A stretch of 64,000 nucleotides of DNA, from NCBI GenBank assembly GCA_020849275.1, contig JADLGO010000036.1:1-64000 (forward strand), written 5' to 3'. The notes beneath the pieces are model-generated. The model ran no database searches, was not told the origin of the DNA, and was given only the letters and a program-made list of their open reading frames with translations. Position 1 is the stretch's first letter; the number at the start of each line of letters is the position of its first letter. Position numbers and translations under genes: made by a program. Below are positions 1-64,000 of this stretch, piece after piece. Source of the DNA: Chthonomonadales bacterium (GTDB lineage Bacteria > Armatimonadota > Chthonomonadetes > Chthonomonadales > CAJBBX01).

Positions 1-71
1 AGCTTGCCCAAAACCTCCAAACGCCGCTGTTGTCTGACGCTCAATGTGATTGTCCCCATACCCATTAGCAT
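1..71 (-). CDS. Transposase N-terminus, partial
   Basis: Only the first 24 codons are in the window, reading MLMGMGTITL then SVRQQRRLEVLGKL. An N-terminus with SVRQQRRLEVL followed by a helix-turn-helix is common in ISNCY/IS1202-like and IS481-like transposases, but the diagnostic DDE region is off the edge. Three in-frame ATGs (71, 65, 59) make the exact start uncertain. It begins right after the terminal repeats, as expected for an insertion sequence. Whether the full copy is intact cannot be judged here. Confidence 0.5.
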   Translation of the reverse strand, partial: MLMGMGTITLSVRQQRRLEVLGK

Positions 72-123
72 GCGGACAAAGTCCCTGAGCAATAACACCG
101 GACATATTCCCTGAGCAGTTACA
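1..123 (-). mobile_element. Insertion-sequence end (element continues past left edge)
   Basis: The reverse strand from 123 towards 1 starts TGTAACTGCTCAGGGAATAT and holds two tandem copies of a repeat of about 25 bp (core TGCTCAGGGA, then TTTGTCC or TATGTCC). A start codon and transposase-like codons follow. The outer ~57 bp is identical to the reverse strand of 31569-31625, so this is a repeated mobile-element end. Tandem sites at a terminus are typical of transposase-binding regions. The family (IS481, ISNCY or IS21-like) cannot be fixed from this fragment. Confidence 0.7.
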
Positions 124-140
124 CCGGTGCGGTTTGCCGC

Positions 141-169
141 TTGACATCGGCGGCCCAATCCGCTACACT
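141..169 (+). promoter_or_regulatory. Sigma-70 promoter of the NlpC/P60 gene
   Basis: TTGACA at 141-146, a 17-bp spacer and TACACT at 164-169. It lies 122 bp upstream of the start at 291. The insertion-sequence tip at 123 is exactly 17 bp from the -35 box. Confidence 0.7.
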
Positions 170-290
170 GGCGCCGTTGTGAAACCCTTCACAGATCTCC
201 CGAGCGGGTTTTGCAGCCACAACCCAATAGCACAGGCACAGGACACGCATCCAAGTGTGCCGACACAACGCCACCGAAGAAAGGGAACGG

Positions 291-1433
291 ATGTCCATCC
301 ACCGCCTTCGCTGGGCGCTATTGTGCGTCGCGGCTACTTCCGGAGCGCTACTGGCTCACGGTGCCGAGGCATCACACACTGTCACGGTCAAGCCGGGCGA
401 CTCGATCGATAGTCTCGCCCGGCGGTTCGGTGTCTCCACGAGGGATATCGCTCGAGCCAATGGCATTTCCACCGACGGCATTTTGCTCGATGGGAAGCGC
501 CTCACCATCCCCGATCCGCCTCCAAGGGTAGCCCGCCCGGCCACGATGCACGTCGCGGCATCGGTGGTCGGCGACCGCGTTACGGTGCGTCGCGGACCTT
601 ACGAGGGTTACCGGTCCGTTACGCTGGTCGACCACGGAACCGATCTGGTCCTGACGCGCCGGGCCGGCGACTGGTTCCAGGTGCGCCTCGCGGACGGCGC
701 CACCGGATGGATCCGTCAGGACTTCGTGCGTTCTGGGGGCCCGGCTGTCGCCCACGCCGGACTGCCGGCCCAGACCGCCAGCGCGCGCCGCGCGCAGGCC
801 AGGGCGGCCCACTCCTCGGCCAGGCGCACCGCGTCGGCGGCCCACAAGAGCTCAAAGCCGGCCCCGGCAAGACGATCGGCCGCGCGCCCGTCCACCAGTA
901 CCCAGTCGACGAAGGCACGGGCGTCGTCGCATCGGGTTGCATCGAAGCCGACGCCGAAGCGCGCGGCGCGCTCGAGCAGGGTCGCCACGAAGCCGGCCGG
1001 GAAGGTGGCGACGCGCGCGTCCAAGCGTGACAGCGCCCTGGCCCGGCGCCGCACGAAGCCGACGGGCAGCGGCGATGTGGTGCGGACCGCGTATGCCTAT
1101 CGCGGGGCGCCGTACCGGTACGGCGGCTCATCGAGGGGCGGGTTCGACTGCTCGGGGTTCACGAGCTACGTGTACGCCAGCAAGGGCGTGCGTTTGCCTC
1201 ACTCGGCCGCTGCGCAGTTCGGGCACGGCAACAAGGTCAACAAGAGCAGTCTGAAGCCCGGCGACCTCGTGTTCTTTGAGACGACCCGGCGCGGCATCTC
1301 GCACGTCGGCATCTACGCCGGCAACGGCAGGTTCGTGCACGCTTCCAGCGCCCGCGGCCGTGTGCGCGTCGACTCGCTTAACTCGGGCTACTACAGCGCG
1401 CGGTTCCGCGGCGCGCGCCGCGTCCGCAAGTAG
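291..1433 (+). CDS. Secreted LysM/SH3/NlpC-P60 cell-wall hydrolase
   Basis: A 380-residue exported peptidoglycan hydrolase. Residues 1-27 form a signal peptide. A LysM domain follows (about 28-73, HTVTVKPGDSIDSLARRFGV), then a bacterial SH3-like domain (about 85-145), a long Ala/Arg/Ser/Lys linker (about 150-255), and a C-terminal NlpC/P60 domain. The catalytic Cys is Cys287 in FDCSGFT and the His lies in SHVGIYAG. The family cleaves D-glutamyl-diamino acid bonds in stem peptides. The ATG at 291 was chosen over one 12 codons upstream because it follows GAAGAAAGGGA and opens the signal peptide. Tandem hairpins follow the gene. Confidence 0.9.
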   Translation: MSIHRLRWALLCVAATSGALLAHGAEASHTVTVKPGDSIDSLARRFGVSTRDIARANGISTDGILLDGKRLTIPDPPPRVARPATMHVAASVVGDRVTVRRGPYEGYRSVTLVDHGTDLVLTRRAGDWFQVRLADGATGWIRQDFVRSGGPAVAHAGLPAQTASARRAQARAAHSSARRTASAAHKSSKPAPARRSAARPSTSTQSTKARASSHRVASKPTPKRAARSSRVATKPAGKVATRASKRDSALARRRTKPTGSGDVVRTAYAYRGAPYRYGGSSRGGFDCSGFTSYVYASKGVRLPHSAAAQFGHGNKVNKSSLKPGDLVFFETTRRGISHVGIYAGNGRFVHASSARGRVRVDSLNSGYYSARFRGARRVRK

Positions 1434-1442
1434 AGGGGGGTC

Positions 1443-1496
1443 GGGGCCGGTCGGCGCGCCGTCGCCGGCCCCGCGGCCCTGCTCGGCAGGGCCGCG
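1443..1496 (+). terminator. Tandem GC-rich hairpins after NlpC/P60 gene
   Basis: Two hairpins follow the stop codon. The first pairs 1443-1450 with 1465-1472 (8 bp). The second pairs CGCGGCCCTGC (1472-1482) with 1486-1496 around a 3-nt loop. There is no U-tract, as in many high-GC terminators. The second stem ends 23 bp before the purA -35 box. Confidence 0.55.
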
Positions 1497-1518
1497 CCCG
1501 GGCGACCTCGGCCGCCGA

Positions 1519-1547
1519 TTGACAAGGGGGCGGGCTGAGGCTATAAT
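1519..1547 (+). promoter_or_regulatory. Consensus sigma-70 promoter of purA
   Basis: TTGACA at 1519-1524, spacer of exactly 17 bp, TATAAT at 1542-1547: a perfect consensus. The -10 region and what follows (CTATAATGGGCTAAGTG, 1541-1557) matches the pdxS promoter at 59882-59898 in 16 of 17 positions. Predicted transcription start is near 1554. Confidence 0.85.
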
Positions 1548-1573
1548 GGGCTAAGTGAAGACGTTGGTGCGAC

Positions 1574-1600
1574 CAATGGATAGCACATCGCTATCCATTG
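1574..1600 (+). promoter_or_regulatory. Perfect inverted repeat in the purA leader
   Basis: CAATGGATAGC (1574-1584), loop ACATC, GCTATCCATTG (1590-1600), then TTTCTTTG. The 11-bp perfect stem followed by a T-rich stretch lies between the predicted start of transcription and the purA start at 1623. It could be an attenuator, an mRNA-stabilising hairpin or an operator for a purine regulator. Its AT content contrasts with the surroundings. Confidence 0.6.
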
Positions 1601-1622
1601 TTTCTTTGTGGGGGGCGCTGCG

Positions 1623-2921
1623 ATGGCGAACACGGTTGTGGTGGGCGCGCAGTGGGGCGACGAGGCCAAGGGCAAGGTGGTCGACTACCTCGCGCAGTCG
1701 GCCGGCACGGTGGTGCGCTATGGGGGCGGCAACAACGCCGGGCACACGGTCAGCGCGAACGGCGAGACGTTCAAGTTCCACCTGGTCCCGTGCGGCATCC
1801 TATATCCGTCGGTTACCTGTGTCGTCGCGGACGGCGTGGTGGTGGACCTTGCCGTGCTGCTTAGGGAGACCGACGACCTGCGCGCGCGCGGGTACCCCTG
1901 CCACAACCTTAAGGTCTCCGCGAACGCGCACGTGATCATGCCCTACCACAGGCGACTTGACCAGCTTGAGGAGGCACGTAAGGGGCCGGGCGCCATCGGG
2001 ACGACAGGGCGGGGCATCGGGCCGGCCTACGCCGACAAGGCCGCTCGCGTGGGCATCCGGATGCATGAGATAATCGACCCTCAGCGCCGCGTGGAGCGGA
2101 TCCGCGAGCAGACGCTCGCCAGGAACCTGGTGCTTACCCGCCTCTATGAGGCGGAGCCGTTCGACGTCGATGAGGTGATCGACGAGTATGCGCGCCTGGG
2201 GGATGCCGTCCGGCCATTCGTGTGCGACACGGTGTCGCTCGTTGGCCGCGCGGTTCGCGACGGCCGGGGGGTGGTGTTCGAGGGCGCGCAAGGCACCCTC
2301 CTCGACATCGACCTGGGCACCTATCCGTTCGTCACGTCCTCGCACCCGATCGCGGGGGGCGCTTGCGTCGGCACGGGCGCCGGCCCGACGGACATCGACG
2401 CCGTCATGGGCGTCGCCAAGGCGTACACCACGCGAGTCGGCGCGGGTGTGTTCCCGACGGAACTGCTGGACGCCACCGGGCAGTACATCCGGGAGCACGG
2501 CAACGAGTACGGCACAACTACGGGCAGGCCCCGGCGCTGCGGATGGCTCGACTGCGTGGTCCTGCGCTACGCCGCGCGCGTCAACGGTCTGAGTTGCCTG
2601 GCGCTCGGCCACCTGGACGTGCTGACGGGCCTGGACACGGTGCGCATTGCCACCGCCTACCGCGTGGGGGGTACGCTGACCGACGAGGTGCCCTGCGACC
2701 TGCCGCACCGGACCGATCTGACAGCGGTCTACGAGGACCTGGCTGGCTGGAGCGAGGACGTATCTGGAGCACGCTCCATCGAGGAGTTGCCAGCCAACTG
2801 CCGGGCCTACGTGCGGCGCGTGGAGGAGGTGGTCGGGGTGCCGGTCTCGAGCGTGTCCGTGGGGCCATCGCGCGAGCAGCTCATCGTCGTTCCAGGCGCC
2901 CTGCCGGGGTGCGCGGCCTGA
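1623..2921 (+). CDS. purA: Adenylosuccinate synthetase
   Basis: PurA couples IMP, aspartate and GTP to form adenylosuccinate, the first committed step to AMP, in the cytoplasm. The protein has 432 residues, normal for the family. It opens VVVGAQWGDEAKGKVVDYL (P-loop-like IMP/GTP site), followed by GGNNAGHT. Further conserved segments are GPGAIGTTGRGIGPAY, FEGAQGTLLDIDLGTYPFVT and the GTTTGRPRRCGW loop. The ATG at 1623 gives the canonical N-terminus; one five codons upstream is less likely. It has its own promoter, leader hairpin and terminator, so it is probably monocistronic. Confidence 0.97.
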   Translation: MANTVVVGAQWGDEAKGKVVDYLAQSAGTVVRYGGGNNAGHTVSANGETFKFHLVPCGILYPSVTCVVADGVVVDLAVLLRETDDLRARGYPCHNLKVSANAHVIMPYHRRLDQLEEARKGPGAIGTTGRGIGPAYADKAARVGIRMHEIIDPQRRVERIREQTLARNLVLTRLYEAEPFDVDEVIDEYARLGDAVRPFVCDTVSLVGRAVRDGRGVVFEGAQGTLLDIDLGTYPFVTSSHPIAGGACVGTGAGPTDIDAVMGVAKAYTTRVGAGVFPTELLDATGQYIREHGNEYGTTTGRPRRCGWLDCVVLRYAARVNGLSCLALGHLDVLTGLDTVRIATAYRVGGTLTDEVPCDLPHRTDLTAVYEDLAGWSEDVSGARSIEELPANCRAYVRRVEEVVGVPVSSVSVGPSREQLIVVPGALPGCAA

Positions 2922-2964
2922 GGCTCTCCTGGCCGCCCATTGAGCGCGGTCCCCATGCGGGAGC

Positions 2965-3003
2965 GGCGCGCGGAGATCCCTGGAGGAAGCTCCGCGCGCC
3001 TTT
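2965..3003 (+). terminator. Terminator of purA
   Basis: GGCGCGCGGAG (2965-2975) pairs perfectly with CTCCGCGCGCC (2990-3000) across a 14-nt loop and is followed by TTT. It sits in the gap between convergent purA and the gene ending at 3043. Confidence 0.65.
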
Positions 3004-3042
3004 CGCCTACATCGCGCCGGACCGGAACCACGGGCGCGCACA

Positions 3043-3744
3043 CTATGCCACGCACTGCCTGGAATGCGGCTTCCCCTCCGGCGCATGGCATCGGGGGCAC
3101 TGGCCCGGGCCGCCCCAGACCTCCACGGCCGTCCGGGCGCGCGGTGGCTCCGGGCCCTCACGCACCAAGGACCCGGCGGCCCGTCCCTCCTCGGCCCCGG
3201 AGGCGCGCGTGGGCATCGGGCGCGTGCGGGGCGTGTCCGCAGGATGTGTGCCGTCGTCATCCAGCTCGGGCATGAACTGCGTGCCGAAGCCAAGCAGCGC
3301 CAGCGCCCGGGCGACCGCGCCCGTGGAGGCCTTCTCGACCCATCCTGCCGGAAAGTCGCTCTTCGTCTCTGTTTTGTAGTCGGAGGCGACGACGCGGCCG
3401 TCCGGGCTAACGATCTCCGCCTTCACCGTTGCGAAGCCCGCCTCGTGGCCACCCTCGACGAGCTGTGTATGGATGCCCCAGGTGTCGCCAAGCTCGTCGC
3501 GGAACCACACGAGCCGGTAGGCCGCGGGCAGGTAGTAGCGTCCTCCCTGCAGCCGGATGAGAAAGCGGCGGATGGTATCTGGCATGCGGCGGGTGCCCAC
3601 CGTTGCCTCCGCCACGTCGCGGACATCCGCCGGCGACTGCGGTTCGGTCTGTGGGATCTGCGCGTCGTCGGGCTCCGTGGCTACCATCAGGGTCTCGTCC
3701 TCTCCGACCGGCTTCCCACAGTCTGCTGCTCGCCTGTTTGCCAT
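3043..3744 (-). CDS. Putative single-strand annealing-like protein with C-terminal zinc motif
   Basis: A 233-residue protein. The middle (about 60-170; GGRYYLPAAYRLVWFRDE, then KTETKSDFP and TGAVARALALLGFGTQF) resembles Rad52/Erf-type annealing-like proteins common in phages and some chromosomes; I recognise the pattern but cannot confirm it by search. The C-terminus has CPRCHAPEGKPHSRQC, a possible Cys/His zinc knuckle. The ATG at 3744 follows GGAGGGTCCCAAC. The upstream neighbours are an SprT-like protease and DinG, a setting consistent with DNA repair. No adjacent phage genes are visible. Confidence 0.55.
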   Translation of the reverse strand: MANRRAADCGKPVGEDETLMVATEPDDAQIPQTEPQSPADVRDVAEATVGTRRMPDTIRRFLIRLQGGRYYLPAAYRLVWFRDELGDTWGIHTQLVEGGHEAGFATVKAEIVSPDGRVVASDYKTETKSDFPAGWVEKASTGAVARALALLGFGTQFMPELDDDGTHPADTPRTRPMPTRASGAEEGRAAGSLVREGPEPPRARTAVEVWGGPGQCPRCHAPEGKPHSRQCVA

Positions 3745-3845
3745 GTTGGGACCCTCCGTCGCGGCGCGTAGTTGTGGCCGCGTGACACAGGGGCAATCGC
3801 GCCAGTGCGGCAGATCCGGAAGGGCGGCTGGCAGCCGGGGACGCG

Positions 3846-4754
3846 TCAGGCAGCCGGGGCCATCGGTGCCCTCGCCCGACGTGCGGTGACCGGGAACTGC
3901 TCGCGTCGGAACGCGGGCCACACGCTGCGCCGCCACCCGATGGCAGCCCTGGCCGGCCGGGAGAGCCCGGCCGCCGCGATCGCCCCCTCGATGTCGCGCC
4001 AGCGCGGGCCCGCCCGCGCTGCCGCAAGCCAGTACGCCAACTCGTAGAGCACCACCTCCCGCGGGACGGCCGGGTGGGCAAGCAGGGCATGCATGCGCAC
4101 GACCCCCTCGCCGGCGAAGCGGTACGAGAGCCCCGACTTGCGGGACGAGGGCAATAGCCACTCGACCTCGAAGGGAGGCTCGGTCAAGCCGAACGCCGGC
4201 GCGGTCGTAGCCAGCAGCGCGCGGACCTCCTCGATCGGCCGCCAGCCGGCCTGGGCCAGAATGGCAGCCCACGCCGCGTCGCGATCGGCCTGCCTGCGCG
4301 CGCGACGCGCCACCACGTCGCTGGCGTGGATGGCGTAGTGCGCGCTCCAATGTCTCCTTCGCCAGGCGGCCGCCCGGTCCTCGAGGAAGAGGCAGCCGCG
4401 CAGCTCCATCTCGCGGTCCACCACTCCGCCCTGGTGCGGGTTGGCGTGAAGCCTGCGTGTGCCCGAGCCGTAGCCATGCACGTAGTGGGCCAGCTCGTGG
4501 ACGAGCGTCGCGTCGACGACGTAGTCGGGCACATCGGGGTGCGCGAACAGGCCGTTGACCAGGATGAGGCAGGTCCGCCCGCGGGCTCGGATCGAGCCGA
4601 ACCGCCGGCGGGCGCGCGGCCCGAAGTGGGCGTCAATGGGATAGCCGGGGATTACGTCAGCGTAGTACAGGTCCCATAGGTGGGAGACCCGGCACGCCAG
4701 CCAGACATCGTCGCGGATGTTCCGGGGCAGGGGGCCGTCAGGAAACTGGCTCAT
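3846..4754 (-). CDS. SprT-like zinc metalloprotease-type protein
   Basis: A 302-residue predicted cytoplasmic protein carrying a zincin signature HELAH at residues 86-90 (DATLVHELAHYVHGYG). This resembles the SprT/Spartan-like HExxH arrangement, but the family cannot be assigned firmly and the third metal ligand is not obvious. Its start ATG overlaps the dinG stop codon (ATGA), so translation is probably coupled. SprT-like proteases in other systems remove DNA-protein crosslinks, which would fit a DinG partner, but that is inference. A second, later conserved half has no recognised domain. Confidence 0.6.
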   Translation of the reverse strand: MSQFPDGPLPRNIRDDVWLACRVSHLWDLYYADVIPGYPIDAHFGPRARRRFGSIRARGRTCLILVNGLFAHPDVPDYVVDATLVHELAHYVHGYGSGTRRLHANPHQGGVVDREMELRGCLFLEDRAAAWRRRHWSAHYAIHASDVVARRARRQADRDAAWAAILAQAGWRPIEEVRALLATTAPAFGLTEPPFEVEWLLPSSRKSGLSYRFAGEGVVRMHALLAHPAVPREVVLYELAYWLAAARAGPRWRDIEGAIAAAGLSRPARAAIGWRRSVWPAFRREQFPVTARRARAPMAPAA

Positions 4755-6865
4755 ACGTCGCGCTCGGGCGCACTGCGGTGAGCAACGGGTTCGCGCCCGC
4801 ATCCTCCTTTCGGCTGGGGTTGGCCTTGCGTCTGTTCCTCCCAGAATCGCGTGACGCGCGGCCATGTGCTGGCCCGCGCGGCGGGGGGAAGATGCCGCAC
4901 GAACTCGGGTCCGTAACGCCTGGTGAGCAGCCGCGTGTCCAGGATGCAGACGATGCCGCGGTCCTCTCGCGTACGCACGAGTCGTCCGAAGCCCTGCTTG
5001 AGTCGAATCTGTGCCCGCGGGATGCTGTACTCGGCGAACCAGTCCCCGCCGGCGGCTTCAATGGCCTCCGTGCGCGCGCGCGTCACCGGCGAGTCCGGCA
5101 CGGCGAAGGGCAGCCGGTCGATCACCACCAGGCTCAGCGCGTCACCCTGCACGTCGACGCCCTCCCAGAAGGTCTGATTGCCAAGAAGACACCCGTTGCC
5201 GCTCGCGCGGAAGGCCTCCAGCAGGCGGGCGGGAGGAAGATCGCCCTGCCGGAAGAGCGGGCACTCCACCTCACCGCGCAGGCGCTCATGGACCGCCTCA
5301 AGCATCCGCCGCGAAGTGAAGAGGAGGAACGCCCGCCCTCGCGTCAGCGCGATCAGCCGCGCCAGTTCCCCCCCAACTTGCTCCACGTAGGCCGCCGCGC
5401 GATCCCCGTCGGCGCGCGCGGCCGCGGCCGTCAGCGGCGGCGGAAGGTGACGGGGCACGTAGAGCAGCGCCTGACGGCCAAAGTCGAACGGCGAGCCTAT
5501 TATGCGCTCGCGACACGCGTCCGGGAGGCCCAGACGCGCGCGCAGATACGCGAAGCCGCCGCTGTTGGCGAGCGTGGCGGAGGTTAGCACCGCTGCCTCC
5601 ACCTTGCTCCAGAGCGCCTCGTGAAGCGCGCCAGCAACCGAGACCGGCGTGTAGTGAAGGGTTGTGCGCTCGCCGCCTGGCGCGCGCCGGCGCCCCGCGC
5701 GCTCGTCGGTCGAGTGTTCGCCCCACCGGATGTAGTCGGCATCGGTGCCGCGCGTCAGCGTGTCGAGCTCCTCGCGGAGCCTGCCGCCCATGCGGGCCAG
5801 GCCCTGCAGCCGCTCGGCCAGCGGTCCCTCCGCGCCGCGCGCGTTCTCAAGGATCTCGTTTCGAAGTCCCTCGATCACCAAGCACGCGTCCGCCACGGTC
5901 GCGCGTGTCCGCTCGTCGGCGTCCGCGTCCAGCACCTCGTGCAGGTAGAACTCCGGCCGTGCGCCGCGAAACGCCTCGAAGAGCTGGTCGTTGAGGGAGG
6001 CGAGCGCCTCGAGCCGCTCGGGCGCCAATGCGGTCCCTTGTAGCCGCCGGACCCGCTCGAGGTAGGCCGGGATGCGCCAGTTGCCCACTTCCAAGCCGAG
6101 GACGCGAGTCGCGACCTCCTCCAGGTGGTGCGCCTCGTCCACCACGACGTAGTCGTAGTCGGGCAGCACCCGCGACTCCGGATCGGAGCGACGGACGGCC
6201 AGGTCGCTGAGCAGCAGAGCGTGGTTGACCACGACGATGCGGGCATCCGCCGCCCGCCAGCGTGCGCGGTAGTAGTGGCAGCGCTCGTAGTAGCGGCACT
6301 CCTGCTGTCGGCAGGTGTCCTGATTTGCTGCCACCTCGTGCCACGACGCAAAGGCGAAGCCCAGGTCCGCGACGTCCCCGGAATCGGTGCTCCGTGCCCA
6401 CGCCTTCAGATCGCGGAATCGCGGGTCGGCCGCCAGGAACAGGTCGCTCTCGGCGCCGTCGAGGTCCTGAAAGCACAGGTAGTTTCCCCGGCCCTTTAGC
6501 AGCGCGACCGATGCGTCCACCTCCGGCAGCAGGCGCGCGACGAGCGGGATGTCCTTCTCGACGAGCTGCTGTTGCAGGTTGATGGTGTGCGTGGCGATGA
6601 TCGTGGTCTTGCCGCGCGCTGCCGCGCGGAAGGCCGGCAGCAGGTACGCGAGCGACTTGCCAACGCCGGTGCCGGCCTCTACCACGCTGACTCCGCCACG
6701 CCTCAGGCCCTCCTCAACAGTGCTTGCGGCCTCGACCTGCTGAGGCCGGTGCTCATACGAGTCCAGCTCCCGGGAGAGTCGACCGCCGGGTCCCAGGACC
6801 TCGGCGATGCCCGGGAGGTGACGTGAACGTGACATCGATGGCCTATCCGTGTCTCGGCCGCTCAT
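4751..6865 (-). CDS. dinG: DinG/XPD-family iron-sulfur DNA helicase
   Basis: A 704-residue superfamily 2 helicase. Walker A GTGVGKS lies at residues 65-71, DEAH at 243-246, and four iron-sulfur cysteines at 131, 185, 190 and 196 in the usual place between motifs I and II. The C-terminal part carries ATSATLAN-like and QGFGRLVRTREDRG motifs. DinG unwinds DNA 5'-3' and acts on damage-related structures such as R-loops. The start at 6865 overlaps the stop of the preceding gene as ATGA; a second ATG ten codons on is possible. The gene is coupled downstream to the SprT-like gene. Confidence 0.9.
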   Translation of the reverse strand: MSGRDTDRPSMSRSRHLPGIAEVLGPGGRLSRELDSYEHRPQQVEAASTVEEGLRRGGVSVVEAGTGVGKSLAYLLPAFRAAARGKTTIIATHTINLQQQLVEKDIPLVARLLPEVDASVALLKGRGNYLCFQDLDGAESDLFLAADPRFRDLKAWARSTDSGDVADLGFAFASWHEVAANQDTCRQQECRYYERCHYYRARWRAADARIVVVNHALLLSDLAVRRSDPESRVLPDYDYVVVDEAHHLEEVATRVLGLEVGNWRIPAYLERVRRLQGTALAPERLEALASLNDQLFEAFRGARPEFYLHEVLDADADERTRATVADACLVIEGLRNEILENARGAEGPLAERLQGLARMGGRLREELDTLTRGTDADYIRWGEHSTDERAGRRRAPGGERTTLHYTPVSVAGALHEALWSKVEAAVLTSATLANSGGFAYLRARLGLPDACRERIIGSPFDFGRQALLYVPRHLPPPLTAAAARADGDRAAAYVEQVGGELARLIALTRGRAFLLFTSRRMLEAVHERLRGEVECPLFRQGDLPPARLLEAFRASGNGCLLGNQTFWEGVDVQGDALSLVVIDRLPFAVPDSPVTRARTEAIEAAGGDWFAEYSIPRAQIRLKQGFGRLVRTREDRGIVCILDTRLLTRRYGPEFVRHLPPAARASTWPRVTRFWEEQTQGQPQPKGGCGREPVAHRSAPERDV

Positions 6866-7731
6866 CCGGTCTCGTTGCGGGTCACCACGAGCGTCTTGCG
6901 CGTGCGCAGCACGATGCCGGATGCGTCCACCACACGCACCTCCACCAGGTGCTCGCCGTCGCTCCACTGGCGTGTGTCCCACCGGACGGCGTAGGGCGCC
7001 CGGTTCATGATCGCCAGTACGGTGCCGTCCAGCACGAACAGTACGGCCTGGGCGGCCGCTCCGGCGGGCACACGAGCCTGCACGGTGAGCCACCCGCTGG
7101 CCGGCTCGCGCCCGGACGCGCGTAGCCGCGCGAGCGCGCCTTCGCGGTAGTCCCTCGTAGCGGCGGCGAGCGCGGGCTCCAGGCCGTCTCGCGGCGCCGG
7201 CGGGCGTATGGCGGTGATCACGAGCACGTCGCCGTCGGCGGGCACGTAGCCGGAGGGTAGCGGCACAAGCGCGCGTCCGAGCGCGCGCTGGACGCCCGAG
7301 CCGGGCGGCGGCAGCAACTCGCGCATCAGCGTCGAAGCCGGCGGAGAGGTCACGACGATCGCGGCGCGGTCGCGGCGAGCCGCGGGGCTGTCCGGGAGCA
7401 CTCGCACGATGCGGCGCCCCGTGACGCCGAGGGCCAACCCGTGCTCGCCGGCGCGCTCCACGGAGGGGAGCGTCGACGCGCCGCCGGGCGCCACCGCGCG
7501 AGCGGGTTGCACCACGCGCGCAAGCAGGTGCCACCTCTCGCCGCCGTCGGCGCTGACCTCCACGGCGCCGAGACGGGTGTTGGCGACCCGCAGCACGTAG
7601 GCGCCGTCGTCGGCCGGCGGCACGGCGGCGCCGCCCGCGTCCCCGAGGGCGCTAGCCGCCGCCGGACTGGTAAGGAACCACAGGCAGGCGAGCAGCCACG
7701 GCGTCGACCTCCAGGCCAGCCCGCACCGCAT
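6862..7731 (-). CDS. Exported protein of unknown function
   Basis: A 289-residue protein with a clear N-terminal signal peptide (STPWLLACLWFLTSPAAASA). The rest is beta-rich. Its last ~90 residues (ARVPAGAAAQAVLFVLDG, YAVRWDTRQWSDGEHLVEVRVVDASG) look like the bacterial Ig-like domain that reports 'dTrqwpdGeH.l.v.v.D'. The ATG at 7731 puts the first 80 bp inside the end of the upstream GHL10 gene, a long overlap, but a later start would lose the signal peptide. It is coupled to dinG by an ATGA overlap. Function not recognised. Confidence 0.65.
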   Translation of the reverse strand: MRCGLAWRSTPWLLACLWFLTSPAAASALGDAGGAAVPPADDGAYVLRVANTRLGAVEVSADGGERWHLLARVVQPARAVAPGGASTLPSVERAGEHGLALGVTGRRIVRVLPDSPAARRDRAAIVVTSPPASTLMRELLPPPGSGVQRALGRALVPLPSGYVPADGDVLVITAIRPPAPRDGLEPALAAATRDYREGALARLRASGREPASGWLTVQARVPAGAAAQAVLFVLDGTVLAIMNRAPYAVRWDTRQWSDGEHLVEVRVVDASGIVLRTRKTLVVTRNETG

Positions 7732-9388
7732 CGTAGGCGGCCCGAAGCTGCGCGGTGAGGTCGTCGCAGTCGTGCGGCGGGATCGCTGCGGTCGTGAAGG
7801 CGCCCTCCAGGATCGGCCACCAGTCGAAATCGTAGATGTAGGAGACATCGAACACCATCACGCCCTCGGAGCGCGCCGCGGCCACGCTGACGGCTCGGGC
7901 GAAGTCCTGTGGGCGGCCCTCGTAGTTCAGGGCGTACAGTCCCGCGTACAGCGGCACGCCGTTCGCCACGGCGCGCATGGAGAGCTCGGCGGCGGCCTCC
8001 ACCGTTCCGCCCTCCTGCCGGCCCGCCGCTCTGGCCTCCTCGCGGGTGGGCACCGGGTAATAGCAGCCCGTGCAGAGCAGGTCCAGCAGCTCCGCGTAGC
8101 CGGTCGTGTTGTACGTCGGCGTGGCCCAGCCCGCTCGGACGGGATACTTCTCGCTCCCCCAGTTGACGCCCACGCCGTAGTACTGCGTGAACCAGGAACC
8201 GACGTAGGCACCGACCCGCGTTGAGGGCCTGGCGGCGCGGATCGCCTCGCACGCCTCGCGGGCGAAGTCACGTACCACGCGCGCCCGGAACTCGAGCCAC
8301 CGCCGGTATAGAGGGCCACGGCGTGGAGGAGCGCCGGGGGCGGTGCGAAACTCGATCACGTCCTCCGGCCAGCGCGCCGTCGGCGCTCCGAGCCATCTCT
8401 CGAACGCCGCGCGCGTCCGGTCGCTGTAGTCGTTGTAGATGTTGGCGTAGCGCATCCGGTCGAGCAGTACGCCGTCCACCTCGTACCTCGTCACGATCTC
8501 GCGCAGCAGAGACAACTCGTAGGCGCGCACCTCGGGGACCAAGGGGTTCACGAAGGCGGCCACCTTCTCGGTGGAGGCCTGAGTGACCGGGACGCGTTTG
8601 CCCGACGCCTCGAAGCGCGCCGAGCCGCCAGCCCTCAGATGGGAACCGGCCCAGTCGACGCCCTTGCCCTCCAGCACCAGCATCTGGCCGTCCTCGGGCG
8701 TGGTTAACGGCTCCTCCCCGAGCAGGGCCGGATCGATCATGCCGGCCACGCGGCCCTCGCCGTCGATCGCCACCGCCAACTGCCCGCCCGCGCACTCCGA
8801 CGGCTGCACGACGAAGCTGGCGTCGTGGACGAGCGTCCTGGCGGGATCCTCGGGCTCACCATCGCCGCGTACGGGCAGGCGCGCCCCGTCGGGCGCAGCG
8901 AGCTGCCGGTCCACCACGTACGATATGGACTGCCACTCCGGATGCCTATAGGCGGGGCCGACGCTGAAGTACTTGTGACCCTCGGAGAGGACGTTCACGG
9001 AGGCCATGATCTCCAGACCCGCGCGGTGGCCCTCCTCAACGAACGCCGCGAGCGCGTCGAAGGCCGGATAGGCCTGACCCTTCCACGAACGAAGGCGCGG
9101 GGCTATCCGGCTGTCGTAGACCACCTCGCCGCTGATCGGCTTGCAGTCGACCACGATCGTGGTGAAGCCCGCCTTCTTGCAGCGCGACACGATGTCGCGC
9201 ACGCCCTCCGGCGTCGTGATCCGGTTGAGGTTGGCGGTCGCGTCGACCCACATCACGCGACCCTGGAGCCCGAAGTAGAGCGCCACCGCGCGGGCGAAGT
9301 CCAGCGAGCGCGACTGGGCGCTCGCCGGTACAGCCATGACGAGGGCGGCGGCGGCCAGAAGCGCGCCGCGAAGCGCAAGATGCCTCAC
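7652..9388 (-). CDS. GHL10/DUF187-type glycoside hydrolase-like protein, exported
   Basis: A 578-residue protein with a signal peptide (LALRGALLAAAALVMAVPASAQ) and a TIM-barrel region similar to the GHL10/DUF187 family. It shows RVMWVDATANLNRITTPEGV, FTTIVVDCKPISGEV, then VNPLVPEVRAYELSLLREIV and the barrel strand YEVDGVLLDRMRYANIY. These proteins are thought to act on envelope or extracellular polysaccharide. The GTG at 9388 overlaps the rfbD stop as GTGA, and later starts would remove the signal peptide. Its location beside sugar-nucleotide and glycosyltransferase genes suggests a role in processing the encoded glycan. Confidence 0.75.
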   Translation of the reverse strand: MRHLALRGALLAAAALVMAVPASAQSRSLDFARAVALYFGLQGRVMWVDATANLNRITTPEGVRDIVSRCKKAGFTTIVVDCKPISGEVVYDSRIAPRLRSWKGQAYPAFDALAAFVEEGHRAGLEIMASVNVLSEGHKYFSVGPAYRHPEWQSISYVVDRQLAAPDGARLPVRGDGEPEDPARTLVHDASFVVQPSECAGGQLAVAIDGEGRVAGMIDPALLGEEPLTTPEDGQMLVLEGKGVDWAGSHLRAGGSARFEASGKRVPVTQASTEKVAAFVNPLVPEVRAYELSLLREIVTRYEVDGVLLDRMRYANIYNDYSDRTRAAFERWLGAPTARWPEDVIEFRTAPGAPPRRGPLYRRWLEFRARVVRDFAREACEAIRAARPSTRVGAYVGSWFTQYYGVGVNWGSEKYPVRAGWATPTYNTTGYAELLDLLCTGCYYPVPTREEARAAGRQEGGTVEAAAELSMRAVANGVPLYAGLYALNYEGRPQDFARAVSVAAARSEGVMVFDVSYIYDFDWWPILEGAFTTAAIPPHDCDDLTAQLRAAYDAVRAGLEVDAVAARLPVVPYQSGGG

Positions 9389-10248
9389 CGGCTCGTGTAC
9401 TCCTCGATGTAGTCGCGTACGGCCTCGCGCCAGTGTCGCGGCGCCGGCACGCCGGACATCTCCAGCGCGAACGGCCGGAGGACCGAGTAGGCGGGGCGCC
9501 GCGCCGGCGACGGCCACTCGGCAGCGCGAATGGGCGTCACCTTCACGTGCGCCAGGCCGGCGCAGTCCAGCAGGTGGCAGGCGAGCTCATACCAGCTTGC
9601 GTCGCCATCGTTGACCACGTGGTAGGTGCCGTACAGTGGCGACGCGAGCAGCCGCACGATGGCCGCGCTCAGATCGGCCGTGTAGGTTGGCGAGCCGCGC
9701 TGATCGGCGACGACGCGCAACTCGGGTCGGCTCGCGGCAGCGCGCAGGATGCTCGCCGGGAACGACCTGCCGTGCACGCCGTAGAGCCATGCCGTGCGTA
9801 CGATCCAGTGTTTGCGCCAAGTCTCCCGGATGCGGCTCTCGCCACCGAGCTTCGATGCCCCGTAGACGCCGAGGGGACAGGGCATGTCAAACTCCGTGTA
9901 CGGGGCGCGCTTCAGCCCATCGAACACGAAATCGGTGCTGATGGCGCAGAGCGGAACGTCGTACTCGGCGCAGGCCGACGCGAGCACCCATGACCCGTAG
10001 GCATTCAGGCGGTACGCGAGGTCCGGCGAGCGCTCGGCCCCGTCCACATCGGTGTAGGCGGCGCAGTGCACCGTCGCGTCAGGGCGCGTCTCGGCGAGTG
10101 CGCGAGCGCACGCGGCCCGATCGGTCACGTCCAGCGCCACCGGCGCGCCGGCGATGTCGGTCGCGATCGGCTCCATGCCCTCCGCGCGCAGCCGCGCGCA
10201 GAGGTCGGTGCCCAGCATCCCGTTGGCGCCCGTCACCAGAACCCGCAT
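9385..10248 (-). CDS. rfbD: dTDP-4-dehydrorhamnose reductase
   Basis: A 287-residue extended short-chain dehydrogenase that reduces dTDP-4-keto-L-rhamnose to dTDP-L-rhamnose. The N-terminus has the GANGMLGTDL nucleotide-binding loop, then HCAAYTDVDGAE, AISTDFVFDG, and the active-site YGASK (YxxxK). The next gene overlaps the stop as GTGA. No rfbA or rfbB is in the window; an RmlC-like gene lies 2.5 kb upstream in the same strand block, so rhamnose supply is likely completed elsewhere. Start ATG at 10248 gives the canonical MRVLVTGANG. Confidence 0.92.
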   Translation of the reverse strand: MRVLVTGANGMLGTDLCARLRAEGMEPIATDIAGAPVALDVTDRAACARALAETRPDATVHCAAYTDVDGAERSPDLAYRLNAYGSWVLASACAEYDVPLCAISTDFVFDGLKRAPYTEFDMPCPLGVYGASKLGGESRIRETWRKHWIVRTAWLYGVHGRSFPASILRAAASRPELRVVADQRGSPTYTADLSAAIVRLLASPLYGTYHVVNDGDASWYELACHLLDCAGLAHVKVTPIRAAEWPSPARRPAYSVLRPFALEMSGVPAPRHWREAVRDYIEEYTSR

Positions 10249-10288
10249 GTGCTCACCACCCCACCCGAATCATGGAAGCTGCCGCCGG

Positions 10289-11212
10289 TCAACCAGCGCG
10301 AAAGGCCAGTACAACCACCGTCAGCCAGACGAGCAGGTTGATCTGCATCGGTCGGTCCTCGAGCAGGATGGCCTCCGGGCTCCCGCCCCTGTGCTCGATG
10401 TGTATCAGGTACAGGTAGCGGAAGCACCCGTACATCACGCTCGGGAGCGTGGCGATCAGCGCCTGGTGTGCCCGCGACGTCGGCGACGTGATGGTGTACA
10501 GCGCGTATGAGACGATCAGGCCGGCCAGCACGATGGCGATCATCTGGTCCAGGAAGGGCAGGCTGTAGCGCGAGAGCGTGCGCCGGTGATTGCCCGCGGC
10601 GTGCTCCAACGTCACCAGCTCGTGGCGACGCTTGCCAAAGCCCATGAACAGCGCGAGTTGGAAGGTGCACACCAGCAGCCAGACGGAGTTAGGCACGCCC
10701 AGCACGTAGGCGCCGGCGACGGCGCGCAGCACGAACCCCCCCGCGATGGCGAATACATCCACCAGCACCTCGCGCTTGAGCGCTAGCGTGTAGGCCACCT
10801 GCAAGCCGATGTAGGCCACGACGGCCCATCCGAAGCGGGCCCCCAGCAGGAACGAGGCGGTGACGCCGGCGGCGGCCGCCACGGTTGCGGAGGCAAGCGC
10901 CGCCTGCCAGGGCAGTTGACCGCTCGCGATCGGCCGCAGGCGCTTCTCGGGGTGCAGGCGGTCCTGCTCGCGATCGATGACGTCGTTCAGCAGGTAGACG
11001 GCGCTCGACACGAGGCAAAACAGCCCGAACGCGGCGGTGACCAGCCCGAACGAGCGCCACGAGTCCGTGAACACCATGGCGGCGTACACGAACAGGTTCT
11101 TCGGCCACTGCCGGGGCCGCGCGGCCGCCAGCAGCCAGCGCGCCACCGTGAGCGGGCTTCGGCGCGCCGCCGGGACGCCGATGTCCTCGCCGCCCCCCGC
11201 TTCGCCTAGCAA
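10289..11212 (-). CDS. UbiA-family prenyltransferase, decaprenyl-phosphate phosphoribosyltransferase-like
   Basis: A polytopic membrane protein of about 307 residues. RPRQWPKNLFVYAAMVF at the N-terminus and NDVIDREQDRLHPEKRLRPI (NDxxDxxxD metal site) mark the UbiA superfamily, with a second acidic motif in LKREVLVDVFAIAGGFVLR. This version most resembles DPPR synthase, which moves phosphoribose onto polyprenyl phosphate to feed arabinose-type sugars. Its start is a TTG at 11212 overlapping the preceding gene; GTGs further in are alternatives. The position in an envelope-sugar operon supports a lipid-linked sugar role rather than quinone synthesis. Confidence 0.75.
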   Translation of the reverse strand: MLGEAGGGEDIGVPAARRSPLTVARWLLAAARPRQWPKNLFVYAAMVFTDSWRSFGLVTAAFGLFCLVSSAVYLLNDVIDREQDRLHPEKRLRPIASGQLPWQAALASATVAAAAGVTASFLLGARFGWAVVAYIGLQVAYTLALKREVLVDVFAIAGGFVLRAVAGAYVLGVPNSVWLLVCTFQLALFMGFGKRRHELVTLEHAAGNHRRTLSRYSLPFLDQMIAIVLAGLIVSYALYTITSPTSRAHQALIATLPSVMYGCFRYLYLIHIEHRGGSPEAILLEDRPMQINLLVWLTVVVLAFRAG

Positions 11213-12174
11213 GGGGCGTCGTCCGAGGCCGCCGTCTCCACCACCGCCTGCGCGAGCAGGGGCACCAGGATCTCATGGTGGCCGGTGAGCGCGATCCCGC
11301 GTCCGCCGATCTCGCGCACTCGCGAGACCACCTGCTGGTTCGATCGGTAGTGCTGCACGAAGTCCAGATTGGCGCCCAGGAAGGCCGTGAACCGCTCGCC
11401 GTGCCGATTCCGCAGCAGCGCGATCGCCTTGAGGATGACCTCGGGCAGCACGACGGCCGATCCCAGGTTGAGCAGTACCCCGCCCTCCGCGAGGTCCTCC
11501 ATGGCGCGGGCCAGGATCCGGAAGTCGCGCATCGATGCGTCGCCGATCGCGGCGCCATCGGCGCCCGGGTGCATGTGCACGATGTCGGTCCCGATCGCCA
11601 CGTGCACGCTGAGCGGCACGCCGAGGCGGCCGGCCGCAGCCAGCAGCGAGGCTTCGCGGTGCGGGGCGGCAGAGGCGTTGAGCGCCATGCCCAGGGTCTC
11701 GCCGAAGCCCAGTCTCTCGTCGCGCGCGCGCCGCGCGGCGTCATTCAGGAACGCGGCGGTTTCCCGCGCCATGCCGAACGTGCCCTCGCGCAGGCCGTGC
11801 ACAACGTCCTCGGATGTGGCGCCGAACAGCGCGATCTCGACGTCGTGGATGGCGACGGCGCCGTTCACCGCGAAGGCGCTCACCAGCCCTCGCTCCGCCA
11901 ACGCGATCAGCACGGGCGCCACGCCGGTTTTCACCACATGCCCGCCAGTTGCCACCACGACCGCGCGGCCAGCACGGCGTGCGCGGACGATGGCGTCCGC
12001 AATCTCCGCGACCTGCGGGCCGGCAAGGATGCGGGGAAGCGAGGAGAGGAACCCGCTAAAGGACCGGTCCGGCGTGGGCGGGCGCGCGAAGTCACCGACG
12101 CGCACCTTGCTCTGACGCTCGGAGATCGGCTGTGATGCTATCTGCGTCAGGTCGAACTCAGGGTACCTGGACAT
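11206..12174 (-). CDS. Conserved protein of unknown function, deoxyhypusine-synthase-like fold suspected
   Basis: A 322-residue cytoplasmic protein. Segments AVVVATGGHVVKTGVAPVLI, VSAFAVNGAVAIHDVEIAL and HVAIGTDIVHMHPGADG recall an NAD-binding, deoxyhypusine-synthase-like architecture, and similar proteins of unknown function are seen beside RfaE-type genes in other bacteria (for example a Geobacter GSU2086-like family, from memory). No catalytic Lys of true deoxyhypusine synthase was identified, and no eIF5A substrate is expected in bacteria. It is the first gene after a consensus promoter, upstream of the UbiA-like gene. A role in heptose or lipid-linked sugar synthesis is only inferred from context. 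Confidence 0.6.
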   Translation of the reverse strand: MSRYPEFDLTQIASQPISERQSKVRVGDFARPPTPDRSFSGFLSSLPRILAGPQVAEIADAIVRARRAGRAVVVATGGHVVKTGVAPVLIALAERGLVSAFAVNGAVAIHDVEIALFGATSEDVVHGLREGTFGMARETAAFLNDAARRARDERLGFGETLGMALNASAAPHREASLLAAAGRLGVPLSVHVAIGTDIVHMHPGADGAAIGDASMRDFRILARAMEDLAEGGVLLNLGSAVVLPEVILKAIALLRNRHGERFTAFLGANLDFVQHYRSNQQVVSRVREIGGRGIALTGHHEILVPLLAQAVVETAASDDAPC

Positions 12175-12224
12175 TCCGTTCCGTGGTTGCGCGGCTCCTC
12201 CGCGAGCCGCCGCCGGCTGACCTG

Positions 12225-12253
12225 ATTATAGCGCGAGCGGTCGATGGTGTCAA
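12225..12253 (-). promoter_or_regulatory. Consensus sigma-70 promoter inside the rfaE2 stop region
   Basis: On the reverse strand TTGACA (12253-12248), a 17-bp spacer and TATAAT (12230-12225) form a perfect consensus. The -35 box overlaps the rfaE2 stop codon. It would drive the 12174-to-3846 gene series. A small leader hairpin follows (12191-12197 pairing with 12204-12210). Confidence 0.8.
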
Positions 12254-12762
12254 TCGCCACGAATGCCGCTAGAGTCCGCTTCACGCTCAATGACATCGAG
12301 GATCCGAGCGATCACGGCGGTCGTCGATTTGCCCTCGACGAGTGGCATGATGACGACGCGACCGCCATGCTGACGCACGACCCGGGCCTCGGGAAGCTCC
12401 CCTGCGCGGTAGTCGCCTCCCTTCACGTGGATGGCCGGTCGCACCAACGCGATCAGATCGTCGGGGCGAGGTTCGTCAAAGATGCTGACGAAGCTCACGC
12501 ATTCCAGATGAGCCAGCATCTCCGCGCGCTCGTCTTCCGGGACGATCGGGCGTGAGGGGCCTTTCAGGACGCGCACCGAGGCGTCGCTGTTGAGCCCGAC
12601 TACCAGCGCGTCGCCCAGCGCGCGCGCCTGCGTCAGGTAGCGTGCGTGCCCGATGTGCAGCAGGTCGAAGCAGCCGTTTGTGAAGACGATGCGCTCGCCG
12701 CGCTGCCGGCGCGCGTCCAGCGCTAGGGCAAGATCGGGCCGCGTCAGGACCTTGTCGCGCAT
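12250..12762 (-). CDS. rfaE2: D-glycero-beta-D-manno-heptose 1-phosphate adenylyltransferase
   Basis: A 170-residue nucleotidyltransferase equivalent to the C-terminal half of HldE, activating heptose-1-phosphate to ADP-heptose for LPS-type glycans. It has VFTNGCFDLLHIGHARYL (HxGH), VGLNSDASVRVLKGPSRPI and HVKGGDY followed by VVIMPLVEGKSTTAVIARI, all typical. Here it is free-standing, without the kinase domain. It lies 6 bp after the RmlC-like gene, and its end contains the promoter for the next genes. The start ATG at 12762 is canonical. Confidence 0.93.
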   Translation of the reverse strand: MRDKVLTRPDLALALDARRQRGERIVFTNGCFDLLHIGHARYLTQARALGDALVVGLNSDASVRVLKGPSRPIVPEDERAEMLAHLECVSFVSIFDEPRPDDLIALVRPAIHVKGGDYRAGELPEARVVRQHGGRVVIMPLVEGKSTTAVIARILDVIEREADSSGIRGD

Positions 12763-12768
12763 GGCCGT

Positions 12769-13218
12769 CTACAGCCGGAATTCGGAGTCGATCTCTTCGT
12801 GCCGGATCTCGTCCACGGGCTCCAAGCGGCCCCAGCCAGCGTAGAGCCGGTCCGGGAAGTTGAGCACGAACGCATCCTCAGCGCCGGTGTTCGCGTAGGC
12901 GTGAACCACTCCCGCGGGCACCACTACGAACACGGGGTTGGCGTCCCCGACGACGAGTTCCTCGCGCGTGCGCGCCTTGCCGGCACGGTTCTCCCAGAGC
13001 GTCAGACGGAACTCGCCGGAGAGGAAGCAGAAGCCGTCCGCCTGCTCGCGGTGCTCGTGCGGGCCGCGGGCGACTCCCGGACGCGTGACGGACAGGTATC
13101 CCATCGCGGGGACGTAGCCCGCCGGCAGCTCATCCTGCCGGAGCAACTCCATGAGCCAGCCGCGCGCGTCGGTATGCTTGCGCAGCGGCCTGACGACGAC
13201 TCCCTCGATATGGGCCAT
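12769..13218 (-). CDS. RmlC-like cupin, dTDP-4-dehydrorhamnose 3,5-epimerase family
   Basis: A 149-residue cupin. VVVRPLRKHTDARGWLMELL and the metal/substrate region GPHEHREQADGFCFLSGEF resemble the RmlC epimerase family, as does VVVPAGVVHAYANTG and LYAGWGRLEPVDEIRHEE. It is shorter than most true RmlC enzymes (about 180 residues), so it may be a related sugar-nucleotide epimerase or isomerase rather than RmlC itself. The neighbours rfaE2 and galE and the nearby rfbD support sugar-nucleotide metabolism. The ATG at 13218 has a weak ribosome binding site. Confidence 0.75.
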   Translation of the reverse strand: MAHIEGVVVRPLRKHTDARGWLMELLRQDELPAGYVPAMGYLSVTRPGVARGPHEHREQADGFCFLSGEFRLTLWENRAGKARTREELVVGDANPVFVVVPAGVVHAYANTGAEDAFVLNFPDRLYAGWGRLEPVDEIRHEEIDSEFRL

Positions 13219-13252
13219 GTTCGGGTTTCCGTGGTCGTGGCGCCCTGGGACG

Positions 13253-14224
13253 TCAGAAGCGCCGGTGCTGCTGCCAGTTCCAGGCTGTGCGGGCGATGTC
13301 GGTCAGGTCGGTGAAGCGCGGAGTCCAGCCGAGCTCGGCCCTGGCCTTTGCGGCGCTCGCCACGAGCCGGGGTGGGTCGCCCGGCCGGCGCGGAGCCTGG
13401 GTCGTCTTGATCGCCCGGCCGGTCACCTCGGCGCACAGGTCGACCACCTCGCGGACCGAGTGGCCCGTCTCGCTGCCCAGGTTGTAGTAGCCGCTGGGAG
13501 CGCCGCCACGCAGCCGGTCGAGCGCCAGCGCGTGGGCCTGTGCGAGGTCCAGTATGTGAATGTAGTCGCGGATGCAGGTTCCGTCCGGCGTGTCGTAGTC
13601 GTCACCGAAGATGCTGACGCGATCTCGCTGTCCGGCGGCCACCTCCAGGACGATGGGAATCAGGTGCGACTCGGGGTCGTGGCTCTCGCCGATCCGGCCG
13701 TCGGGGTCGGCGCCCGCCGCATTGAAGTAGCGCAGTGCGGAGAAGCGCAGGCCGTGAGCGTCGTCGTAGTCGGCCATGATGCGCTCGCAGACGCGCTTGC
13801 TCTCGCCGTACGGGTTGATCGGGTTCTGGGGATGCGCCTCATCCATCGGAGTGTAGCGCGGGTCGCCGTAGGTGGCGCAGGACGACGAGAAGACGAGATA
13901 GGGCACGCCGTGCTCTCGCATCGAGTCGATGAGGTTGAGCGTGGAGACGACGTTGTTGTAGTAGTAGCGCTCCGGGTACTTCACGGACTCGCCGACCGAG
14001 GCAAATGCGGCGAAGTGCACCACGGCATCGATCGGCCGCGCGCGGAACAGGCGATCAAGCAGCGCTCGGTCACCCGTGTCGCCCACTATGAGCTCGGCGC
14101 CCAGTACAGCCTCGGCATGGCCGTACCGCATGTTGTCGAGCACGAGCACGGCGCTGCCGCGCTCGCGCTCGTAGAGAACGTAGTGGCTGCCGATGTAGCC
14201 CGCCCCGCCGGTTACCAGGATCAT
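13253..14224 (-). CDS. galE: UDP-glucose 4-epimerase
   Basis: A 323-residue extended short-chain dehydrogenase that interconverts UDP-glucose and UDP-galactose. The N-terminus is MILVTGGAGYIGSHYV (GxxGxxG), followed by VHFAAFASVGESVKYPERYY, SSSCATYGDP and the YGESK active site, with GTCIRDYIHILDLAQAH later: all typical GalE. The second of two adjacent starts (ATG 14224 rather than TTG 14227) is preferred. AAGGAG lies just upstream. It precedes the RmlC-like gene by 34 bp and supplies galactose or a related sugar for the glycan genes around it. Confidence 0.93.
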   Translation of the reverse strand: MILVTGGAGYIGSHYVLYERERGSAVLVLDNMRYGHAEAVLGAELIVGDTGDRALLDRLFRARPIDAVVHFAAFASVGESVKYPERYYYNNVVSTLNLIDSMREHGVPYLVFSSSCATYGDPRYTPMDEAHPQNPINPYGESKRVCERIMADYDDAHGLRFSALRYFNAAGADPDGRIGESHDPESHLIPIVLEVAAGQRDRVSIFGDDYDTPDGTCIRDYIHILDLAQAHALALDRLRGGAPSGYYNLGSETGHSVREVVDLCAEVTGRAIKTTQAPRRPGDPPRLVASAAKARAELGWTPRFTDLTDIARTAWNWQQHRRF

Positions 14225-14251
14225 CAACGCGCGCTCCTTCCGGAGGTCGGC

Positions 14252-15004
14252 TCAGTCGATCACGCGGTACTTCAGGATCGTCCACAGTGCCCGTACGCCG
14301 TCCCGCCACCCGATCTTCTTGCCCTCCTCGTAGTCGCGCCCGGCGTAGGAGACCGGCACCTCGTAGATGCGGCAGCGGCGGCGCGCCACCTTGGCCGTCA
14401 CCTCCGGCTCAAAGTCGAAGCCGTCCGATCGCAGGTGGAGGCCCTTGATCACCTCAGCCCGGAAGACCTTGAAGCAAACCTCCATATCGGTCAGGTTGAG
14501 GTTGGTCATCATGTTGGAGAGCGTGGTCAGCATCCCGTTCGCAACGCGATGCCAGAACAGGTGAACTCGATGTGCCCCGCCTCCCAGGAACCGCGACCCG
14601 AACACGACGTCCGCGCGCCCGCTCAGGATCGGTTCGAGCAGAAGGTGGTATTCGCGCGGGTCGTACTCGAGGTCGGCGTCCTGGATGATCACGTAATCAC
14701 CGGTGCATGCTTCGACGGCCGTGCGCACCGCCGCGCCCTTGCCTCGGTTGCGCTCATGGTAGAGCACGCGCACATCGGAGTACCTGCCGTCCACCTCGCC
14801 GCGGAGCACATCGCGCGTGCCGTCCGTGGAGCCGTCGTCGACGACCACGATCTCCTTGGTGATCGGCACGTCGCGCACACGCGAGAGGATCTCGAGGATC
14901 GTCTCCCGCTCGTTGTAGACCGGCACCAGCACGCTGAGGACGTAGCCCGTTCGAGCGGGAGAGGGCGGCGAAGCAGCGAGGGCGGTGTCGGTGCGGTCAT
15001 TCAT
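14252..15004 (-). CDS. Family 2 glycosyltransferase (DPM/DPG synthase-like)
   Basis: A 250-residue GT-A glycosyltransferase. It shows VLVPVYNERETILEIL, VVVDDGSTDGTRDVL, the DxD-type QDADLEYDPREY, and VFGSRFLGG, the pattern of dolichyl- or undecaprenyl-phosphate sugar transferases. No C-terminal membrane segments are visible, so it is probably soluble or peripheral. The start at 15004 overlaps the preceding membrane glycosyltransferase stop by 8 bp, indicating coupling. It may load a sugar onto polyprenyl phosphate for that GT39-like partner. Confidence 0.87.
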   Translation of the reverse strand: MNDRTDTALAASPPSPARTGYVLSVLVPVYNERETILEILSRVRDVPITKEIVVVDDGSTDGTRDVLRGEVDGRYSDVRVLYHERNRGKGAAVRTAVEACTGDYVIIQDADLEYDPREYHLLLEPILSGRADVVFGSRFLGGGAHRVHLFWHRVANGMLTTLSNMMTNLNLTDMEVCFKVFRAEVIKGLHLRSDGFDFEPEVTAKVARRRCRIYEVPVSYAGRDYEEGKKIGWRDGVRALWTILKYRVID

Positions 15005-16358
15005 GGGGCGAAAGTCTCTCGCAGGCGAGATGCGCGGCCGCCGGGGCGTCCGCACACTCCCGCGCGGCGGCGCCGGGCTTCGCGCGGCGCGGCGAGCAGC
15101 CCACGAGGCCCCCGGCGCTGAGCGCCAGCAGGCTTGGGAACACCGGCATCGAGTAGCGCGCGAACGCGAGTACGACCGCATAGAGGACGTTGAAGTATAG
15201 CACAGTGGCCACGAGCGGGGCAACCGACACACCGTCGCGCCAGGCGAGTGAGGCCCCGCGCGCGGCAAGCCCGAGCGCCAGCAGCGCGAGGAGGCCGACG
15301 GCGAGCGACTTGGCGGGAGTCTCCACCAGGTACCAGAAGGTGAGTGCCTGAATGGCCACCTTGCGTGCGAACACCAAGGGTCGGCCGATCACCATGCGCG
15401 CGGCGATCCGGTTCTCGACGCGGTCCTTGAGCAGGCTGTTGCCCACGCTCTCCTTGCGAAAGGTGTCGTAGTCGAGCCCGCGCCGCCGCAGGAGGGCGGC
15501 CTCGAAGCGGTTCGCGGCCACGTCCCAGTTGCCGCGGAAGGGCCGCCGGAGTAGCCAGAACTCTGGCCAGGCGGTCACGTACCCGCGCAGGAACTCCCCC
15601 GAGGCGTTGGCGCTGATGCCGAGGTAGCGCCCATGCGTCACGAGGTGGTTGCGAACGACCCACGGCGCGACAACGATCGCCATCACGACCACGTAGATGG
15701 CGAGGGCCGCCGCCGGGTAGCGCTCGCGCCGACGCCGGGCGCGTGTCCATAGCAGCCACGCCACCACGAGCGGGTAGAGGAGTGGCAAGGGCTTCGCCAA
15801 GACCGCGAGACCGGTCACCAGGCCGCCCGATGCCGCCGCGCTCGCGGAGGGCCGTCGGACGAGCCGCAGCGACGTCCAGGTCATCAGCGTGATGAGCAGC
15901 GTCATCGTGGCCTCAACCTCAACGGCGCCCAGGTATCGAAGGCACTGGGGATAGACGGAGCAGAGCAACCCGGCGGCGAGGCCCGCGCGGGGGCCGAAGA
16001 GGGTGTCGGCAATCAACAGCGAGATCGCGCACCAGATCCCGGCGAAGGCGCACTGAAGCACCAGTAGCGGCACGTAGCTCTGCTGGCGATGCGCCGGATC
16101 GAACCCGCCGAGTCCGAGCGCGCCGGCGACGAGGTAGGGATAGAGCGGCGCTCTGCGCAGTGTTGGGCCATAGCCCCGGCTGAAGCCCTGGCCGCTATGG
16201 ATACTCTCGCCGATGCGGCCGAACGCATTGACGTCGAAGAGGGGCTCGATGGCGGAGAAGCGCGGGAAGACCACGAACGTCCACAGGAGCGCTACGGCGA
16301 ATCCCCAGAGGGCGACGAGCGACGCCCGCCGGGCGCGCGGACCGATGGCAACGGGCAT
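14997..16358 (-). CDS. GT39/ArnT-like membrane glycosyltransferase
   Basis: A 453-residue polytopic membrane protein. The first periplasmic loop has EPLFDVNAFGRIGESIHSG, with the acidic residue used by GT-C enzymes, then RRAPLYPYLVAGAL. Multiple hydrophobic segments follow, and VVAPWVVRNHLVTHG is a hallmark of the PMT_2 superfamily. It would use a polyprenyl-phosphate sugar as donor on the periplasmic side. The stop overlaps the start of the family 2 glycosyltransferase, its likely donor supplier. Acceptor unknown. Confidence 0.8.
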   Translation of the reverse strand: MPVAIGPRARRASLVALWGFAVALLWTFVVFPRFSAIEPLFDVNAFGRIGESIHSGQGFSRGYGPTLRRAPLYPYLVAGALGLGGFDPAHRQQSYVPLLVLQCAFAGIWCAISLLIADTLFGPRAGLAAGLLCSVYPQCLRYLGAVEVEATMTLLITLMTWTSLRLVRRPSASAAASGGLVTGLAVLAKPLPLLYPLVVAWLLWTRARRRRERYPAAALAIYVVVMAIVVAPWVVRNHLVTHGRYLGISANASGEFLRGYVTAWPEFWLLRRPFRGNWDVAANRFEAALLRRRGLDYDTFRKESVGNSLLKDRVENRIAARMVIGRPLVFARKVAIQALTFWYLVETPAKSLAVGLLALLALGLAARGASLAWRDGVSVAPLVATVLYFNVLYAVVLAFARYSMPVFPSLLALSAGGLVGCSPRRAKPGAAARECADAPAAAHLACERLSPHE

Positions 16359-16395
16359 GGAGTGGGTCAGGCGCCGCCTGGTGGCACGGCGGCAG

Positions 16396-17157
16396 TCAAT
16401 AGGCGCCCCGGCAGGTGAGTACGGCGGGCACGGTGCGCAGGATGATGGAGAGGTCGCGCGTGAAGGACATCGTGTCGATGTACAGCAGGTCGAGCTCGAC
16501 CCAGTGCGCGAAGCCGATGTGGCTGCGGCCGCTCACCTGCCAGAGACAGGTGAGGCCCGGCTTCACCGAGAGCCGCCCGAGTTGGTGCCGGGTGTACTTC
16601 ATGACCTCCTCCGGCAGCGGTGGGCGTGGCCCGACGATGCTCATGTCGCCTCGAAGCACGTTGAGAAGCTGCGGCAACTCGTCGATGCTCATCCTCCGGA
16701 GCCAGCGACCAACCGGAGTGATGCGTGGATCGTTGACCACCTTGAAGGTCGTGTCGTCGAGGCTCAGATGCCGGATCCGCGAACGCAGAGCGTCCGCGTT
16801 GGCGCACATCGACCGAAACTTATAGCAGGTGAACTCTCGGCCGCCCACGCCGACGCGAGTCTGGGTGTAGATGACGGCGCCGCGCGAAGTCAGGCGAACG
16901 AGGAGAGCGGCCAACAGCAAGATCGGCGACAGGAGCACGATCGCGACGGTCGCCACCAGGAGGTCGAGCGCCCGCTTGGCGACTGCATAGCCCACGGGCC
17001 GGACCGGGATGTGCGCGGCGACCTCCTCCAGGGTGGGCACGGCCGCCACGGGCGCAACCGCCCGGCTCCGGTGTCTGCGCGCTCCAGGGACATCGAGCGG
17101 CGGTCCGCCACCTGCGCGGGTCGGGCTCGCTAACGCCTGCCTCGCATTCGGTGCCAT
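16396..17157 (-). CDS. Polyprenyl-phosphate sugar phosphotransferase (WbaP/EpsL-type)
   Basis: A 253-residue initiating glycosyl-1-phosphate transferase. It has a short N-terminal region, KRALDLLVATVAIVLLSPILLLAALLVR (split here by family convention into the reentrant membrane helix), then TQTRVGVGGREFTCYKFRSM, RRMSIDELPQLLNVLRGD, SIVGPRPPLPEEV and PGLTCLWQVSGRS. These motifs define the bacterial sugar transferase family, which starts repeat-unit synthesis by moving a sugar phosphate from a UDP-sugar to undecaprenyl phosphate. It is the first gene of this minus-strand glycan block. No flippase, polymerase or chain-length regulator is visible in the window. Confidence 0.9.
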   Translation of the reverse strand: MAPNARQALASPTRAGGGPPLDVPGARRHRSRAVAPVAAVPTLEEVAAHIPVRPVGYAVAKRALDLLVATVAIVLLSPILLLAALLVRLTSRGAVIYTQTRVGVGGREFTCYKFRSMCANADALRSRIRHLSLDDTTFKVVNDPRITPVGRWLRRMSIDELPQLLNVLRGDMSIVGPRPPLPEEVMKYTRHQLGRLSVKPGLTCLWQVSGRSHIGFAHWVELDLLYIDTMSFTRDLSIILRTVPAVLTCRGAY

Positions 17158-17226
17158 GGCTTCACTCGCTTTGGTGCGCGGAGGGTGAACGCTCCACGCT
17201 CGTAGGATGGCTGCGCCCCTCGGCGC

Positions 17227-17448
17227 TCAGTGGGCCCGGGTCAGTTCGCCGGCGCCGGCCGAGGCGCCCATCACGCGTACCTCGCGGGGCACCCCGAGCG
17301 ATCGGCCCGCGCGTGCATCGCCCGCACTCACCACCGCCACAAACGCTGCCAGCAAAGACATGTGGTCGGCCAGCCAGTGCGCCTCTTCGATCGCCGACCG
17401 GACGCCGCCGGCCCTGGTCTCGTCTCGCGATGTCTCGGCCTGTGCCAT
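17227..17448 (-). CDS. Small hypothetical protein
   Basis: Possible 73-residue protein (MAQAETSRDETRAGG to GAGELTRAH) in the 470-bp space between rsmI and the sugar transferase gene. The ATG at 17448 is preceded by GGGGCGGACG. A central segment HMSLLAAFVAVVSAGDA is mildly hydrophobic. No family recognised and coding potential is weak. Apart from this the stretch 17158-17626 shows no clear feature. Confidence 0.25.
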   Translation of the reverse strand: MAQAETSRDETRAGGVRSAIEEAHWLADHMSLLAAFVAVVSAGDARAGRSLGVPREVRVMGASAGAGELTRAH

Positions 17449-17626
17449 CGTCCGCCCCGTGGCCCGCCGCATGCACTGCGGCGCGTCGCCAGCATCTGCC
17501 CACTGAGCATCCACAATGCAGAATCCGTGCCAACGGCGCGCGAACAGCCATCGGATCGTCGGCAGTTCACGCGCCAGGCTGGAGGTGCGGGGTGATGGTG
17601 AGGTGTCGGCGCCGGCTGGGGCGCCG

Positions 17627-18538
17627 TCAGTCGTGGTGGGGATGGTCGCGCATGGCAAGCACGGCCTGGTAGGCGGCGCGGCGGGGGATGCCGCATCGGA
17701 GCGCGGCCTCGCGAGCAGCGTCGCGCGCTGTCGCGCCGGACGCGAGGGCATCGCGTAGGAGGTCCTGCAGGCAGGGCTCGGCGACGCCCTTGCCTGTGAT
17801 CGCGGCCGGCGCGGCGGCCTCCGGCCGGCCGGCGACCACCAGGGTGAACTCGCCGCGCGGGCGCTCGCGTCCGAAGTGCGCAATCGCTTCGGTGAGGGTT
17901 CCGCGGAACACCTCCTCGTGAAGCTTGGTGATCTCGCGAGCGACGGCGATCCGGCGCTCGCCCAGCGCCTCCAGAAGATCCTTCAGGGTAGAGAGCACAC
18001 GCGCGGGCGACTCGTACAGGACGAACGTGCGCGGCTCCCGGGCGAGACCGGCGAAGAACTCGCGTCGGTCCGATCGCCCACGCGGCGCGAAGCCGTCGAA
18101 GGCGTACCGGCCTGTGAGCAGTCCCGAGACGGCTACCGCCGCCACCGCCGCGCTCGGGCCGGGAACCGGCACGACGGCGATGCCGCGTTCGATGGCCCGG
18201 GCCACGATGCGGCCACCAGGATCGGAGATGCCGGGCGTGCCGGCGTCGGTGACCAGGGCCAGGCTGTCGCCGGACTCCAGGCGGGCGATCAGGCTCTCCT
18301 CGCGGTGCTCCGAGGAGTGCTCGTGGTACGAAGCCAGGGGCGTGTGAATGTCAAATCGCGCCAGGAGCTTACGCGTTACGCGCGTGTCTTCGGCGCAGAT
18401 CGCGTCGGCCTCCTTGAGGACGCGGAGGGCGCGCAACGTAATGTCCTCCAGGTTGCCGATGGGCGTCGCGACGACGTACAGCGTGCCGGGCATGGGGGCG
18501 GGCGAACGCGCGACCGGGCGCGCCGCGAGGGCGCTCAC
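17627..18538 (-). CDS. rsmI: 16S rRNA 2'-O-methyltransferase RsmI
   Basis: RsmI methylates the 2'-OH of C1402 of 16S rRNA using S-adenosylmethionine. The protein has up to 303 residues: GTLYVVATPIGNLEDITLRAL, AEDTRVTRKLL, VTDAGTPGISDPG, VPGPSAAVAAVAVSGL and REITKLHEEVFRGTL are diagnostic. The GTG at 18538 and the ATG at 18493 (MPGTLYVV) are both possible starts; the latter matches the family N-terminus better but has no ribosome binding site. It lies 11 bp after the foldase gene. Confidence 0.93.
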   Translation of the reverse strand: MSALAARPVARSPAPMPGTLYVVATPIGNLEDITLRALRVLKEADAICAEDTRVTRKLLARFDIHTPLASYHEHSSEHREESLIARLESGDSLALVTDAGTPGISDPGGRIVARAIERGIAVVPVPGPSAAVAAVAVSGLLTGRYAFDGFAPRGRSDRREFFAGLAREPRTFVLYESPARVLSTLKDLLEALGERRIAVAREITKLHEEVFRGTLTEAIAHFGRERPRGEFTLVVAGRPEAAAPAAITGKGVAEPCLQDLLRDALASGATARDAAREAALRCGIPRRAAYQAVLAMRDHPHHD

Positions 18539-18549
18539 CTGGAATCGCC

Positions 18550-20361
18550 CTATGGTCCGGGCGGCGTCGGCGCGCTGGTTGGAGGCGTCAGCAGGGATCC
18601 CTGGTCGCCAGTGGGCTTCGCGGCGTCCCCCGGGGTGTTCGCCTTGCGCTGCTGCCTGGCGGCTTCGTCGCGGGCTCTGGCTTCGGCCCGCTCTTTCGCC
18701 TCTTGAGCCGCCCGCTCTTTCGCCTCCTGACGTTCGCGCTCACTGATCTCGGCGACCTTCTTGGCCTCCTGGGCGGCCAGTTTCGGCTTGCCGAGCTCCT
18801 TGAACGCCTGCTGAAGCTGCTGGCGTGTGTATTTGGACTCCGGGGTGTCGTCCCACGAGAGCAGGCGCTGCACCATCTCGTAGTGCTCGAGCGCCTTGTC
18901 TTTGTTGCCGGCCTCCTGGTAGAGGCGGGCAAGCGTCATCCGCGTGGTCGTGTCCTCGGTGTCCTTCAGTGCGTTCTCGTAAGTCGCGATCACCTCGTCG
19001 CGCAGCTTGGAGCGGTCGGCTGGGGGTTGCTTGGTGGCGCCGGGCAGCGAAAGCCCGGCCATGATGTACTTCTGATAGAGCATCTGGCCGAGCACGAGCG
19101 ACGCCGCGCCGTCGGCTGGGTGGGCATCCGCGTAGGTGCGAGTCCTGGCCAGAAGGGCATCCTGGGCATCCGGCGCGGCGCCGCCGATCATCATGCCCAT
19201 GCCCATCGGGTTGGCCCTGGCATACTCGTAGCGCCACTCCATCGACGGGTCATCCCAGACGATCTTCGCGGTCTTGCGCTCCTTCTCCAGAAGCTGCTGG
19301 AGCGCCTCGGAGGCCTTCTGGTTGCGGAAGTCATCGAGGAGCTTGGCCTTGCTCTGCGCGAAGTCCTTCGGAAGGTTTCGTCGCACAGCGTCGACCTTGA
19401 TGATGTGGTAGCCGAAGGGCGTCTTGACCACGCCGCTCACCTCGCCGGGCTTCAGCGCGAATGCGGCCTCCTCGAAGGCCTTGTCGAATCCGCCACCCCG
19501 GCGGTACCAGCCCAGGTCTCCTCCCTTCGCCGGTCCCGCCGGCACGGTCTTCTTGAGCTTGGGGTCGTAGCGCTTGGGCGCGTTGGAGGGGTCGTCAGTG
19601 TACTCGTCCGCCAGCTTCGCGAAGTTGCCTCCGGCCCGGATCTCCTTCAGGATCTGCTCGGCCTTCCGCCGCGCCTGCTCGTCCGGCAGCGAGTGCTCGG
19701 CCGGGCGGGGCGAGGTGCTGACCGCCACCAGGATGTGGCGCACCTTGATCTCGTCGTAGCTGTTCTGGAGGTCGGTCTCGCTAAGCTTCGCGGTCCCTGC
19801 CAGCGCCTGGCCGAGCACGCGCGGAACGAGTTGCTCGCGCATCCGGTCGCGCAGCTCGCCCATGCTCGCCGAGCCGGTGAGAGCCAGCAGGTCGCTGTCG
19901 CTCAGCGGTTTGGTCTGAGCGCCGGCCCTCTCCTTGCGAATCTCGGCGATGGCGCGGTCCACGTCCGCGTCCGAGACGCGGCTGCGCTGTCGCCTGGCGG
20001 CGGCCTGCAGGATGGCGTTGTCGATCAGGGAGCCGAGGATCATGCCCTGCAGGCTGGCGGCCTCGGCCTCGCTGCCGCTGGGCCGCTGGCGCCGGGCCAT
20101 CTGCCAGACGCGCTCGTACTCCGCGCGCGTGATGGGCACGCCGTTCACCGTGGCGATGGGCGCGTCGGCGCCGTCGCCGGCAGCAGACATAGGGCCTCCG
20201 CCGGCGCCGGGGCTGCCGCCGAAGTAGGCGATGATGCCCAGGCCAAAGATGCCGGCGATACCCAGATAGATGATGCGATGCGTCGCGAACCGGCGCCAGT
20301 GCGTGATGGAGAGGATGCTGCGCGCGTTGCTCCTGCGCCGAGCGGGGTTTCCCTTAGGCAT
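18550..20361 (-). CDS. PpiD/SurA-like peptidyl-prolyl isomerase with TPR region, membrane-anchored
   Basis: A 603-residue protein with a single N-terminal membrane segment (HRIIYLGIAGIFGLGIIAYF). A SurA-type N-terminal helix region follows (about 65-190), then a parvulin domain (about 205-325; KVRHILVAVS, AKGGDLGWYRRGG, SGVVKTPFGYHIIKVD). A C-terminal TPR-like region comes next, ending in a highly charged coiled-coil tail rich in EAKERAAQEAKERAE. Parvulins of this sort assist folding of exported proteins. The start ATG at 20361 overlaps the upstream stop (ATGCCTAA). The parvulin plus TPR combination is longer than typical SurA. Confidence 0.85.
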   Translation of the reverse strand: MPKGNPARRRSNARSILSITHWRRFATHRIIYLGIAGIFGLGIIAYFGGSPGAGGGPMSAAGDGADAPIATVNGVPITRAEYERVWQMARRQRPSGSEAEAASLQGMILGSLIDNAILQAAARRQRSRVSDADVDRAIAEIRKERAGAQTKPLSDSDLLALTGSASMGELRDRMREQLVPRVLGQALAGTAKLSETDLQNSYDEIKVRHILVAVSTSPRPAEHSLPDEQARRKAEQILKEIRAGGNFAKLADEYTDDPSNAPKRYDPKLKKTVPAGPAKGGDLGWYRRGGGFDKAFEEAAFALKPGEVSGVVKTPFGYHIIKVDAVRRNLPKDFAQSKAKLLDDFRNQKASEALQQLLEKERKTAKIVWDDPSMEWRYEYARANPMGMGMMIGGAAPDAQDALLARTRTYADAHPADGAASLVLGQMLYQKYIMAGLSLPGATKQPPADRSKLRDEVIATYENALKDTEDTTTRMTLARLYQEAGNKDKALEHYEMVQRLLSWDDTPESKYTRQQLQQAFKELGKPKLAAQEAKKVAEISERERQEAKERAAQEAKERAEARARDEAARQQRKANTPGDAAKPTGDQGSLLTPPTSAPTPPGP

Positions 20362-21217
20362 TCGGTTGGTTGGCCTCAATCAGTCTCCGCAGGGCCGCCA
20401 GGCAAGGACGCGAGCCGTCCTCGGGCGTGCCGCCGGCGGGGATGTAGTGCGTTTCGAGCGAGATGAACCCGGCGTAACCGTCGCGTGCGAGGGCTGCGAA
20501 GTGGCCCGGGTAGTCGATGTCTCCCTCGCCGACAACGCACCATCGGGGCCCTTCGCCTTCGGGCTGCATCACGCCATCCTTGATATGTACGTGCGCGACG
20601 CGCGCTCTGACAGCCTCGTAGCCGTCCGGATAGGGGGTCTCGCCCGCTGAGTACGCATTGCCGGGGTCCCAGCAGGCGCGCAGGTTCGGGCTCGGCAGAC
20701 GCTCCAGCACGCGCGCGGTCTCGGCGCCCGTGCCCACGTAGCATGCGTGCTCGTTCTCGAGCGCGAGTGTGACCTGCTCGCGCTCGGCAAGCCGGAGCGG
20801 CTCGTCGAACGCGGCCACGATGCGATCCTCGATGTCCGGCGTATAGGCGTCGCGCCGCCAGAACGTGAACACGCGGATGAGGTCGGTGTCGAAAGCGTGG
20901 GCGAGCTCACAGCAGCGCCGGAGCATGGCCATCTGCTCGTCCATGCCGCGAGGGCGGGCCAGGTGCATGCGACCGGCCACGGCGGGCGCGGCGTCGTCAA
21001 GATCGCACTTGAAGAAGGGCGTGGCCAGACAGGCTACGCGCATGGCGCGCTCGGAGAGGGCGCGCTTCGCGCGGCGCACATCCTCGCGAGTCAGGTCGGC
21101 GATGTTCACGTTCCAGAGGCCGCGAAGCTCGGCGGCCCGCGCGCCGTACTCGGCCAGCACATCGAGCGCGTGCTCGAAATCCTGCGAGATCTCGTCCGTG
21201 ATGGCTGTCAACTGCAT
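20354..21217 (-). CDS. Sugar phosphate isomerase/epimerase family protein
   Basis: A 287-residue TIM-barrel protein of the xylose-isomerase-like superfamily (AP endonuclease 2 fold). It starts MQLTAITDEISQDFEHALDV and has ALENEHACYVGTGAETARVL, CWDPGNAYSAGETPYPDGYE, HVHIKDGV and FISLETHY, which carry the usual metal ligands (Glu, Asp/His, His, Glu). Substrate is unknown; relatives act on keto-sugars, inosose or hydroxypyruvate. The stop overlaps the foldase start. It has its own promoter, divergent from lexA. Confidence 0.82.
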   Translation of the reverse strand: MQLTAITDEISQDFEHALDVLAEYGARAAELRGLWNVNIADLTREDVRRAKRALSERAMRVACLATPFFKCDLDDAAPAVAGRMHLARPRGMDEQMAMLRRCCELAHAFDTDLIRVFTFWRRDAYTPDIEDRIVAAFDEPLRLAEREQVTLALENEHACYVGTGAETARVLERLPSPNLRACWDPGNAYSAGETPYPDGYEAVRARVAHVHIKDGVMQPEGEGPRWCVVGEGDIDYPGHFAALARDGYAGFISLETHYIPAGGTPEDGSRPCLAALRRLIEANQPNA

Positions 21218-21280
21218 GGCGTCATCCTGGCGGCACGGGATGGGCGCCCACTCGAGGGCGTCCGGGGGGCTGACCGCCCC

Positions 21281-21310
21281 ATCTTACCGCAACGCCCGCG
21301 GCTATGTCAA
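21281..21310 (-). promoter_or_regulatory. Promoter of the sugar isomerase-foldase-rsmI unit
   Basis: Reverse strand TTGACA (21310-21305), an 18-bp spacer, TAAGAT (21286-21281), then GGGGC. It lies 64 bp upstream of the start at 21217 and is back to back with the lexA promoter. Confidence 0.6.
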
Positions 21311-21393
21311 ACAGCGAGCGGCCCCGGCAGTGCGTGCGTCCGGCGCTCGGATACCGATGGGTCGGGGCCGCTCCACAGATTCGCTCACGGGTA

Positions 21394-21422
21394 TTGACAG
21401 TAGACGATTGTCATTGTACACT
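21394..21422 (+). promoter_or_regulatory. Promoter of lexA
   Basis: TTGACA at 21394-21399, 17-bp spacer, TACACT at 21417-21422. It lies 28 bp upstream of the lexA start. Confidence 0.7.
21395..21413 (+). promoter_or_regulatory. Candidate LexA operator
   Basis: TGACA (21395-21399), 9 bp, TGTCA (21409-21413): an inverted repeat that covers the -35 box and part of the spacer of the lexA promoter. Autoregulation is the rule for lexA, but the recognition sequence differs between phyla, so this is a candidate only. Confidence 0.4.
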
Positions 21423-21449
21423 TAACGCATCCGCGGAGGTACGAGGCAC

Positions 21450-22070
21450 ATGACACGAGGACTCACAGACAAGCAAGACCGTATCCTGACCTTCATCGTC
21501 GACTACGTGGCCGACCAGGGCTATCCCCCGAGCATCCGGGAGATCGGCAACGCATTCGGGATCTCCAGCCTGCGCGGGGTCACGGTTCACCTGGACGCGC
21601 TCGAGCGCAAGGGCTACATCAAGCGCGCCAGCACGTCGCGCTCCATCGCCGTCATCGGCAAGACGGGCGCGACCTCCCTGAGCAAGAACGCCGCCTTTCT
21701 GCCCGTCGTCGGCACGATCGCCGCCGGCACGCCGATCACCGCCAGTGAGAACGTCGAGTGCCTCGTTCCTGTGTCGCACGACCTTGTGCGCAACGTCGAG
21801 GGCGCGTTCGTCCTGCGCGTGCGCGGCGACAGCATGATCGGCGAGCACATCGTTCCGCGCGACCTCGTGGTGATCAAGCCCCAGGCGAGCGCGGAGAACG
21901 GCGATCTGGTGGCCGTGCTTCTCGGCGACGAGGCCACCGTCAAGCGCATCCAGTTCAGCGATGGGCGCGTCCGGCTCATGCCGGCGAACCCCGCCTACGA
22001 GCCGATCGAGGTCAATCGGGAGGATAGCCGGGTGATCGGCAAAGTGATCGGCCTTCTCCGCAACTACTGA
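21450..22070 (+). CDS. lexA: LexA repressor
   Basis: A 206-residue SOS repressor. The N-terminal winged helix (LTDKQDRILTFIVDYVAD, PSIREIGNAFGISSLRGVTVHL) is followed by the S24 autoprotease domain. The self-cleavage site is Ala92-Gly93 (TIAAGTPI), with nucleophile Ser128 (RGDSMIGEHI) and Lys165 (ATVKRIQF). GGAGG precedes the start. LexA represses DNA-damage genes until RecA-DNA filaments trigger cleavage. It has a promoter with a candidate operator and a hairpin terminator after it. No recA or error-prone polymerase is in the window; dinG at 4751-6865 is a possible target elsewhere in the region. Confidence 0.96.
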   Translation: MTRGLTDKQDRILTFIVDYVADQGYPPSIREIGNAFGISSLRGVTVHLDALERKGYIKRASTSRSIAVIGKTGATSLSKNAAFLPVVGTIAAGTPITASENVECLVPVSHDLVRNVEGAFVLRVRGDSMIGEHIVPRDLVVIKPQASAENGDLVAVLLGDEATVKRIQFSDGRVRLMPANPAYEPIEVNREDSRVIGKVIGLLRNY

Positions 22071-22093
22071 GTTCCTTCACACCTGCTCACCGG

Positions 22094-22141
22094 AGGCCCC
22101 CGTCGGGCGCCGCGCGCCCTGCGCGGCCCGCGCGGGGGCCT
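22094..22141. terminator. Terminator between convergent lexA and tsaB
   Basis: AGGCCCCCG (22094-22102) pairs perfectly with CGGGGGCCT (22133-22141). The 30-nt interval is itself GC-rich and can form inner pairs. It lies between the lexA stop (22070) and the tsaB stop (22158), so it may serve both strands. Confidence 0.5.
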
Positions 22142-22157
22142 TCTCGCGCAGAATGGC

Positions 22158-22835
22158 TCAGGGTCGCGGGCCGATGGCCGGCGCCGACAGGTAGAGGGGG
22201 ACGACCGCGAGCGGATCGCCCGTCTCCCCCCGGGCGACGCGCATCGCGCCGAGGCGACCGATCAGCCCGGCCCTGGGTGGCGGGGCGAGCCCGCGCACCA
22301 CGCGCGCCCCGGCCGCCTCGAGTGCGCGCCGTGCCTCCTCCGCCTCCGCGTAGTCGCTGGCCGCCAGGATCACCAGTGGCGCCGCCGCGGCGCTCAGGGC
22401 CGCGGGCGCGTAGGCGCCCGCGGCCAGGCGTCCCGGCGCGGGCCGCCCGTCCTCGAACGCCTGCGCAAAGAGTACGCCCGCGCGTCCGCGGAGAGCCGCG
22501 ACGACCGGCACGCCCTCGGCGCATGCGAAGGGGGCGGCCGCCGCTTCCAGCGACGAGACGGCGGCCAGCGGCTTGCCCAGAACGGCCGCCCACGTCTTGG
22601 CGGTCATGACGCCCACGCGCAGACCGGTGTATGAGCCGGGACCGACGTCGATCGCGAATGCATCCACGTCGGTCAGCCGGACTCCCGCCTCCGCGAGCAA
22701 GGCATCGGTGTCGGCCGTCAGTCGCTCCACCAGGCGCATGCGGTGCCGGAACGCGCGTTCGGCGACGACGCCCGCCTCGTCGCACAACGCGACCCCGCAG
22801 AGCGCGCCGCTCGTTTCCAGCGCCAGTGTCAGCAC
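22158..22835 (-). CDS. tsaB: tRNA threonylcarbamoyladenosine synthesis protein TsaB
   Basis: A 225-residue ASKHA-fold protein that partners TsaD in forming t6A37 of ANN-decoding tRNAs. It opens [18 protein letters not shown] and has the family signature [19 protein letters not shown], followed by [13 protein letters not shown]. The C-terminal half is divergent and Ala-rich, which is usual for TsaB. The start overlaps the tsaE end. The tsaE-tsaB pairing is widespread; tsaD and tsaC are not in the window. Confidence 0.9.
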
Positions 22836-23290
22836 AGGCCGGCCTCCTTCAGCAGGCGCGCGGGCCGGCCGCCGACGGCGAGCAGGCGGAGCGACCGGCG
22901 GTCCGCGCCCGACGCCTCGATGCGCACCTCGAGGCGCTGTGCCGGCGCGTCGGCGCCAAGCCGCTCAGCCCACTCCACCACGAGCACGCCCTCTGCCCGC
23001 AGATACTCGTCCAGCCCGATGCCCTCCAGGTCGGCCGCGCCCTCGAGCCGGTATGCGTCCATGTGGAACAGGGGAACGCGCCCGCTCCGGTACTCGTGAA
23101 CGAGGGTGAAGGTCGGGCTGGTGACCGGCTCGCTGGCGCCGATGCCGCGCGCCAGGCCCTGCACAAACGTAGTCTTTCCCGCGCCGAGCGCGCCGTAGAG
23201 CAGTAGCACGTCTCCAGAGCCGGCGGCGGCGCCGACTCGTTCGGCGAGCGCCCGTGTCGCCTCCGCGCTCTCGGTCTGGACGCGAACCAT
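22829..23290 (-). CDS. tsaE: tRNA threonylcarbamoyladenosine synthesis ATPase TsaE
   Basis: A 153-residue P-loop ATPase that regulates or resets the TsaB-TsaD complex. Walker A is [17 protein letters not shown], followed by the family motifs [20 protein letters not shown] and VVEWAERLG. Length is normal. The 3' end overlaps tsaB by 7 bp, so the two are translated together. It lies 19 bp after the upstream membrane glycosyltransferase gene. Confidence 0.94.
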
Positions 23291-23309
23291 GGGTGAACGT
23301 ACCCTTTCG

Positions 23310-24686
23310 TCAGGCGTAGGCAGGCAGGATGGCCGCCGCGTAGAACAGGGCCGAGAGCACGAGAAGCAGCCCGAGCACCGCGAGCGACACGGCGTCGCGA
23401 CGCGCCGGCCCCGCCGCCCGGCGAAGCCCGGCGGCGCCCAGCAGCGCCAGGGGGAGCATCGCGGGGTAGAGGTAGCGGCCCTGCGCCTGGAAGTACGTCC
23501 ACGCGAAGGCCGCGAAGGACGTCAGGACGAGCAGCGCCACGCCAGCCAGGAGCGCCGACGCGCGCCGTTGGCTGGTCGCGAACGCTGGCTCGATGGCCGG
23601 CCGGCGAACGAGCCACCCGGCGGCGGCGGAGAGGGCGATCAGGGCGCAGAGCAGATAGTAGGGGGGTGGCAGGAAGTCCGGAGCGCCGATCGTCGCCTTG
23701 CGGAGCGGGGTGTAGGCCGCCCAGAAGGTGCGCCAACTCCAGTTCGCCACGAGTGCCTCGTACCCCGTGCGCGTCATCGTCGGGCCAGGCACCAGGGAGC
23801 CCGACCAGAGGTCCACCCTGAGCGGCGCCTTGCCGATCCAATCGCTCGCCTTCTGCGTGCCCGCGAACTCGGCCGCGAACGAGCGCACCGGCGTGAGCTC
23901 GCCGTAAACGCGCAGATTGCGCGCATACCAGGGGCCGGCCAACGCGAGCACGACCAGGGCGGCCTGGGCAGCGCCGACGGCCGCGCGGCTCCGCGATGTG
24001 CCTTCACGGGTGGCCAGCCAGAGCGCTGCTGCAGCCATCGGCAGCAGGAGGAAGCCACTGGCCTTGGTGAGCAGGGCCGCGCCGAGCAGCGCGCCAAGCG
24101 CGATGCTACGCCGCGTCGTGAGGCCGACGAGCACGATCCGGAGCATGACGGCGAGCGAGGCGGCGAACAGCAACTCGGTCAGCGCGTCGTTGCCCACGCT
24201 CGACGTGACTGCCTGGCGCATCGGGACGAGCGCGGCGGCGCCGGCCGCCAGCGCCGCGAGTCCCGGGTCGCCCGGGAACAGGCCGCGGGCGCCGCACCAG
24301 ATCGCGACGAGCGTCAGTAGCCCGAAGACGATGCCGAGCAGCCGGACCGCGACGGGGCCGAGCGGGTAGACCGACGCCGCCAGTGCGTAGTAGAGCGGCG
24401 GCTGGTGCCACTGGTAGGTGGGGAACTCGCGGTCGCCGCGTTGCGGTAGTCGGTGGCCAACTGCCAGCGCCCTCACGTATGCCAGGTGCGCGGGCTCGTC
24501 GGGTGCGTTGATGAGGCTCCCGGAACTCAGGACCGGGGTCGTGAGCGCGTGTGCGACGGCGAGCACGGCATACGCGCAGGCGATGGCCGCCATCAGGCCG
24601 CGCCAGGCCTGGCGCGTCGGCACGGACCTCGGCGGCAGCGGCGCCATCGGCGGCGATGCCGCTCTGGGTTGGCGCCGGCGGCTCAC
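23310..24686 (-). CDS. Polytopic GT-C-type membrane glycosyltransferase
   Basis: About 458 residues with around ten hydrophobic segments. The first loop has [16 protein letters not shown], an Asp/Glu pair in the position of the GT-C catalytic acid, followed by [17 protein letters not shown], typical of PMT/DUF2142-like enzymes. [17 protein letters not shown] matches the 'PWyiRN' element of this superfamily. GTG 24686 overlaps the previous stop as GTGA; ATG 24647 is an alternative. Donor is presumably a polyprenyl-phosphate sugar. It is coupled to another GT-C-like gene upstream and followed by tsaE. Confidence 0.75.
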
Positions 24687-26716
24687 GAGCCGGCCCCAGC
24701 GGCCGGCGTCCGGAACTCCAGCACCACTGCGCCGCGCGACGATGCGCCCGGCACCGGCGTCGCCGCGCCACTCCGCAGCGCATCGCCGAGCAGCCATCGC
24801 CATCGCTCCCCGGTTCGCCGATCCGGGCTGTACCACTCCAGCAACAAGGGCAGCAGGTCACCCGTGGCGAGGGCGTTACGCAACCGAACCCGGTCCTCAT
24901 CGCTCGCAATGACGCCGGCGAACTGCAGGTTCACCAGGGCGTAGTGGTAGCCCCGCGCGAGGAACCATGCAGCCATGTCCGCGCCGCTCGCGAACCTGCC
25001 GTAGGGGATGTAGAGCGAGTGCAGCGAGTTGCCCCAGAGGTAGGGGCGGTCGAGGAAGAAGCCGCGTGTCTCCTCGTAGAGCACCACACCCGCGCCCTCC
25101 GGCGCGTGCGCGTCGATCCACTCCTCGGCCTCGTAGACGTTCACCTGGCGCGTCAGATAGGCGGTCCGCGCCGGAGGGCTCAGGGCTACGGTGAGGGCCT
25201 CCGCGGAGCGCGGCACGATGACGATGGCCGCGATACCGACCTGGAGCGCTGCGGCGGCCGCGGCGGCGCCGAGGAGCCAGCGGCGGGCCGCCGCCGCCCG
25301 CGCCAGGCCCTCGGCGGCGACGATCGCCACGAGCGGCAGCCACGGTATCAGGTACCGCGTGTACTGCATGGTGAGCGACCAGAACGTGAGCCAGAGGAGA
25401 GCGACGAGCGCGAGCCACCGCGCCGCCGGCGAAGCCCGGCCGAACAGCGGGAGCAGGGGAGGGAGCGCCACGAACAGGAAGCCCAGGTGCGTGAGTGGGC
25501 TCGCATCGTTGTAGTTGTGGAACAGCCGGGGCACGCTCACGAGGGCGAACGGCGCCAACAGCAGATTGCGCAGCCGATCGGTGGCCGACGGCCGCTCGTA
25601 GGGCTTCTTGACGGCGCCCAGATCGTCGCCGGGCACCGCCAGGCGCGCGTCCAGGCCGAAGGCGCGATGCTCGCCCTCGTAAGCTTCGGCCAGTTCGGCG
25701 TTCCAGTTGCGGCCGCCGAACAGGCCATAGTAGAAGGGATAGACCGGGTTGCCCGTGTAGGCGAGCGTCTTCAGGTAGAACGGGCTGCCGACGACGGCGG
25801 CGCAGAGCAGGTAGGCGGCGACGGCCGACGCGCGCACCCGCCTGCCGGCCAGAACGAGCGCCAAGAGCGCGGCGGGCACGAGCGCCAGCGTCTTCACGGC
25901 GAGCGCGAAGCCCATCAGGATGCCCGCGAGCGCCGCCTGTCTGACGACGCGCTCGCCGGCGGCCTCGAGCGCCGAGAGCGCCGCCAGGAGCACAAAGGCC
26001 GCCTCCGCCACGTCGATGTAGGCGATGCCAGACTCCCAGAGCACGATGGGGGCGGAGGCGAAGACGAGCGCGGCGACAAGGCCGCGGCGTGGACCGAGGA
26101 CGCTTAAGCCCGGCAGCGCGAGCCCGAGCACGCAGAGGCCATAGAAGGCGAAGTGCAACAGGTTGGCCAGCATCGTCCCGTCCAACAACAGCGCGAGCGT
26201 GTAGAGCATCTGCGTGGCGAACGGGAAGTTGGACTGGTGCATCGTGGGCAGGAAGTGGATGCGCCCCGCCGCGATGTAGAGCTTTGGGGCCGCCAGGTGG
26301 TAGGAAAGGCTGTCCCATTCATGCGCGCCCGGAGGCAGCCAGCAGGCGATCAGCGCCGCCGCCGAGAGGCCGGCCAGGGCCGTGATCGCGGCCATCCGGA
26401 GCGCTCGTTCGCGCCGGTCCGCCGCTGGCGCGTCCTCGCGGCGGAACGCGGCCCGCAGATCGCGCCAGGACGCCCCGAAGCCGCTCGCGGACGCGACTGC
26501 TAGCGCTCCCAGGGCAACCAGGACGGGTGCCGGGCGCAGCATCCCGAGCAGCCCGATGGCCAGCACGAGGTAGGAGAGCATGCCCAAGCCCAGCGCCGCC
26601 GATACTACGAGCCGGCGCCCGGGCCGGGCGGGGGCCGCGCCGAGCGCGTCGATCACGACCCGGCCGGCGCCGCAGGCGAGCATCAGCAGGACGAGAAGAC
26701 CTATCAGGGCTGTCAT
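24683..26716 (-). CDS. Large GT39-like membrane glycosyltransferase
   Basis: A 677-residue polytopic protein with about a dozen hydrophobic segments. WLPPGAHEWDSLSYHLAAPK carries the acidic loop residues expected of GT-C enzymes. QSNFPFATQMLYTLALLLDG and GSPFYLKTLAYTGNPVYPF are further features of this family, and a periplasmic-type domain follows the last helices (about 530-677). Start ATG 26716 overlaps the phosphoesterase stop as ATGA. Probably adds a sugar to an exported glycan or protein; substrate unknown. Confidence 0.75.
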   Translation of the reverse strand: MTALIGLLVLLMLACGAGRVVIDALGAAPARPGRRLVVSAALGLGMLSYLVLAIGLLGMLRPAPVLVALGALAVASASGFGASWRDLRAAFRREDAPAADRRERALRMAAITALAGLSAAALIACWLPPGAHEWDSLSYHLAAPKLYIAAGRIHFLPTMHQSNFPFATQMLYTLALLLDGTMLANLLHFAFYGLCVLGLALPGLSVLGPRRGLVAALVFASAPIVLWESGIAYIDVAEAAFVLLAALSALEAAGERVVRQAALAGILMGFALAVKTLALVPAALLALVLAGRRVRASAVAAYLLCAAVVGSPFYLKTLAYTGNPVYPFYYGLFGGRNWNAELAEAYEGEHRAFGLDARLAVPGDDLGAVKKPYERPSATDRLRNLLLAPFALVSVPRLFHNYNDASPLTHLGFLFVALPPLLPLFGRASPAARWLALVALLWLTFWSLTMQYTRYLIPWLPLVAIVAAEGLARAAAARRWLLGAAAAAAALQVGIAAIVIVPRSAEALTVALSPPARTAYLTRQVNVYEAEEWIDAHAPEGAGVVLYEETRGFFLDRPYLWGNSLHSLYIPYGRFASGADMAAWFLARGYHYALVNLQFAGVIASDEDRVRLRNALATGDLLPLLLEWYSPDRRTGERWRWLLGDALRSGAATPVPGASSRGAVVLEFRTPAAGAGS

Positions 26717-27453
26717 AGCGCGCTTAAGTTCGCGCGCAGCGCGGGCTGTGCCTCCTCGAAAGTGACCTCAACACGGCCAACGTAGTGGCCCCACCAGCCG
26801 CCCTGAACCACGAGCGTACCGCCGATGCGCTCACCCTCCGGCAGGACCGCGTGGCTGTGACCGCCGACGATCAGGTCGATGCCGAGGTCGGCCGCGGCGA
26901 TCTCGCGGTCGGCGCGAAGGCCCGCGTGGCTCAGGCAGATGAGCAGGTCACAACTGGGCCGGAGCCGGCGGGCCTCGCGCGCGGCGGCCTCGCCGGGCGG
27001 CTCGAACACGCACGCCGACACCTTGCGGGCGAGCATGCGCTCCGTGATCATCGGCACGGTCACGCCGAACACCGCGACTCGCACACCGCCGGTCAGCACG
27101 CGCGTGATGCTCGGGACCACCGGCAGCGTGACGGCCGGCCCCGTGGGTCGTGCGTTCGCCGAGAGCACCGGGAAGCGGGCGCGCCGCACCTTGGCATGGA
27201 AGCCGGCCTGGGTGAAGTGAAACTCGCGGTTGCCGACGACCATCGCGTCGTAGCCCGCGTCGGACATGCGCTCGAGGATCGGCTCGCCGCCGAGCCGGAA
27301 CGTGAGGTTGCCGGATGAGACGGCGTCGCCGGCGTCCAGTAGCAGGCCGGCTTCGCCGACCTGGTCGCGCAGCGCCCGCAGCCGCGCGGCCTGGGCCTCG
27401 GTCAGATGGCTGTGCAGGTCGTTGGTGTGGAGGATCGTGATGCGCGGAGTCAC
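26713..27453 (-). CDS. Calcineurin-like metallophosphoesterase (5'-nucleotidase/UshA N-domain type)
   Basis: A 246-residue single-domain protein. It opens ITILHTNDLHSHL (metal-binding DxH), with LLLDAGDAVSSG, VVGNREFHF (GNxE-type in place of the usual GNHE/D), LLICLSHAGL and LIVGGHSHAV. This is the catalytic half of UshA/CpdB-like nucleotidases without the C-terminal substrate domain and without a signal peptide. The Arg in GNRE where His is normal may affect activity. The GTG start overlaps the zinc-ribbon stop as GTGA, and the stop overlaps the next gene as ATGA. Confidence 0.85.
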   Translation of the reverse strand: MTPRITILHTNDLHSHLTEAQAARLRALRDQVGEAGLLLDAGDAVSSGNLTFRLGGEPILERMSDAGYDAMVVGNREFHFTQAGFHAKVRRARFPVLSANARPTGPAVTLPVVPSITRVLTGGVRVAVFGVTVPMITERMLARKVSACVFEPPGEAAAREARRLRPSCDLLICLSHAGLRADREIAAADLGIDLIVGGHSHAVLPEGERIGGTLVVQGGWWGHYVGRVEVTFEEAQPALRANLSAL

Positions 27454-27719
27454 GGGTGGTTGGCGCGGCGACGCATGAACCAGATCAGGCGCTTGCTCTC
27501 GGCGCCATCGGGTCGGTCGGAGGCGCTGTCGGGCGCCAGCAGGCCCTCGGCCTGGGCGTCCGGCCCGGCGGCCCGGCTCGCGCGGAGGCGCTGCCATGCG
27601 GCGCGGTCGTCCAGGGTGTGGAACGTCGGGAGCGAGCGGCCGCAGCGCCAGCAAGCGCAGCGATTGGCGAGGTTCTCCGAGCGGCAGTGTGGACAAAGCG
27701 CGGTGTTTGAGCTCAACAT
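27450..27719 (-). CDS. Small zinc-ribbon protein
   Basis: An 89-residue protein with two CxxC pairs (CPHCRSENLANRCACWRCG) forming a zinc ribbon at residues 9-27, followed by a charged region without recognised domain (TFHTLDDRAAWQRLRASR). Function unknown; such ribbons occur in nucleic-acid or protein-binding adaptors. It is the first gene of the coupled set leading to the phosphoesterase and membrane glycosyltransferases. The ATG at 27719 was chosen because it sits just before the ribbon, after a purine-rich GAGAGGCGGA. Confidence 0.6.
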   Translation of the reverse strand: MLSSNTALCPHCRSENLANRCACWRCGRSLPTFHTLDDRAAWQRLRASRAAGPDAQAEGLLAPDSASDRPDGAESKRLIWFMRRRANHP

Positions 27720-28099
27720 CCGGGTCCGCCTCTCTCGCCAGGGAGATGCCGGCGACCCATCGGCGGTCACGCCGCGGCCGCTCGGCTCGCGGTCCGTCCG
27801 GCCCAGCCGCAGGGCCCGCTCCATCCCGCGTCTACCCGTGTTGACGCGGCACGGCGGTCCATTGTTCCGGCGGCCTCTGGCTTCTACTCTGCTGGCCGGC
27901 TCGCCGCGCGCTCGCGGTGGCCCGGTGGCGGAACCCGGGGGCGAGCGCCGAAACCATCAGCGCGTGAAGCCGTCTAACTATGCGAGGTCTGCGTTCGCCG
28001 CGGCGCCCGGTAAGGCGCCTCGGCAGACGCCGCCCTTCCGCTGTCGGCGCTACGGTGTCAGCAATCTTCCGTGTCGCTCCGCGTGAGGAGGTGGAGTCG
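27720..28099. other. Intergenic region between divergent genes
   Basis: About 380 bp between the zinc-ribbon gene and the DUF4177-like gene, which are divergent. No convincing gene, promoter pair or long hairpin was seen. TTGACG occurs at 27840 without a matching -10. Confidence 0.4.
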
Positions 28100-28303
28100 A
28101 TGCCAGAGCTAACCGAGGCCGTGGTGACCGCGCGTCAGGACGCGGGCTGCTGGGACTACGCAGTCATCACCGTTCACGCGCGGCATACCGAAGCACTGGA
28201 AGCATGTCTCAAGGAGCGGGGCCGGGAGGGGTGGGAGCTCGTCTTCATGTACGAGCCCGTCCCGAACGATTTCCGCTGCGTTCTGAAGCGGCCCGCGCGG
28301 TGA
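28100..28303 (+). CDS. DUF4177-like small protein
   Basis: A 67-residue protein. CWDYAVITVHARHTEALEACLKERGREGWELVFMYEP follows the DUF4177 pattern: a first beta strand with Tyr, a helix, and a conserved GWELV strand, ending FRCVLKRP. Function of the family is unknown. A strong ribosome binding site (AGGAGGTGGAG) precedes the ATG at 28100, which rules out the longer upstream reading. It is convergent with the UPF0173 gene and separated from it by a hairpin. Confidence 0.7.
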   Translation: MPELTEAVVTARQDAGCWDYAVITVHARHTEALEACLKERGREGWELVFMYEPVPNDFRCVLKRPAR

Positions 28304-28368
28304 GAGCGCGGGCTCCGACCGACCTACTACTACTCGCATAGCGTGACGTTCGCCGGCAGCGGGCTTTC

Positions 28369-28396
28369 GTCGGGGCGGTCCAACGGCCGCCCCGAC
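28369..28396. terminator. Bidirectional hairpin between convergent genes
   Basis: GTCGGGGCGG (28369-28378) and CCGCCCCGAC (28387-28396) form a perfect 10-bp stem with an 8-nt loop, midway between the stops at 28303 and 28411. Confidence 0.6.
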
Positions 28397-28410
28397 GGCG
28401 CGTCAGCGGG

Positions 28411-29124
28411 CTACTCGAGCGTCTCGCCCGGCTCCATCACGTGCACGCGCACCGCGGGCGTCTCCGCGAGAGCCGCGCGGAAGCGCTCGGGCGTGCCCGT
28501 GAGCGCCGGAAAGGTACCGTAGTGCATGGGGATGGCGTGCTGCGCGCCGACAAGGCGCACCGCCCTCGCCGCCTCCTCCGGGCCCATCGTGAAGGTGTCC
28601 CCGATCGGCACCAGGGCGAGCGCGGGATGGTGGAGCTCCCCGATCAGCGCCATGTCGCCGTAGAGCGTCGTGTCGCCGGCATGGTAGATCGCGAGGCCGT
28701 TCTCGAGGCGCACGACATAGCCGGCCGCTTCGCCCGCGTAGATTGGCCGGTCGCCATCAGCCATGCTGCTCGAGTGGAAGGCGCGAACGAGAGTCACGCC
28801 TATTCCGTCCACGTCGACTCTGCCGCCGATGTTCATCGGCACGGTGCTCCTGACGCCTCGCGCTTCCAGCAGGCTGGCAAGCTCGTAGATGGCCACGACG
28901 CGCGCGCCCGTGCGCCGCGCGATGGCCACGGCGTCGCCCGCGTGGTCGGAGTGGCCGTGCGAAAGGACCATCACATCACACTCCGCGAGCCCCTTCAGCC
29001 GCTCCGGGCACTTCGGGTTGGTGTCGACCCAACCCTCCAGCAAGATGCGCTTTCCGGATGCTGTGCGAAGCAGGAACGTGGAGTGTCCGAGCCACGTGAT
29101 CGCCACCCCCTGATTCAGTCCCAT
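28411..29124 (-). CDS. UPF0173-type metal-dependent hydrolase
   Basis: A 237-residue metallo-beta-lactamase-fold protein. It starts VAITWLGHSTFLLRT, has the metal motif LSHGHSDHAGD (HxHxDH), then IYHAGDTTLYGDM and IPMHYGTFPALTG, which match the YtkL/UPF0173 family. Physiological substrate unknown; the family is often annotated as L-ascorbate-lactonase-like or general hydrolase. GGAGGAGG lies just before the start. It is 43 bp after the MFS gene in the opposite numbering sense, so read separately or as its upstream partner. Confidence 0.88.
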   Translation of the reverse strand: MGLNQGVAITWLGHSTFLLRTASGKRILLEGWVDTNPKCPERLKGLAECDVMVLSHGHSDHAGDAVAIARRTGARVVAIYELASLLEARGVRSTVPMNIGGRVDVDGIGVTLVRAFHSSSMADGDRPIYAGEAAGYVVRLENGLAIYHAGDTTLYGDMALIGELHHPALALVPIGDTFTMGPEEAARAVRLVGAQHAIPMHYGTFPALTGTPERFRAALAETPAVRVHVMEPGETLE

Positions 29125-29167
29125 CGATCCTCCTCCGTTCTGGACGGCGGCGCGGCGGTCCGGCCGG

Positions 29168-30415
29168 CTATGGCAGGCGGAACGTCTCTCGCCGAAACAG
29201 CGCCATGCCGGCCACGCTTACCAGGAGCGTGGCCGCGCCGAGCGTGAGCGTCAGCGTCACGCCGAAGCGCTGCGCCATCACGCCGGCCAGGAACGCGCCG
29301 AACGGCTGCAGGCCGGCCATGGCGAACATGTGTACGGCAACCGCGCGGCCGCGCAGCGCCTCGGGCGCCAGCGTCTGCGTCAGCGTGTTCGCGGTGGCGA
29401 GTTGCGACACGGCCGAGCCGCCGACCACCACGAACAGCGGCAGGGCCAGCGCGAACCGGTGTGTGTGCGCCACGGCGATGAGGCCGGCGCCAAACACGGC
29501 GGCGCCGAAGAGCATGAGCGCGCCGCGCCGCCCGGCCTCGGCGTGGCGACCCACCAGCAGAACGCCAATCAGCGACCCGGCCCCGATCGCCGAGAACAGG
29601 ACGCCGTAGCGCGCGTCGGTGTCGGGAATGCCGAGCAGGTCCTTGGCGAACGCGGGCATCAGCGTGCTGTACGCCGAGAAGGCGAACATGCTCGTTACCG
29701 CTGTAAGCATGACCACCTGGCGCATGCTCTGGTTCCGCCGCAGTTCCCGAATGCCCGTAAGAAAGCCGGCCCACGCGGACCCGTCGACGTCGCCTCGCTT
29801 CTCGATGTCGGTGCGTATCATCCGCACCGCGATCAGGATGGCGGCGAAGCTGACGCCGTTCGTGAAGAAGCACCAGCCCGGACCGAGCGATGCGTACATG
29901 ATGCCGCCAACGGCCGGCCCGATGACGCGCGCCACGTTGAATGCCGCCGACTGCAGGGCCACCCCCGCCGCCAGGTCCGCGTCGCCCACCAGGTCGCGCA
30001 CCATCGCCTGGCGGGCCGGCCCGTCCACCGCGAACACTGCGCCGTTGACGAAGGCAAGCGCGATCAGGTGCCAGAGCCGGATCTGGCCCGACCAGGTGAG
30101 GGCAGCGAGTGCGAACGCCGTGGCGGCGAAGAGCGTCTGCGTGGTCATCACGAGGGCGCGCTTGTTGGCGCGGTCCGCCACCACGCCGCCAAACAGCAGA
30201 AGGGCGGTCGTCGGCAGGCCGCCGGCAAGCGCGATGGTGCCGAGGGCCTCCTTGGAGCCGGTCTCGCGGTAGACGAAGAGCCCCATCGCGATGATCTGCA
30301 CCCAGCTCCCGATGAACGAGACGCAGGCTCCCACCCAGAACAGGCGAAAGTCGCGCTGGCGCAGGATGGCGAACGCTCCGCGTGAGGGGCGCTCGGATGC
30401 GGGCCTATCGGGCAT
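29168..30415 (-). CDS. MFS exporter of the EntS type
   Basis: A 415-residue major facilitator with 12 predicted membrane helices. RDFRLFWVGACVSFIGSWVQ at the N-terminus and GGVVADRANKRALVMTTQ (the A-motif loop between helices 2 and 3), then FVNGAVFAVDGPARQAMVRDLV, place it in the MFS_3 group with EntS-type siderophore and drug exporters. Substrate cannot be told from the sequence. The ATG at 30415 was chosen since the upstream continuation is low-complexity antisense-type reading. A strong hairpin lies upstream, separating it from the prepilin gene. Confidence 0.85.
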   Translation of the reverse strand: MPDRPASERPSRGAFAILRQRDFRLFWVGACVSFIGSWVQIIAMGLFVYRETGSKEALGTIALAGGLPTTALLLFGGVVADRANKRALVMTTQTLFAATAFALAALTWSGQIRLWHLIALAFVNGAVFAVDGPARQAMVRDLVGDADLAAGVALQSAAFNVARVIGPAVGGIMYASLGPGWCFFTNGVSFAAILIAVRMIRTDIEKRGDVDGSAWAGFLTGIRELRRNQSMRQVVMLTAVTSMFAFSAYSTLMPAFAKDLLGIPDTDARYGVLFSAIGAGSLIGVLLVGRHAEAGRRGALMLFGAAVFGAGLIAVAHTHRFALALPLFVVVGGSAVSQLATANTLTQTLAPEALRGRAVAVHMFAMAGLQPFGAFLAGVMAQRFGVTLTLTLGAATLLVSVAGMALFRRETFRLP

Positions 30416-30487
30416 TCGGCGAGCCCATCGTGATGCTCTCAGAGGGACGCGCGTTGTTGCGGCCCGGGTTCCCGCGCGGGCGGCGCA

Positions 30488-30525
30488 AAGACAGCGGGGC
30501 CGCCAACCGGCGGCCCCGCTGTCTT
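30488..30525 (-). terminator. Strong terminator after the prepilin gene
   Basis: A perfect 17-bp stem (30488-30504 with 30509-30525) around the loop AACC. The arm reads AAGACAGCGGGGCCGCC. Only a short T run (TTT on the reverse strand) follows. It lies between the prepilin stop (30562) and the MFS start (30415). Confidence 0.75.
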
Positions 30526-30561
30526 GCCCTCGTGGTTCCCGGTGCGACGCCGGGCGAACGC

Positions 30562-31359
30562 CTAGCGATACTCGGGCGTCTGGTAGCAGTTGGCCTGCCA
30601 GGGGCGCAGCACGGTCGATTGCACACCGGTCCACCACTCCCAGAGGAAGTCGTCCGCCGGCACGTCGCCGTCGTTCCACTGCAGGGCGCCGAATGTGGCG
30701 CAGGGCTTGATCGCCTTAACGTGACCGTCGAAGAACAGCCAGTCCGACATGCCGCCATGGTGGCCGTACGGGCCCAGGCTGCCGTCATACCAGGAGCGCC
30801 AGCCGTCCATCGTCCAGGTGCCCATGTCGACGTACTCGAAGTCGGACTCGAGGACCATGATGAGCGATGCCGGGCGCGGGATCTCGGCGAGCTTGCGGCT
30901 CGGGTTGGCGTAGCCCGGATGCGCCCAGGAGTGGCAGCCCGCGTAGGAGCGGCGGATCCTGGCGTACCAATCCCAGCCCACCTGCCAGCCCGGGACCCAG
31001 AGCGGCTCGTCCTCGCGGCCATAGTCGGGGCAGATGGTGATGCCGGTGTTCTTGATGTAGGGCTGAATCGCGTAGCGCCAGCCGTAGTAGTCCATGACTG
31101 CGCGGCCATCCCACGAGACCAGACCCGTGCTGGCGCCGGTGCCGCGGAGGCCCGACAGGGGCATCTTCTCGTCGTAGTCTTGCACGTAGGAAAGGATGGC
31201 CAGGCCGATCTGCTTCATGTTGCTGAGGCAGGTGGTCTGCCGGGCCTTGGCCCTCGCGCGGGCGAACACGGGGAAGAGGATCGCGGCCAGAATGGCGATG
31301 ATCGCGATGACGACAAGAAGCTCGATGAGGGTGAAACCCCTCCGATCCGAGGCGTTCAT
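30562..31359 (-). CDS. Type IV prepilin-like protein (DUF1559-like, Armatimonadota form)
   Basis: A 265-residue pseudopilin. [20 protein letters not shown] is the prepilin peptidase site and transmembrane helix (cleavage after Gly8), followed by [19 protein letters not shown] and [17 protein letters not shown]. The C-terminal domain has [19 protein letters not shown], the common H-x-DGH end of this family. Such proteins exist in many copies in Armatimonadota and Planctomycetes; role is probably in surface or secretion fibres but is not established. It has its own promoter and terminator, so it is monocistronic. Confidence 0.9.
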
Positions 31360-31522
31360 TCGGACTGAGTCCCCCTTTCAGAAGAGAGAAGCCACGAAGA
31401 GGGCGTAACACCGGCCGGCGGTTGCAGGTACCCGCCCGGTCCGCGGTGTCGCTGCGCTGCCGGCACGCGCATGTCCAGCGCACGCGTTGCTAGTACACAC
31501 GTATGCGCGGCCGACCGCAACC

Positions 31523-31551
31523 AGTGTAACAGGCGGGGCCGGCCGTGTCAA
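31523..31551 (-). promoter_or_regulatory. Promoter of the prepilin gene
   Basis: Reverse strand TTGACA (31551-31546), 17-bp spacer, TACACT (31528-31523), then GG. It predicts a leader of about 155 nt. The IS tip at 31569 is exactly 17 bp from the -35 box, as for the promoter at 141. Confidence 0.7.
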
Positions 31552-31568
31552 GGGTCCCTCCGTTGTCT

Positions 31569-31675
31569 TGTAACTGCTCAGGGAATATGTCCGGTGTTAT
31601 TGCTCAGGGACTTTGTCCGCATGCTTATGGGTATGGGAACCAGCAGGTTGAGCGGCAGGCAACGGCGCCTGCCTG
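31569..31675 (+). mobile_element. Truncated insertion-sequence end
   Basis: From 31569 the sequence TGTAACTGCTCAGGGAATAT repeats the IS end found at 123-1 on the other strand. The first ~57 bp are identical, then ATGGGTATGGG continues with few changes. The transposase start (ATG 31621) and codons for MLMGMGT are kept, then similarity fades over the next ~35 bp. The remaining element is missing. So this is a remnant, with the tip next to the prepilin promoter. Confidence 0.7.
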
Positions 31676-32113
31676 CCCCGGGGCCGTGTGCCCGGCCCTC
31701 CGAGCGCGCGGGCACGCGCTGGCGGCTGGATGGAGCGCCACCCCAGACACGCACGGGGCGCCTCCGCCCCCCAGCGCGACGAGCCGCCGGACGCCGCGGG
31801 CAAGCACCCAGCGCCCTACAAGCACGAGCGCGACCGTCCGCGAGGCCTGGTGCAGAAGCACGCCGGGATGTGCTCCGGTCGGCAGGTCGCCGGTGTAGAG
31901 CCGGTAGGGCGCGTCCGCGATGCCGGGGAAAGGCGGCCAACCCGCGACGCGGCTCACAGGCGGGGGGAGGAAGGGCAGTAGCATGACCAGACCCGACCCG
32001 AGCATGGTCGCGGCCGGGGCGATCCGAACGATGCCCCCGGCAGATACGGTCCAGAGCAGCGTGATCCCGAGCAGCACGGTGATCGCTCAGGAGAGGAAGA
32101 GCGCGCCGGGCAT
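31676..32113 (-). pseudogene. Decayed membrane-protein gene, possibly CtaA/Cox15-like
   Basis: Reverse reading from the ATG at 32113 gives MPGALFLS, an in-frame TGA, then AITVLLGITLLWTVSAGGIV and RIAPAATMLGSGLVMLLPFL. Later comes LLHQASRTVALVLVGRWVLA. The GGxVR...GSGL pattern plus a His-Arg helix recalls the N-terminal part of heme A synthase (CtaA/Cox15), but the match is weak. The reading breaks up before the IS remnant. In-frame stop, truncation and contact with a mobile element argue for a pseudogene. Alternative: non-coding DNA with a chance hydrophobic frame. Confidence 0.4.
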
Positions 32114-32184
32114 CGGACGATCTACGCGGGCTCACGGCCCATTCCTGGGCCCACAGCGCCTCTCCTTCCGCTGTCGCGGTCGGC

Positions 32185-32213
32185 TTGAGGGATGGCCTCC
32201 GGCGCCCGATAAT
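32185..32213 (+). promoter_or_regulatory. Probable promoter of the FliK-like gene
   Basis: TTGAGG at 32185-32190, 17-bp spacer, GATAAT at 32208-32213, followed by GGCTCC. The -10 box overlaps an in-frame ATG at 32212, which argues for initiation downstream at the TTG (32233). Confidence 0.5.
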
Positions 32214-32232
32214 GGCTCCACGGAGGGACCCC

Positions 32233-33321
32233 TTGCCCACGGCCGGACAGATCATGGCGGCGAGCACGGCGGTCGGCGCGCTCGCAGCGACCCGTACCAG
32301 TGTCGGCGAGTGCCTGCGCGCCCGTGTCGTCTCCGCCAACGACGGTTCGGTGCGACTTGCACTGCGCGGCGCGGTGCTGGAGGCGCGCACGTCACTCGAC
32401 CTGCCCGTAGGCGCCCTTCTCCGGTTGCAGGTCGTTGAGTCCAGCGCGGAGCGCGTCGCACTGCGCGTGCTCGGGGGCGTCTCGCATGGCAGCCAAAGCA
32501 CCGTGGTGGCCGAAGCGGGCGCTGGCGCTGCAGGGCGGGATCCGGAGCGCGAGGCGCTTGTTGGCGCCGGCCTCGATCCCACGCCCGAGAACGCGGCGCG
32601 GCTCGCCCGGCGCGCGCGCGGCGGCCCCGGCGCGCGAGTCACCGCCGAGGCCCGAGCCTTGCTGCTGGACGCTGGCCGGGCCGCTACACCGGGCCTTGGG
32701 GAGGCCATCGACGCCGTGCTGGCCGACCCACCTGCCGCCGGGCCGCTGGCCGAGCGCGACCCGATCACGACGCGCATCCTTGGGGCCCTCAGCCCGGCAA
32801 GCCAGGGCATCGCGGATGTGGCGGCGACGCTGCAGGCGGCCGTGCGCTCCGCGACGGCTACCGGGCATGGCGTCCCCGGCCCGCTCACGGAGCCGCTTGC
32901 CGCGCTGGTGCGCGGGCTGGAGGCGCTGCCGCTGCTGCGCGCCGAGGCCGGCGCGCCGATGCCCTTTGTGTACACTCAGATCCCGGTCCGACTGGGACGC
33001 TGCTATCGCGCCGCCGAGGTGCGCGCGCGCCGCCTGCCGCACGGCGCCAACGGCGAGGCCGCGCTCGAGTTGCGGGTACGCGTGGATGCGCCGTCGCTCG
33101 GGCGCGTCGACGCGAGTGCCCGAGCGGCGGGCGGGCGTCTGTCTGTCCTCTTTCGCGTCGAGCGACCCCGCGCGCGGGCCCTGTTGGACGCCGGCCTCGG
33201 CGAGCTGCGCTCGCGTCTTGCGTCCCAGGGGTACCGGGACGCAGGGCTCGCGGTGCGCGTCGTGCGCAGGCTCGAGCCGCTCGCGCGGTCCGAGGTGGCC
33301 GCGTGCGACCAGCGGGTATGA
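32233..33321 (+). CDS. FliK-like hook-length-control family protein
   Basis: About 362 residues. The N-terminal two thirds are Ala/Arg/Gly-rich and poorly conserved. The C-terminal domain (about 260-350; EAALELRVRVDAPSLGRVDA, GRLSVLFRVERPRARALLDA) matches the FliK C-terminal region, which interacts with the export gate FlhB. The TTG at 32233 follows GGAGGG by 5 nt. Its stop overlaps the next gene as ATGA. With the FlhB-tail protein it resembles the ylqG-ylqH pair of Bacillus. No other flagellar gene is in the window, so function here is open. Confidence 0.7.
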   Translation: MPTAGQIMAASTAVGALAATRTSVGECLRARVVSANDGSVRLALRGAVLEARTSLDLPVGALLRLQVVESSAERVALRVLGGVSHGSQSTVVAEAGAGAAGRDPEREALVGAGLDPTPENAARLARRARGGPGARVTAEARALLLDAGRAATPGLGEAIDAVLADPPAAGPLAERDPITTRILGALSPASQGIADVAATLQAAVRSATATGHGVPGPLTEPLAALVRGLEALPLLRAEAGAPMPFVYTQIPVRLGRCYRAAEVRARRLPHGANGEAALELRVRVDAPSLGRVDASARAAGGRLSVLFRVERPRARALLDAGLGELRSRLASQGYRDAGLAVRVVRRLEPLARSEVAACDQRV

Positions 33322-33611
33322 GGGCCCAAGGCCGGCGCGTGGCGCCCCTGGCGGCCGCGGCTGCGCTGCGCTACCGACCGGGCGATGGGGCCGCTCCGCG
33401 GTTGGTGGCGCGCGGGCGCGGGAGCACGGCCCGGCAGATTCTCGCGAGGGCCCGGGCGTGCGGGGTGCCGATCCGGCGCGACGAGGCGATGGTGGAGCTC
33501 CTGGACGCCGTCGAGCTCGGCGAGCAGATCCCGCCCGAGCTCTACGCCGCCGCCGCGGAGATCCTGGCCTGGGTCTACCGCCTGAACGGGGGCGCTCGCG
33601 AGGCCTCCTGA
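33318..33611 (+). CDS. FlhB cytoplasmic-domain homologue (FlhX/YlqH type)
   Basis: A 97-residue protein consisting only of the FlhB/YscU C-terminal domain, with no membrane helices. AALRYRPGDGAAPRLVARGR corresponds to the start after the usual autocleavage site, followed by GVPIRRDEAMVELLDAVELG and EQIPPELYAAAAEILAWVYR. The NPTH autocleavage sequence itself is absent, as in FlhX proteins. The ATG at 33318 overlaps the FliK-like stop (ATGA). A GTG five codons earlier is possible. It may bind FliK-like partners or substitute for the FlhB tail. Confidence 0.85.
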   Translation: MRAQGRRVAPLAAAAALRYRPGDGAAPRLVARGRGSTARQILARARACGVPIRRDEAMVELLDAVELGEQIPPELYAAAAEILAWVYRLNGGAREAS

Positions 33612-33658
33612 GCGTGGCCGGTGATGGAGGGACGCGCCCCGCGGCGTCGAACCTGCCG

Positions 33659-33673
33659 GTAACCCTGGGTTAC
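33659..33673 (+). promoter_or_regulatory. Palindrome just before the DUF1080 gene
   Basis: GTAACCC (33659-33665), T, GGGTTAC (33667-33673): perfect 7-bp arms with a 1-bp centre. It ends immediately before the ribosome binding site GGGAGG (33674-33679). Possible operator. Confidence 0.4.
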
Positions 33674-33684
33674 GGGAGGCGATG

Positions 33685-34944
33685 ATGCGGCGTGTGCGCG
33701 CTGCCGCGCTGTGCGCGGTCCTGGCAGCCGCGGCGGGCGCGGCGATCGGGCAGGCGCCCGGTCAGTCCCGGCCAAACTGGCTGGTACCGAGGCAGGCCGC
33801 TGCTGGCTGGCTCCTGCTCTTCGACGGCGAGACGTCGTTCGGTTGGGCGCCCCGTGGCGACGCCCGCTGGTCGGTCGGCGGTGGCTCCCTGCACGCGGAT
33901 GCGGGAGGACCGGGGGTTCTCGCCACCACGACGGCCTTCGCGAGCTTCGAGTTGCGTGTGGACTGTCGCATCGCCCCCGGCACCAACAGCGGCATTCTGC
34001 TGCGCGGGCCGGACAGCGGGCCCATCACGGCGGCGAACGCTGTGGAGGTGAACCTCTCGCCCGACGACACGCGATGGCCCACCGGCAGCCTGCGCGGGTT
34101 GGCTCAGGCGACGGCCGGCGGCGCGCAGCAGGGGCCCTGGACGCGCGTGGTGGTGCGGGCGGCGGGCCGGCGCTTTCAGGTTTCGCTCAACGGTAAGCCG
34201 GTGGCCGCCGCGCAGGCGCCACGGGCGCTCGCGCGCGGCGTGATCGCGCTTCAGTACGGCGGCCTGGGGCGCGCGGAGTTCCGCAACGTCATGCTCCGCC
34301 CGCTCGGCCTGAAGCCCCTTACCGACGGCAAGAGCCTGGCGGGCTGGAATGCGCTGCCCGGGCATCCCTCCGTCTACAGCGTCACGCCGCAGGGATGGAT
34401 CAACGTGCGGGGAGGCAACGGCGACCTGCAGTCCCAGCAGACGTTTGGCGACTTCGTGCTGCAACTTGGCATCCTCTCGAATGGCGAGCACCTTAACAGC
34501 GGTATCTTCTTTCGCGCCACCGCCGGGCGCTTCTGGAGCGGCTATGAGTGTCAGATACGCAACCAGTGGGAGGGCGATGACCGGAGCAAGCCCGTGGACT
34601 TCGGCACGGGCGGGATCTACGGTCGCCAGGCCGCCCGACGCGTCGTCTCGAGCGACCACGCGTGGTTCACGATGACGGTGGTGGCCGAGGGCCGTCACAT
34701 CGCGACCTGGGTGGATGGCGTTCAGGTGACGGATTGGGTGGACCCGCGCGAGCCGGACGAGGAGAACGCGCGCGAGGGGTCGCGGACGCGCGCCGGCGTC
34801 ATCAGTCTGCAGGGCCATGACCCGACGACGGACCTGTCGTTCCGCGGCATCCGTGCCGTCGAGCTCCCACCGCCGACACGTCCGGCGGCGCCTGCGCGCC
34901 GCGCGCCGCGGCGCGGGCCGGCGGGTGGACCGACCGGGCGGTGA
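33685..34944 (+). CDS. Exported protein with two DUF1080 (3-keto-disaccharide hydrolase-like) domains
   Basis: A 419-residue protein with a signal peptide (RVRAAALCAVLAAAAGAAIG). Two tandem LamG-like DUF1080 domains follow. The first (about 38-205) has WLLLFDGETSFGWAP and TNSGILLRGPD. The second (about 210-390) has LTDGKSLAGWNALPGHPSVY, LNSGIFFRAT and YECQIRNQW. The family acts on 3-keto-glycosides or binds sugars. The ATG at 33685 gives 5 nt from GGAGG; the adjacent ATG at 33682 is too close. The tail is Pro/Arg-rich. It is followed by a dehydrogenase of the type often acting on keto-acids or sugars. Confidence 0.85.
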   Translation: MRRVRAAALCAVLAAAAGAAIGQAPGQSRPNWLVPRQAAAGWLLLFDGETSFGWAPRGDARWSVGGGSLHADAGGPGVLATTTAFASFELRVDCRIAPGTNSGILLRGPDSGPITAANAVEVNLSPDDTRWPTGSLRGLAQATAGGAQQGPWTRVVVRAAGRRFQVSLNGKPVAAAQAPRALARGVIALQYGGLGRAEFRNVMLRPLGLKPLTDGKSLAGWNALPGHPSVYSVTPQGWINVRGGNGDLQSQQTFGDFVLQLGILSNGEHLNSGIFFRATAGRFWSGYECQIRNQWEGDDRSKPVDFGTGGIYGRQAARRVVSSDHAWFTMTVVAEGRHIATWVDGVQVTDWVDPREPDEENAREGSRTRAGVISLQGHDPTTDLSFRGIRAVELPPPTRPAAPARRAPRRGPAGGPTGR

Positions 34945-34973
34945 GCACGCGGGGCGAAGCACGGAGGGGAGCC

Positions 34974-35867
34974 ATGCGCGTCGGAGTGGTTGGCCTGGGC
35001 GTGATGGGCAAGCCGATGGTGGAGCGCCTGCTTGCCACGGGGCACCGCGTCTTCGTGCATAACCGCACGCGCGAGAAGATGCGCGGGCTCGACGCGCTCG
35101 GCGCTCAGTGGGCCGATGCCCCGCGCGACGTGGCCGCGGCTAGCGAGGTCGTGCTGACGGTGGTGACGGATCCCGCCGCCGTCGAGGCCGTTTCGTTCGG
35201 CGACGCCGGCATCGCCGCCGGGCTCTCCGAGGGCGCGGTGCACTGCGACATGAGCACGGTGAGCCCGGCGGCCAGCCGCGAGATGGCGGAACGCTACGCC
35301 GCGGCCGGGCTTCGCTTCGTTCAGGCGCCGGTCCTCGGCAGCAAGCGGCAGGTTCTGGCAGGGGAGCTTCTGGTGTTCGCGGGCGGGGAGGCCGAAGCGA
35401 TCTCACGCTGCGAACCTGCCTGGCACGCCTTCTCACATCGCATCTGGCGCGTGGGCGCGCCGGAGCAGGCCGCCGCCGCCAAACTGGCCTGCAACATGCT
35501 GATCGCGCACATGATCCTCGGACTGGGCCAGTCTCTCCTCTTCGCGCGCTGCCACGGGGTCGACCCGGCGCGCCTGCTCGAGATCCTGGGCGCCTCGGCT
35601 CTCGGGGCGCCCATGTTCGCCAGCAAAGGCCAGACGATGGTCGGTGGCGACTTCGCCGCCAACTTCTACGTGCGGCACATGGTCAAGGATCTCACGCTCG
35701 CCGCCTCGGCGGCGGCGGAGTGCGGCCTCTGCATGCCGCTCAACGCGGCCAATCGCGAGCTGTTCGCGTCGGCCGTACGTCAGGGATGGGGCGACCTGGA
35801 CTACTCCGCGGTGGTTAAGGTGCTCGAAGGCCTCAACGGGCTCGGCGGCGCGACACCCGAGCGGTAG
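34974..35867 (+). CDS. 3-hydroxyisobutyrate dehydrogenase-family NAD(P)-dependent oxidoreductase
   Basis: A 297-residue beta-hydroxyacid dehydrogenase. MRVGVVGLGVMGKPMVERLL is the Rossmann motif, then VFVHNRTREKMRGLDALGA, HCDMSTVSPAASREMAERYA, and the substrate loop FVQAPVLGSKRQVLAGELLV. The catalytic Lys lies in AAAAKLACNMLIAHMILGLG. Likely oxidises a hydroxy acid; exact substrate unknown. GGAGGGGA precedes the ATG at 34974. Its last 35 bp overlap the end of the convergent glycosidase gene. Confidence 0.87.
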   Translation: MRVGVVGLGVMGKPMVERLLATGHRVFVHNRTREKMRGLDALGAQWADAPRDVAAASEVVLTVVTDPAAVEAVSFGDAGIAAGLSEGAVHCDMSTVSPAASREMAERYAAAGLRFVQAPVLGSKRQVLAGELLVFAGGEAEAISRCEPAWHAFSHRIWRVGAPEQAAAAKLACNMLIAHMILGLGQSLLFARCHGVDPARLLEILGASALGAPMFASKGQTMVGGDFAANFYVRHMVKDLTLAASAAAECGLCMPLNAANRELFASAVRQGWGDLDYSAVVKVLEGLNGLGGATPER

Positions 35868-38800
35868 CGGCGGCTGGACCTCCTGACCGGTGCAGGGCCC
35901 ATACGCGCGTGGCGTGCGCGGGCACGTCGACCGTGAACTCGGCGGCGCGCGTGGCCACGCGCCGCCCGGTTGTCGCGTCGAACACGCTCGCCCGCTCGGG
36001 GATTCGAACCCTCTTGCTGCCGCCGGTCACCGTATGCAGGCCAACGAAGCTCGCGTTGGCCGTCAGCACGTCGCCGGACGCCGCGTAGACGAACACGCCG
36101 GCATCCTCGTACAGCTTCCGCAGCGCGCCAGCCGGCATCGGCGCCGACGCGCAGTAGACCGCCGTGCTCCCCTGGATCCGCTTCCGCACGCAGGCCGCCT
36201 CGCCGCCCGCTGTGTAGCGCGCTAGAATCTCGGCGCCGCCCTCCTCCGGCACGAACGCCGGCGTCTGGCGGTCGTCGAATCCGAACGCCTCGGCGCCCGC
36301 GGCCGCGGTCAGGCCGCCTTCGGCGCGCAGGAGCATGGCCCGGCCATCCGGCCGAACGCCGATCTCGATGCCGGTGAGTGTTCGCATGGTTCTCGTTGAC
36401 AGTCCGGAGTCCGTCACGTAGCCCGGAGCGTAGAACCAGAGCGTGGTCGTACCGGGCTGTCGGGTGCGGCGCAGCACCGCGGCGCGCTGCGCGCCCGTGA
36501 GGTAGTAGCAGTTCAGCATCACGTACAGCCGGTAGGCCGGCATGCGCGGGTCGGCCAGGTCCTCCACCGTGTAGACGTCGAACGGTGCGCCCGCGCGGCA
36601 CATGGCCCCGACCTGGTCGACGAAGAGGCGCATGCCGATTCGGTCGCGGCCGGGACCGCGCCCGGCCATGTGGAACGCGGCCGCGGGGTCTGCAACGAGC
36701 GCCACCTGGGCCGTGCGGCGGCGGTCCATTCGCAGCGCCCGTTCTCCCCAGCGGTGCCCGAGAGCGATCTCGTGCCGGATGGCCGGGTCGCGGAACCAGG
36801 AGCCCTGCTGGTCCATGTACCAGACACCGGTGTTGTGCGTGAGGGCGTTCATCCACTCGCGCCGGATCACCGCGAGCGAGCCGGCCAGATCGCTGACGTG
36901 GGTGAACGCCGGGTCGGTGGCGAGGTGCGTCCTGTCGTCACCCTCGTCGATGAACAGCTTGCCGTGGAGCGCAGCCGCGGCCGGGAAATTGCGGAACAGG
37001 CCGTCCTCGCCGAGCCGACGGCGGGCGTAGGAGTGCGGACTGGAGACGGCGTCAACCCAGCGAGAGCGCAGAATGCGCGCGGGTGCTCGGTGATCGCCCT
37101 CCTGCGGCCAGTCGAGGTCGGGCCAGTACGCGTAGAAGACAACCGTGATGGCGCGCCCGCGCGTCTCCTCCTTCACGGTGCGGCAGAGCGCCTCGATGCT
37201 GTCGGCCGTCGCGTTGTGCATGGCCTCGTAGTAGTCGGCGGCCCAGCGCGACCGGGCCGGATCGCGGAAGACGCCGACGTCGCCGCGAAGGCGCTCCTCA
37301 ATGCCCGGGCACCGCACCGTGCCGAACTCGGCGTCCGGCTGGCCCCAGGCCGCGCGGAGCCGCGCGACGCTGCCGGCGTAGCGCCGTCGGGCGAACTCGC
37401 CAAGGTAGCGGCGCATCGGCTCGCTCGTGTCCGGGTAGTTCGTCGCACTCCAGGCGTGCCACTCACCGTAGATGCCGTTCGCCACGTGGTAGCCGATCAC
37501 CCGATCGCTGTACGGCGAGGCCGCGACGTGGCGCACGAACCGCCGCAGGGCCTCGCACGCGTCGCGGCGCCAGAGCCGTGAGGCGAAGGACTCGTGCTTC
37601 GTGCCTCCCCAGCCGTTGTCCACCCATCCGGTTCCATCGGCGAAGCGCACGGCCTCGAGCGGGTGCGCGTCGATCCACGACGGGGGCGCGCGCATCCAGA
37701 CGCGCGGAACGATCAGCGCGTCCGGGTCGGCCTGGAGCACCTCGAGGATCGTCTGGTCCGCCTCGGCGAAGTCGAATCGGCCAGGGCCCGTCCAGCCGAC
37801 GGGCAGGTCGAACGTCCAGATGTGGACGCCTCCGCGCCGCATGGCGCGCACCTCCTCGGCGCGCGGGCGCCACTGGAACACCCAGACGGGCGACACCGGA
37901 CGGCCGGCCACGAACAGCGTCGGCGCTCCATTGTGGGGCCCCACGCGGCAGGGGGTGACCGAGCCCGGCGGCCTGCGCGGCGTGACCTCCACGGAGGCGA
38001 TCGCGAAGCCGCGAATCTCGGCGCGGGTGTAGCGCGATCGGCGCAGGCCGGCCTCCAGGGTGTACCGGCCGGGCCGCGCGTAGGGCGACACCGGTATGCG
38101 TATGGGAGCGAGCGTGACGGCGTCGCCGGGTCTCCAGCGGTTCGGCGGCGGCGAGACCGCCACGGTGCGCGAGATCGTGGCCGCGCCCGGGGCGCTGAGG
38201 CGCACCGACAGCGGAGGACATCCGAGTACGCCGCGGCCCGCGCGCAGCGTCAGCCGCAGCACGATCTCGTCGCCGGCACGCAAGCGCGGCGTGGCGGACA
38301 CGCTCACGAGCTCGATAGGGTAACGGGGGCCCATGTAGACGAGCGGCAGGTCGCGCCACGGGCCCGCGGTGGGCGGGCTGCCGAGCTCCTTGCACGCCGA
38401 CCAGTTGTCATCGTCGTAGTCGGGCGACTTCCAGTCGGCCTCGGGTTCGGACGCGCGGAACCGCCACGAGCGGTTCGTCGCCACGCGGATAGGCGGGCGC
38501 TCGCCCGCGAAGGCGATGTCGACCTGGCACAGGAGGCCGCCGGGGTCGGCGGCGTTCACCACGCGCGCGGCGATGGCGTTCGCGCCAGCACGCAGGTAGG
38601 GCCGCAGGTCAACTCGATCCGTCCGCTTCCACCAGAAGCCGCCGCGGAAGACGGACTGGCCGTTGACGAACACCTCATACCCGTCGTCGCCGCTCATCTG
38701 GGCCCAGGCCGACACCGGGGCGGCGGGCAGCGTGACCTCCTTCCGGAAGAGCCCGAGGCTCCCGTGCGGAGAGACCTCCCCCCATATCCACTGTGCCGTC

Positions 38801-38898
38801 CACTTCTCGTCGGAGGGGTAGGCATCCGGCGCGGGCGCGCGCGCCCCGCGCGCGAAGAGCACGGCGAGCGCGGCGCCCAGGAGCGCGAGGGCCCGCAT
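35833..38898 (-). CDS. Large exported GH-A-clan (GH42-like) glycosidase
   Basis: A 1021-residue secreted enzyme. A signal peptide (LALLGAALAVLFARG) is followed by a sugar-binding jelly-roll (about 30-150; WIWGEVSPHGSLGLFRKEV, GDDGYEVFVNGQSVFRGG) as in rhamnosidase and beta-galactosidase accessory domains. A TIM barrel follows (about 340-750). GYHVANGIYGEWHAWSATNY holds a candidate acid/base Glu and LFIDEGDDRTH a candidate nucleophile Glu. A trimer-like domain and beta-sandwich come last. The pattern is close to GH42 but the family should be checked. Start ATG shares one base with the Dabb stop (TGATG). Its substrate is unknown. Confidence 0.75.
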   Translation of the reverse strand: MRALALLGAALAVLFARGARAPAPDAYPSDEKWTAQWIWGEVSPHGSLGLFRKEVTLPAAPVSAWAQMSGDDGYEVFVNGQSVFRGGFWWKRTDRVDLRPYLRAGANAIAARVVNAADPGGLLCQVDIAFAGERPPIRVATNRSWRFRASEPEADWKSPDYDDDNWSACKELGSPPTAGPWRDLPLVYMGPRYPIELVSVSATPRLRAGDEIVLRLTLRAGRGVLGCPPLSVRLSAPGAATISRTVAVSPPPNRWRPGDAVTLAPIRIPVSPYARPGRYTLEAGLRRSRYTRAEIRGFAIASVEVTPRRPPGSVTPCRVGPHNGAPTLFVAGRPVSPVWVFQWRPRAEEVRAMRRGGVHIWTFDLPVGWTGPGRFDFAEADQTILEVLQADPDALIVPRVWMRAPPSWIDAHPLEAVRFADGTGWVDNGWGGTKHESFASRLWRRDACEALRRFVRHVAASPYSDRVIGYHVANGIYGEWHAWSATNYPDTSEPMRRYLGEFARRRYAGSVARLRAAWGQPDAEFGTVRCPGIEERLRGDVGVFRDPARSRWAADYYEAMHNATADSIEALCRTVKEETRGRAITVVFYAYWPDLDWPQEGDHRAPARILRSRWVDAVSSPHSYARRRLGEDGLFRNFPAAAALHGKLFIDEGDDRTHLATDPAFTHVSDLAGSLAVIRREWMNALTHNTGVWYMDQQGSWFRDPAIRHEIALGHRWGERALRMDRRRTAQVALVADPAAAFHMAGRGPGRDRIGMRLFVDQVGAMCRAGAPFDVYTVEDLADPRMPAYRLYVMLNCYYLTGAQRAAVLRRTRQPGTTTLWFYAPGYVTDSGLSTRTMRTLTGIEIGVRPDGRAMLLRAEGGLTAAAGAEAFGFDDRQTPAFVPEEGGAEILARYTAGGEAACVRKRIQGSTAVYCASAPMPAGALRKLYEDAGVFVYAASGDVLTANASFVGLHTVTGGSKRVRIPERASVFDATTGRRVATRAAEFTVDVPAHATRVWALHRSGGPAAATARVSRRRAR

Positions 38899-39236
38899 CA
38901 GCAGGCAACCTCGTAGTCCACCGCCAGGGAGCCGGCGCGGATCGGGTCGATGAGCTCCTCGACGACACGTCGGTGGGCCGGGTGCGGTCCGTAGGCGTTC
39001 AGGCTTGCGCGGTCGGCGAAACGGACGACGAGCGCCGTCTCGTAGCCCTCGGCGCGCTCGGAGAAGTTGGCGCCCGCCGACAGGTCGAGGATCCCTGGGA
39101 TGGCGGCGGGAAGCTCACGAAGCGCGGCAAGGACGCGCTCAACCTGCGCGGGCGGCGTGCCCGGCCTCCACCGGAAGAGGACGACATGGACGACCTGGGG
39201 ACGGGCGGTTGGCTGCACGATGGGCTCCCGCGGCAT
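38898..39236 (-). CDS. Dabb-family (stress-responsive alpha/beta barrel) protein
   Basis: A 112-residue protein. VVHVVLFRWRPGTPPAQVER, then GILDLSAGANFSERAEGYETALVVRFADR and YGPHPAHRRVVEE follow the Dabb pattern (conserved His near the start, HPxH late). Family members include plant stress proteins and polyketide cyclases; function is generally not known. Its stop overlaps the glycosidase start by one base, so the two are co-translated. The ATG at 39236 excludes an Arg-rich upstream extension. Confidence 0.8.
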   Translation of the reverse strand: MPREPIVQPTARPQVVHVVLFRWRPGTPPAQVERVLAALRELPAAIPGILDLSAGANFSERAEGYETALVVRFADRASLNAYGPHPAHRRVVEELIDPIRAGSLAVDYEVAC

Positions 39237-39320
39237 GGTGTCGGCCGCGCGCTGCGCGCCGCTCCTCGTCCTTCGGCCCGTGGCCCGGTCCTTCCTGCTG
39301 ACGCAGCGGCGCGAGGCATG

Positions 39321-39348
39321 GCCCCGGCCCACGGGCGCGGGCCGGGGC
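39321..39348. terminator. Hairpin terminator
   Basis: GCCCCGGCCC (39321-39330) pairs with GGGCCGGGGC (39339-39348) around an 8-nt loop. It follows the secreted-protein gene ending at 39383 on the reverse strand. No U-tract. Confidence 0.5.
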
Positions 39349-39382
39349 TCTCGGACTCGGCTCAACCGGAGCGCGGCGTCGC

Positions 39383-39895
39383 CTAGATCGGCGCGACGAC
39401 GGTGTTGCTCGTGCCGTTCAGGTAGTAGACCACCACGGCGTAGAACTCCGCCTTGTTGCTCAGCGTCAGCGCCGCCTCTGCCGGCAGCCGCGTGATGTTG
39501 CGTGAGGTGATGACCTGGCGGTCCTCGTCGAGCAGCGCAAACGTGATGTGGTCAACCAGGGCAGGCTCCCCCTGCCAGGCCATGAACAGTTTGCCGTCGG
39601 CCTGCCGACGCACCCGGATCTCGTCAGATGTGCGCGGGAGGACCTGCGGGTTGTATATGCTCTCCAGGTAGCCTGGCGGCACGCCGTACACCGGGTACCC
39701 GTAGGGGCCGGGGTAGGGGAGCATGGCCCCGTTCGGTCCGAGATACACCATGCCGCTGTAGTACGGGGCTCCAAGCGGCACTATGGGCGGCGTTGGGAGC
39801 CGCGTCCAGGTCGGCCCGACCTGGGCGCTGGCGCCCACTGTGAGCGCAAGCAGTACGCCGCCCAGCAGCGCTATGCTCATCTTCTTGCGGATCAT
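39383..39895 (-). CDS. Secreted hypothetical protein
   Basis: A 170-residue exported protein: signal peptide IRKKMSIALLGGVLLALTVG to ASA, then a Pro/Gly/Tyr-rich segment (about 30-75; MLPYPGPYGYPVYGVPPGY) and a beta-rich C-terminal domain (LFMAWQGEPALVDHITFALLD, EDRQVITSRNITRLPAEAAL). No family recognised. GGGAGGTG precedes the start by 8 nt. Expressed alone, between a hairpin and the Rrf2 gene. Role may be structural in the envelope but this is inference. Confidence 0.7.
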   Translation of the reverse strand: MIRKKMSIALLGGVLLALTVGASAQVGPTWTRLPTPPIVPLGAPYYSGMVYLGPNGAMLPYPGPYGYPVYGVPPGYLESIYNPQVLPRTSDEIRVRRQADGKLFMAWQGEPALVDHITFALLDEDRQVITSRNITRLPAEAALTLSNKAEFYAVVVYYLNGTSNTVVAPI

Positions 39896-40014
39896 CGGTA
39901 TTCACCTCCCGGTCACACACCGGGCGACCGCGCGCGGTCGTCGCAGTGGTACACACTATGTAAGGAGTGCGTTCCGCTTCCCGATGTTCCGCGTGGCCGC
40001 GCCGGACAGCCGCC

Positions 40015-40452
40015 TCAGTCACCGCCGGCGTGCGCCGGGCAGAGCGGGCGGCTCTCCGTGGGCTCCTCCAGTAGCGCCGCCATGGTGGTCGCCTTGAACG
40101 AGCTCTCGACCATCTCCATCGCGTCGTCCAGACGCCGGTGCAGCGGGCAGAGATTGGCGCCGTGGGAGGCGATGCCGAGCGGGCACCACGTGATGCGCTG
40201 CAGCGGATCAACCGCCTGCACGACCTCGTATACCGAGATGGTGTCGGACGGGCGCGCGAGCGCGAAGCCTCCGTGCAGGCCGCGCTGCGAGGAGATCAGG
40301 CCCGCGCGGCTGAGGCTCTGCAGGACCTTGCACAGATAGGGCAGGGGTACTCGCGTCACGGCGGCGATCTGCCGGGCGGTATGCGGGGAGTCGTCGCGGT
40401 CCGCCAGGTAGACGACCGCGCGCAGGGCGTACTCGGCGGTCTGGGAGATCAT
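40015..40452 (-). CDS. Rrf2-family transcriptional regulator (NsrR/IscR-like)
   Basis: A 145-residue winged-helix regulator: MISQTAEYALRAVVYLAD, RQIAAVTRVPLPYLCKVLQSL, RGLHGGFALARP. Cysteines at 41, 90, 102 and 138; Cys90 and Cys102 sit where NsrR has its first and third cluster ligands, but the middle Cys (about 96) is Ser, with His97 beside it. So a cluster, if present, has different ligation. The ATG at 40452 gives good spacing to GAAGGG; an earlier ATG at 40461 is too close. It is divergent from the cupin and di-iron repair genes, with a palindrome between, suggesting NO or redox control. Confidence 0.85.
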   Translation of the reverse strand: MISQTAEYALRAVVYLADRDDSPHTARQIAAVTRVPLPYLCKVLQSLSRAGLISSQRGLHGGFALARPSDTISVYEVVQAVDPLQRITWCPLGIASHGANLCPLHRRLDDAMEMVESSFKATTMAALLEEPTESRPLCPAHAGGD

Positions 40453-40475
40453 CGGTTTCATCCCTTCAATAATTC

Positions 40476-40497
40476 GGATATCAAGACCTTGACATCC
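40476..40497. promoter_or_regulatory. Candidate Rrf2 operator palindrome
   Basis: GGATATCAAG (40476-40485), AC, CTTGACATCC (40488-40497): the arms pair at 9 of 10 positions. The right arm contains the -35 box of the rightward promoter, so binding would block it and also lies close to the Rrf2 start at 40452. Strong candidate for the operator of the neighbouring Rrf2 regulator. Confidence 0.65.
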
Positions 40498-40518
40498 ATT
40501 TTACCACGGCGGTATAAT
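40489..40518 (+). promoter_or_regulatory. Promoter of the cupin/repair genes
   Basis: TTGACA at 40489-40494, 18-bp spacer, TATAAT at 40513-40518, followed by GGGC as in the purA and pdxS promoters. The -10 box covers an in-frame ATG (40517), which therefore cannot be the translation start. Confidence 0.8.
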
Positions 40519-40600
40519 GGGCGCAAGTACGATGACCGCTTCCGGCAGATCGGGCACGGCCCGGAGAGGGGCCGCGGGGCATACAGGAAGGACCGCCGCC

Positions 40601-40930
40601 TTGGCTGACTCGCTCTACTTCCAAGACGTGGCCGCACAGGTCGAGATCCCGACCGACGGCATCATCAGCCGCACCCTTCGAGCCGACGAGGCAGCGAAGG
40701 TGGTTGTGTTCGGCTTCGATCGCGGCCAGGAGCTCTCGGAGCACACGGCTTCCGTGCCCGCGATCGTCCACGTCCTGAGCGGCGAGGGCGACCTTACGCT
40801 GGGGGCCGACGCCCGACCGGCCGGGCCCGGCACCTGGGCCTATATGCCCGCACACATGCCGCACAGTGTCGTGGCCAGGACGCCTCTCGTAATGCTCCTC
40901 GTGATGCTCACCGGCGCCCGTGAGCTCTGA
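40601..40930 (+). CDS. Small cupin-domain protein
   Basis: A 109-residue single-domain cupin. GQELSEHTASVPAIVHVLSGEG and WAYMPAHMPHSVVARTP are the two cupin motifs; His residues at EHT and HMPH would bind a metal. Such proteins are often found beside nitrosative-stress genes. Start is TTG (40601), 8 nt after AGGAAGGA, because the apparent upstream ATG lies inside the -10 box of the promoter. It is the first gene after the Rrf2-controlled promoter and 34 bp before the di-iron repair gene. Confidence 0.75.
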   Translation: MADSLYFQDVAAQVEIPTDGIISRTLRADEAAKVVVFGFDRGQELSEHTASVPAIVHVLSGEGDLTLGADARPAGPGTWAYMPAHMPHSVVARTPLVMLLVMLTGAREL

Positions 40931-40964
40931 AGCCGCACGGCGCGCCGCCAAGGAAAGGACCCCG

Positions 40965-41702
40965 ATGAACGACATCCAAACGCAGACGACGATCGGACAG
41001 CTCGTCGCGGAGCGGCCCAGCCGCGCGCGCGTGTTCGAAACGCTCGGCCTGGACTACTGCTGCGGCGGCAAGGTCGCGCTCGACAAGGCCTGCGCCGAGC
41101 GCGGGCTCGATCTGGACTCGGTGGTTACCCGTCTGGAGGAGAGCGACGCCGGGCGTGCCGCCGAGACCGAGCGGGACCTGCGCAACGCCCCGCTCGCCGA
41201 GCTTGCGGACCACATCGTCGAGGTTCACCACGGCTTCCTCCGCCAGGAGTTGCCCAGGCTCTCGATGCTCTCCGCCAAGGTGGCCCAGGCTCACGGGCAG
41301 CGCTTCCCCGCGCTCGTGGAGGTGCAGGGCGTGTTCGAGGACATGCGAGCGGAGCTCGAGTCGCACACGATGAAGGAGGAGGGCGTCCTCTTCCCACTCT
41401 GCAAGCAGCTCGAGACCTCCACGGCGCTGCCGGACACCCACTTCGGGAGCGTGGCCAACCCGATCCGGGTGATGGAGCATGAGCACGACAGCGCCGGCGC
41501 CGCCCTGGCTCGGCTGAACAAGCTGACGGATGCTTACTCGACGCCCTCTGGCGTGTGCAACACCTACCGGGCGCTGATGGACGGTCTGGCGGAGTTGGAG
41601 CGCGACCTGCACCAGCACATCCACAAGGAGAACAACATCCTGTTCCCGCGTGCCCTGGCCGTCGAGGATGACCTGGCGCGCCGGACGGGTGCGCCGGCCT
41701 GA
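40965..41702 (+). CDS. ric: ScdA/YtfE-type di-iron iron-sulfur cluster repair protein
   Basis: A 245-residue RIC protein. The N-terminal ScdA domain holds TIGQLVAERPSRARVFETLG and LDYCCGGKVALDKAC (Cys32-Cys33). The hemerythrin-like domain carries the di-iron His/Glu ligands in DHIVEVHHGFLRQELPRL, SHTMKEEGVLFPL, MEHEHDSAGAALARL and LHQHIHKENNILFP. These proteins restore iron-sulfur clusters after NO or oxidative damage, or release NO-bound iron. AGGAAAGGA precedes the ATG at 40965. Divergence from an Rrf2 regulator is the classical NsrR-ytfE arrangement. Its neighbours downstream appear to process nitrate, a source of NO. Confidence 0.92.
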   Translation: MNDIQTQTTIGQLVAERPSRARVFETLGLDYCCGGKVALDKACAERGLDLDSVVTRLEESDAGRAAETERDLRNAPLAELADHIVEVHHGFLRQELPRLSMLSAKVAQAHGQRFPALVEVQGVFEDMRAELESHTMKEEGVLFPLCKQLETSTALPDTHFGSVANPIRVMEHEHDSAGAALARLNKLTDAYSTPSGVCNTYRALMDGLAELERDLHQHIHKENNILFPRALAVEDDLARRTGAPA

Positions 41703-41717
41703 CGACGGAACCGCGCG

Positions 41718-41745
41718 CCGGCGCTGGCGGAGCCGTCAGCGCCGG
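41718..41745 (+). terminator. Hairpin between ric and the YwiC-like gene
   Basis: CCGGCGCTG (41718-41726), a 10-nt loop, CAGCGCCGG (41737-41745). A perfect 9-bp stem, GC-rich and without U-tract; may terminate or partly attenuate transcription into the next gene. Confidence 0.45.
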
Positions 41746-41769
41746 TGCGTGGAGCCTCGAGGTTCCACG

Positions 41770-42639
41770 ATGCAGATCGCCGAAGGCACGGCAACGGCTG
41801 GGCGCCGGCGCGCCGAGTCCGGCGCGGTTCCCGTGCCGCGTGAGCACGGCGCGTGGGTGATTCTGGCGGTGCCGGCCGTGCTCGGCCTGGCCAGCGCTCC
41901 GGTTTCTCCCGATCCCTGGCTCACCCTGCTGCTGGCTGCCGCTACCGTGCTGGCGTTCCTCGGCCGGGAGGCGGTGGGGCGGATCATCCGGCGTCGGTCA
42001 AGCGCTTCGGACCGCCGCTGGGCCGCGGCGTGCGCGGCCGGCTGTGCGGCTGCAGCGCTGCCACTTCTGGCAGCCCGGCCGGCGCTCGCATGGGTCGCCC
42101 TGGCCGTCACGCTCCTCTTCGCCGGTCACTCTCTGCTGGTGGCGATCCCGGCGCGCAAGCGCCTTGACCGCAGCGTGCCCGGTGAGCTGCTCGGCGCGGC
42201 GGCGCTCTCGCTAGGGGCGGTGGCGGGCCGCGTGGTGGCGGGCGGCGCCTGGGACGGCGCGGCGTGGGTGCTCTGGCTGGCCTGCACGCTCTACTTCGCC
42301 GGCGGCGTCTTCTTCGTGAAGATGCTTCTTGCCGGGGTGAAGCTGCGGGAGCCCGTCACCCTGGCCGACCGGTTGCGAGTCGGTCGACGGTGCCTTGTCT
42401 ATCACGCGTTCCTCGTCTGTGCGGCTGTGGCGCTTGCGGCGATCATGGGCTCCTGGCCCGCATGGGGCCTGATCATCGCTGCGTTCGCGCCGGCCATCGT
42501 CCGCGCGGCTCGCGGCGTCGCGCGACTCTCGCCGCGCCTGCCGCGTCTCGTCCGAGTCGGCATCGGCGAGATGCTCTACACGTTCTGGTTCGCCGGCCTC
42601 CTCCTGGCGGCCATACGCGCGGCGGGCCACGCTAAGTAA
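41770..42639 (+). CDS. YwiC-like integral membrane protein
   Basis: A 289-residue polytopic membrane protein (about 9 helices). VPREHGAWVILAVPAVLGLA is the hallmark of YwiC-like proteins, and the later helices recall the UbiA fold. In Bacillus, ywiC lies beside nitrate respiration genes (ywiC-ywiD near narK and fnr), matching this location. Function unproven. A near-palindromic stretch (TGGAGCCTCGAGGTTCCA, 41750-41767) sits just before its ATG, where a ribosome binding site is expected. Confidence 0.75.
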   Translation: MQIAEGTATAGRRRAESGAVPVPREHGAWVILAVPAVLGLASAPVSPDPWLTLLLAAATVLAFLGREAVGRIIRRRSSASDRRWAAACAAGCAAAALPLLAARPALAWVALAVTLLFAGHSLLVAIPARKRLDRSVPGELLGAAALSLGAVAGRVVAGGAWDGAAWVLWLACTLYFAGGVFFVKMLLAGVKLREPVTLADRLRVGRRCLVYHAFLVCAAVALAAIMGSWPAWGLIIAAFAPAIVRAARGVARLSPRLPRLVRVGIGEMLYTFWFAGLLLAAIRAAGHAK

Positions 42640-42971
42640 GCGCCACACCGCCTCTCGACGCACCTCGCCACACGCAACTCCCCCACTTGCGGGCCCGCCG
42701 ATCGGCTACGCCGAGATCGACCACTCCGGTCGGGCCCGAGCCGCGTTCTGCCCAACGGAGCCGGCACGCCGCCCATCCTCAGGGCGCGATCGCCGCCCCC
42801 GGTACGAGCGGGAATCAGCCGCTCGTCGCAAGACGCTACGAAAACACGGCTCAGGCTGGTACTATGCATCCGAGTCACGTCCATGTTGCCGGGCTCGGTT
42901 GCCTCGGGCACCGATCGAGCGTGCTCCCGTGCGGTGCCTTGTGCGAGATCAAGCCTCACCGGTAGGAGCGG
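42640..42971. other. Intergenic region upstream of the ferredoxin-Rieske-narK unit
   Basis: About 330 bp without a convincing gene: the frames read as Arg/Pro-rich noise. TACTAT at 42863 is a possible -10 box but has no good -35 partner. No FNR-type TTGAT-N4-ATCAA was seen. TAGGAGCGG just before 42972 is the ribosome binding site of the next gene. Confidence 0.4.
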
Positions 42972-43583
42972 ATGGACAGCGTCTTCATTGTTGATCCGGC
43001 CAGATGTATCGGCTGCGAGGCGTGCGTGCAGGCTTGCGCGGAGTGCGGGACCCATCGCGGCGTCTCGATGATCCACCTCGAGTTCGTCGATCGCGCCCAC
43101 TCCGTTCAGACGACGCCGCAGGTCTGCATGCACTGCGAGGAGCCGACCTGCGCTCAGGTATGCCCTGCGGATGCGATCAAGCAGACGCCGGACGGCGTCA
43201 CGCAATCGTCGCTGAAGCCCCGCTGCATCGGCTGTCAGAACTGCGTGCTGGCCTGCCCATACGGGGTGCCGAAGTACCAGGTCGAGATCGACCAGATGAT
43301 GAAGTGCGACATGTGCTATGACCGCACGTCGGTGGGCAAGCGGCCGATGTGCGCCACGGTCTGCCCTTCCGAAGCGCTCTACTTCGGGCCGCTCGAGGAG
43401 TGGCGCGGCCGGAGGCGCGGCCGGCCGGTGGGCACGTGGCGCTTCGGGCGGCAGGTGGTGCGCACACGCGTAATGATGGTGATGCCCGAGTCCGTTGACC
43501 GGATCGATGTGTGGGCGGACAAGCGGCAGGGCGCCGGCAGGGAGGACAGGCTGGATGAGCGACGAGCCGAAGTGGCGGACTGA
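42972..43583 (+). CDS. Four-cluster 4Fe-4S ferredoxin-type electron transfer protein (NrfC/NarH-like)
   Basis: A 203-residue iron-sulfur protein with four complete Cys quartets: 12/15/18/22 ([11 protein letters not shown]), 52/55/60/64, 85/88/91/95 ([11 protein letters not shown]) and 112/115/127/131. That is the pattern of NrfC, DmsB and NarH-type subunits holding four [4Fe-4S] clusters. An extra Cys25 is present. No signal peptide, so it is cytoplasmic. RBS TAGGAG lies before the ATG. It overlaps the Rieske gene by 29 bp. It probably passes electrons from the membrane subunits to the molybdenum enzyme encoded downstream. Confidence 0.88.
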
Positions 43584-44043
43584 CTTCCCGATCCGCTGGG
43601 AGGGCGACAACTACACGACCCGGCGGGAGTTCACGAAGTTTCTGGTGCTTGCCTCGGGCGCCACGTTCCTGGGCAATGGCTACTTCGTGGTGAAGCGGCT
43701 CGACCAGCAGCGCGAGGAGCACCCGACCGTCGACGTGGCATCGGTCGGCGAGGTCCCGGTCGGGGGCGTTAAGCTATTCCGCTATCCCACCGAGGACATC
43801 CCGGCGGTGCTGATCCGTCTGGGCGAGGACGAGTACGTGGCCTTCCTGCAGCGCTGCACGCACCTGAGCTGCCCCGTACACTACATCCGGGAGCGCGAGC
43901 GCATTGAGTGCCCGTGTCACAACGGCGTGTTCGATGCTCGGACGGGCCGTGTCGTCGAGGGGCCGCCGCCCCGGCCGCTGCCGCGAATCCGGCTTCGCGT
44001 GGCCGACGGCCGGATCCAGGCCGAAGGGATTATGCCCGCATGA
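43555..44043 (+). CDS. Tat-type Rieske [2Fe-2S] protein
   Basis: A 162-residue Rieske protein. The N-terminus has [20 protein letters not shown], a twin-arginine motif with one hydrophobic helix, as in membrane-anchored Rieske subunits. The cluster ligands are C101-x-H103 (CTHLSCP) and C119-x-x-H122 (CPCHNG), with Cys106 and Cys121 placed for the usual disulfide. The GxFD region reads [20 protein letters not shown]. Such a protein takes electrons from quinol with a cytochrome b partner. Its start lies within the ferredoxin gene and its stop overlaps the next start as ATGA. Confidence 0.9.
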
Positions 44044-44288
44044 CCACCGGCGACTCGCGGCATCGGGACCTCGAGCGGCGCACTGCGCCCGTCACGATGC
44101 TGATGATGTGCGTGCTGCTGGTGCTGTTCATCCAGCTCTGGCTCGTGACCATCGCGCTCGAGGAGCACCTGGCCGCGCACTCGAGCCTTGCGGTCCCGAC
44201 CTTCCTGGCGTCGGGAGGCTGCTTCCTGCTCAATCTGTGGCTTCTGCGCTACCTCTACCGCGTGGAGCGGGGGCGCAAGGAGGGCTGA
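44040..44288 (+). CDS. Small membrane protein of the Rieske-narK unit (DUF6755-like)
   Basis: An 82-residue protein with two predicted helices: VTMLMMCVLLVLFIQLWLVT and PTFLASGGCFLLNLWLLRYL. It resembles a small uncharacterised membrane family (DUF6755, from memory) seen beside Rieske and nitrate genes. Probable structural or assembly subunit of the membrane complex. It starts by ATGA overlap with the Rieske stop and ends 1 bp before the narK start, so it is firmly in the operon. Confidence 0.65.
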   Translation: MTTGDSRHRDLERRTAPVTMLMMCVLLVLFIQLWLVTIALEEHLAAHSSLAVPTFLASGGCFLLNLWLLRYLYRVERGRKEG

Positions 44289-44289
44289 C

Positions 44290-45471
44290 ATGCGTGGTGC
44301 GAATCGGGCGCTCGCGTTCTCGAGCCTGGCGTTCGCCATCTCCTTCGCCGTCTGGGGGCTCATATCCCCGATGGCGAAGACGTTCCAGACGATGTACGGC
44401 CTGAGCGAACAGCAGGTGTGGGTGCTGATCGCGGCGCCCGTGCTGCTAGGCTCGGTGATGCGGCTGCCGATGGGGATGCTAGCGGACCGATGGGGCGGGC
44501 GGACGGTGTTCGGCGGCCTGCTCGTGTTCAGCGCGCTGCCGGCGACGATGCTCACGCTGTCCACCTCCTATCCCTCGCTGCTGGCGTGGAGCGTCGTGCT
44601 CGGCATGGCGGGCACCTCGTTCTCCATCGGCGTCGCGTTCACGTCGCCGTGGTTTCCGCCGGAGCGCCAGGGCTTCGCGCTGGGGGTCTACGGCGCGGGC
44701 AACATCGGCCAGAGCGTGGCGCTCTTTGGCGTACCGCTCCTCGTTGGCGTGCTTGGTGGCTGGCAGCGGGCCTACCTCGTCTTCGCCGCCGGCTCGCTGG
44801 TCTGGGGCGTGCTCTTCCTGTGGCAGGCGCGCGACGCGCCCCGCGCGCGCGCGCCGCGCACGTTCGGCGACATGCTGCGCTTGCTGGGGCGCAGCCCGAT
44901 GGCCTGGGTGCTGGCCGCCTTCTACTTCGTCACCTTTGGTGGCTTCGTGGCGCTGAGCATCGGCCTACCGAAGCTCCTCCAGGAGCTCTTCGGCCTCACG
45001 CGCCAGGACGCGGGGATGCGCGTGGCCGGCTTCGTCCTCCTGGCCACGGCCGCGCGTCCGGTTGGTGGGTGGCTGAGCGACCGCATCGGCGGTGCACGCT
45101 TGCTCGCGGGCGTGTTCGCCGTGGCCGGGGTGCTGGCCTTCGGCATGACACACGAGGGCATCCTTCTCTTCACCGTGGGGGCGCTCGGCATGGCCGCGTG
45201 CCTGGGGCTTGGCAATGGGGCCGTCTTCAAGCTCGTCCCGCAGCACTTCCCGCGCGACACCGGTACCGTGACGGGTCTTGTCGGCGCGATGGGCGGCCTG
45301 GGCGGCTTCTTTCCGCCGCTCGTGTTGGGCCTGATCAAGACCGCGACGGGCAGCTATGGAGCCGGGTTCGTGCTGCTCTCTGCCTTCTGTCTGGCGAGCC
45401 TGGGTCTGCTCTACGGCGCGCTCCTGCATCCTCGGGCACGATGGCGCGGCGCCAACGCGGCCGGGACCTAG
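44290..45471 (+). CDS. narK: NarK-type nitrate/nitrite transporter (MFS)
   Basis: A 393-residue major facilitator with 12 predicted helices. SVMRLPMGMLADRWGGRTVF contains the conserved Arg58 and A-motif. SIGVAFTSPWFPPERQGFAL then GVYGAGNIGQS form the nitrate signature of the NNP family. The second half has GGFVALSIGLPKLLQELFGL and GNGAVFKLVP-QHFPRDTG, the usual second signature. It would import nitrate or exchange nitrate for nitrite across the inner membrane. It directly follows the small membrane gene and precedes the cytochrome b gene by 22 bp. Confidence 0.93.
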   Translation: MRGANRALAFSSLAFAISFAVWGLISPMAKTFQTMYGLSEQQVWVLIAAPVLLGSVMRLPMGMLADRWGGRTVFGGLLVFSALPATMLTLSTSYPSLLAWSVVLGMAGTSFSIGVAFTSPWFPPERQGFALGVYGAGNIGQSVALFGVPLLVGVLGGWQRAYLVFAAGSLVWGVLFLWQARDAPRARAPRTFGDMLRLLGRSPMAWVLAAFYFVTFGGFVALSIGLPKLLQELFGLTRQDAGMRVAGFVLLATAARPVGGWLSDRIGGARLLAGVFAVAGVLAFGMTHEGILLFTVGALGMAACLGLGNGAVFKLVPQHFPRDTGTVTGLVGAMGGLGGFFPPLVLGLIKTATGSYGAGFVLLSAFCLASLGLLYGALLHPRARWRGANAAGT

Positions 45472-45493
45472 CGGCAGGTCAGGGGGCAGCGCG

Positions 45494-46537
45494 GTGCGCA
45501 AGCAACTCGATCTGGGCGCCACACGGGCGGGGGTTACGGCGGCGGGCCTGCACGTCATCGCCATCCTCGTTGGCTCGGGCGGGCTGAGGCACTTCGACCC
45601 GGCGCTCATCGCCTACACGAGCGCCTCCGTCATCGCCGCCTTCGGAATCGTCTATCGATACAGCGTTTGGCTTCAGCGCCCGCCGACCCGGCTCTACTGG
45701 CGGCGCGGTTGGGAGTTGTTCCTCAGGCCATCGCGGCTGGCGGGCAACGCCGCCTGGCTGGCTCGCCTGCTCTGGACGCAGGTCGTGGCGCAGACGTTCG
45801 TTGCGCGCCGCGACCGGGTGCGCTGGAGGGCACACCTGCTGATCTCCTGGGGATGTCTGGCGGCGTCGGCGGTCACGTTCCCGCTCGTGTTCGGCTGGGT
45901 GCACTTCGAGGCGGACCCGCGCGACCCGTCCGCCTACCGAGCCTTCGTGCTCGGAGTCGCCGCGGGCGTCTTTCCCGCCCACTCCCTGGTCGGCTGGCTC
46001 ACGTTTCACGTGCTGGACGTGTGCGCCGTCGCCATCCTCGTCGGCATGGCGTGGGTCTTCCGGCGCCGCATGTTCGACCGCGGCGCGATGAGCGTGCAGC
46101 AGTTCGGCATGGACTTCCTGCCGCTCGTCCTCCTGTTCGCCATCTGCGTCACCGGGCTGATGCTCACCGTTAGCAGCCTCTGGATGCGTGGCTACTCCTA
46201 CACCTTTCTTGCGATGTTGCACGCGTTCACGGTCATTGTGACGCTGCTCTACCTGCCCTTCGGCAAGTTCTTCCACGTCTTCCAGCGGCCGGCGAACCTG
46301 GGTGTCCACTTCTATAGACGAGAGGGTGACGAGACCGGCCAGACGGCCTGCGCGCGGTGTGGCTCCACCTTCGCCGCGGAGATGCACGTCCGCGACCTCG
46401 AGACCGTGCTCGATCAACTGGGAATCGACCAGGGCATGGAGGGCGGCGGGCACTACCAGCGTGTGTGCCCGCCTTGCCGCCGAAAGCTCGTCGCGCTGAC
46501 GCAACTCGATGCGATCGGCGGCCCCGGGTTCCTGTGA
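45494..46537 (+). CDS. NarI-like cytochrome b membrane subunit with C-terminal zinc ribbon
   Basis: A 347-residue protein with about six membrane helices. Candidate heme ligands are His114 (RAHLLISWG), His163 and His172 (PAHSLVGWLTFHVLD), His243 (MLHAFTVIVT) and His261 (KFFHVFQRP), as in NarI/HdrE-type quinol-oxidising subunits. The C-terminal 70 residues add a CxxC...CxxC ribbon (Cys286, 289, 325, 328: ACARCG and CPPCRR), not part of classical NarI. GTG 45494 follows AGGGGG by 7 nt. It would take electrons from quinol for the ferredoxin-type subunit and the molybdenum enzyme. Confidence 0.75.
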   Translation: MRKQLDLGATRAGVTAAGLHVIAILVGSGGLRHFDPALIAYTSASVIAAFGIVYRYSVWLQRPPTRLYWRRGWELFLRPSRLAGNAAWLARLLWTQVVAQTFVARRDRVRWRAHLLISWGCLAASAVTFPLVFGWVHFEADPRDPSAYRAFVLGVAAGVFPAHSLVGWLTFHVLDVCAVAILVGMAWVFRRRMFDRGAMSVQQFGMDFLPLVLLFAICVTGLMLTVSSLWMRGYSYTFLAMLHAFTVIVTLLYLPFGKFFHVFQRPANLGVHFYRREGDETGQTACARCGSTFAAEMHVRDLETVLDQLGIDQGMEGGGHYQRVCPPCRRKLVALTQLDAIGGPGFL

Positions 46538-46609
46538 ACCGAGGCCGGCGCGACCATGCGCCGCCGGGACATGCCCGGCGGCGCATGGATGCAAGCAGAG
46601 CGGAGCGCC

Positions 46610-47084
46610 CTACCGCCGGCGCCGCAGGAACGGCAGACCGCTGGCCCCGCCGCACAACTGCAACGCCAGGCTGCCAGGCCTGCTGGTTGGAGCCCACTGC
46701 GTAGTCGAGCGAGTCGGGCGACACGTAGGCGGTAGCCGAGTTCAGCACGAACGCCTGGAAGCTCAGCGTGGCCGACAGGACATCGCTCGGGATGACGAAC
46801 TCCTGGTAGAGCACGTGCGAGCCAGGGCCGCTCTGGTCGGTCATGGCTGCCCTGGCGCCCTCGGGAGGCGCTGGCACGACGAACAGGTTGACCGGCGAGC
46901 CCGTGCCGACCTGCAGGAGCCACGCGCCGCTGCCTCCCGGCTGGTCCAGGACCGTCCAGCCGGCGATCCCGGATTCGAAGCCCCCGTTGGTGACTAGCTC
47001 AACGGCGCAGGCCGGCTTCACGAGCGCGAGGCCGAGCATGGCGGCCACGCCCAACGCCAACCGTGTGGTGAGAGCGAGACGCAT
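46610..47084 (-). pseudogene. Collapsed PEP-CTERM-type secreted protein gene
   Basis: Reverse reading from the ATG at 47084 (after AGGAGGTG) gives a signal peptide (RLALTTRLALGVAAMLGLAL) and a PEP-CTERM-family N-domain: VELVTNGGFESGIAGWTVLD, AMTDQSGPGSHVLYQEFVIP and SLDYAVGSNQQ. Normally a second half and a Pro-Glu-Pro tail follow. Here, at about 46676, the reading shifts frame, and the other frame gives GSLALQLCGGASGLPFLRRRR then stop, a typical PEP-CTERM tail without PEP. An internal deletion with a frame change explains both parts. The unshifted frame continues without sense. Probably not functional. Confidence 0.7.
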
Positions 47085-47227
47085 CGAGACACCTCCTGTA
47101 GCGACATGAATTGCATGCAAGGGGCACTGTCGATCCGCCATGTGCGAGATGCGTGCCAGAATGGGCGCCTCGGGCACCGGGCAGCCTGGGCGGTTGGCGG
47201 GACGATGAGGCGAACGAGGAGAGGGCT

Positions 47228-49411
47228 ATGGCAAGACCACCGGCGCCGGTCGAGCGACTGATCGAGCAGTTCGGACCGCACCCACAGCACGCCCCGCCGG
47301 GGGGCTGGCATACCGGCAGCGAGCCAGATCGCCTCGTGCCCACGCACTGCTGCTTCTGCGGGCAGCAGTGCGGCATCGTCCTGAAGGTGAAGGACAACCG
47401 GGTCGTCGGGTTCGAGCCCCGCGAGGACTTCCCGTTCAACCGCGGCAAGCTCTGCCCCAAGGGCGTGAAGCGCTACATGCAGAACGAGCACCCGGACCGG
47501 CTGCTGCGGCCGCTCGCGCGCACCGGCGCCGGCTTCGCGCCGATCTCCTGGGACGAAGCGCTGGACCGGACGGCGCGGGCGATCCGGCGTATTCAGGGCG
47601 AGCACGGCCGTGACGCCTTCGCGATGCTCTCCGGGGTATCGCTCACGAACGAGAAGTCCTACCTGATCGGGAAGTTCGCGCGCCTCGCCCTCCAGACGGC
47701 GAACCTGGACTACAACGGGCGCCTCTGCATGGTCTCCGCTGGCGCCGGCAACAAGAAGGCGTTCGGCATCGACCGGGCCGCCAACCCGTGGGACGACATC
47801 GTGCTGGCCGACGTGATCCTGGTGGCCGGCGCCAACGTGGCGGAGTGCGCCCCGATCACGACGGACTACATCTGGCGGGCGCGCGACCGCGGGGCGAAGC
47901 TCATCATGGTCGACCCGCGCGTCACGCCGCTGGCCCGCACGGCGGACCTGCATATCCCCGTTCGGCCCGGCGGCGACGTGGCGCTGATGAACGGGATCCT
48001 GCACGTGGTGATCGCGCGCGGCTGGGTTGACCGCGGATTCGTGGGCGCGCATACGTCGGGATTCGCCGAAGTGGAGGACGCCGTTCGTGAGTATACGCCG
48101 GAGCGCGCGGGCGAGCTCGCCGGAGTCGATCCGGCGCTGATCGTTCGGGCCGCCGAGATGTGGGGCCCGGCGCACACGAGCTTCCTATTGCACGCCCGGG
48201 GTATTGAGCACCATACAAAGGGCGTCGACAACGTGCTCTCCTGCATCAACCTGGTTCTGGCCACGGGGCGCATTGGCCGGCCAGGCTGCGGATACGGCAC
48301 GATCACCGGGCAGGGCAATGGGCAGGGCGGGCGCGAGCACGGCCACAAGTGCGACCAGCTTCCGGGCAACCGCGACATCGAGAACCCGGAGCATCGGCGT
48401 TACATCGCCGGGGTCTGGGGGGTCGCCGAAGAGGAGATACCCGGCAAGGGCCACTCGGCGGAGGAGATCATCGAGCTCGCGCACGCGGGAGAGATTCGGG
48501 GGCTGCTCTCGATCTGCTTCAACCCGCTGGTGTCGCTCCCGGACTCCTCGTTCACCCGGGAGGCGCTCAACCGTCTGGAGCACTACACGGTCATCGACTT
48601 CTTCATGAGCGAGACCGCGCGCCACGCCGACATCGTGCTTCCGGGCTCGCTCCACGAGGAGGATGACGGGACGTCGACCAGCGTCGAGGGGCGCGTCATC
48701 CGCATCCGGCAGGCCGTCGATCCCCCTGGCGAGGCGCGCAAGGACTGGCGCATCCTGCTCGACCTTGCCCAGCGGCTCGGGCGCGGGCAGTACTTCCGCT
48801 ATGAGTCGCCCGCGGAGATGTTTGACGAGTTGCGCCTCGCCTCGCGCGGCGGAACGGCCGACTACTTCGGCATCACGTACGAGAAGGTCGAGCGCCAGCA
48901 AGGTGTCTTCTGGCCCTGCCCGTCCCTGGAGCACCCGGGCACTCCCCGGCTCTTCGAGGGCGGCCGGTTCCCGACGCCCGACGGCCGCGCGCGCTTCAAC
49001 GCGGTGCGCTATCGCCCGCCGGCGGAGCCGACGGACGCCGAGTATCCGATCGTACTAACCACCGGCCGCGTGGTGAGCCAGTACCTGAGCGGGAGCCAGA
49101 CCCGGCGTATTGGGGGCCTGCTGGATCAGTATCCCGAGCCGCTCGTCGAGATGCACCCGGCGCTCGCCGGGCGCCTCGGCGTGGGGGCGGGTGATACGGT
49201 GACGGTGGAGAGCCGGCGCGGCGAGGTGACGCTGAAGGCGAGTGTGGTGACGACGATCCGCGAGGACACGGTCTTCATCCCGTACCACTGGGCGGAGCGC
49301 CAGTCCGCGAACCTTCTGACGATCCGCGCACTGGACCCGGTGTCGAAGATCCCGGAGTTCAAGGTGTGCGCGGTACGCGTTCGGCGCGCCGATGGCGGCG
49401 GGGCCGCGTAG
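47228..49411 (+). CDS. Molybdopterin oxidoreductase, NapA/NasC-type nitrate reductase catalytic subunit
   Basis: A 727-residue enzyme. An N-terminal [4Fe-4S] site has C41-x2-C44-x3-C48 and C76 ([15 protein letters not shown]). The molybdenum ligand is Cys167 in [19 protein letters not shown], as in Nap[21 protein letters not shown] and [21 protein letters not shown] bind the two MGD cofactors, and the C-terminal domain has [18 protein letters not shown]. No Tat signal: probably cytoplasmic, like NasC/NarB. GAGGAGAGGG precedes the ATG. It belongs with the ferredoxin, Rieske, NarK and cytochrome b genes; an antisense PEP-CTERM remnant lies between. Nitrate as substrate is inferred, formate or other oxyanions are possible. 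Confidence 0.85.
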
Positions 49412-49420
49412 GCGGGGCGA

Positions 49421-51961
49421 TCAGAACCACCCGCCTGCGCGCGGCGATCGGCCGGGCGACGGCGCATTGAGAACCTCGTGGATCGCGGTGAGCAACTCGA
49501 CGGTGGTGCACGGCTTGGGGAGGAAGCGGCAGGCTCCGGCCTGCAGAAGGTGCGTTACGGTCTCGGTCTCCGCGAAACCCGACATGAGGATCACGCGGAC
49601 GCCAGGGTCGATCGCGCGAAGTTGCCAGAAGGTCTCACGGCCGCCGAGCTCGGGCATCATCAGGTCGAGTAGCACGAGGTCGAACCGCCCAGGGTTCGCG
49701 CGGAAGACCTCCAGGGCGTCGCGGCCGCCGGGCGCCAGATAGACCTCAAGGCCGTGCGAGGCCAGCAGGTCGTGCATCAGCCCGCGCACCACCGGCTCGT
49801 CGTCGACGACCAGGATCCGCGAGCGCGACGGCGTTTGCGTCGCGGCCTCCGCGGTGGGCGCCTCCGTCGGGGGGGCCTCATCGACGGGCAGCACCACGGT
49901 GAAGGTCGCGCCGGACCCGGGCTCGGTCGTCACGTGGACGGTGCCTCCGTGCCGCGTGACGATGCCGTAGACCATGGCGAGACCCAGTCCGGTCCCCTCG
50001 CCGGGGCGTTTCGTGGTGAAGAACGGCTCGAACACGCGGGGCAGCACGGCTTCCCCGATGCCCTCTCCGGTGTCGGCCACCGCCACGAGGATCCCGGCCC
50101 GCGGATCGCCTCCTCCGGGCGGAGACCAGTTCTCCAGGTTGCGAGTCATCACCGTGAGTCGGCCGCCCTGTGGCATCGCGTCGCGCGCGTTCAGGCACAG
50201 GTTGACGAGCACCTGCTCGATCTGGGTGGGGTCCGCCTGCACGCGGCGCAGGTCCGGCGCGAGGTCAGTCTCGAGCGCGATGTGCTTGCCGATGCTGCGG
50301 CTCAGCAGCGAGGCGGCCTCCTGAACCACATCGTTCACGCTGACACTCTGCGCCTCGATGGGGCTGTTGCGCGCGAAGGTGAGCAGTTGCCTCGCGAGGT
50401 CGGCGGCGCGCCTCCCGGCCTCCTCGATGGTGACCGCGTGGCGGTGGATGGGGCTGTCGTCCGGCGTCTTGCGCCGTATGAGGGCTGCGTAGCCGATCAC
50501 GCCGGTGAGGTGGTTGTTGAAGTCGTGTGCGATCCCACCCGCGAGCGTGCCCAGGCTGTCCATCTTCTGCGCCTGAACGAGTTGCTGCTGAAGCGCCTTC
50601 TCGCCGGTCACGTCGCGGGCCAGCACGCGGGCCCCGCGGTACTCGCCATCGGCGTAGGCCGGCACGGCGCGCACCGAGGCGCTCAGCACGCTGCCGTCGC
50701 GGCGGCACAGGTCCGCCTCCACCGTGCACGACTCCGCCTGGCCGCGCGCGAGGAGTGCCATCCCCTCCGCCAGGCGGTCGCGCGCGCGACCCGGCACCAC
50801 ATAGGCCGTCCAGTGTGTGCCAACGAGCTCGGCCTTCGCGAAGCCCAGCTCCCGCGCCTCCGTGGCGTTGCACGAGACGATGGTCCCCGCCGCGTCGAGC
50901 AGGTGGTACATGTCCGGGGCCTCGTCGTAGAGCGCCATGTACTCGCGTTCGGAGGCCCGGGTGCGCTCCAGGATGTCGGCGCCGGCCAGCGCGAGCGCGG
51001 CCTGCCGGGCGATGGCCTCCACCAGCGCGATGTCGTCAGCCGTCCAGTGACGGCGTCGGTTGCACTGGTGCACGCCGATCAGCGCACCCAGTCGGCCCGC
51101 CGCAAGGAGCGGCGCGACCAGCGTGGAGCGGACGGCCGAGGGCGCGTAGATGCGCTGGTAGACGCCGGCTGTGCGCGGGTCGGTCGCCACATCGCCGATG
51201 GCCACCACCTGGCCGGCCAGGACGCGGTGCAGCACGTGCGGCGAGACCTCGGCGGGACGGTAGGCGCCCGCGACGGCTGGCCAGTCTCCGCGCCTCGCCT
51301 CGGTGACGACGGTCAGGTCGCCACCGCTGACGCTGGCGAAGTAGCAGCGGCTGGCACGCAGCGCTCGGAGCGCCGCGCCGACCGTGACCAGGGCGATGCG
51401 GTCACGGTCGAGCGAGCGCGCGAGTTGGCGCGCGAGGGCGTTTTCGATGCGCTCCTGGCGCGCGCGCACCCGCATGCGCTCGTAGCGCGTCGCGTTCTCT
51501 ATGCCCAGACCAAGCATGGCGCCGACGATCTCGAGCAGGCATCGTTCGGCGGCGGCGACGGGCCGGGGAGTCTCGGCGATCAGCGTCACGACGCCGACAT
51601 CGGCGCGTCCGGCGCGGAGGGGGAAGGCGAGTCGCGTGGCCTGGTGGCGATCGGCTCCGGCTACGGGCGCGCAGTCAAGCGCCACGGTGCCCGTGGCCCA
51701 GGCACGCCCGGCGGTGCCCGCGCCGCGAATGCACGTGCGCTCCCGGCGCCGGACCCAGGCGGCGCGCCGGCCGCCGGCGAGGACCAGGGGGGCCAGGCCG
51801 TCGGCGGGGTCGGCCAGGTACACGGCATACGTACCGAAGCCCAGGCGCTCGGAGATGCGCCTGCACGACTCGCGCAGCAGCCGACGCGGCATCAGCGTGC
51901 GGCCCGCCGACTCGGCCACGGAGGCCAGTACCTCAAGCTCCCCCTGCAAGGACTCCTGCAC
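49421..51961 (-). CDS. Hybrid sensor histidine kinase with two GAF, PAS, kinase and receiver domains
   Basis: An 846-residue cytosolic protein without membrane helices. A GAF domain (about 10-160), a second GAF (about 180-335; SRCYFASVSGGDLTVVTEAR), a PAS (about 345-460; LYDEAPDMYHLLDAAGTIVS) and a HisKA/HATPase core follow. The phospho-His is His479 (GGIAHDFNN), with ADTGEGIGEAVLPRVFEPFF and GTGLGLAMVYGIV. A C-terminal receiver has Asp766 in LVLLDLMMPELGGRE. The GTG at 51961 follows GGGAGG. It ends only 10 bp from the convergent nitrate reductase gene; no cognate DNA-binding regulator is next to it. Signal unknown. Confidence 0.9.
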   Translation of the reverse strand: MQESLQGELEVLASVAESAGRTLMPRRLLRESCRRISERLGFGTYAVYLADPADGLAPLVLAGGRRAAWVRRRERTCIRGAGTAGRAWATGTVALDCAPVAGADRHQATRLAFPLRAGRADVGVVTLIAETPRPVAAAERCLLEIVGAMLGLGIENATRYERMRVRARQERIENALARQLARSLDRDRIALVTVGAALRALRASRCYFASVSGGDLTVVTEARRGDWPAVAGAYRPAEVSPHVLHRVLAGQVVAIGDVATDPRTAGVYQRIYAPSAVRSTLVAPLLAAGRLGALIGVHQCNRRRHWTADDIALVEAIARQAALALAGADILERTRASEREYMALYDEAPDMYHLLDAAGTIVSCNATEARELGFAKAELVGTHWTAYVVPGRARDRLAEGMALLARGQAESCTVEADLCRRDGSVLSASVRAVPAYADGEYRGARVLARDVTGEKALQQQLVQAQKMDSLGTLAGGIAHDFNNHLTGVIGYAALIRRKTPDDSPIHRHAVTIEEAGRRAADLARQLLTFARNSPIEAQSVSVNDVVQEAASLLSRSIGKHIALETDLAPDLRRVQADPTQIEQVLVNLCLNARDAMPQGGRLTVMTRNLENWSPPGGGDPRAGILVAVADTGEGIGEAVLPRVFEPFFTTKRPGEGTGLGLAMVYGIVTRHGGTVHVTTEPGSGATFTVVLPVDEAPPTEAPTAEAATQTPSRSRILVVDDEPVVRGLMHDLLASHGLEVYLAPGGRDALEVFRANPGRFDLVLLDLMMPELGGRETFWQLRAIDPGVRVILMSGFAETETVTHLLQAGACRFLPKPCTTVELLTAIHEVLNAPSPGRSPRAGGWF

Positions 51962-52124
51962 GGCGGGCCTCCCGCGGGCGTCTGGCACCCGGCGAACCGC
52001 GCTGTGAGTTGGGTCGCGGACCGCACGGGGTGACGATCTCTGCCGCGCGGTTCGCCGGGTACACTTTTGGTTCCTGCCTCCCCGCGAGTATGGCAACGCG
52101 GCCGCAGGCGTTGACGCGCGTGAG

Positions 52125-52730
52125 CTACGAGATGGCCGGGCTCAGCGTTCGGCGGCCGCGCGGGAGAGGCTTGCCAGACATGATGTTGCGCATCAGGACC
52201 CGGGCGCGGTGCAGGCGGGAGCGGATCGTTCCGACGGCGCACCCGAGCACGCGGGCGGCCTCGTCGTAGGACATGCCCTCGATGTCGGTGAGCAGGACGG
52301 TCTCGCGGAACGACACGGGAAGCCGGCTAAGCGCGTTCTGCAGGCGCTCGTCCATCACCTGGCGCATGACGACGCGGGCGGGGTCCGCCTCCTCGTCGGG
52401 CACCTCGCTGTAAAGCGTGTCGCCGTCGACACCCTCCATGGGCGTATCGAGGGAGAGCGGCAACTGGCGCGGGCGGGCGCGGAGCATGTCCACGAAGAGG
52501 TTCGATATGATGCGAAAGAGCCAGCGATCAAACGGCCGCGTCTCGTCGTACCGGTCGATGGCCCGGTAGGCGCGAACGAAGGCCTCCTGCGTCAGGTCCT
52601 CGGCATCCTCGCGGCTCCCGGTCATCCGATAGGCGTACGTGTAAGCCTTCCGATAGTGATCGCGCATCAGTTGCTCGAACCGCGCCCTCATGGCGTGATC
52701 GGTGTACGGGGCGATTGCGGCCAGTTGCAT
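52125..52730 (-). CDS. ECF-type RNA polymerase sigma factor
   Basis: A 201-residue sigma-70 family protein of the extracytoplasmic-function class. Region 2 is RDHYRKAYTYAYRMTGSRED, then AEDLTQEAFVRAYRAIDRYD and FDRWLFRIISNLFVDMLRAR; region 4 is LSRLPVSFRETVLLTDIEGM and SYDEAARVLGCAVGTIRSRL. No anti-sigma gene is next to it on either side, which is notable for this class. The kinase gene is downstream on the same strand. A 1-to-1 pairing of a perfect palindrome with its promoter is described separately. Confidence 0.92.
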   Translation of the reverse strand: MQLAAIAPYTDHAMRARFEQLMRDHYRKAYTYAYRMTGSREDAEDLTQEAFVRAYRAIDRYDETRPFDRWLFRIISNLFVDMLRARPRQLPLSLDTPMEGVDGDTLYSEVPDEEADPARVVMRQVMDERLQNALSRLPVSFRETVLLTDIEGMSYDEAARVLGCAVGTIRSRLHRARVLMRNIMSGKPLPRGRRTLSPAIS

Positions 52731-52827
52731 CTCTCTCCTCCATCGTGTGAGGGGACTGCGCCGCGCGATCGCGGTCGGGCCGCTTCGAGGCGGGTCCCGC
52801 TCCCTGCTCGGAGCATGAAACTTCGCA

Positions 52828-52865
52828 ACGCTAATATATTAGCGTATGGTGATATGTGGCGTCAA
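52828..52865 (-). promoter_or_regulatory. Promoter of the sigma-factor gene with an 18-bp perfect palindrome
   Basis: Reverse strand TTGACG (52865-52860), an 18-bp spacer and TAATAT (52841-52836). The -10 box lies inside ACGCTAATATATTAGCGT (52828-52845), a perfect 18-bp palindrome, strikingly AT-rich for this genome. A protein binding there would compete with RNA polymerase. The start at 52730 is 98 bp downstream. Confidence 0.6.
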
Positions 52866-52923
52866 TAGGGAAGTCGCGAGCACTCCGATGACGCCGGCCG
52901 CGGACGGCAGCCCTCGGAGGGGA

Positions 52924-54156
52924 TCAGGCTTTCGGCGCGCCGATCGGCGCCGCTGACTCCGGCGGGCCCGACACGGCGGCGTCGCGCGGCGGTGACTCCA
53001 ACAGCGGCGCTGGAACCGCGGCATGCGAGGTCACCGCCGGCGCCACCCCCACCAGCGATGGGCACAGCAGAGCGAGGAGCTTCTGCGCCGATGCCGCTAC
53101 CGGCACCGCTAGCACCATGCCCCAGACGCCGAACAGTGCCGCGCCGCACATGAGGGCGAAGATATTGACGAGCGGATGCAGGCCCACCGACCCGCCGACC
53201 ACGCGCGGGGTGATGAGGTAGTCGAACGTCACCTGCATCGCGACCATCAGGCCCAGGACGAGGAGGACGAATCCGGCAGTGACGTGGGGGCTCGTTGCCG
53301 CCATCCCGACCGCGCCGGCGATCGCGACGGCCGGGCCGACGTAGGGCACCGCGTAGAGCACGCCCGCCGCGACGCTCAGGAACAGGGCGTAGTTGAGCCC
53401 GAGCAGCGTGAAGAGCAGGAATGCGGCGGCCCCGTACATGAGGCACACCTTCGTGAGCCCTCGCACGTAGGCGCTGAAGATGACCACGATCTCCTGGCTT
53501 ACGCGGTCGGCGTCGCCGCGTTGGCTGGCCGGGACGAGCGCCAGCAGGCGCGCGCGCACCCTTGGGAACTCGAGCAGGAGATAGAAGAGCGAGAGCGGGA
53601 TGATGACGAGCCAGAGGATCTGGCCGAGGAAGCCCGTGAAGGTGTCCTTCGTGGCCCCAAGGATGCCGCCAAGAGTCGCCGTTACGAACCCGGATCGCTG
53701 GCTCAGGTACTCAGACGGCGGCATCGTCATGCCCAGAGGCTCGAGCGTCTTGCGCCGCCGGGCGTACCAACGGTCCGCGTCGTCCGCGATGCCCTGGGCT
53801 CTCTCGACCAACTCGCTGCTATAGGCCGGCAGCCTCTGCGCGAAGTCGCTGAGCTGGTTCACCGCGTGCACCAGCAGCATGCCCGCCAGGACGACGAAGA
53901 GAAACGCGAGCAGGAAGATCGAAGTGACCGCGCGGCCGCGGCCGATGCCCCGTGCCTCGAGCCGCGAGACGAGCGGATCCAGCAGCGCGGCGAGGAAGAA
54001 GGCGATCAGGAACGGCGGCAGGATTGCGCGCACGCGCCACAGGAAGTAGGCGGCGAGCAGTCCGACGGCGGCCAGGGTCCAGAGGCGGTTCCGCGACGAA
54101 CGCGTCGGGCGGGGGACCATCGGATCGCCGACGTGCTCGGGCTGCTCAAGGGACAA
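52924..54156 (-). CDS. AI-2E family (TqsA/YdiK-like) transporter
   Basis: A 410-residue polytopic membrane protein with about eight helices. LPPFLIAFFLAALLDPLVSR and LEARGIGRGRAVTSIFLLAF match the family start, VLYAVPYVGPAVAIAGAVGM the conserved PYxGP region, and SVGLHPLVNIFALMCGAALF the C-terminal helix. Members export autoinducer-2 or act as Na+/H+ antiporters; the substrate here is unknown. A TTG at 54156 after GGAGA gives a better ribosome binding site than the ATG at 54120. The C-terminus is Pro/Ala-rich. Confidence 0.85.
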   Translation of the reverse strand: MSLEQPEHVGDPMVPRPTRSSRNRLWTLAAVGLLAAYFLWRVRAILPPFLIAFFLAALLDPLVSRLEARGIGRGRAVTSIFLLAFLFVVLAGMLLVHAVNQLSDFAQRLPAYSSELVERAQGIADDADRWYARRRKTLEPLGMTMPPSEYLSQRSGFVTATLGGILGATKDTFTGFLGQILWLVIIPLSLFYLLLEFPRVRARLLALVPASQRGDADRVSQEIVVIFSAYVRGLTKVCLMYGAAAFLLFTLLGLNYALFLSVAAGVLYAVPYVGPAVAIAGAVGMAATSPHVTAGFVLLVLGLMVAMQVTFDYLITPRVVGGSVGLHPLVNIFALMCGAALFGVWGMVLAVPVAASAQKLLALLCPSLVGVAPAVTSHAAVPAPLLESPPRDAAVSGPPESAAPIGAPKA

Positions 54157-54177
54157 GACGCGGTTCTCCGGTGGCGG

Positions 54178-54216
54178 CCTCCGGGCGGGTCCGGCCCGGC
54201 CGGACCCGCCCGGAGG
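54178..54216. terminator. Strong hairpin between YtxH-like and AI-2E genes
   Basis: A perfect 17-bp stem (54178-54194 with 54200-54216), arm CCTCCGGGCGGGTCCGG, loop CCCGG. It sits between the YtxH-like stop (54274) and the AI-2E start, without a U-tract. Confidence 0.6.
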
Positions 54217-54273
54217 GTCGGCGCGCCGCGATTGCCGCGGCCGCGCCACGATGTGTGCGTCGGGAGTCGGGCG

Positions 54274-54558
54274 TCAGGCGGGCGCCTGCCCTTGCTCCTC
54301 GTCCGCGCTCCGCTCCACCTGCTCGGCGACGGCCTGCTTGCCGCTCTCGACGGCGCTCTTGACCTTGGTCGCCACCTGCTGGCTGAGGTCGCTGATCTTG
54401 TGTCCCAGGTCCGACAGAGTGTTGCTGATCTCCTCCCGAGTTTGCGGCCCGGGCTTCGGGGCGAACAGCAGGCCCGCGATGGCGCCGACCAGCACGCCGA
54501 TGCCGATGCCGGCGAGCACGCTCAGCATCACACCCTTCTCGTTGTCTTGGTTGTCCAC
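54274..54558 (-). CDS. YtxH-like small membrane-anchored protein
   Basis: A 94-residue protein: one glycine-rich helix (MLSVLAGIGIGVLVGAIAGL) followed by LFAPKPGPQTREEISNTLSD and an amphipathic tail, the YtxH pattern. These proteins are stress-associated and of unknown function. Start is GTG (54558), 5 nt after GGAGGTAA. It follows the DUF948-like gene by about 130 bp and precedes a strong hairpin. Confidence 0.8.
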   Translation of the reverse strand: MDNQDNEKGVMLSVLAGIGIGVLVGAIAGLLFAPKPGPQTREEISNTLSDLGHKISDLSQQVATKVKSAVESGKQAVAEQVERSADEEQGQAPA

Positions 54559-54691
54559 CGGGTTACCTCCTTCTGGGCCCGTACGGGACGGGCGGCTCGG
54601 GCGGCGCGCGTCGCGGCGCGTGCCTGACCCGTCGACCCCCTCGCCACAGGGTAGGGGGAGTCGGGCTGGGCCGACTTCGTATGGCGCGCGG

Positions 54692-55189
54692 CTACCGACC
54701 GGGCCGTCCTGCTTGCGGCCGCCGGCGCGCGGCGAGCAGCGCCCGCGCCGCGACGCCGGCCGCCAGCGCGAGCAGCCCGGCCCTGCCGCCCGGCTGCCGC
54801 AGCATGTTGGCTGCCGCTGCCGCGAGAGCCGCTGGCGTGCTGAGCTGCTCCGCCCCGCCCACGATGCGCCGGACGCCGGCGGCACCCTCCGCGAGCGAGC
54901 GCGTCGCCGTCTCGACGTGCGCCAGGGTCGCGCGGGCGGAGAGTAGCGTCGGCGTTACCTCGTCGCGCGTCAGGCGCTCCACCGAGTCGGACAGGGTCTC
55001 CACGCGCGCCAGCGTCGCGCGCGCAGCATCCAGGGCCGCGGACATCTGGCCCTCGAGCCGCGTCGCCACAGCGCCGATCTGGGCGCCGAGCGCCCCCATT
55101 CTGTGCAACCCCGCCGCGAGCGCAAGGCCCATCACCAGCAGGTTCAGCACCAGCAGGGCCGAGAGCAGCAGTTGGACCCACGTCTCCAA
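54692..55189 (-). CDS. DUF948-like membrane-associated protein
   Basis: A 165-residue protein with an N-terminal helix (WVQLLLSALLVLNLLVMGLA), a long amphipathic coiled-coil-like region (about 40-110: LARVETLSDSVERLTRDEVT, LAHVETATRSLAEGAAGVRR) and a second hydrophobic stretch near the end. The plan resembles DUF948/YtxG proteins, commonly paired with YtxH as here. Function unknown. It starts 20 bp after the mnmA stop and has a possible promoter within mnmA. Confidence 0.65.
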   Translation of the reverse strand: METWVQLLLSALLVLNLLVMGLALAAGLHRMGALGAQIGAVATRLEGQMSAALDAARATLARVETLSDSVERLTRDEVTPTLLSARATLAHVETATRSLAEGAAGVRRIVGGAEQLSTPAALAAAAANMLRQPGGRAGLLALAAGVAARALLAARRRPQAGRPGR

Positions 55190-55208
55190 GGTCGGCCGCC
55201 GCCTCCTG

Positions 55209-56306
55209 TTACGTGATACCGGCGCGCTCGATGGTGCCGCCGCCCACCACGACGTCGCCGCTGTAGAACACGGCGGCCTGGCCAGGCGTCACGGCGCGTT
55301 GCGGCTCCGCGAAGGTGCACAGCACCGCGTCCGGCGCGTCGGCGGGCCGCACCGTAGCCGGCGCGGCAGTGGCATTATAGCGAATGCGAGCCCAAACATC
55401 AAGCGGGCCGGCCAGCCCCACCACGGACACCCAGTTCAGCGCGCGGACTCGCAGGTGCCGCTCGTAGAGGTCGCCGTCCGAGCCGACCACCACGGTGTTG
55501 CTCTCCGGGCATAGCCCCACCACGTAGAGCGGGCCGTCGGTGCTGGCCGGGAGCCGCTTGCGCTGACCCACCGTGTAGTTGCCGATGCCCGAGTGCTGGC
55601 CGCGGTGGCGTCCGAGCGTGTCCACGATGGGCCCGGGCGCCTGCGTGGCCGGGGCACGCTCCGCCAGGAAGCGCGTGTAGCCCGCGCGCGGCACGAAGCA
55701 GATCTCCTGGCTGTCCGGCTTGTCGGCGACGCTCAGCCCGAGCTCCCGGGCGATGCGGCGCGTCTCCGCCTTGCCCTCCAGCTCGCCAAGCGGCAGCAGG
55801 GTGTGGGCAAGTTGGTCCTGGGTAAGGCTGTAGAGTGCGTAGGACTGGTCCTTGGCGGCATCGCGCGCGCACAGGAGCTCGTGGCGCCCCGTGCGCTCGC
55901 CGCGGCGCACGCGGGCGTAGTGGCCAGTGGCGAGGTAGTCCGCGCCGAGTGCCCTCGCCTGGCGCATCAGCTCATCGAACTTGACGCTGCGGTTGCACTC
56001 CACGCAGGGGTTCGGGGTTCGCCCCGCCGCGTACTCGGCCACGAACCGATCGATCACCTGGCGCGCGAAATGGCCGCGGAAGTTCAGTACGTAGTGGGGG
56101 ATGCCGATGCGGTTGGCGGCGCGCCGCGCGTCCTCGACCGCCCCGAGCGAGCAGCAGCCGCCGTGGCGGCCCTGCTCGGCATGCTCCTGCCATATCTGCA
56201 GCGTGATCCCGATGACATCGTGCCCCTGCCGCTTCAGCAGTGCCGCCGTCACCGCGCTGTCCACCCCCCCGCTCATCGCCGCAACCACCGTCGTTCTGCC
56301 CGGCAC
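55209..56306 (-). CDS. mnmA: tRNA-specific 2-thiouridylase
   Basis: A 365-residue enzyme that thiolates U34 of tRNAs for Glu, Gln and Lys. The ATP-pyrophosphatase loop is MSGGVDSAVTAALLKRQG. Catalytic cysteines lie in RTPNPCVECNRSVKFDEL and SQEICFVPRAG. The beta-barrel domain has GIGNYTVGQRKRL and LYVVGLCPESNTVVVG. The GTG at 56306 follows GGAGGTGA by 5 nt and is preferred over an ATG eight codons upstream. It has a promoter (56377-56348), divergent from purE. Confidence 0.94.
   Translation of the reverse strand: MPGRTTVVAAMSGGVDSAVTAALLKRQGHDVIGITLQIWQEHAEQGRHGGCCSLGAVEDARRAANRIGIPHYVLNFRGHFARQVIDRFVAEYAAGRTPNPCVECNRSVKFDELMRQARALGADYLATGHYARVRRGERTGRHELLCARDAAKDQSYALYSLTQDQLAHTLLPLGELEGKAETRRIARELGLSVADKPDSQEICFVPRAGYTRFLAERAPATQAPGPIVDTLGRHRGQHSGIGNYTVGQRKRLPASTDGPLYVVGLCPESNTVVVGSDGDLYERHLRVRALNWVSVVGLAGPLDVWARIRYNATAAPATVRPADAPDAVLCTFAEPQRAVTPGQAAVFYSGDVVVGGGTIERAGIT
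55374..55402 (-). promoter_or_regulatory. Possible internal promoter within the mnmA end
   Basis: Reverse strand TTGATG (55402-55397), a 17-bp spacer, TATAAT (55379-55374). It lies inside mnmA and about 185 bp before the DUF948-like start, so it could express the DUF948/YtxH pair independently. Confidence 0.45.
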
Positions 56307-56347
56307 CGCGTCACCTCCGCCCGCCGGCATGCCGGAGCGGGCGCGCT

Positions 56348-56377
56348 ATTATGCCACACTCGCGCGGCGCGCGCCAA
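56348..56377 (-). promoter_or_regulatory. Promoter of mnmA
   Basis: Reverse strand TTGGCG (56377-56372), 18-bp spacer, CATAAT (56353-56348), followed by a GC-rich stretch. Confidence 0.5.
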
Positions 56378-56509
56378 CCCGGGCACGGCTGCCGCCGGGC
56401 ACCAGTTGCGCGAGCATCCGGCCCATCGGGTGGGCGAGCGCGCCGCGGAGCGCGCTGGGGCCGGATGCCGCTACCACGCCGGTCGAGCGGGCGCGGCGCT
56501 CGGCGGCGA

Positions 56510-56538
56510 TGGACTTCCTTGTTGAGTTACGCTATACT
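56510..56538 (+). promoter_or_regulatory. Promoter of purE
   Basis: TGGACT at 56510-56515, 17-bp spacer, TATACT at 56533-56538. It lies 40 bp before the purE start. Confidence 0.55.
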
Positions 56539-56578
56539 GTTGCGGCAGTTCCACCACTCGCGACACCGGAGCACCGCT

Positions 56579-57076
56579 ATGCAGCCCCTCGTCGGCGTGG
56601 TCATGGGCTCCCGCTCAGACTGGGAGGTCATGGCGAACGCCGTTCGGACCCTGGAATCCCTCGGCGTTCCCCACGATGTGCGCGTCCTGTCGGCGCACCG
56701 CACGCCGGCGCAGCTTGCCGAGTGGGTCTCGGGCGCCGAAGATCGCGGGATTCGCGTGTTCATTGCCGCGGCGGGCGGCGCTGCCCACCTGGCCGGCGTC
56801 GTGGCGGCGCAGACGCTGCTGCCCGTGCTCGGAGTGCCGATGGAGTCGCGTGCCCTCAGCGGCATAGACTCGCTGCTCTCGATGGTGCAGATGCCGGCCG
56901 GCGTCCCCGTGGGAACGCTCGCCATCGGCAAGGCGGGCGCGGTCAACGCGGCGCTCCTGGCCGCCCAGATCCTGGCGCTTCAGCGCGAGGACATCCGCGA
57001 GGCGATCGAGCGCCATCGAGCCGAACAGGCGCGCGCGGTCCTCGAGCACCCGGACCCGCGGGAGCCTGCAGGATGA
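56579..57076 (+). CDS. purE: N5-carboxyaminoimidazole ribonucleotide mutase (class I PurE)
   Basis: A 165-residue enzyme moving CO2 on N5-CAIR to form CAIR in purine synthesis. VGVVMGSRSDWEVMANAVRT, VRVLSAHRTPAQLAEWV, FIAAAGGAAHLAGVVAAQTL and SLLSMVQMPAGVPVGTLAIG are the conserved PurE segments, including the GSxSD and AHRTP loops. No purK follows: instead the next gene starts by ATGA overlap and encodes a GHL10-type protein. So PurE either uses a purK elsewhere or CO2 directly. Confidence 0.94.
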   Translation: MQPLVGVVMGSRSDWEVMANAVRTLESLGVPHDVRVLSAHRTPAQLAEWVSGAEDRGIRVFIAAAGGAAHLAGVVAAQTLLPVLGVPMESRALSGIDSLLSMVQMPAGVPVGTLAIGKAGAVNAALLAAQILALQREDIREAIERHRAEQARAVLEHPDPREPAG

Positions 57077-58662
57077 CGGGCGCCGGGCGCGGCCTGGCCG
57101 CCGCGGCCGCTCTGGGGGCGCTGGCAGCCCTGCCCGCCTCGCCCGGCGCGAGCTCCGCCGAGGCCCGGCGGCTCCAGGTCCCGCCGGTGCGCCGCGAGTT
57201 CCGGGCGGCCTGGGTGGCCACGGTGGCGAACATCGACTGGCCCTCCCGTCCCGGCTTGCCGGTCGCCACACAGAAGGCCGAGCTCGCCGCGATCGTGGAG
57301 CGCGCCGGGCGACTGCACCTGAACGCCATCGTCCTTCAGGTGCGGCCGGCCTGCGACGCCATCTATCGCTCCACCATCGAGCCCTGGTCCGAGTACCTGA
57401 CCGGCCGCATGGGGCAGGCCCCGCGCCCCGACTACGACCCGCTGGCCCACGCCATTGCGCTGGCGCATCGCCGCGGCATCGAGATCCACGCCTGGTTTAA
57501 CCCGTACCGCGCCCATCACCCGTCGGCCGACGGGCCGATCGCGCCAGACCATGTCAGCCGGGAGCACCCGGAGCTCGTGCGCCGCTACGGCCGCCACCTC
57601 TGGCTGGATCCAGGCGACCCACGCGTGATCGACTACTCGTTGTCGGTGGTGCTCGACGTCGTCCGCCGCTACGACATCGATGGCGTCCACATCGATGACT
57701 ACTTCTACCCTTACAAGGAGAAGGACTCGCGCGGGCGTGTCATCCCGTTCCCCGACGATGCCACGTGGCGCCGCTATCGGCAAGGTGGTGGCAAGCTTGC
57801 CCGCGATGACTGGCGGCGCGAGAACGTTAACCAGTTTGTGCGCCGCCTCTACTCCGAGGTGAAGGCTGCCAAGCCGTGGGTGAAGGTCGGCGTGAGCCCG
57901 TTCGGTATCTGGCGACCCGGCTACCCCGCGCAGATACAGGGATTCGACGCGTACGCCGAGCTCTACGCAGATGCGCGCCTCTGGCTGCGCAGCGGTTGGC
58001 TCGACTACTGCTCGCCGCAGCTCTACTGGCCCGTGGCGCAGCGCGCGCAGAGCTACCCGGTCCTGCTCGGGTGGTGGCTCTCGCAGAACGTGGCGGGCCG
58101 CCACGTGTGGCCCGGCAACTATGCCAGCCGCGTGGGTGACGGCTCCAGGACCGCGTGGCAGGCGAGCGAGATCCTCGACCAGATCGCGTGTACGCGCGAC
58201 GCGCCTGGCGCGACCGGCAACATACAGTTCAGCATGAAGGCGCTCATGCCGTCGAGCGGGCCGCTCGGCGCCAGGCTCGTCGCGGGCCCGTACGCCGACG
58301 TGGCTCTCGTGCCGCCCTGCCCGTGGTTGAGCTCAGAGCGGCCCGGCGCCCCGCGGGTCACCGTGCTTGCGCCGGGCGGCACGGGCGCGCTCCGTCTGGC
58401 CATCGCAGGCAGCGGGCCGGACGTCCCGCGGCTGTGGGTCGTGCAGTCGTTGGTCGGGGACCGGTGGTCCACGCGTGTGGTGTCGGCGGGTGAGGCTCAG
58501 GTCCGTCTGGCCGGGGGGGCAGGCGCCGACCCCGGCTCGAGTGTCGCCGTTTCAGCGGTGGACCGCTTCGGCAATCAGAGCGAGCCGACGATCGTGTCAC
58601 TCGCGGCAAGTGGCCGCTTCGCCGGCCCGGACGAAGGCGGCGCCGTCAGCGAGGACCGCTGA
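57073..58662 (+). CDS. Exported GHL10/DUF187-type glycoside hydrolase-like protein (YngK type)
   Basis: A 529-residue exported protein. An N-terminal signal peptide ([20 protein letters not shown]) precedes the GHL10 barrel: [69 protein letters not shown] and [20 protein letters not shown]. The DDYFYP motif is typical. The C-terminal ~110 residues form a fibronectin-like domain. Presumed to hydrolyse an envelope or matrix polysaccharide. Its start overlaps the purE stop by ATGA, so the two are translated from one message despite unrelated roles. Confidence 0.88.
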
Positions 58663-58693
58663 CGGCGCAACGGAAACAAGGAGGAGATCAGTC

Positions 58694-59770
58694 TTGGCCC
58701 ACCAGGTGACGCTGGTCCCGGGCGACGGAACCGGCCCGGAGCTTGTGGCGGCCGCCAGACGCGTGCTGGAGGCGACCGGCGTGGCGTTCGATTGGGACGT
58801 TCAGGATGCCGGAATCGACGTGATGGACAAACACGGCACGCCGCTGCCGCCGGCGGTGCTGGAGAGCATTCGGCGCACGCGCGTGGCGCTCAAGGGACCT
58901 ATCACCACCCCGATCGGCACCGGCTTCCGCTCGGTGAACGTCGCCCTGCGCAAGGAGCTAGACCTGTACGCCTGCCTGCGACCTTGCAAGTGGTACCCCG
59001 GAGTCCGAAGCCGTTACCGCGACATCGACCTCGTCGTGGTGCGCGAGAACACCGAGGACCTCTACGCGGGCGTCGAGTACGGCGAAGGCAGCCCGGAGGC
59101 GTTGCAGTTGATCGAGATGGCTGGCGGCCGCATCCGACCGGACGCCGCGATCTCCATTAAGCCTATCTCGGCGACGGCAACGCGCCAGATCGCGCACTTC
59201 GCCTTCGAGTATGCCGCGCGCCAGGGGCGACGTAAGGTGACCGCGGTGGCGAAGGCCAACATCATGAAGTTCACCGATGGCCTGTTCTACCGTGCCGCGG
59301 CCGAGGTCGCCAGGGGGTTCCCGGAGACCGAGTACGAGCAGGTGCTCGTCGACAACATGTGCATGCAACTCGTGCAGAAGCCCGAGCTCTACGACGTGCT
59401 CCTACTTCCAAACCTCTACGGCGACATTATCTCTGACCTGTGCGCCGGACTGGTCGGCGGCCTGGGCGTGGCGCCTGGGGCCAACATCGGCTCGAGCGCG
59501 GCCGTGTTCGAGCCCACGCACGGTTCCGCGCCGAAGTACCGCGGCCAGAACAAGGTGAACCCGACGGCGCTGATCCTCTCCGGTATGCTGATGCTGCGGC
59601 ACCTCGGCGAGGGGGAGGCCGCCGACCGGCTTGAGCGCGCGGTCGCCGCCGTGATCCTCGCTGGCGAGCAGGTGACCTACGACATGAAATCCGACCGGAA
59701 CGACCCGACGGCCGTGGGCACCTCGCAGATGGCGGACGCCGTCGTGCGCGCGCTAGAGGGCGAGACCTGA
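58694..59770 (+). CDS. NAD-type isocitrate dehydrogenase (isopropylmalate dehydrogenase family)
   Basis: A 358-residue decarboxylating dehydrogenase. [20 protein letters not shown] opens it; [20 protein letters not shown] binds isocitrate, [20 protein letters not shown] follows, and [40 protein letters not shown] (metal-binding Asp pair) and [20 protein letters not shown] complete the pattern. [11 protein letters not shown] and the [11 protein letters not shown] region favour an NAD-dependent isocitrate dehydrogenase over LeuB. Start is TTG (58694) after AAGGAGGAG. It lies 31 bp after the GHL10 gene. Confidence 0.88.
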
Positions 59771-59882
59771 CCAGGCCTGTCCGGGGAGCGGCGTTGGGGC
59801 TGACTTGCCAGGGCTGAGTGAGCCGATCGGTCCGGTCGCCCCGCGCACCAGGCGCCTCTGGCCCGCTGGCCGGGCCCGGTGC

Positions 59883-59888
59883 TATAAT
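59883..59888 (+). promoter_or_regulatory. -10 box of the pdxS promoter
   Basis: TATAAT at 59883-59888 within CTATAATGGGCTAGGTG (59882-59898), which repeats the purA promoter sequence except for one base. The -35 region (TGGCCC, about 18 bp upstream) is poor, so the extended downstream block may matter. The pdxS start is 47 bp further. Confidence 0.6.
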
Positions 59889-59935
59889 GGGCTAGGTGCG
59901 GTGTTCGGAGGCCTCGGTGGAGGGATGGTGAGAGG

Positions 59936-60832
59936 ATGAGCGACTTCGAGACAACGAGATCGACCTGGCGGACCAAGGTCGGGCTGGCCGAGATGCTGAA
60001 GGGCGGCGTCATCATGGACGTGGTGACGCCGGAGCATGCTGTCATCGCCGAGGAGGCCGGCGCGGTCGCCGTGATGGCGCTTGAGCGTGTGCCGGCGGAC
60101 ATCCGCGCCAACGGCGGCGTGGCGCGCATGTCGGACCCCGGCATGATCAAGGAGATCATGCGGTCGGTGACCATCCCCGTGATGGCCAAGGCCCGCATCG
60201 GCCACTTCGTGGAGGCGCAGATACTGGAAGCTCTCGGGGTCGACTTTGTCGACGAGAGCGAGGTGCTGACGCCCGCGGACGAGCAGTTCCACATCGACAA
60301 ACACGCGTTCAAGGTACCGTTCGTCTGCGGCTGCCGCGACCTGGGGGAGGCGCTGCGGCGCATCGGCGAGGGCGCCGCGATGATCCGCACGAAGGGCGAG
60401 GCCGGCACGGGCAACGTGGTGGAAGCGGTCCGGCACATGCGCGCCGTGATGGGCGGTATGCGGCGGCTTCAGGGCCTCGCGAGCGAGGAGCTAATGGCGG
60501 CGGCGAAGGAGTTGCAGGCCCCGTACGACCTCGTCCTGGAGGTTCACCAGACCGGACGCTTGCCCGTGCCCAACTTCTCCGCCGGCGGCGTGGCCACCCC
60601 GGCCGACGCCGCGCTGATGCGGCAACTCGGCGCGGAGGCCATCTTCGTCGGCTCCGGGATCTTTAAGTCATCGGATCCGAAGGCCCGAGCGACCGCGATC
60701 GTGACCGCGTGCACCTACTACGACCGCCCGGAGATGCTCGCCGAGGTTTCGAGCGGCCTGGGGGAGGCGATGTTCTCCCTCGATGTCCGGCAGCTCGGCG
60801 AGAAGGAGTTGATGGCGACGCGGGGCTGGTAG
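59936..60832 (+). CDS. pdxS: Pyridoxal 5'-phosphate synthase subunit PdxS
   Basis: A 298-residue TIM-barrel synthase that builds PLP from ribose 5-phosphate, glyceraldehyde 3-phosphate and glutamine-derived ammonia. [60 protein letters not shown], the catalytic Lys in [39 protein letters not shown] and [20 protein letters not shown] are diagnostic. The glutaminase partner pdxT is not in the window. GAGAGG lies before the ATG. It is convergent with the TPR gene, 25 bp away. Confidence 0.97.
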
Positions 60833-60857
60833 CCGCCGGCGCCCACGAGGACGGTCG

Positions 60858-62300
60858 TCAGCGGTTCTTGAACCGCTGGAGGTTCTGCCTGGCGTCGGCG
60901 TAGGTCGGCCGGATCGCCAGCGCCCGGCGGTAGCTGGCGATCGCCAGGTTGACCTCGCCCTTCTTCTCGTAGGCAACCCCCAGGTTGTTGTGGGCGTACT
61001 CGTAGCGCGGGTTCGCCTTGATGGCGCGCAGATAGAGCTTGATGGCCGCGTCCACGTCGCCGCGCCGATCGGCGATCAGTCCCAGGCCGTTGAGGCACTC
61101 CGCGTTGTTTGGCGCGTCGCGCAGGGAGCGTGTGTACTCGCGCGAGGCGGACTCCAGGTCATCCCTGGCGAGGAAGAGCCCGGCGAGCCAGCGCCGGATG
61201 TCGGCTCGCTCTGGCGCGTGCTTGAGGGCCGTCTTCCACGCCGCAATGGCCCCGTCCGCGTCGCCGCGCCGCGAGGCGAGCGTGCCCAGGTTCATCCACC
61301 CGGCCACGTCGTCCGGAGCGACCACCGTCAGCCGGCCGAACACGCGCGCGGCCTCCTCGGCATCCCCGGCGCGAAAGAGGGCCAGCCCGAGCGCCGACAG
61401 GCCCTCGGGGCGGTCCGGCGCCGCCTCGAGGGCCTTACGCAGGGCGGCCACCGCTCGGGCGGAGTCCCCTGCGCGGCCGTAGAGGAGGCCCAGGTTGTAG
61501 TTGGCGCCGAAGCTGGTGGGTTGGAGCTCGAGTGCCTTCTGAAACTGCGGAATCGCCTTCTCGTCCTGCCTGGCCGCGATCAAGGCCTCGCCGTAGGCCA
61601 CGCGCGCGCCAAGGCTCTCCGGGTCTAGCGCGACGGCCCGTGCCAGCGCGATCACCGCCTGCTTCGTGTCGCGCGCGTCCGCGTGAGCGAGGCCCAGGTT
61701 CAGCCAGAACACCGGGTTGCGCGGCATGAGCTGGGCGGCCCGAGCGTAGGCCGTCGCCGCGGCTTTGGAGTTGCCGCTCACTTGGAGGGCATAGCCCAGG
61801 TTGTTCTGAATGAAGGCGTCGTCGGGCTTGAGCTCCGCGGCCTTGCGGAACTCGGTGACCGCCTCGGCGTACCGATTGGTCTTGCTGTAAACGTTGCCCA
61901 GGTTGTAGTGAGCGTTGGCCGCTCTGGCGTCCAGGGCGATCACCTTCTTGAACGCAGCGATCGCGTCATCGACACGGCGGCTGTTCAGGTAGGCGTTGCC
62001 CAGGTTCGTGTACGCTTCGGCGTAGTTGGGCCGGAGCTTCACGGCTCTCTCGAGCGGCTCAACGGCCTCCGTATACTTCTCCTGGCGCAGGTAGAGGAAC
62101 CCGAGCCAGTTCTGGATCAGCGCGTCTCCCGGCGCGGCGCGAGCGGCCTCCTCGAACGCGCCCCGGGCGTCGTCGAGTTTCCCCGACCGGTACAACTCGA
62201 TGGCCCGGTTGAACCGGGTGGCGACGTCGTCCGCCGCGCGGGTTGCCGGGCCCAGCGCCGTCAGCGCGAGCAACGTCGCAGCGAGGCGAGTGGCGCGCAT
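60858..62300 (-). CDS. Exported TPR-repeat protein
   Basis: A 480-residue protein: a signal peptide (RLAATLLALTALGPATRA) then about 12 tandem 34-residue tetratricopeptide repeats, such as ALIQNWLGFLYLRQEKYTEA, NYAEAYTNLGNAYLNSRRVD and YEYAHNNLGVAYEKKGEVN. TPRs bind proteins or act as scaffolds. Partner unknown; the small ribbon-helix-helix gene 12 bp upstream and the shared promoter at 62692-62664 make it part of a two-gene unit. Confidence 0.88.
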   Translation of the reverse strand: MRATRLAATLLALTALGPATRAADDVATRFNRAIELYRSGKLDDARGAFEEAARAAPGDALIQNWLGFLYLRQEKYTEAVEPLERAVKLRPNYAEAYTNLGNAYLNSRRVDDAIAAFKKVIALDARAANAHYNLGNVYSKTNRYAEAVTEFRKAAELKPDDAFIQNNLGYALQVSGNSKAAATAYARAAQLMPRNPVFWLNLGLAHADARDTKQAVIALARAVALDPESLGARVAYGEALIAARQDEKAIPQFQKALELQPTSFGANYNLGLLYGRAGDSARAVAALRKALEAAPDRPEGLSALGLALFRAGDAEEAARVFGRLTVVAPDDVAGWMNLGTLASRRGDADGAIAAWKTALKHAPERADIRRWLAGLFLARDDLESASREYTRSLRDAPNNAECLNGLGLIADRRGDVDAAIKLYLRAIKANPRYEYAHNNLGVAYEKKGEVNLAIASYRRALAIRPTYADARQNLQRFKNR

Positions 62301-62312
62301 GAGGCTCGCTCC

Positions 62313-62528
62313 TTACTGCTCGGCAACCCGGCGCAGCCTGCGCTCGATGGTGTCGCAGGCCGCGTCGGCGAGCGTCACGGCACCGTCCGACGGCAGCCAG
62401 CCGCGCTCCCGGAGTCGCTCGCTCAACAGGGACTCGGCCATCGCTTCGACGTCCACCCCGCGGGCGCGGGCCAGACCGACGAGCCTCTCACGCTGCCACG
62501 CGCGGAGCCTTATGTGAAGGGTCTGCAT
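62313..62528 (-). CDS. Small ribbon-helix-helix-like protein
   Basis: A 71-residue protein: MQTLHIRLRAWQRERLVGLA then RARGVDVEAMAESLLSERLR ERG. A basic N-terminal strand (LHIRL) followed by two helices fits CopG/Arc-type DNA-binding antitoxins or regulators, but the match is short. GAGAGGGAGAGC precedes the ATG at 62528. No toxin gene is adjacent, so autoregulation of the TPR unit is a guess. A strong promoter lies 130 bp upstream. Confidence 0.6.
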   Translation of the reverse strand: MQTLHIRLRAWQRERLVGLARARGVDVEAMAESLLSERLRERGWLPSDGAVTLADAACDTIERRLRRVAEQ

Positions 62529-62663
62529 GCTCTCCCTCTCTGCGGGCGATCGGTTCGCCGACCTGACTCGTTCCGTACGCGGTGCGGGGCCAGCCGTGAG
62601 GCGGGGACGGGCGAGGAACCTCTCTGCTCGGGCGCGTAGCGCGCCGAAGGGCCCGACAGTACC

Positions 62664-62692
62664 AGTATACGTCCGTCGCCGGCCGGAGTCAA
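62664..62692 (-). promoter_or_regulatory. Promoter of the ribbon-helix-helix/TPR genes
   Basis: Reverse strand TTGACT (62692-62687), a 17-bp spacer, TATACT (62669-62664). It begins within 25 bp of the AAA-ATPase stop codon. Confidence 0.7.
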
Positions 62693-62709
62693 GCCAGCGG
62701 GGCTCGCGC

Positions 62710-64000
62710 CTAGCCCGCATCCGCCCGCGTCGGACCTACCTGCGCGGCGCGCCCGCGGCGCCCGCGGCGCGAGGCCGCCTGGGCGTGCGCCTCGGCACGC
62801 GGTTCGGCCCGCGCCTCGCCCCGCGGCTCCTCTCCCTGCGTCTCGGCCGGGGGCTCGGCCTGGGCGCGAGCGGCGAGGAACACAGTCGCCTGCTCCTCGA
62901 ACGTCTCGACGCGGGCGTCGGAGGCCATTCGGGCCCGCGTCGACGCCCATTCGCGCAGGTAGGCGATCTTCTCGCGCATCGTCATCGAGAGCGGTACGGT
63001 TGTCCGCGTCGCGCGGAGTATGTCCTCGCTGTTCAGGTCGCGGTCCGCGTCAAAGGCGTCGTAGAGTGCCTCGACCACGAGTTGCTCGATCTCGGCGCCG
63101 GAGAAGCCGGGCGTGGCGCCGGCAAGCCCCGCGATGTCGAACGCCTCGGGATCGCGGCGCCGTTTGCGCAAATGAATGCGTAAGATCTCCTCGCGCTCCG
63201 ACCGCGCCGGCAGGTCGATGAAGAAGATCTCGTCGAACCGGCCTTTGCGAAGTAGCTCCGGCGGCAGCGCCTCCACCTGGTTGGCGGTTGAGACCACGAA
63301 CACCGGCACGGTCTTCTCCTGGAGCCAGGTAAGGAACGTGCTGAACACGCGTGCTGTCGTGCCTCCGTCCGATGAGCCAGAGCTCTGCATGCCGGAGAGG
63401 CCCTTCTCGATCTCGTCGAGCCAGAGGACACACGGGGCCACCGACTCGGCGACGCGGATCGCCTTGCGCATGTTCTCCTCGGACGCGCCCACCAGGCCCG
63501 CGAACACCTTGCCGATGTCCAGGCGCAGGAGCGGCAGCTTCCAGAGCGCGCCGATCGCCTTTGCGGAAAGGCTCTTGCCGCAGCCCTGCACGCCGATCAG
63601 GAGGATGCCCTTGGGCTCCGGGAGCCCGAACTCGCGCGCCTTGTCGGTGAACGAGGCCGTGCGCTTCTCCATCCAGTCCTTGAGCAGGTTCAGTCCGCCG
63701 ACGCCGCTGAAGGCCTCCGATGCCGCGTAGTACTCGAGGATGCCCGACTTGCGGATGATCTGTTCCTTCTCGCTCAGGACCACGTCGACGTCGAATGTGC
63801 GCTTCTCCACGAGCGATTTGGCGAAGACGTTCTCCGCCTCCATCGCGGTGAGACCCTGCGCCGCCTTGAGCACCTGCTCGCGCCGTTCTGGGGGCAGGTC
63901 GACCTCAAGCCCCGGAGCGTCGCGCACGGAGCGGACGATGTCGTCGAACAGGCGCGCCAACTCGTCGAACGTGGGCAGGCCGTAGTCGAGGACCGTTACC
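62710..64000 (-). CDS. Ycf46-like AAA+ ATPase, 5' part beyond the window
   Basis: The reading frame is open to the right edge (TVLDYGLPTFDELARLFDDI), so the N-terminal domain is missing. At least 430 residues are present. The AAA module has GILLIGVQGCGKSLSAKAIG (Walker A), APCVLWLDEIEKGLSGMQSS (Walker B), VPVFVVSTANQVEALPPELL and RKGRFDEIFFIDLP (arginine finger region), with the lid in GFSGAEIEQLVVEALYDAFD. Ycf46-type proteins are linked to gas-dependent or photosynthetic regulation in cyanobacteria but are generally uncharacterised. The C-terminus is a charged, Arg/Ala/Glu-rich tail. Confidence 0.85.
   Translation of the reverse strand, partial: VTVLDYGLPTFDELARLFDDIVRSVRDAPGLEVDLPPERREQVLKAAQGLTAMEAENVFAKSLVEKRTFDVDVVLSEKEQIIRKSGILEYYAASEAFSGVGGLNLLKDWMEKRTASFTDKAREFGLPEPKGILLIGVQGCGKSLSAKAIGALWKLPLLRLDIGKVFAGLVGASEENMRKAIRVAESVAPCVLWLDEIEKGLSGMQSSGSSDGGTTARVFSTFLTWLQEKTVPVFVVSTANQVEALPPELLRKGRFDEIFFIDLPARSEREEILRIHLRKRRRDPEAFDIAGLAGATPGFSGAEIEQLVVEALYDAFDADRDLNSEDILRATRTTVPLSMTMREKIAYLREWASTRARMASDARVETFEEQATVFLAARAQAEPPAETQGEEPRGEARAEPRAEAHAQAASRRGRRGRAAQVGPTRADAG

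Follow-up and report, generated by a model that had tools for sequence, protein, structure and literature searches.

A recurrent bacterial gene cassette that combines a Nas-type molybdenum enzyme with a NarI-fold cytochrome b and a Rieske protein, a putative quinol-oxidising nitrate reductase

Membrane-bound NarGHI joins a cytoplasmic bis-MGD catalytic subunit (NarG) and a four-cluster Fe-S subunit (NarH) to a membrane cytochrome b (NarI), with NarK adjoining. The assimilatory nitrate reductases (NasC, NasA or NarB, as in Paracoccus, Bradyrhizobium and Deinococcus gobiensis) bear no Tat signal, have NarK as a neighbor, draw their electrons from NAD(P)H flavoproteins, a NirD-type Rieske protein or ferredoxin, and are usually encoded beside nirA or nirBD. 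Rieske proteins also accompany nitrate reductases of other kinds. The archaeal pNar of Haloferax and Methanoperedens is tied to a Rieske protein and a cytochrome b (PMC4683180), both bc1-like, and its NarG-type, Tat-bearing catalytic subunit acts outside; the Nap cluster of Caldithrix abyssi places Rieske and cytochrome b genes in a bacterial nitrate reductase cluster (PMC5317091), here with a periplasmic NapA, a bc1-type cytochrome b and no nitrate transporter. In Bacillus bataviensis, nasC is linked to a Rieske-type 2Fe-2S gene outside the nirBD operon (PMC3475470); the other linked partner at that locus is a hybrid Fe-S protein, and no cytochrome b or four-cluster ferredoxin is reported. 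Arsenite oxidase, AioBA, pairs a Mo-bisMGD enzyme with a Tat-signalled Rieske protein and has neither a four-cluster ferredoxin nor a cytochrome b subunit.

Here we describe a cassette of six genes, encoding a ferredoxin, a Rieske protein, a DUF6755 protein, NarK, a cytochrome b and the molybdenum enzyme MoA, which rather likely specifies a nitrate reductase that is bound to the membrane, oxidises quinol and has its Nas-type catalytic subunit in the cytoplasm. Like NarGHI, it has a NarI-fold membrane cytochrome b, a four-cluster Fe-S subunit, a probably cytoplasmic bis-MGD enzyme and an adjoining NarK, and a quinol-to-nitrate route is to be expected. Unlike NarGHI, its catalytic subunit is Nas-type (about 730 amino acids) and not NarG, its ferredoxin is DmsB-like and far below the NarH cut-off, its cytochrome b is below the NarI Pfam cut-off and ends in a CxxC...CxxC tail, and the Rieske and DUF6755 proteins are extra. 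With the Nas enzymes it shares the catalytic family, the active-site residues, the missing Tat signal and the NarK neighbor, but it has a membrane cytochrome b and a Tat-type Rieske protein in place of their electron donors, and no nitrite reductase adjoins. The association with a Rieske protein and a cytochrome b recalls pNar and the Caldithrix cluster, and the pairing of a Mo-bisMGD enzyme with a Tat-signalled Rieske protein recalls AioBA, although both subunits score under the Aio cut-offs. Membership of NarGHI and of Nap was rejected at curated cut-offs. An earlier note on this DNA had held such a set to be unlike Nar, Nap and classical Nas alike; the distinction is real, and the set is widespread. 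We found no description of it in the open-access literature searched, and the cassette appears to be unnamed so far.

The window, that is, the whole stretch of 64,000 nucleotides analysed, belongs to a 99.9% complete genome of the phylum Armatimonadota. Profile matches and open reading frames confirmed all 10 genes that had been listed at 40015-49411. An Rrf2-family regulator on the minus strand (40015..40461; PF02082, 103 bits) is divergent from the NO-repair block, which comprises, on the plus strand, a Cupin_2 protein (40517..40930; PF07883, 35 bits), the di-iron Fe-S repair protein RIC (ScdA/YtfE; 40965..41702; TIGR03652, 248 bits against a cut-off of 204.7) and a YwiC-like membrane protein with weak UbiA similarity (41770..42639; PF14256, 72 bits); these four are optional neighbors. 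The core genes, all on the plus strand, encode a DmsB/FdnH-like ferredoxin (42972..43583; PF13247, 77 bits), a Tat-targeted, membrane-anchored Rieske [2Fe-2S] protein (43555..44043; PF00355, 48 bits), the small membrane protein DUF6755 (44040..44288; PF20540, 56 bits), whose start overlaps the Rieske stop, a NarK-type MFS nitrate/nitrite transporter, core by its role (44290..45471; TIGR00886, 220 bits, under the cut-off of 311.7), the cytochrome b subunit (45494..46537) and MoA (47228..49411). The 690 bp between the genes for cytochrome b and MoA, which adjoin in most relatives, are occupied by a decayed reverse-strand open reading frame. Between the NO-repair block and the ferredoxin gene lie 332 bp, so that the two may or may not share one operon. 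No NarJ-like gene was visible in the gene list of 40015-49411.

The cassette recurs well beyond this genome. Its cytochrome b was found in 61 of the 291 Armatimonadota genomes searched, and at least 531 relatives came from a scan in which each species was represented by one genome. Neighborhoods were counted for the best 80 of these loci, a sample in which conservation may look better than it really is: cytochrome b was present in 79, MoA in 78, the Rieske protein in 69, the ferredoxin in 66 and DUF6755 in 54. The best 80 span Acidobacteriota, Armatimonadota, Planctomycetota, Myxococcota, Chloroflexota and others, and a cassette of Deinococcota was found separately from them. The genes co-occur in at least eight phyla, and recurrence in several phyla places the arrangement far beyond chance; the co-occurrence in relatives on which the earlier proposal had been staked is thus observed, both in the Armatimonadota genomes and among the best 80 loci. 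NarK is the commonest transporter near the cassette in that sample and is substituted in other loci by SLAC1-type or HPP membrane proteins, so that 71 of 76 loci have an anion transporter of one of these three kinds no more than 8 kb away.

The likeness of the cytochrome b to NarI, claimed from the start, holds for the predicted fold and fails at the Pfam cut-off, Nitrate_red_gam (PF02665) giving 18.1 bits where the gathering score is 22.9. The predicted model (pLDDT 87.6) had EtfD (Z 11.7) and NarI (Z 10.6) as its best structural matches; the same two proteins led a fold search that gave weak E-values only, and the cytochrome b profile had no match to PDB sequences at E 1. His122, His251 and His269 are conserved in 88/88 cytochromes b and His180 in 61/88; 26/88 have Asn as the fourth haem ligand, which makes a second haem uncertain. 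Positive charge is present in the loop that joins helices 2 and 3, with little in the one that joins helices 3 and 4, and the C-terminal CxxC...CxxC (Cys4) tail was found in 85/88. This anatomy suggests a link to quinol. The ferredoxin has no signal peptide and contains 17 cysteines, sufficient for four [4Fe-4S] clusters; the 16 cluster cysteines and the additional one are conserved in 46-47 of 49 relatives. In the Rieske protein, the ligands CTHLxC...CPCHxG are present in 77/77 relatives and the Tat motif RRx[FLM]x[KR]F in 76/77 (TTRREFTKF in the window). With a long N-terminus on the inner side and a hydrophobic segment that shows no evident cleavage site, the protein resembles the anchored bc-type Rieske proteins, and it scores 57 bits against AioB (TIGR02694, cut-off 96).

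MoA, a Mo-bisMGD catalytic subunit with one [4Fe-4S] cluster, has NasC as its best family (NF047855), at 826 bits and under the cut-off of 1100. It reaches 286 bits with the NAPA model (TIGR01706, cut-off 930) and 168 bits with AioA (TIGR02693, cut-off 359); it is absent from the NarG (TIGR01580) matches of the genome at 1e-150, and NarG is not among its 25 best NCBIfam matches. Its best PDB sequence matches are formate dehydrogenases, which would suit a different substrate, formate or other. The active site of formate dehydrogenases follows the rule C/U-H or C-Q with RGQ, RGE or RGH (PMC8808070). In MoA the signature C/U-H with RGQ is absent, the essential His and Arg being replaced: its own residues are Cys-Met and TGQ..GGREHG, shared with NapA and the NirBD-linked Nas, and in the alignment they (Cys-Met and TGQ..GREHG) match those of two Nas enzymes, from D. 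gobiensis and Paracoccus, and of Escherichia coli NapA. In a quick tree, of which we use only the separation of the cassette clade because the reference branches are long, 66 cassette MoAs form one clade beside the NirBD-linked Nas of D. gobiensis and apart from the formate dehydrogenases. On residues and tree together we reject a formate dehydrogenase identity; the clustering that the earlier note had regarded as fatal to its reading did not appear. Judged by its sequence, MoA is of the nitrate-reductase active-site class. Reverse operation is known from NarG-type relatives, and the cassette might on that analogy work as a nitrite oxidase; yet we know of no nitrite oxidase with a Nas-type subunit, and the commonest transporter is NarK. 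We consider another substrate, or this reverse working, very improbable.

In none of the 66 cassette MoAs does a Tat signal follow the likely start, which bears out what had been noticed for the enzyme of the window; the cytoplasmic site read from it is not proved thereby, since the Tat signal of a partner can carry a protein across. AioA itself lacks a Tat signal. By analogy with AioBA, the Rieske Tat signal might take both MoA and the ferredoxin across the membrane, nitrate being reduced outside, and the near-invariant Tat motif and the presence of AioB among the closest solved relatives of the Rieske protein are consistent with such an export. We nevertheless hold it to be improbable: an enzyme working outside would not need the anion transporter, from three unrelated families, that accompanies 71 of the 76 loci, and the long inner N-terminus, hydrophobic segment and lack of an evident cleavage site also speak against it. 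The recurrent transporter is better evidence for a cytoplasmic MoA than the missing Tat signal.

For the favored quinol-oxidising nitrate reductase, we infer complex formation, quinol donor, Rieske role, topology, direction, electron route, activity and physiological use along the following lines. The NarI-fold cytochrome b would oxidise quinol on its outer side, and its haem or haems would pass electrons across the membrane to the four-cluster ferredoxin at the inner face. From there they would reach the [4Fe-4S] cluster of MoA and its Mo-bisMGD, where nitrate would be reduced to nitrite, NarK (elsewhere the SLAC1-type or HPP protein) bringing nitrate in and taking nitrite out. The Tat-anchored Rieske protein would face the outside and probably join in quinol oxidation there. 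Tentatively, and with considerable doubt, one may go further and see in the cassette a further class of respiratory nitrate reductase in at least eight phyla. In this class a NarI-fold cytochrome b would have recruited a cytoplasmic Nas-type enzyme, and the Rieske protein at the outer face would divide the electrons of quinol, as bc complexes do, between a branch through the cytochrome b and another acceptor.

Assimilation offers a different use for the same parts: a Nas drawing on the quinol pool, with a sirohaem reductase from another locus turning the nitrite into ammonium. NasC is the closest family of MoA, its sister enzyme in the tree adjoins nirBD, and acidobacterial nitrate reductase genes other than Nar and Nap have been interpreted as nasA (PMC5900883). 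The sirohaem nitrite reductase domain NIR_SIR (PF01077), whose matches include sulfite reductases, occurs in 23/31 cassette genomes of other phyla and in 18/61 of those in Armatimonadota, and in some cassette genomes with sirohaem reductases assimilation may take place. Against it, NIR_SIR is missing in 43/61 Armatimonadota cassette genomes, 33/61 are without both NIR_SIR and NrfA, the cassette shows no association with NIR_SIR (odds ratio 0.8), and the recurrent neighbors include no nirBD or nirA cluster but NO-response genes instead. A strong link of the cassette to NrfA or NIR_SIR was likewise rejected. The genome of the window has no match to NIR_SIR and neither NrfA nor NirK, which makes assimilation unlikely there, and for the cassette at large we regard it as rather unlikely. 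The same genome carries NarG on another contig (C65), so the cassette is not its sole candidate nitrate reductase.

The cassette is probably a means of nitrate respiration in bacteria thought to have none. If so, many soil, sediment and wastewater bacteria that are thought to be without a respiratory nitrate reductase, or are filed as nitrate assimilators since their catalytic gene is called nasA or nasC, could make nitrite from nitrate with quinol, and counts of metagenomic nitrate reducers would change. It would also mean that a catalytic subunit of the assimilatory type can become part of a membrane complex when its partners are exchanged. The cassette bears on the puzzle of two Acidobacteria reported to produce nitrite from nitrate with no Nar or Nap in their genomes (PMC5900883). 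As the source of the nitrate-to-nitrite phenotype of Granulicella mallensis it is unsupported, the cytochrome b occurring in only 5/28 Granulicella genomes.

In the proposed scheme, the neighboring RIC, NnrS, hemerythrin, Rrf2 and Crp/Fnr proteins would handle NO formed from nitrite. RIC is linked to the cassette in 8 of the 19 RIC-bearing cassette genomes of the phylum, where about 0.1 would be expected, and lies within the fetched flanks of 21/80 cassette loci. The NO-repair genes are thus frequent but optional neighbors of the cassette; the linkage far above chance upholds the association behind the earlier phrase "built-in NO defence", which is too strong for genes that are optional. A precedent for joining NasC to NO detoxification is Bradyrhizobium, whose nasC shares a transcript with genes for NO detoxification (PMC4724949). 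The Rrf2 protein of the window has a conserved C-x11-C-x2-H and scores 59 bits against NsrR (NF008240, cut-off 182), to which it does not belong by that cut-off; two cysteines are conserved in its relatives, and the middle one of the three cluster positions of NsrR is not Cys. The Rrf2 subgroup is also found near the cassette in several other loci, similar cupins lie near 5/80 cassettes, and a YwiC-like protein adjoins the cassette in a second genome (G008).

All ten genes that the earlier note had read in 40015-49411 were found there: a NO-repair block (Rrf2 regulator, cupin, RIC (ScdA/YtfE) and YwiC-like genes, 40015-42639) is followed, after 332 bp, by a cassette of ferredoxin, Rieske, DUF6755, NarK, cytochrome b and molybdenum enzyme (MoA) genes (42972-49411). 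Starts read from the sequence were refined to 40965 (RIC), 41770 (YwiC-like), 43555 (Rieske), 44040 (DUF6755), 44290 (NarK), 45494 (cytochrome b, GTG) and 47228 (MoA). Since the ferredoxin and Rieske genes overlap, the Rieske and DUF6755 genes share four bases and NarK starts immediately after DUF6755, these four genes look co-translated. The 690-bp gap between cytochrome b and MoA holds a decayed ORF (46545-47084, minus strand) with a signal peptide and a PEP-CTERM-like end in another frame, for which a Pfam search gave no match. The hybrid GAF-PAS histidine kinase with a receiver domain (49421-52096, minus strand), convergent to MoA, may be unrelated to the cassette; at 35833-38898 (minus strand) lies a 1021-aa protein without a Pfam match.

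The best model for MoA (47228-49411) is NasC, at 826 bits and below its cut-off of 1100, with the formate dehydrogenase model behind at 607. As the PDB matches of MoA by sequence are mostly formate dehydrogenases, its active site needed checking. In formate dehydrogenases, the residue after the Cys or Sec is His or Gln, and RGQ, RGE or RGH is present as well (PMC8808070). MoA and all cassette relatives shown in the alignment have Cys-Met, and nearly all have TGQ..G(G/A)RE(H/Q)G; NirBD-linked Nas has the same residues, and those of Escherichia coli NapA are much like them. In a tree with long reference branches, of which only the separation of the cassette clade was used, 66 cassette MoAs form a single clade beside the Nas of Deinococcus gobiensis, whose gene adjoins nirBD, and away from the formate dehydrogenases, the class with which the earlier note had considered that MoA might cluster. 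Active site and tree separation together argue against a formate dehydrogenase identity.

Three histidines are invariant in the cytochrome b, and two of these are spaced 18 residues apart, as in NarI; the fourth ligand position holds His in 61 of 88 sequences and Asn in 26. Its predicted model (pLDDT 87.6) resembles EtfD (Z 11.7) and NarI (Z 10.6) ahead of the next rows (7.9), values that helical bundles can reach; helix order and loop charge would place one haem near each membrane face. A C-terminal CxxC...CxxC tail (46340-46520) is kept in 85/88 fetched relatives and lost in one Armatimonadota family (f15). Of 49 ferredoxin relatives, 46-47 retain the 16 cluster cysteines and one more. All 77 Rieske relatives retain the cluster ligands and the two extra cysteines, and 76 have the Tat motif, the sole exception being cut by a contig end. 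The cassette Rieske has Gly and Phe at the positions of Ser and Tyr in bc1 Rieske proteins, where replacements of this kind lower the potential; no firm potential can be assigned, because the reverse Phe-to-Tyr change in arsenite oxidase was without effect (PMC3758308).

Scanning one genome for each species with a profile gave at least 531 relatives. Among the best 80 loci, homologs were found of cytochrome b in 79, MoA in 78, Rieske in 69, ferredoxin in 66, DUF6755 in 54 and NarK in 51, so the co-occurrence that the earlier note had proposed to look for is real. The window's relatives share the order ferredoxin-Rieske-DUF6755-NarK-cytochrome b-MoA, and Acidobacteriota, Planctomycetota and Myxococcota have cytochrome b-MoA-ferredoxin-Rieske-DUF6755; this variation argues for a functional tie beyond shared descent of one segment. 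The closest relatives with a name belong to Chthonomonadaceae or elsewhere in Armatimonadota, so the window is taken to come from this phylum, in which the cytochrome b occurs in 61/291 genomes. A complete cassette also lies on a Deinococcus plasmid. The window's genome has a second cytochrome b on contig C50, within a more divergent cassette (locus L126, G000:C50:40000-58000, 4282-12486). In the MoA tree, one Armatimonadota and one Myxococcota sequence (loci L117 and L105) nest within groups from other phyla, a pattern suggesting that the cassette has been transferred horizontally. In locus L131 of genome G008 (12972-16828), a YwiC-like gene again adjoins the cassette, followed by two more molybdenum enzyme fragments and a ferredoxin. 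In an acidobacterial locus (L077, 262-8361), a NarGH/nitrite-oxidoreductase-like pair (1147-aa molybdenum enzyme, 382-aa ferredoxin), accompanied by a separate Rieske, sits ∼2 kb before the cassette.

Loci that lack NarK have a SLAC1-family or HPP-family membrane protein in its stead; of the 76 loci in which cytochrome b, MoA and Rieske occur together, 71 have one of the three within 8 kb. Nitrate passes through SLAC1 channels, and nitrite is transported by HPP proteins of plants and cyanobacteria; three unrelated families thus seem to share one role. This recurrent anion transporter is our best evidence that nitrate would be reduced in the cytoplasm.

Searches of the window's genome (99.9% complete) for NIR_SIR, NrfA and NirK gave no match; a NarG is also encoded, on contig C65. 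Among the 61 Armatimonadota cassette genomes, NIR_SIR occurs in 18 and NrfA in 15, no more often than in other genomes, and 33 lack both. Outside the phylum, 23/31 cassette genomes have NIR_SIR, a family that also takes in sulfite reductases. Gene content thus makes nitrate assimilation by the cassette unlikely here and possible elsewhere.

No description of the set was found in the open-access literature, to which the search was limited and whose silence is no proof. The nearest published ideas are an archaeal Nar (PMC4683180) and a Caldithrix Nap cluster (PMC5317091), both with Rieske/cytochrome b, and a Bacillus locus where nasC is linked to the gene of a Rieske-type protein (PMC3475470). 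For Acidobacteria, a survey records nasA and also notes that nitrite was formed although neither Nar nor Nap had been found (PMC5900883).

The earlier note had joined the NO-repair genes to the nitrate reductase set. The link is real, yet optional: of the 19 RIC-bearing Armatimonadota cassette genomes, 8 have RIC no more than 15 kb from the cytochrome b, against ∼0.1 expected, and RIC occurs in only 21 of the best 80 loci (of at least 531 relatives). Other neighbors in these 80 are NnrS-like proteins (10 loci), Crp/Fnr regulators (12 loci) and hemerythrins (8 loci), and several loci have the window's Rrf2 subgroup. Bradyrhizobium NasC itself produces NO and is cotranscribed with a NO detoxification protein (PMC4724949); by analogy, NO from a NasC-type enzyme is a plausible reason for such neighbors. 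The C50 cassette in the genome of the window adjoins a 552-aa fusion of a DUF1858/ScdA_N-like domain to NnrS. In locus L129 of genome G099 (373-3334), genes for a MobA-like protein, a Crp/Fnr-type regulator and an NnrS-like protein are divergent to the MoA gene.
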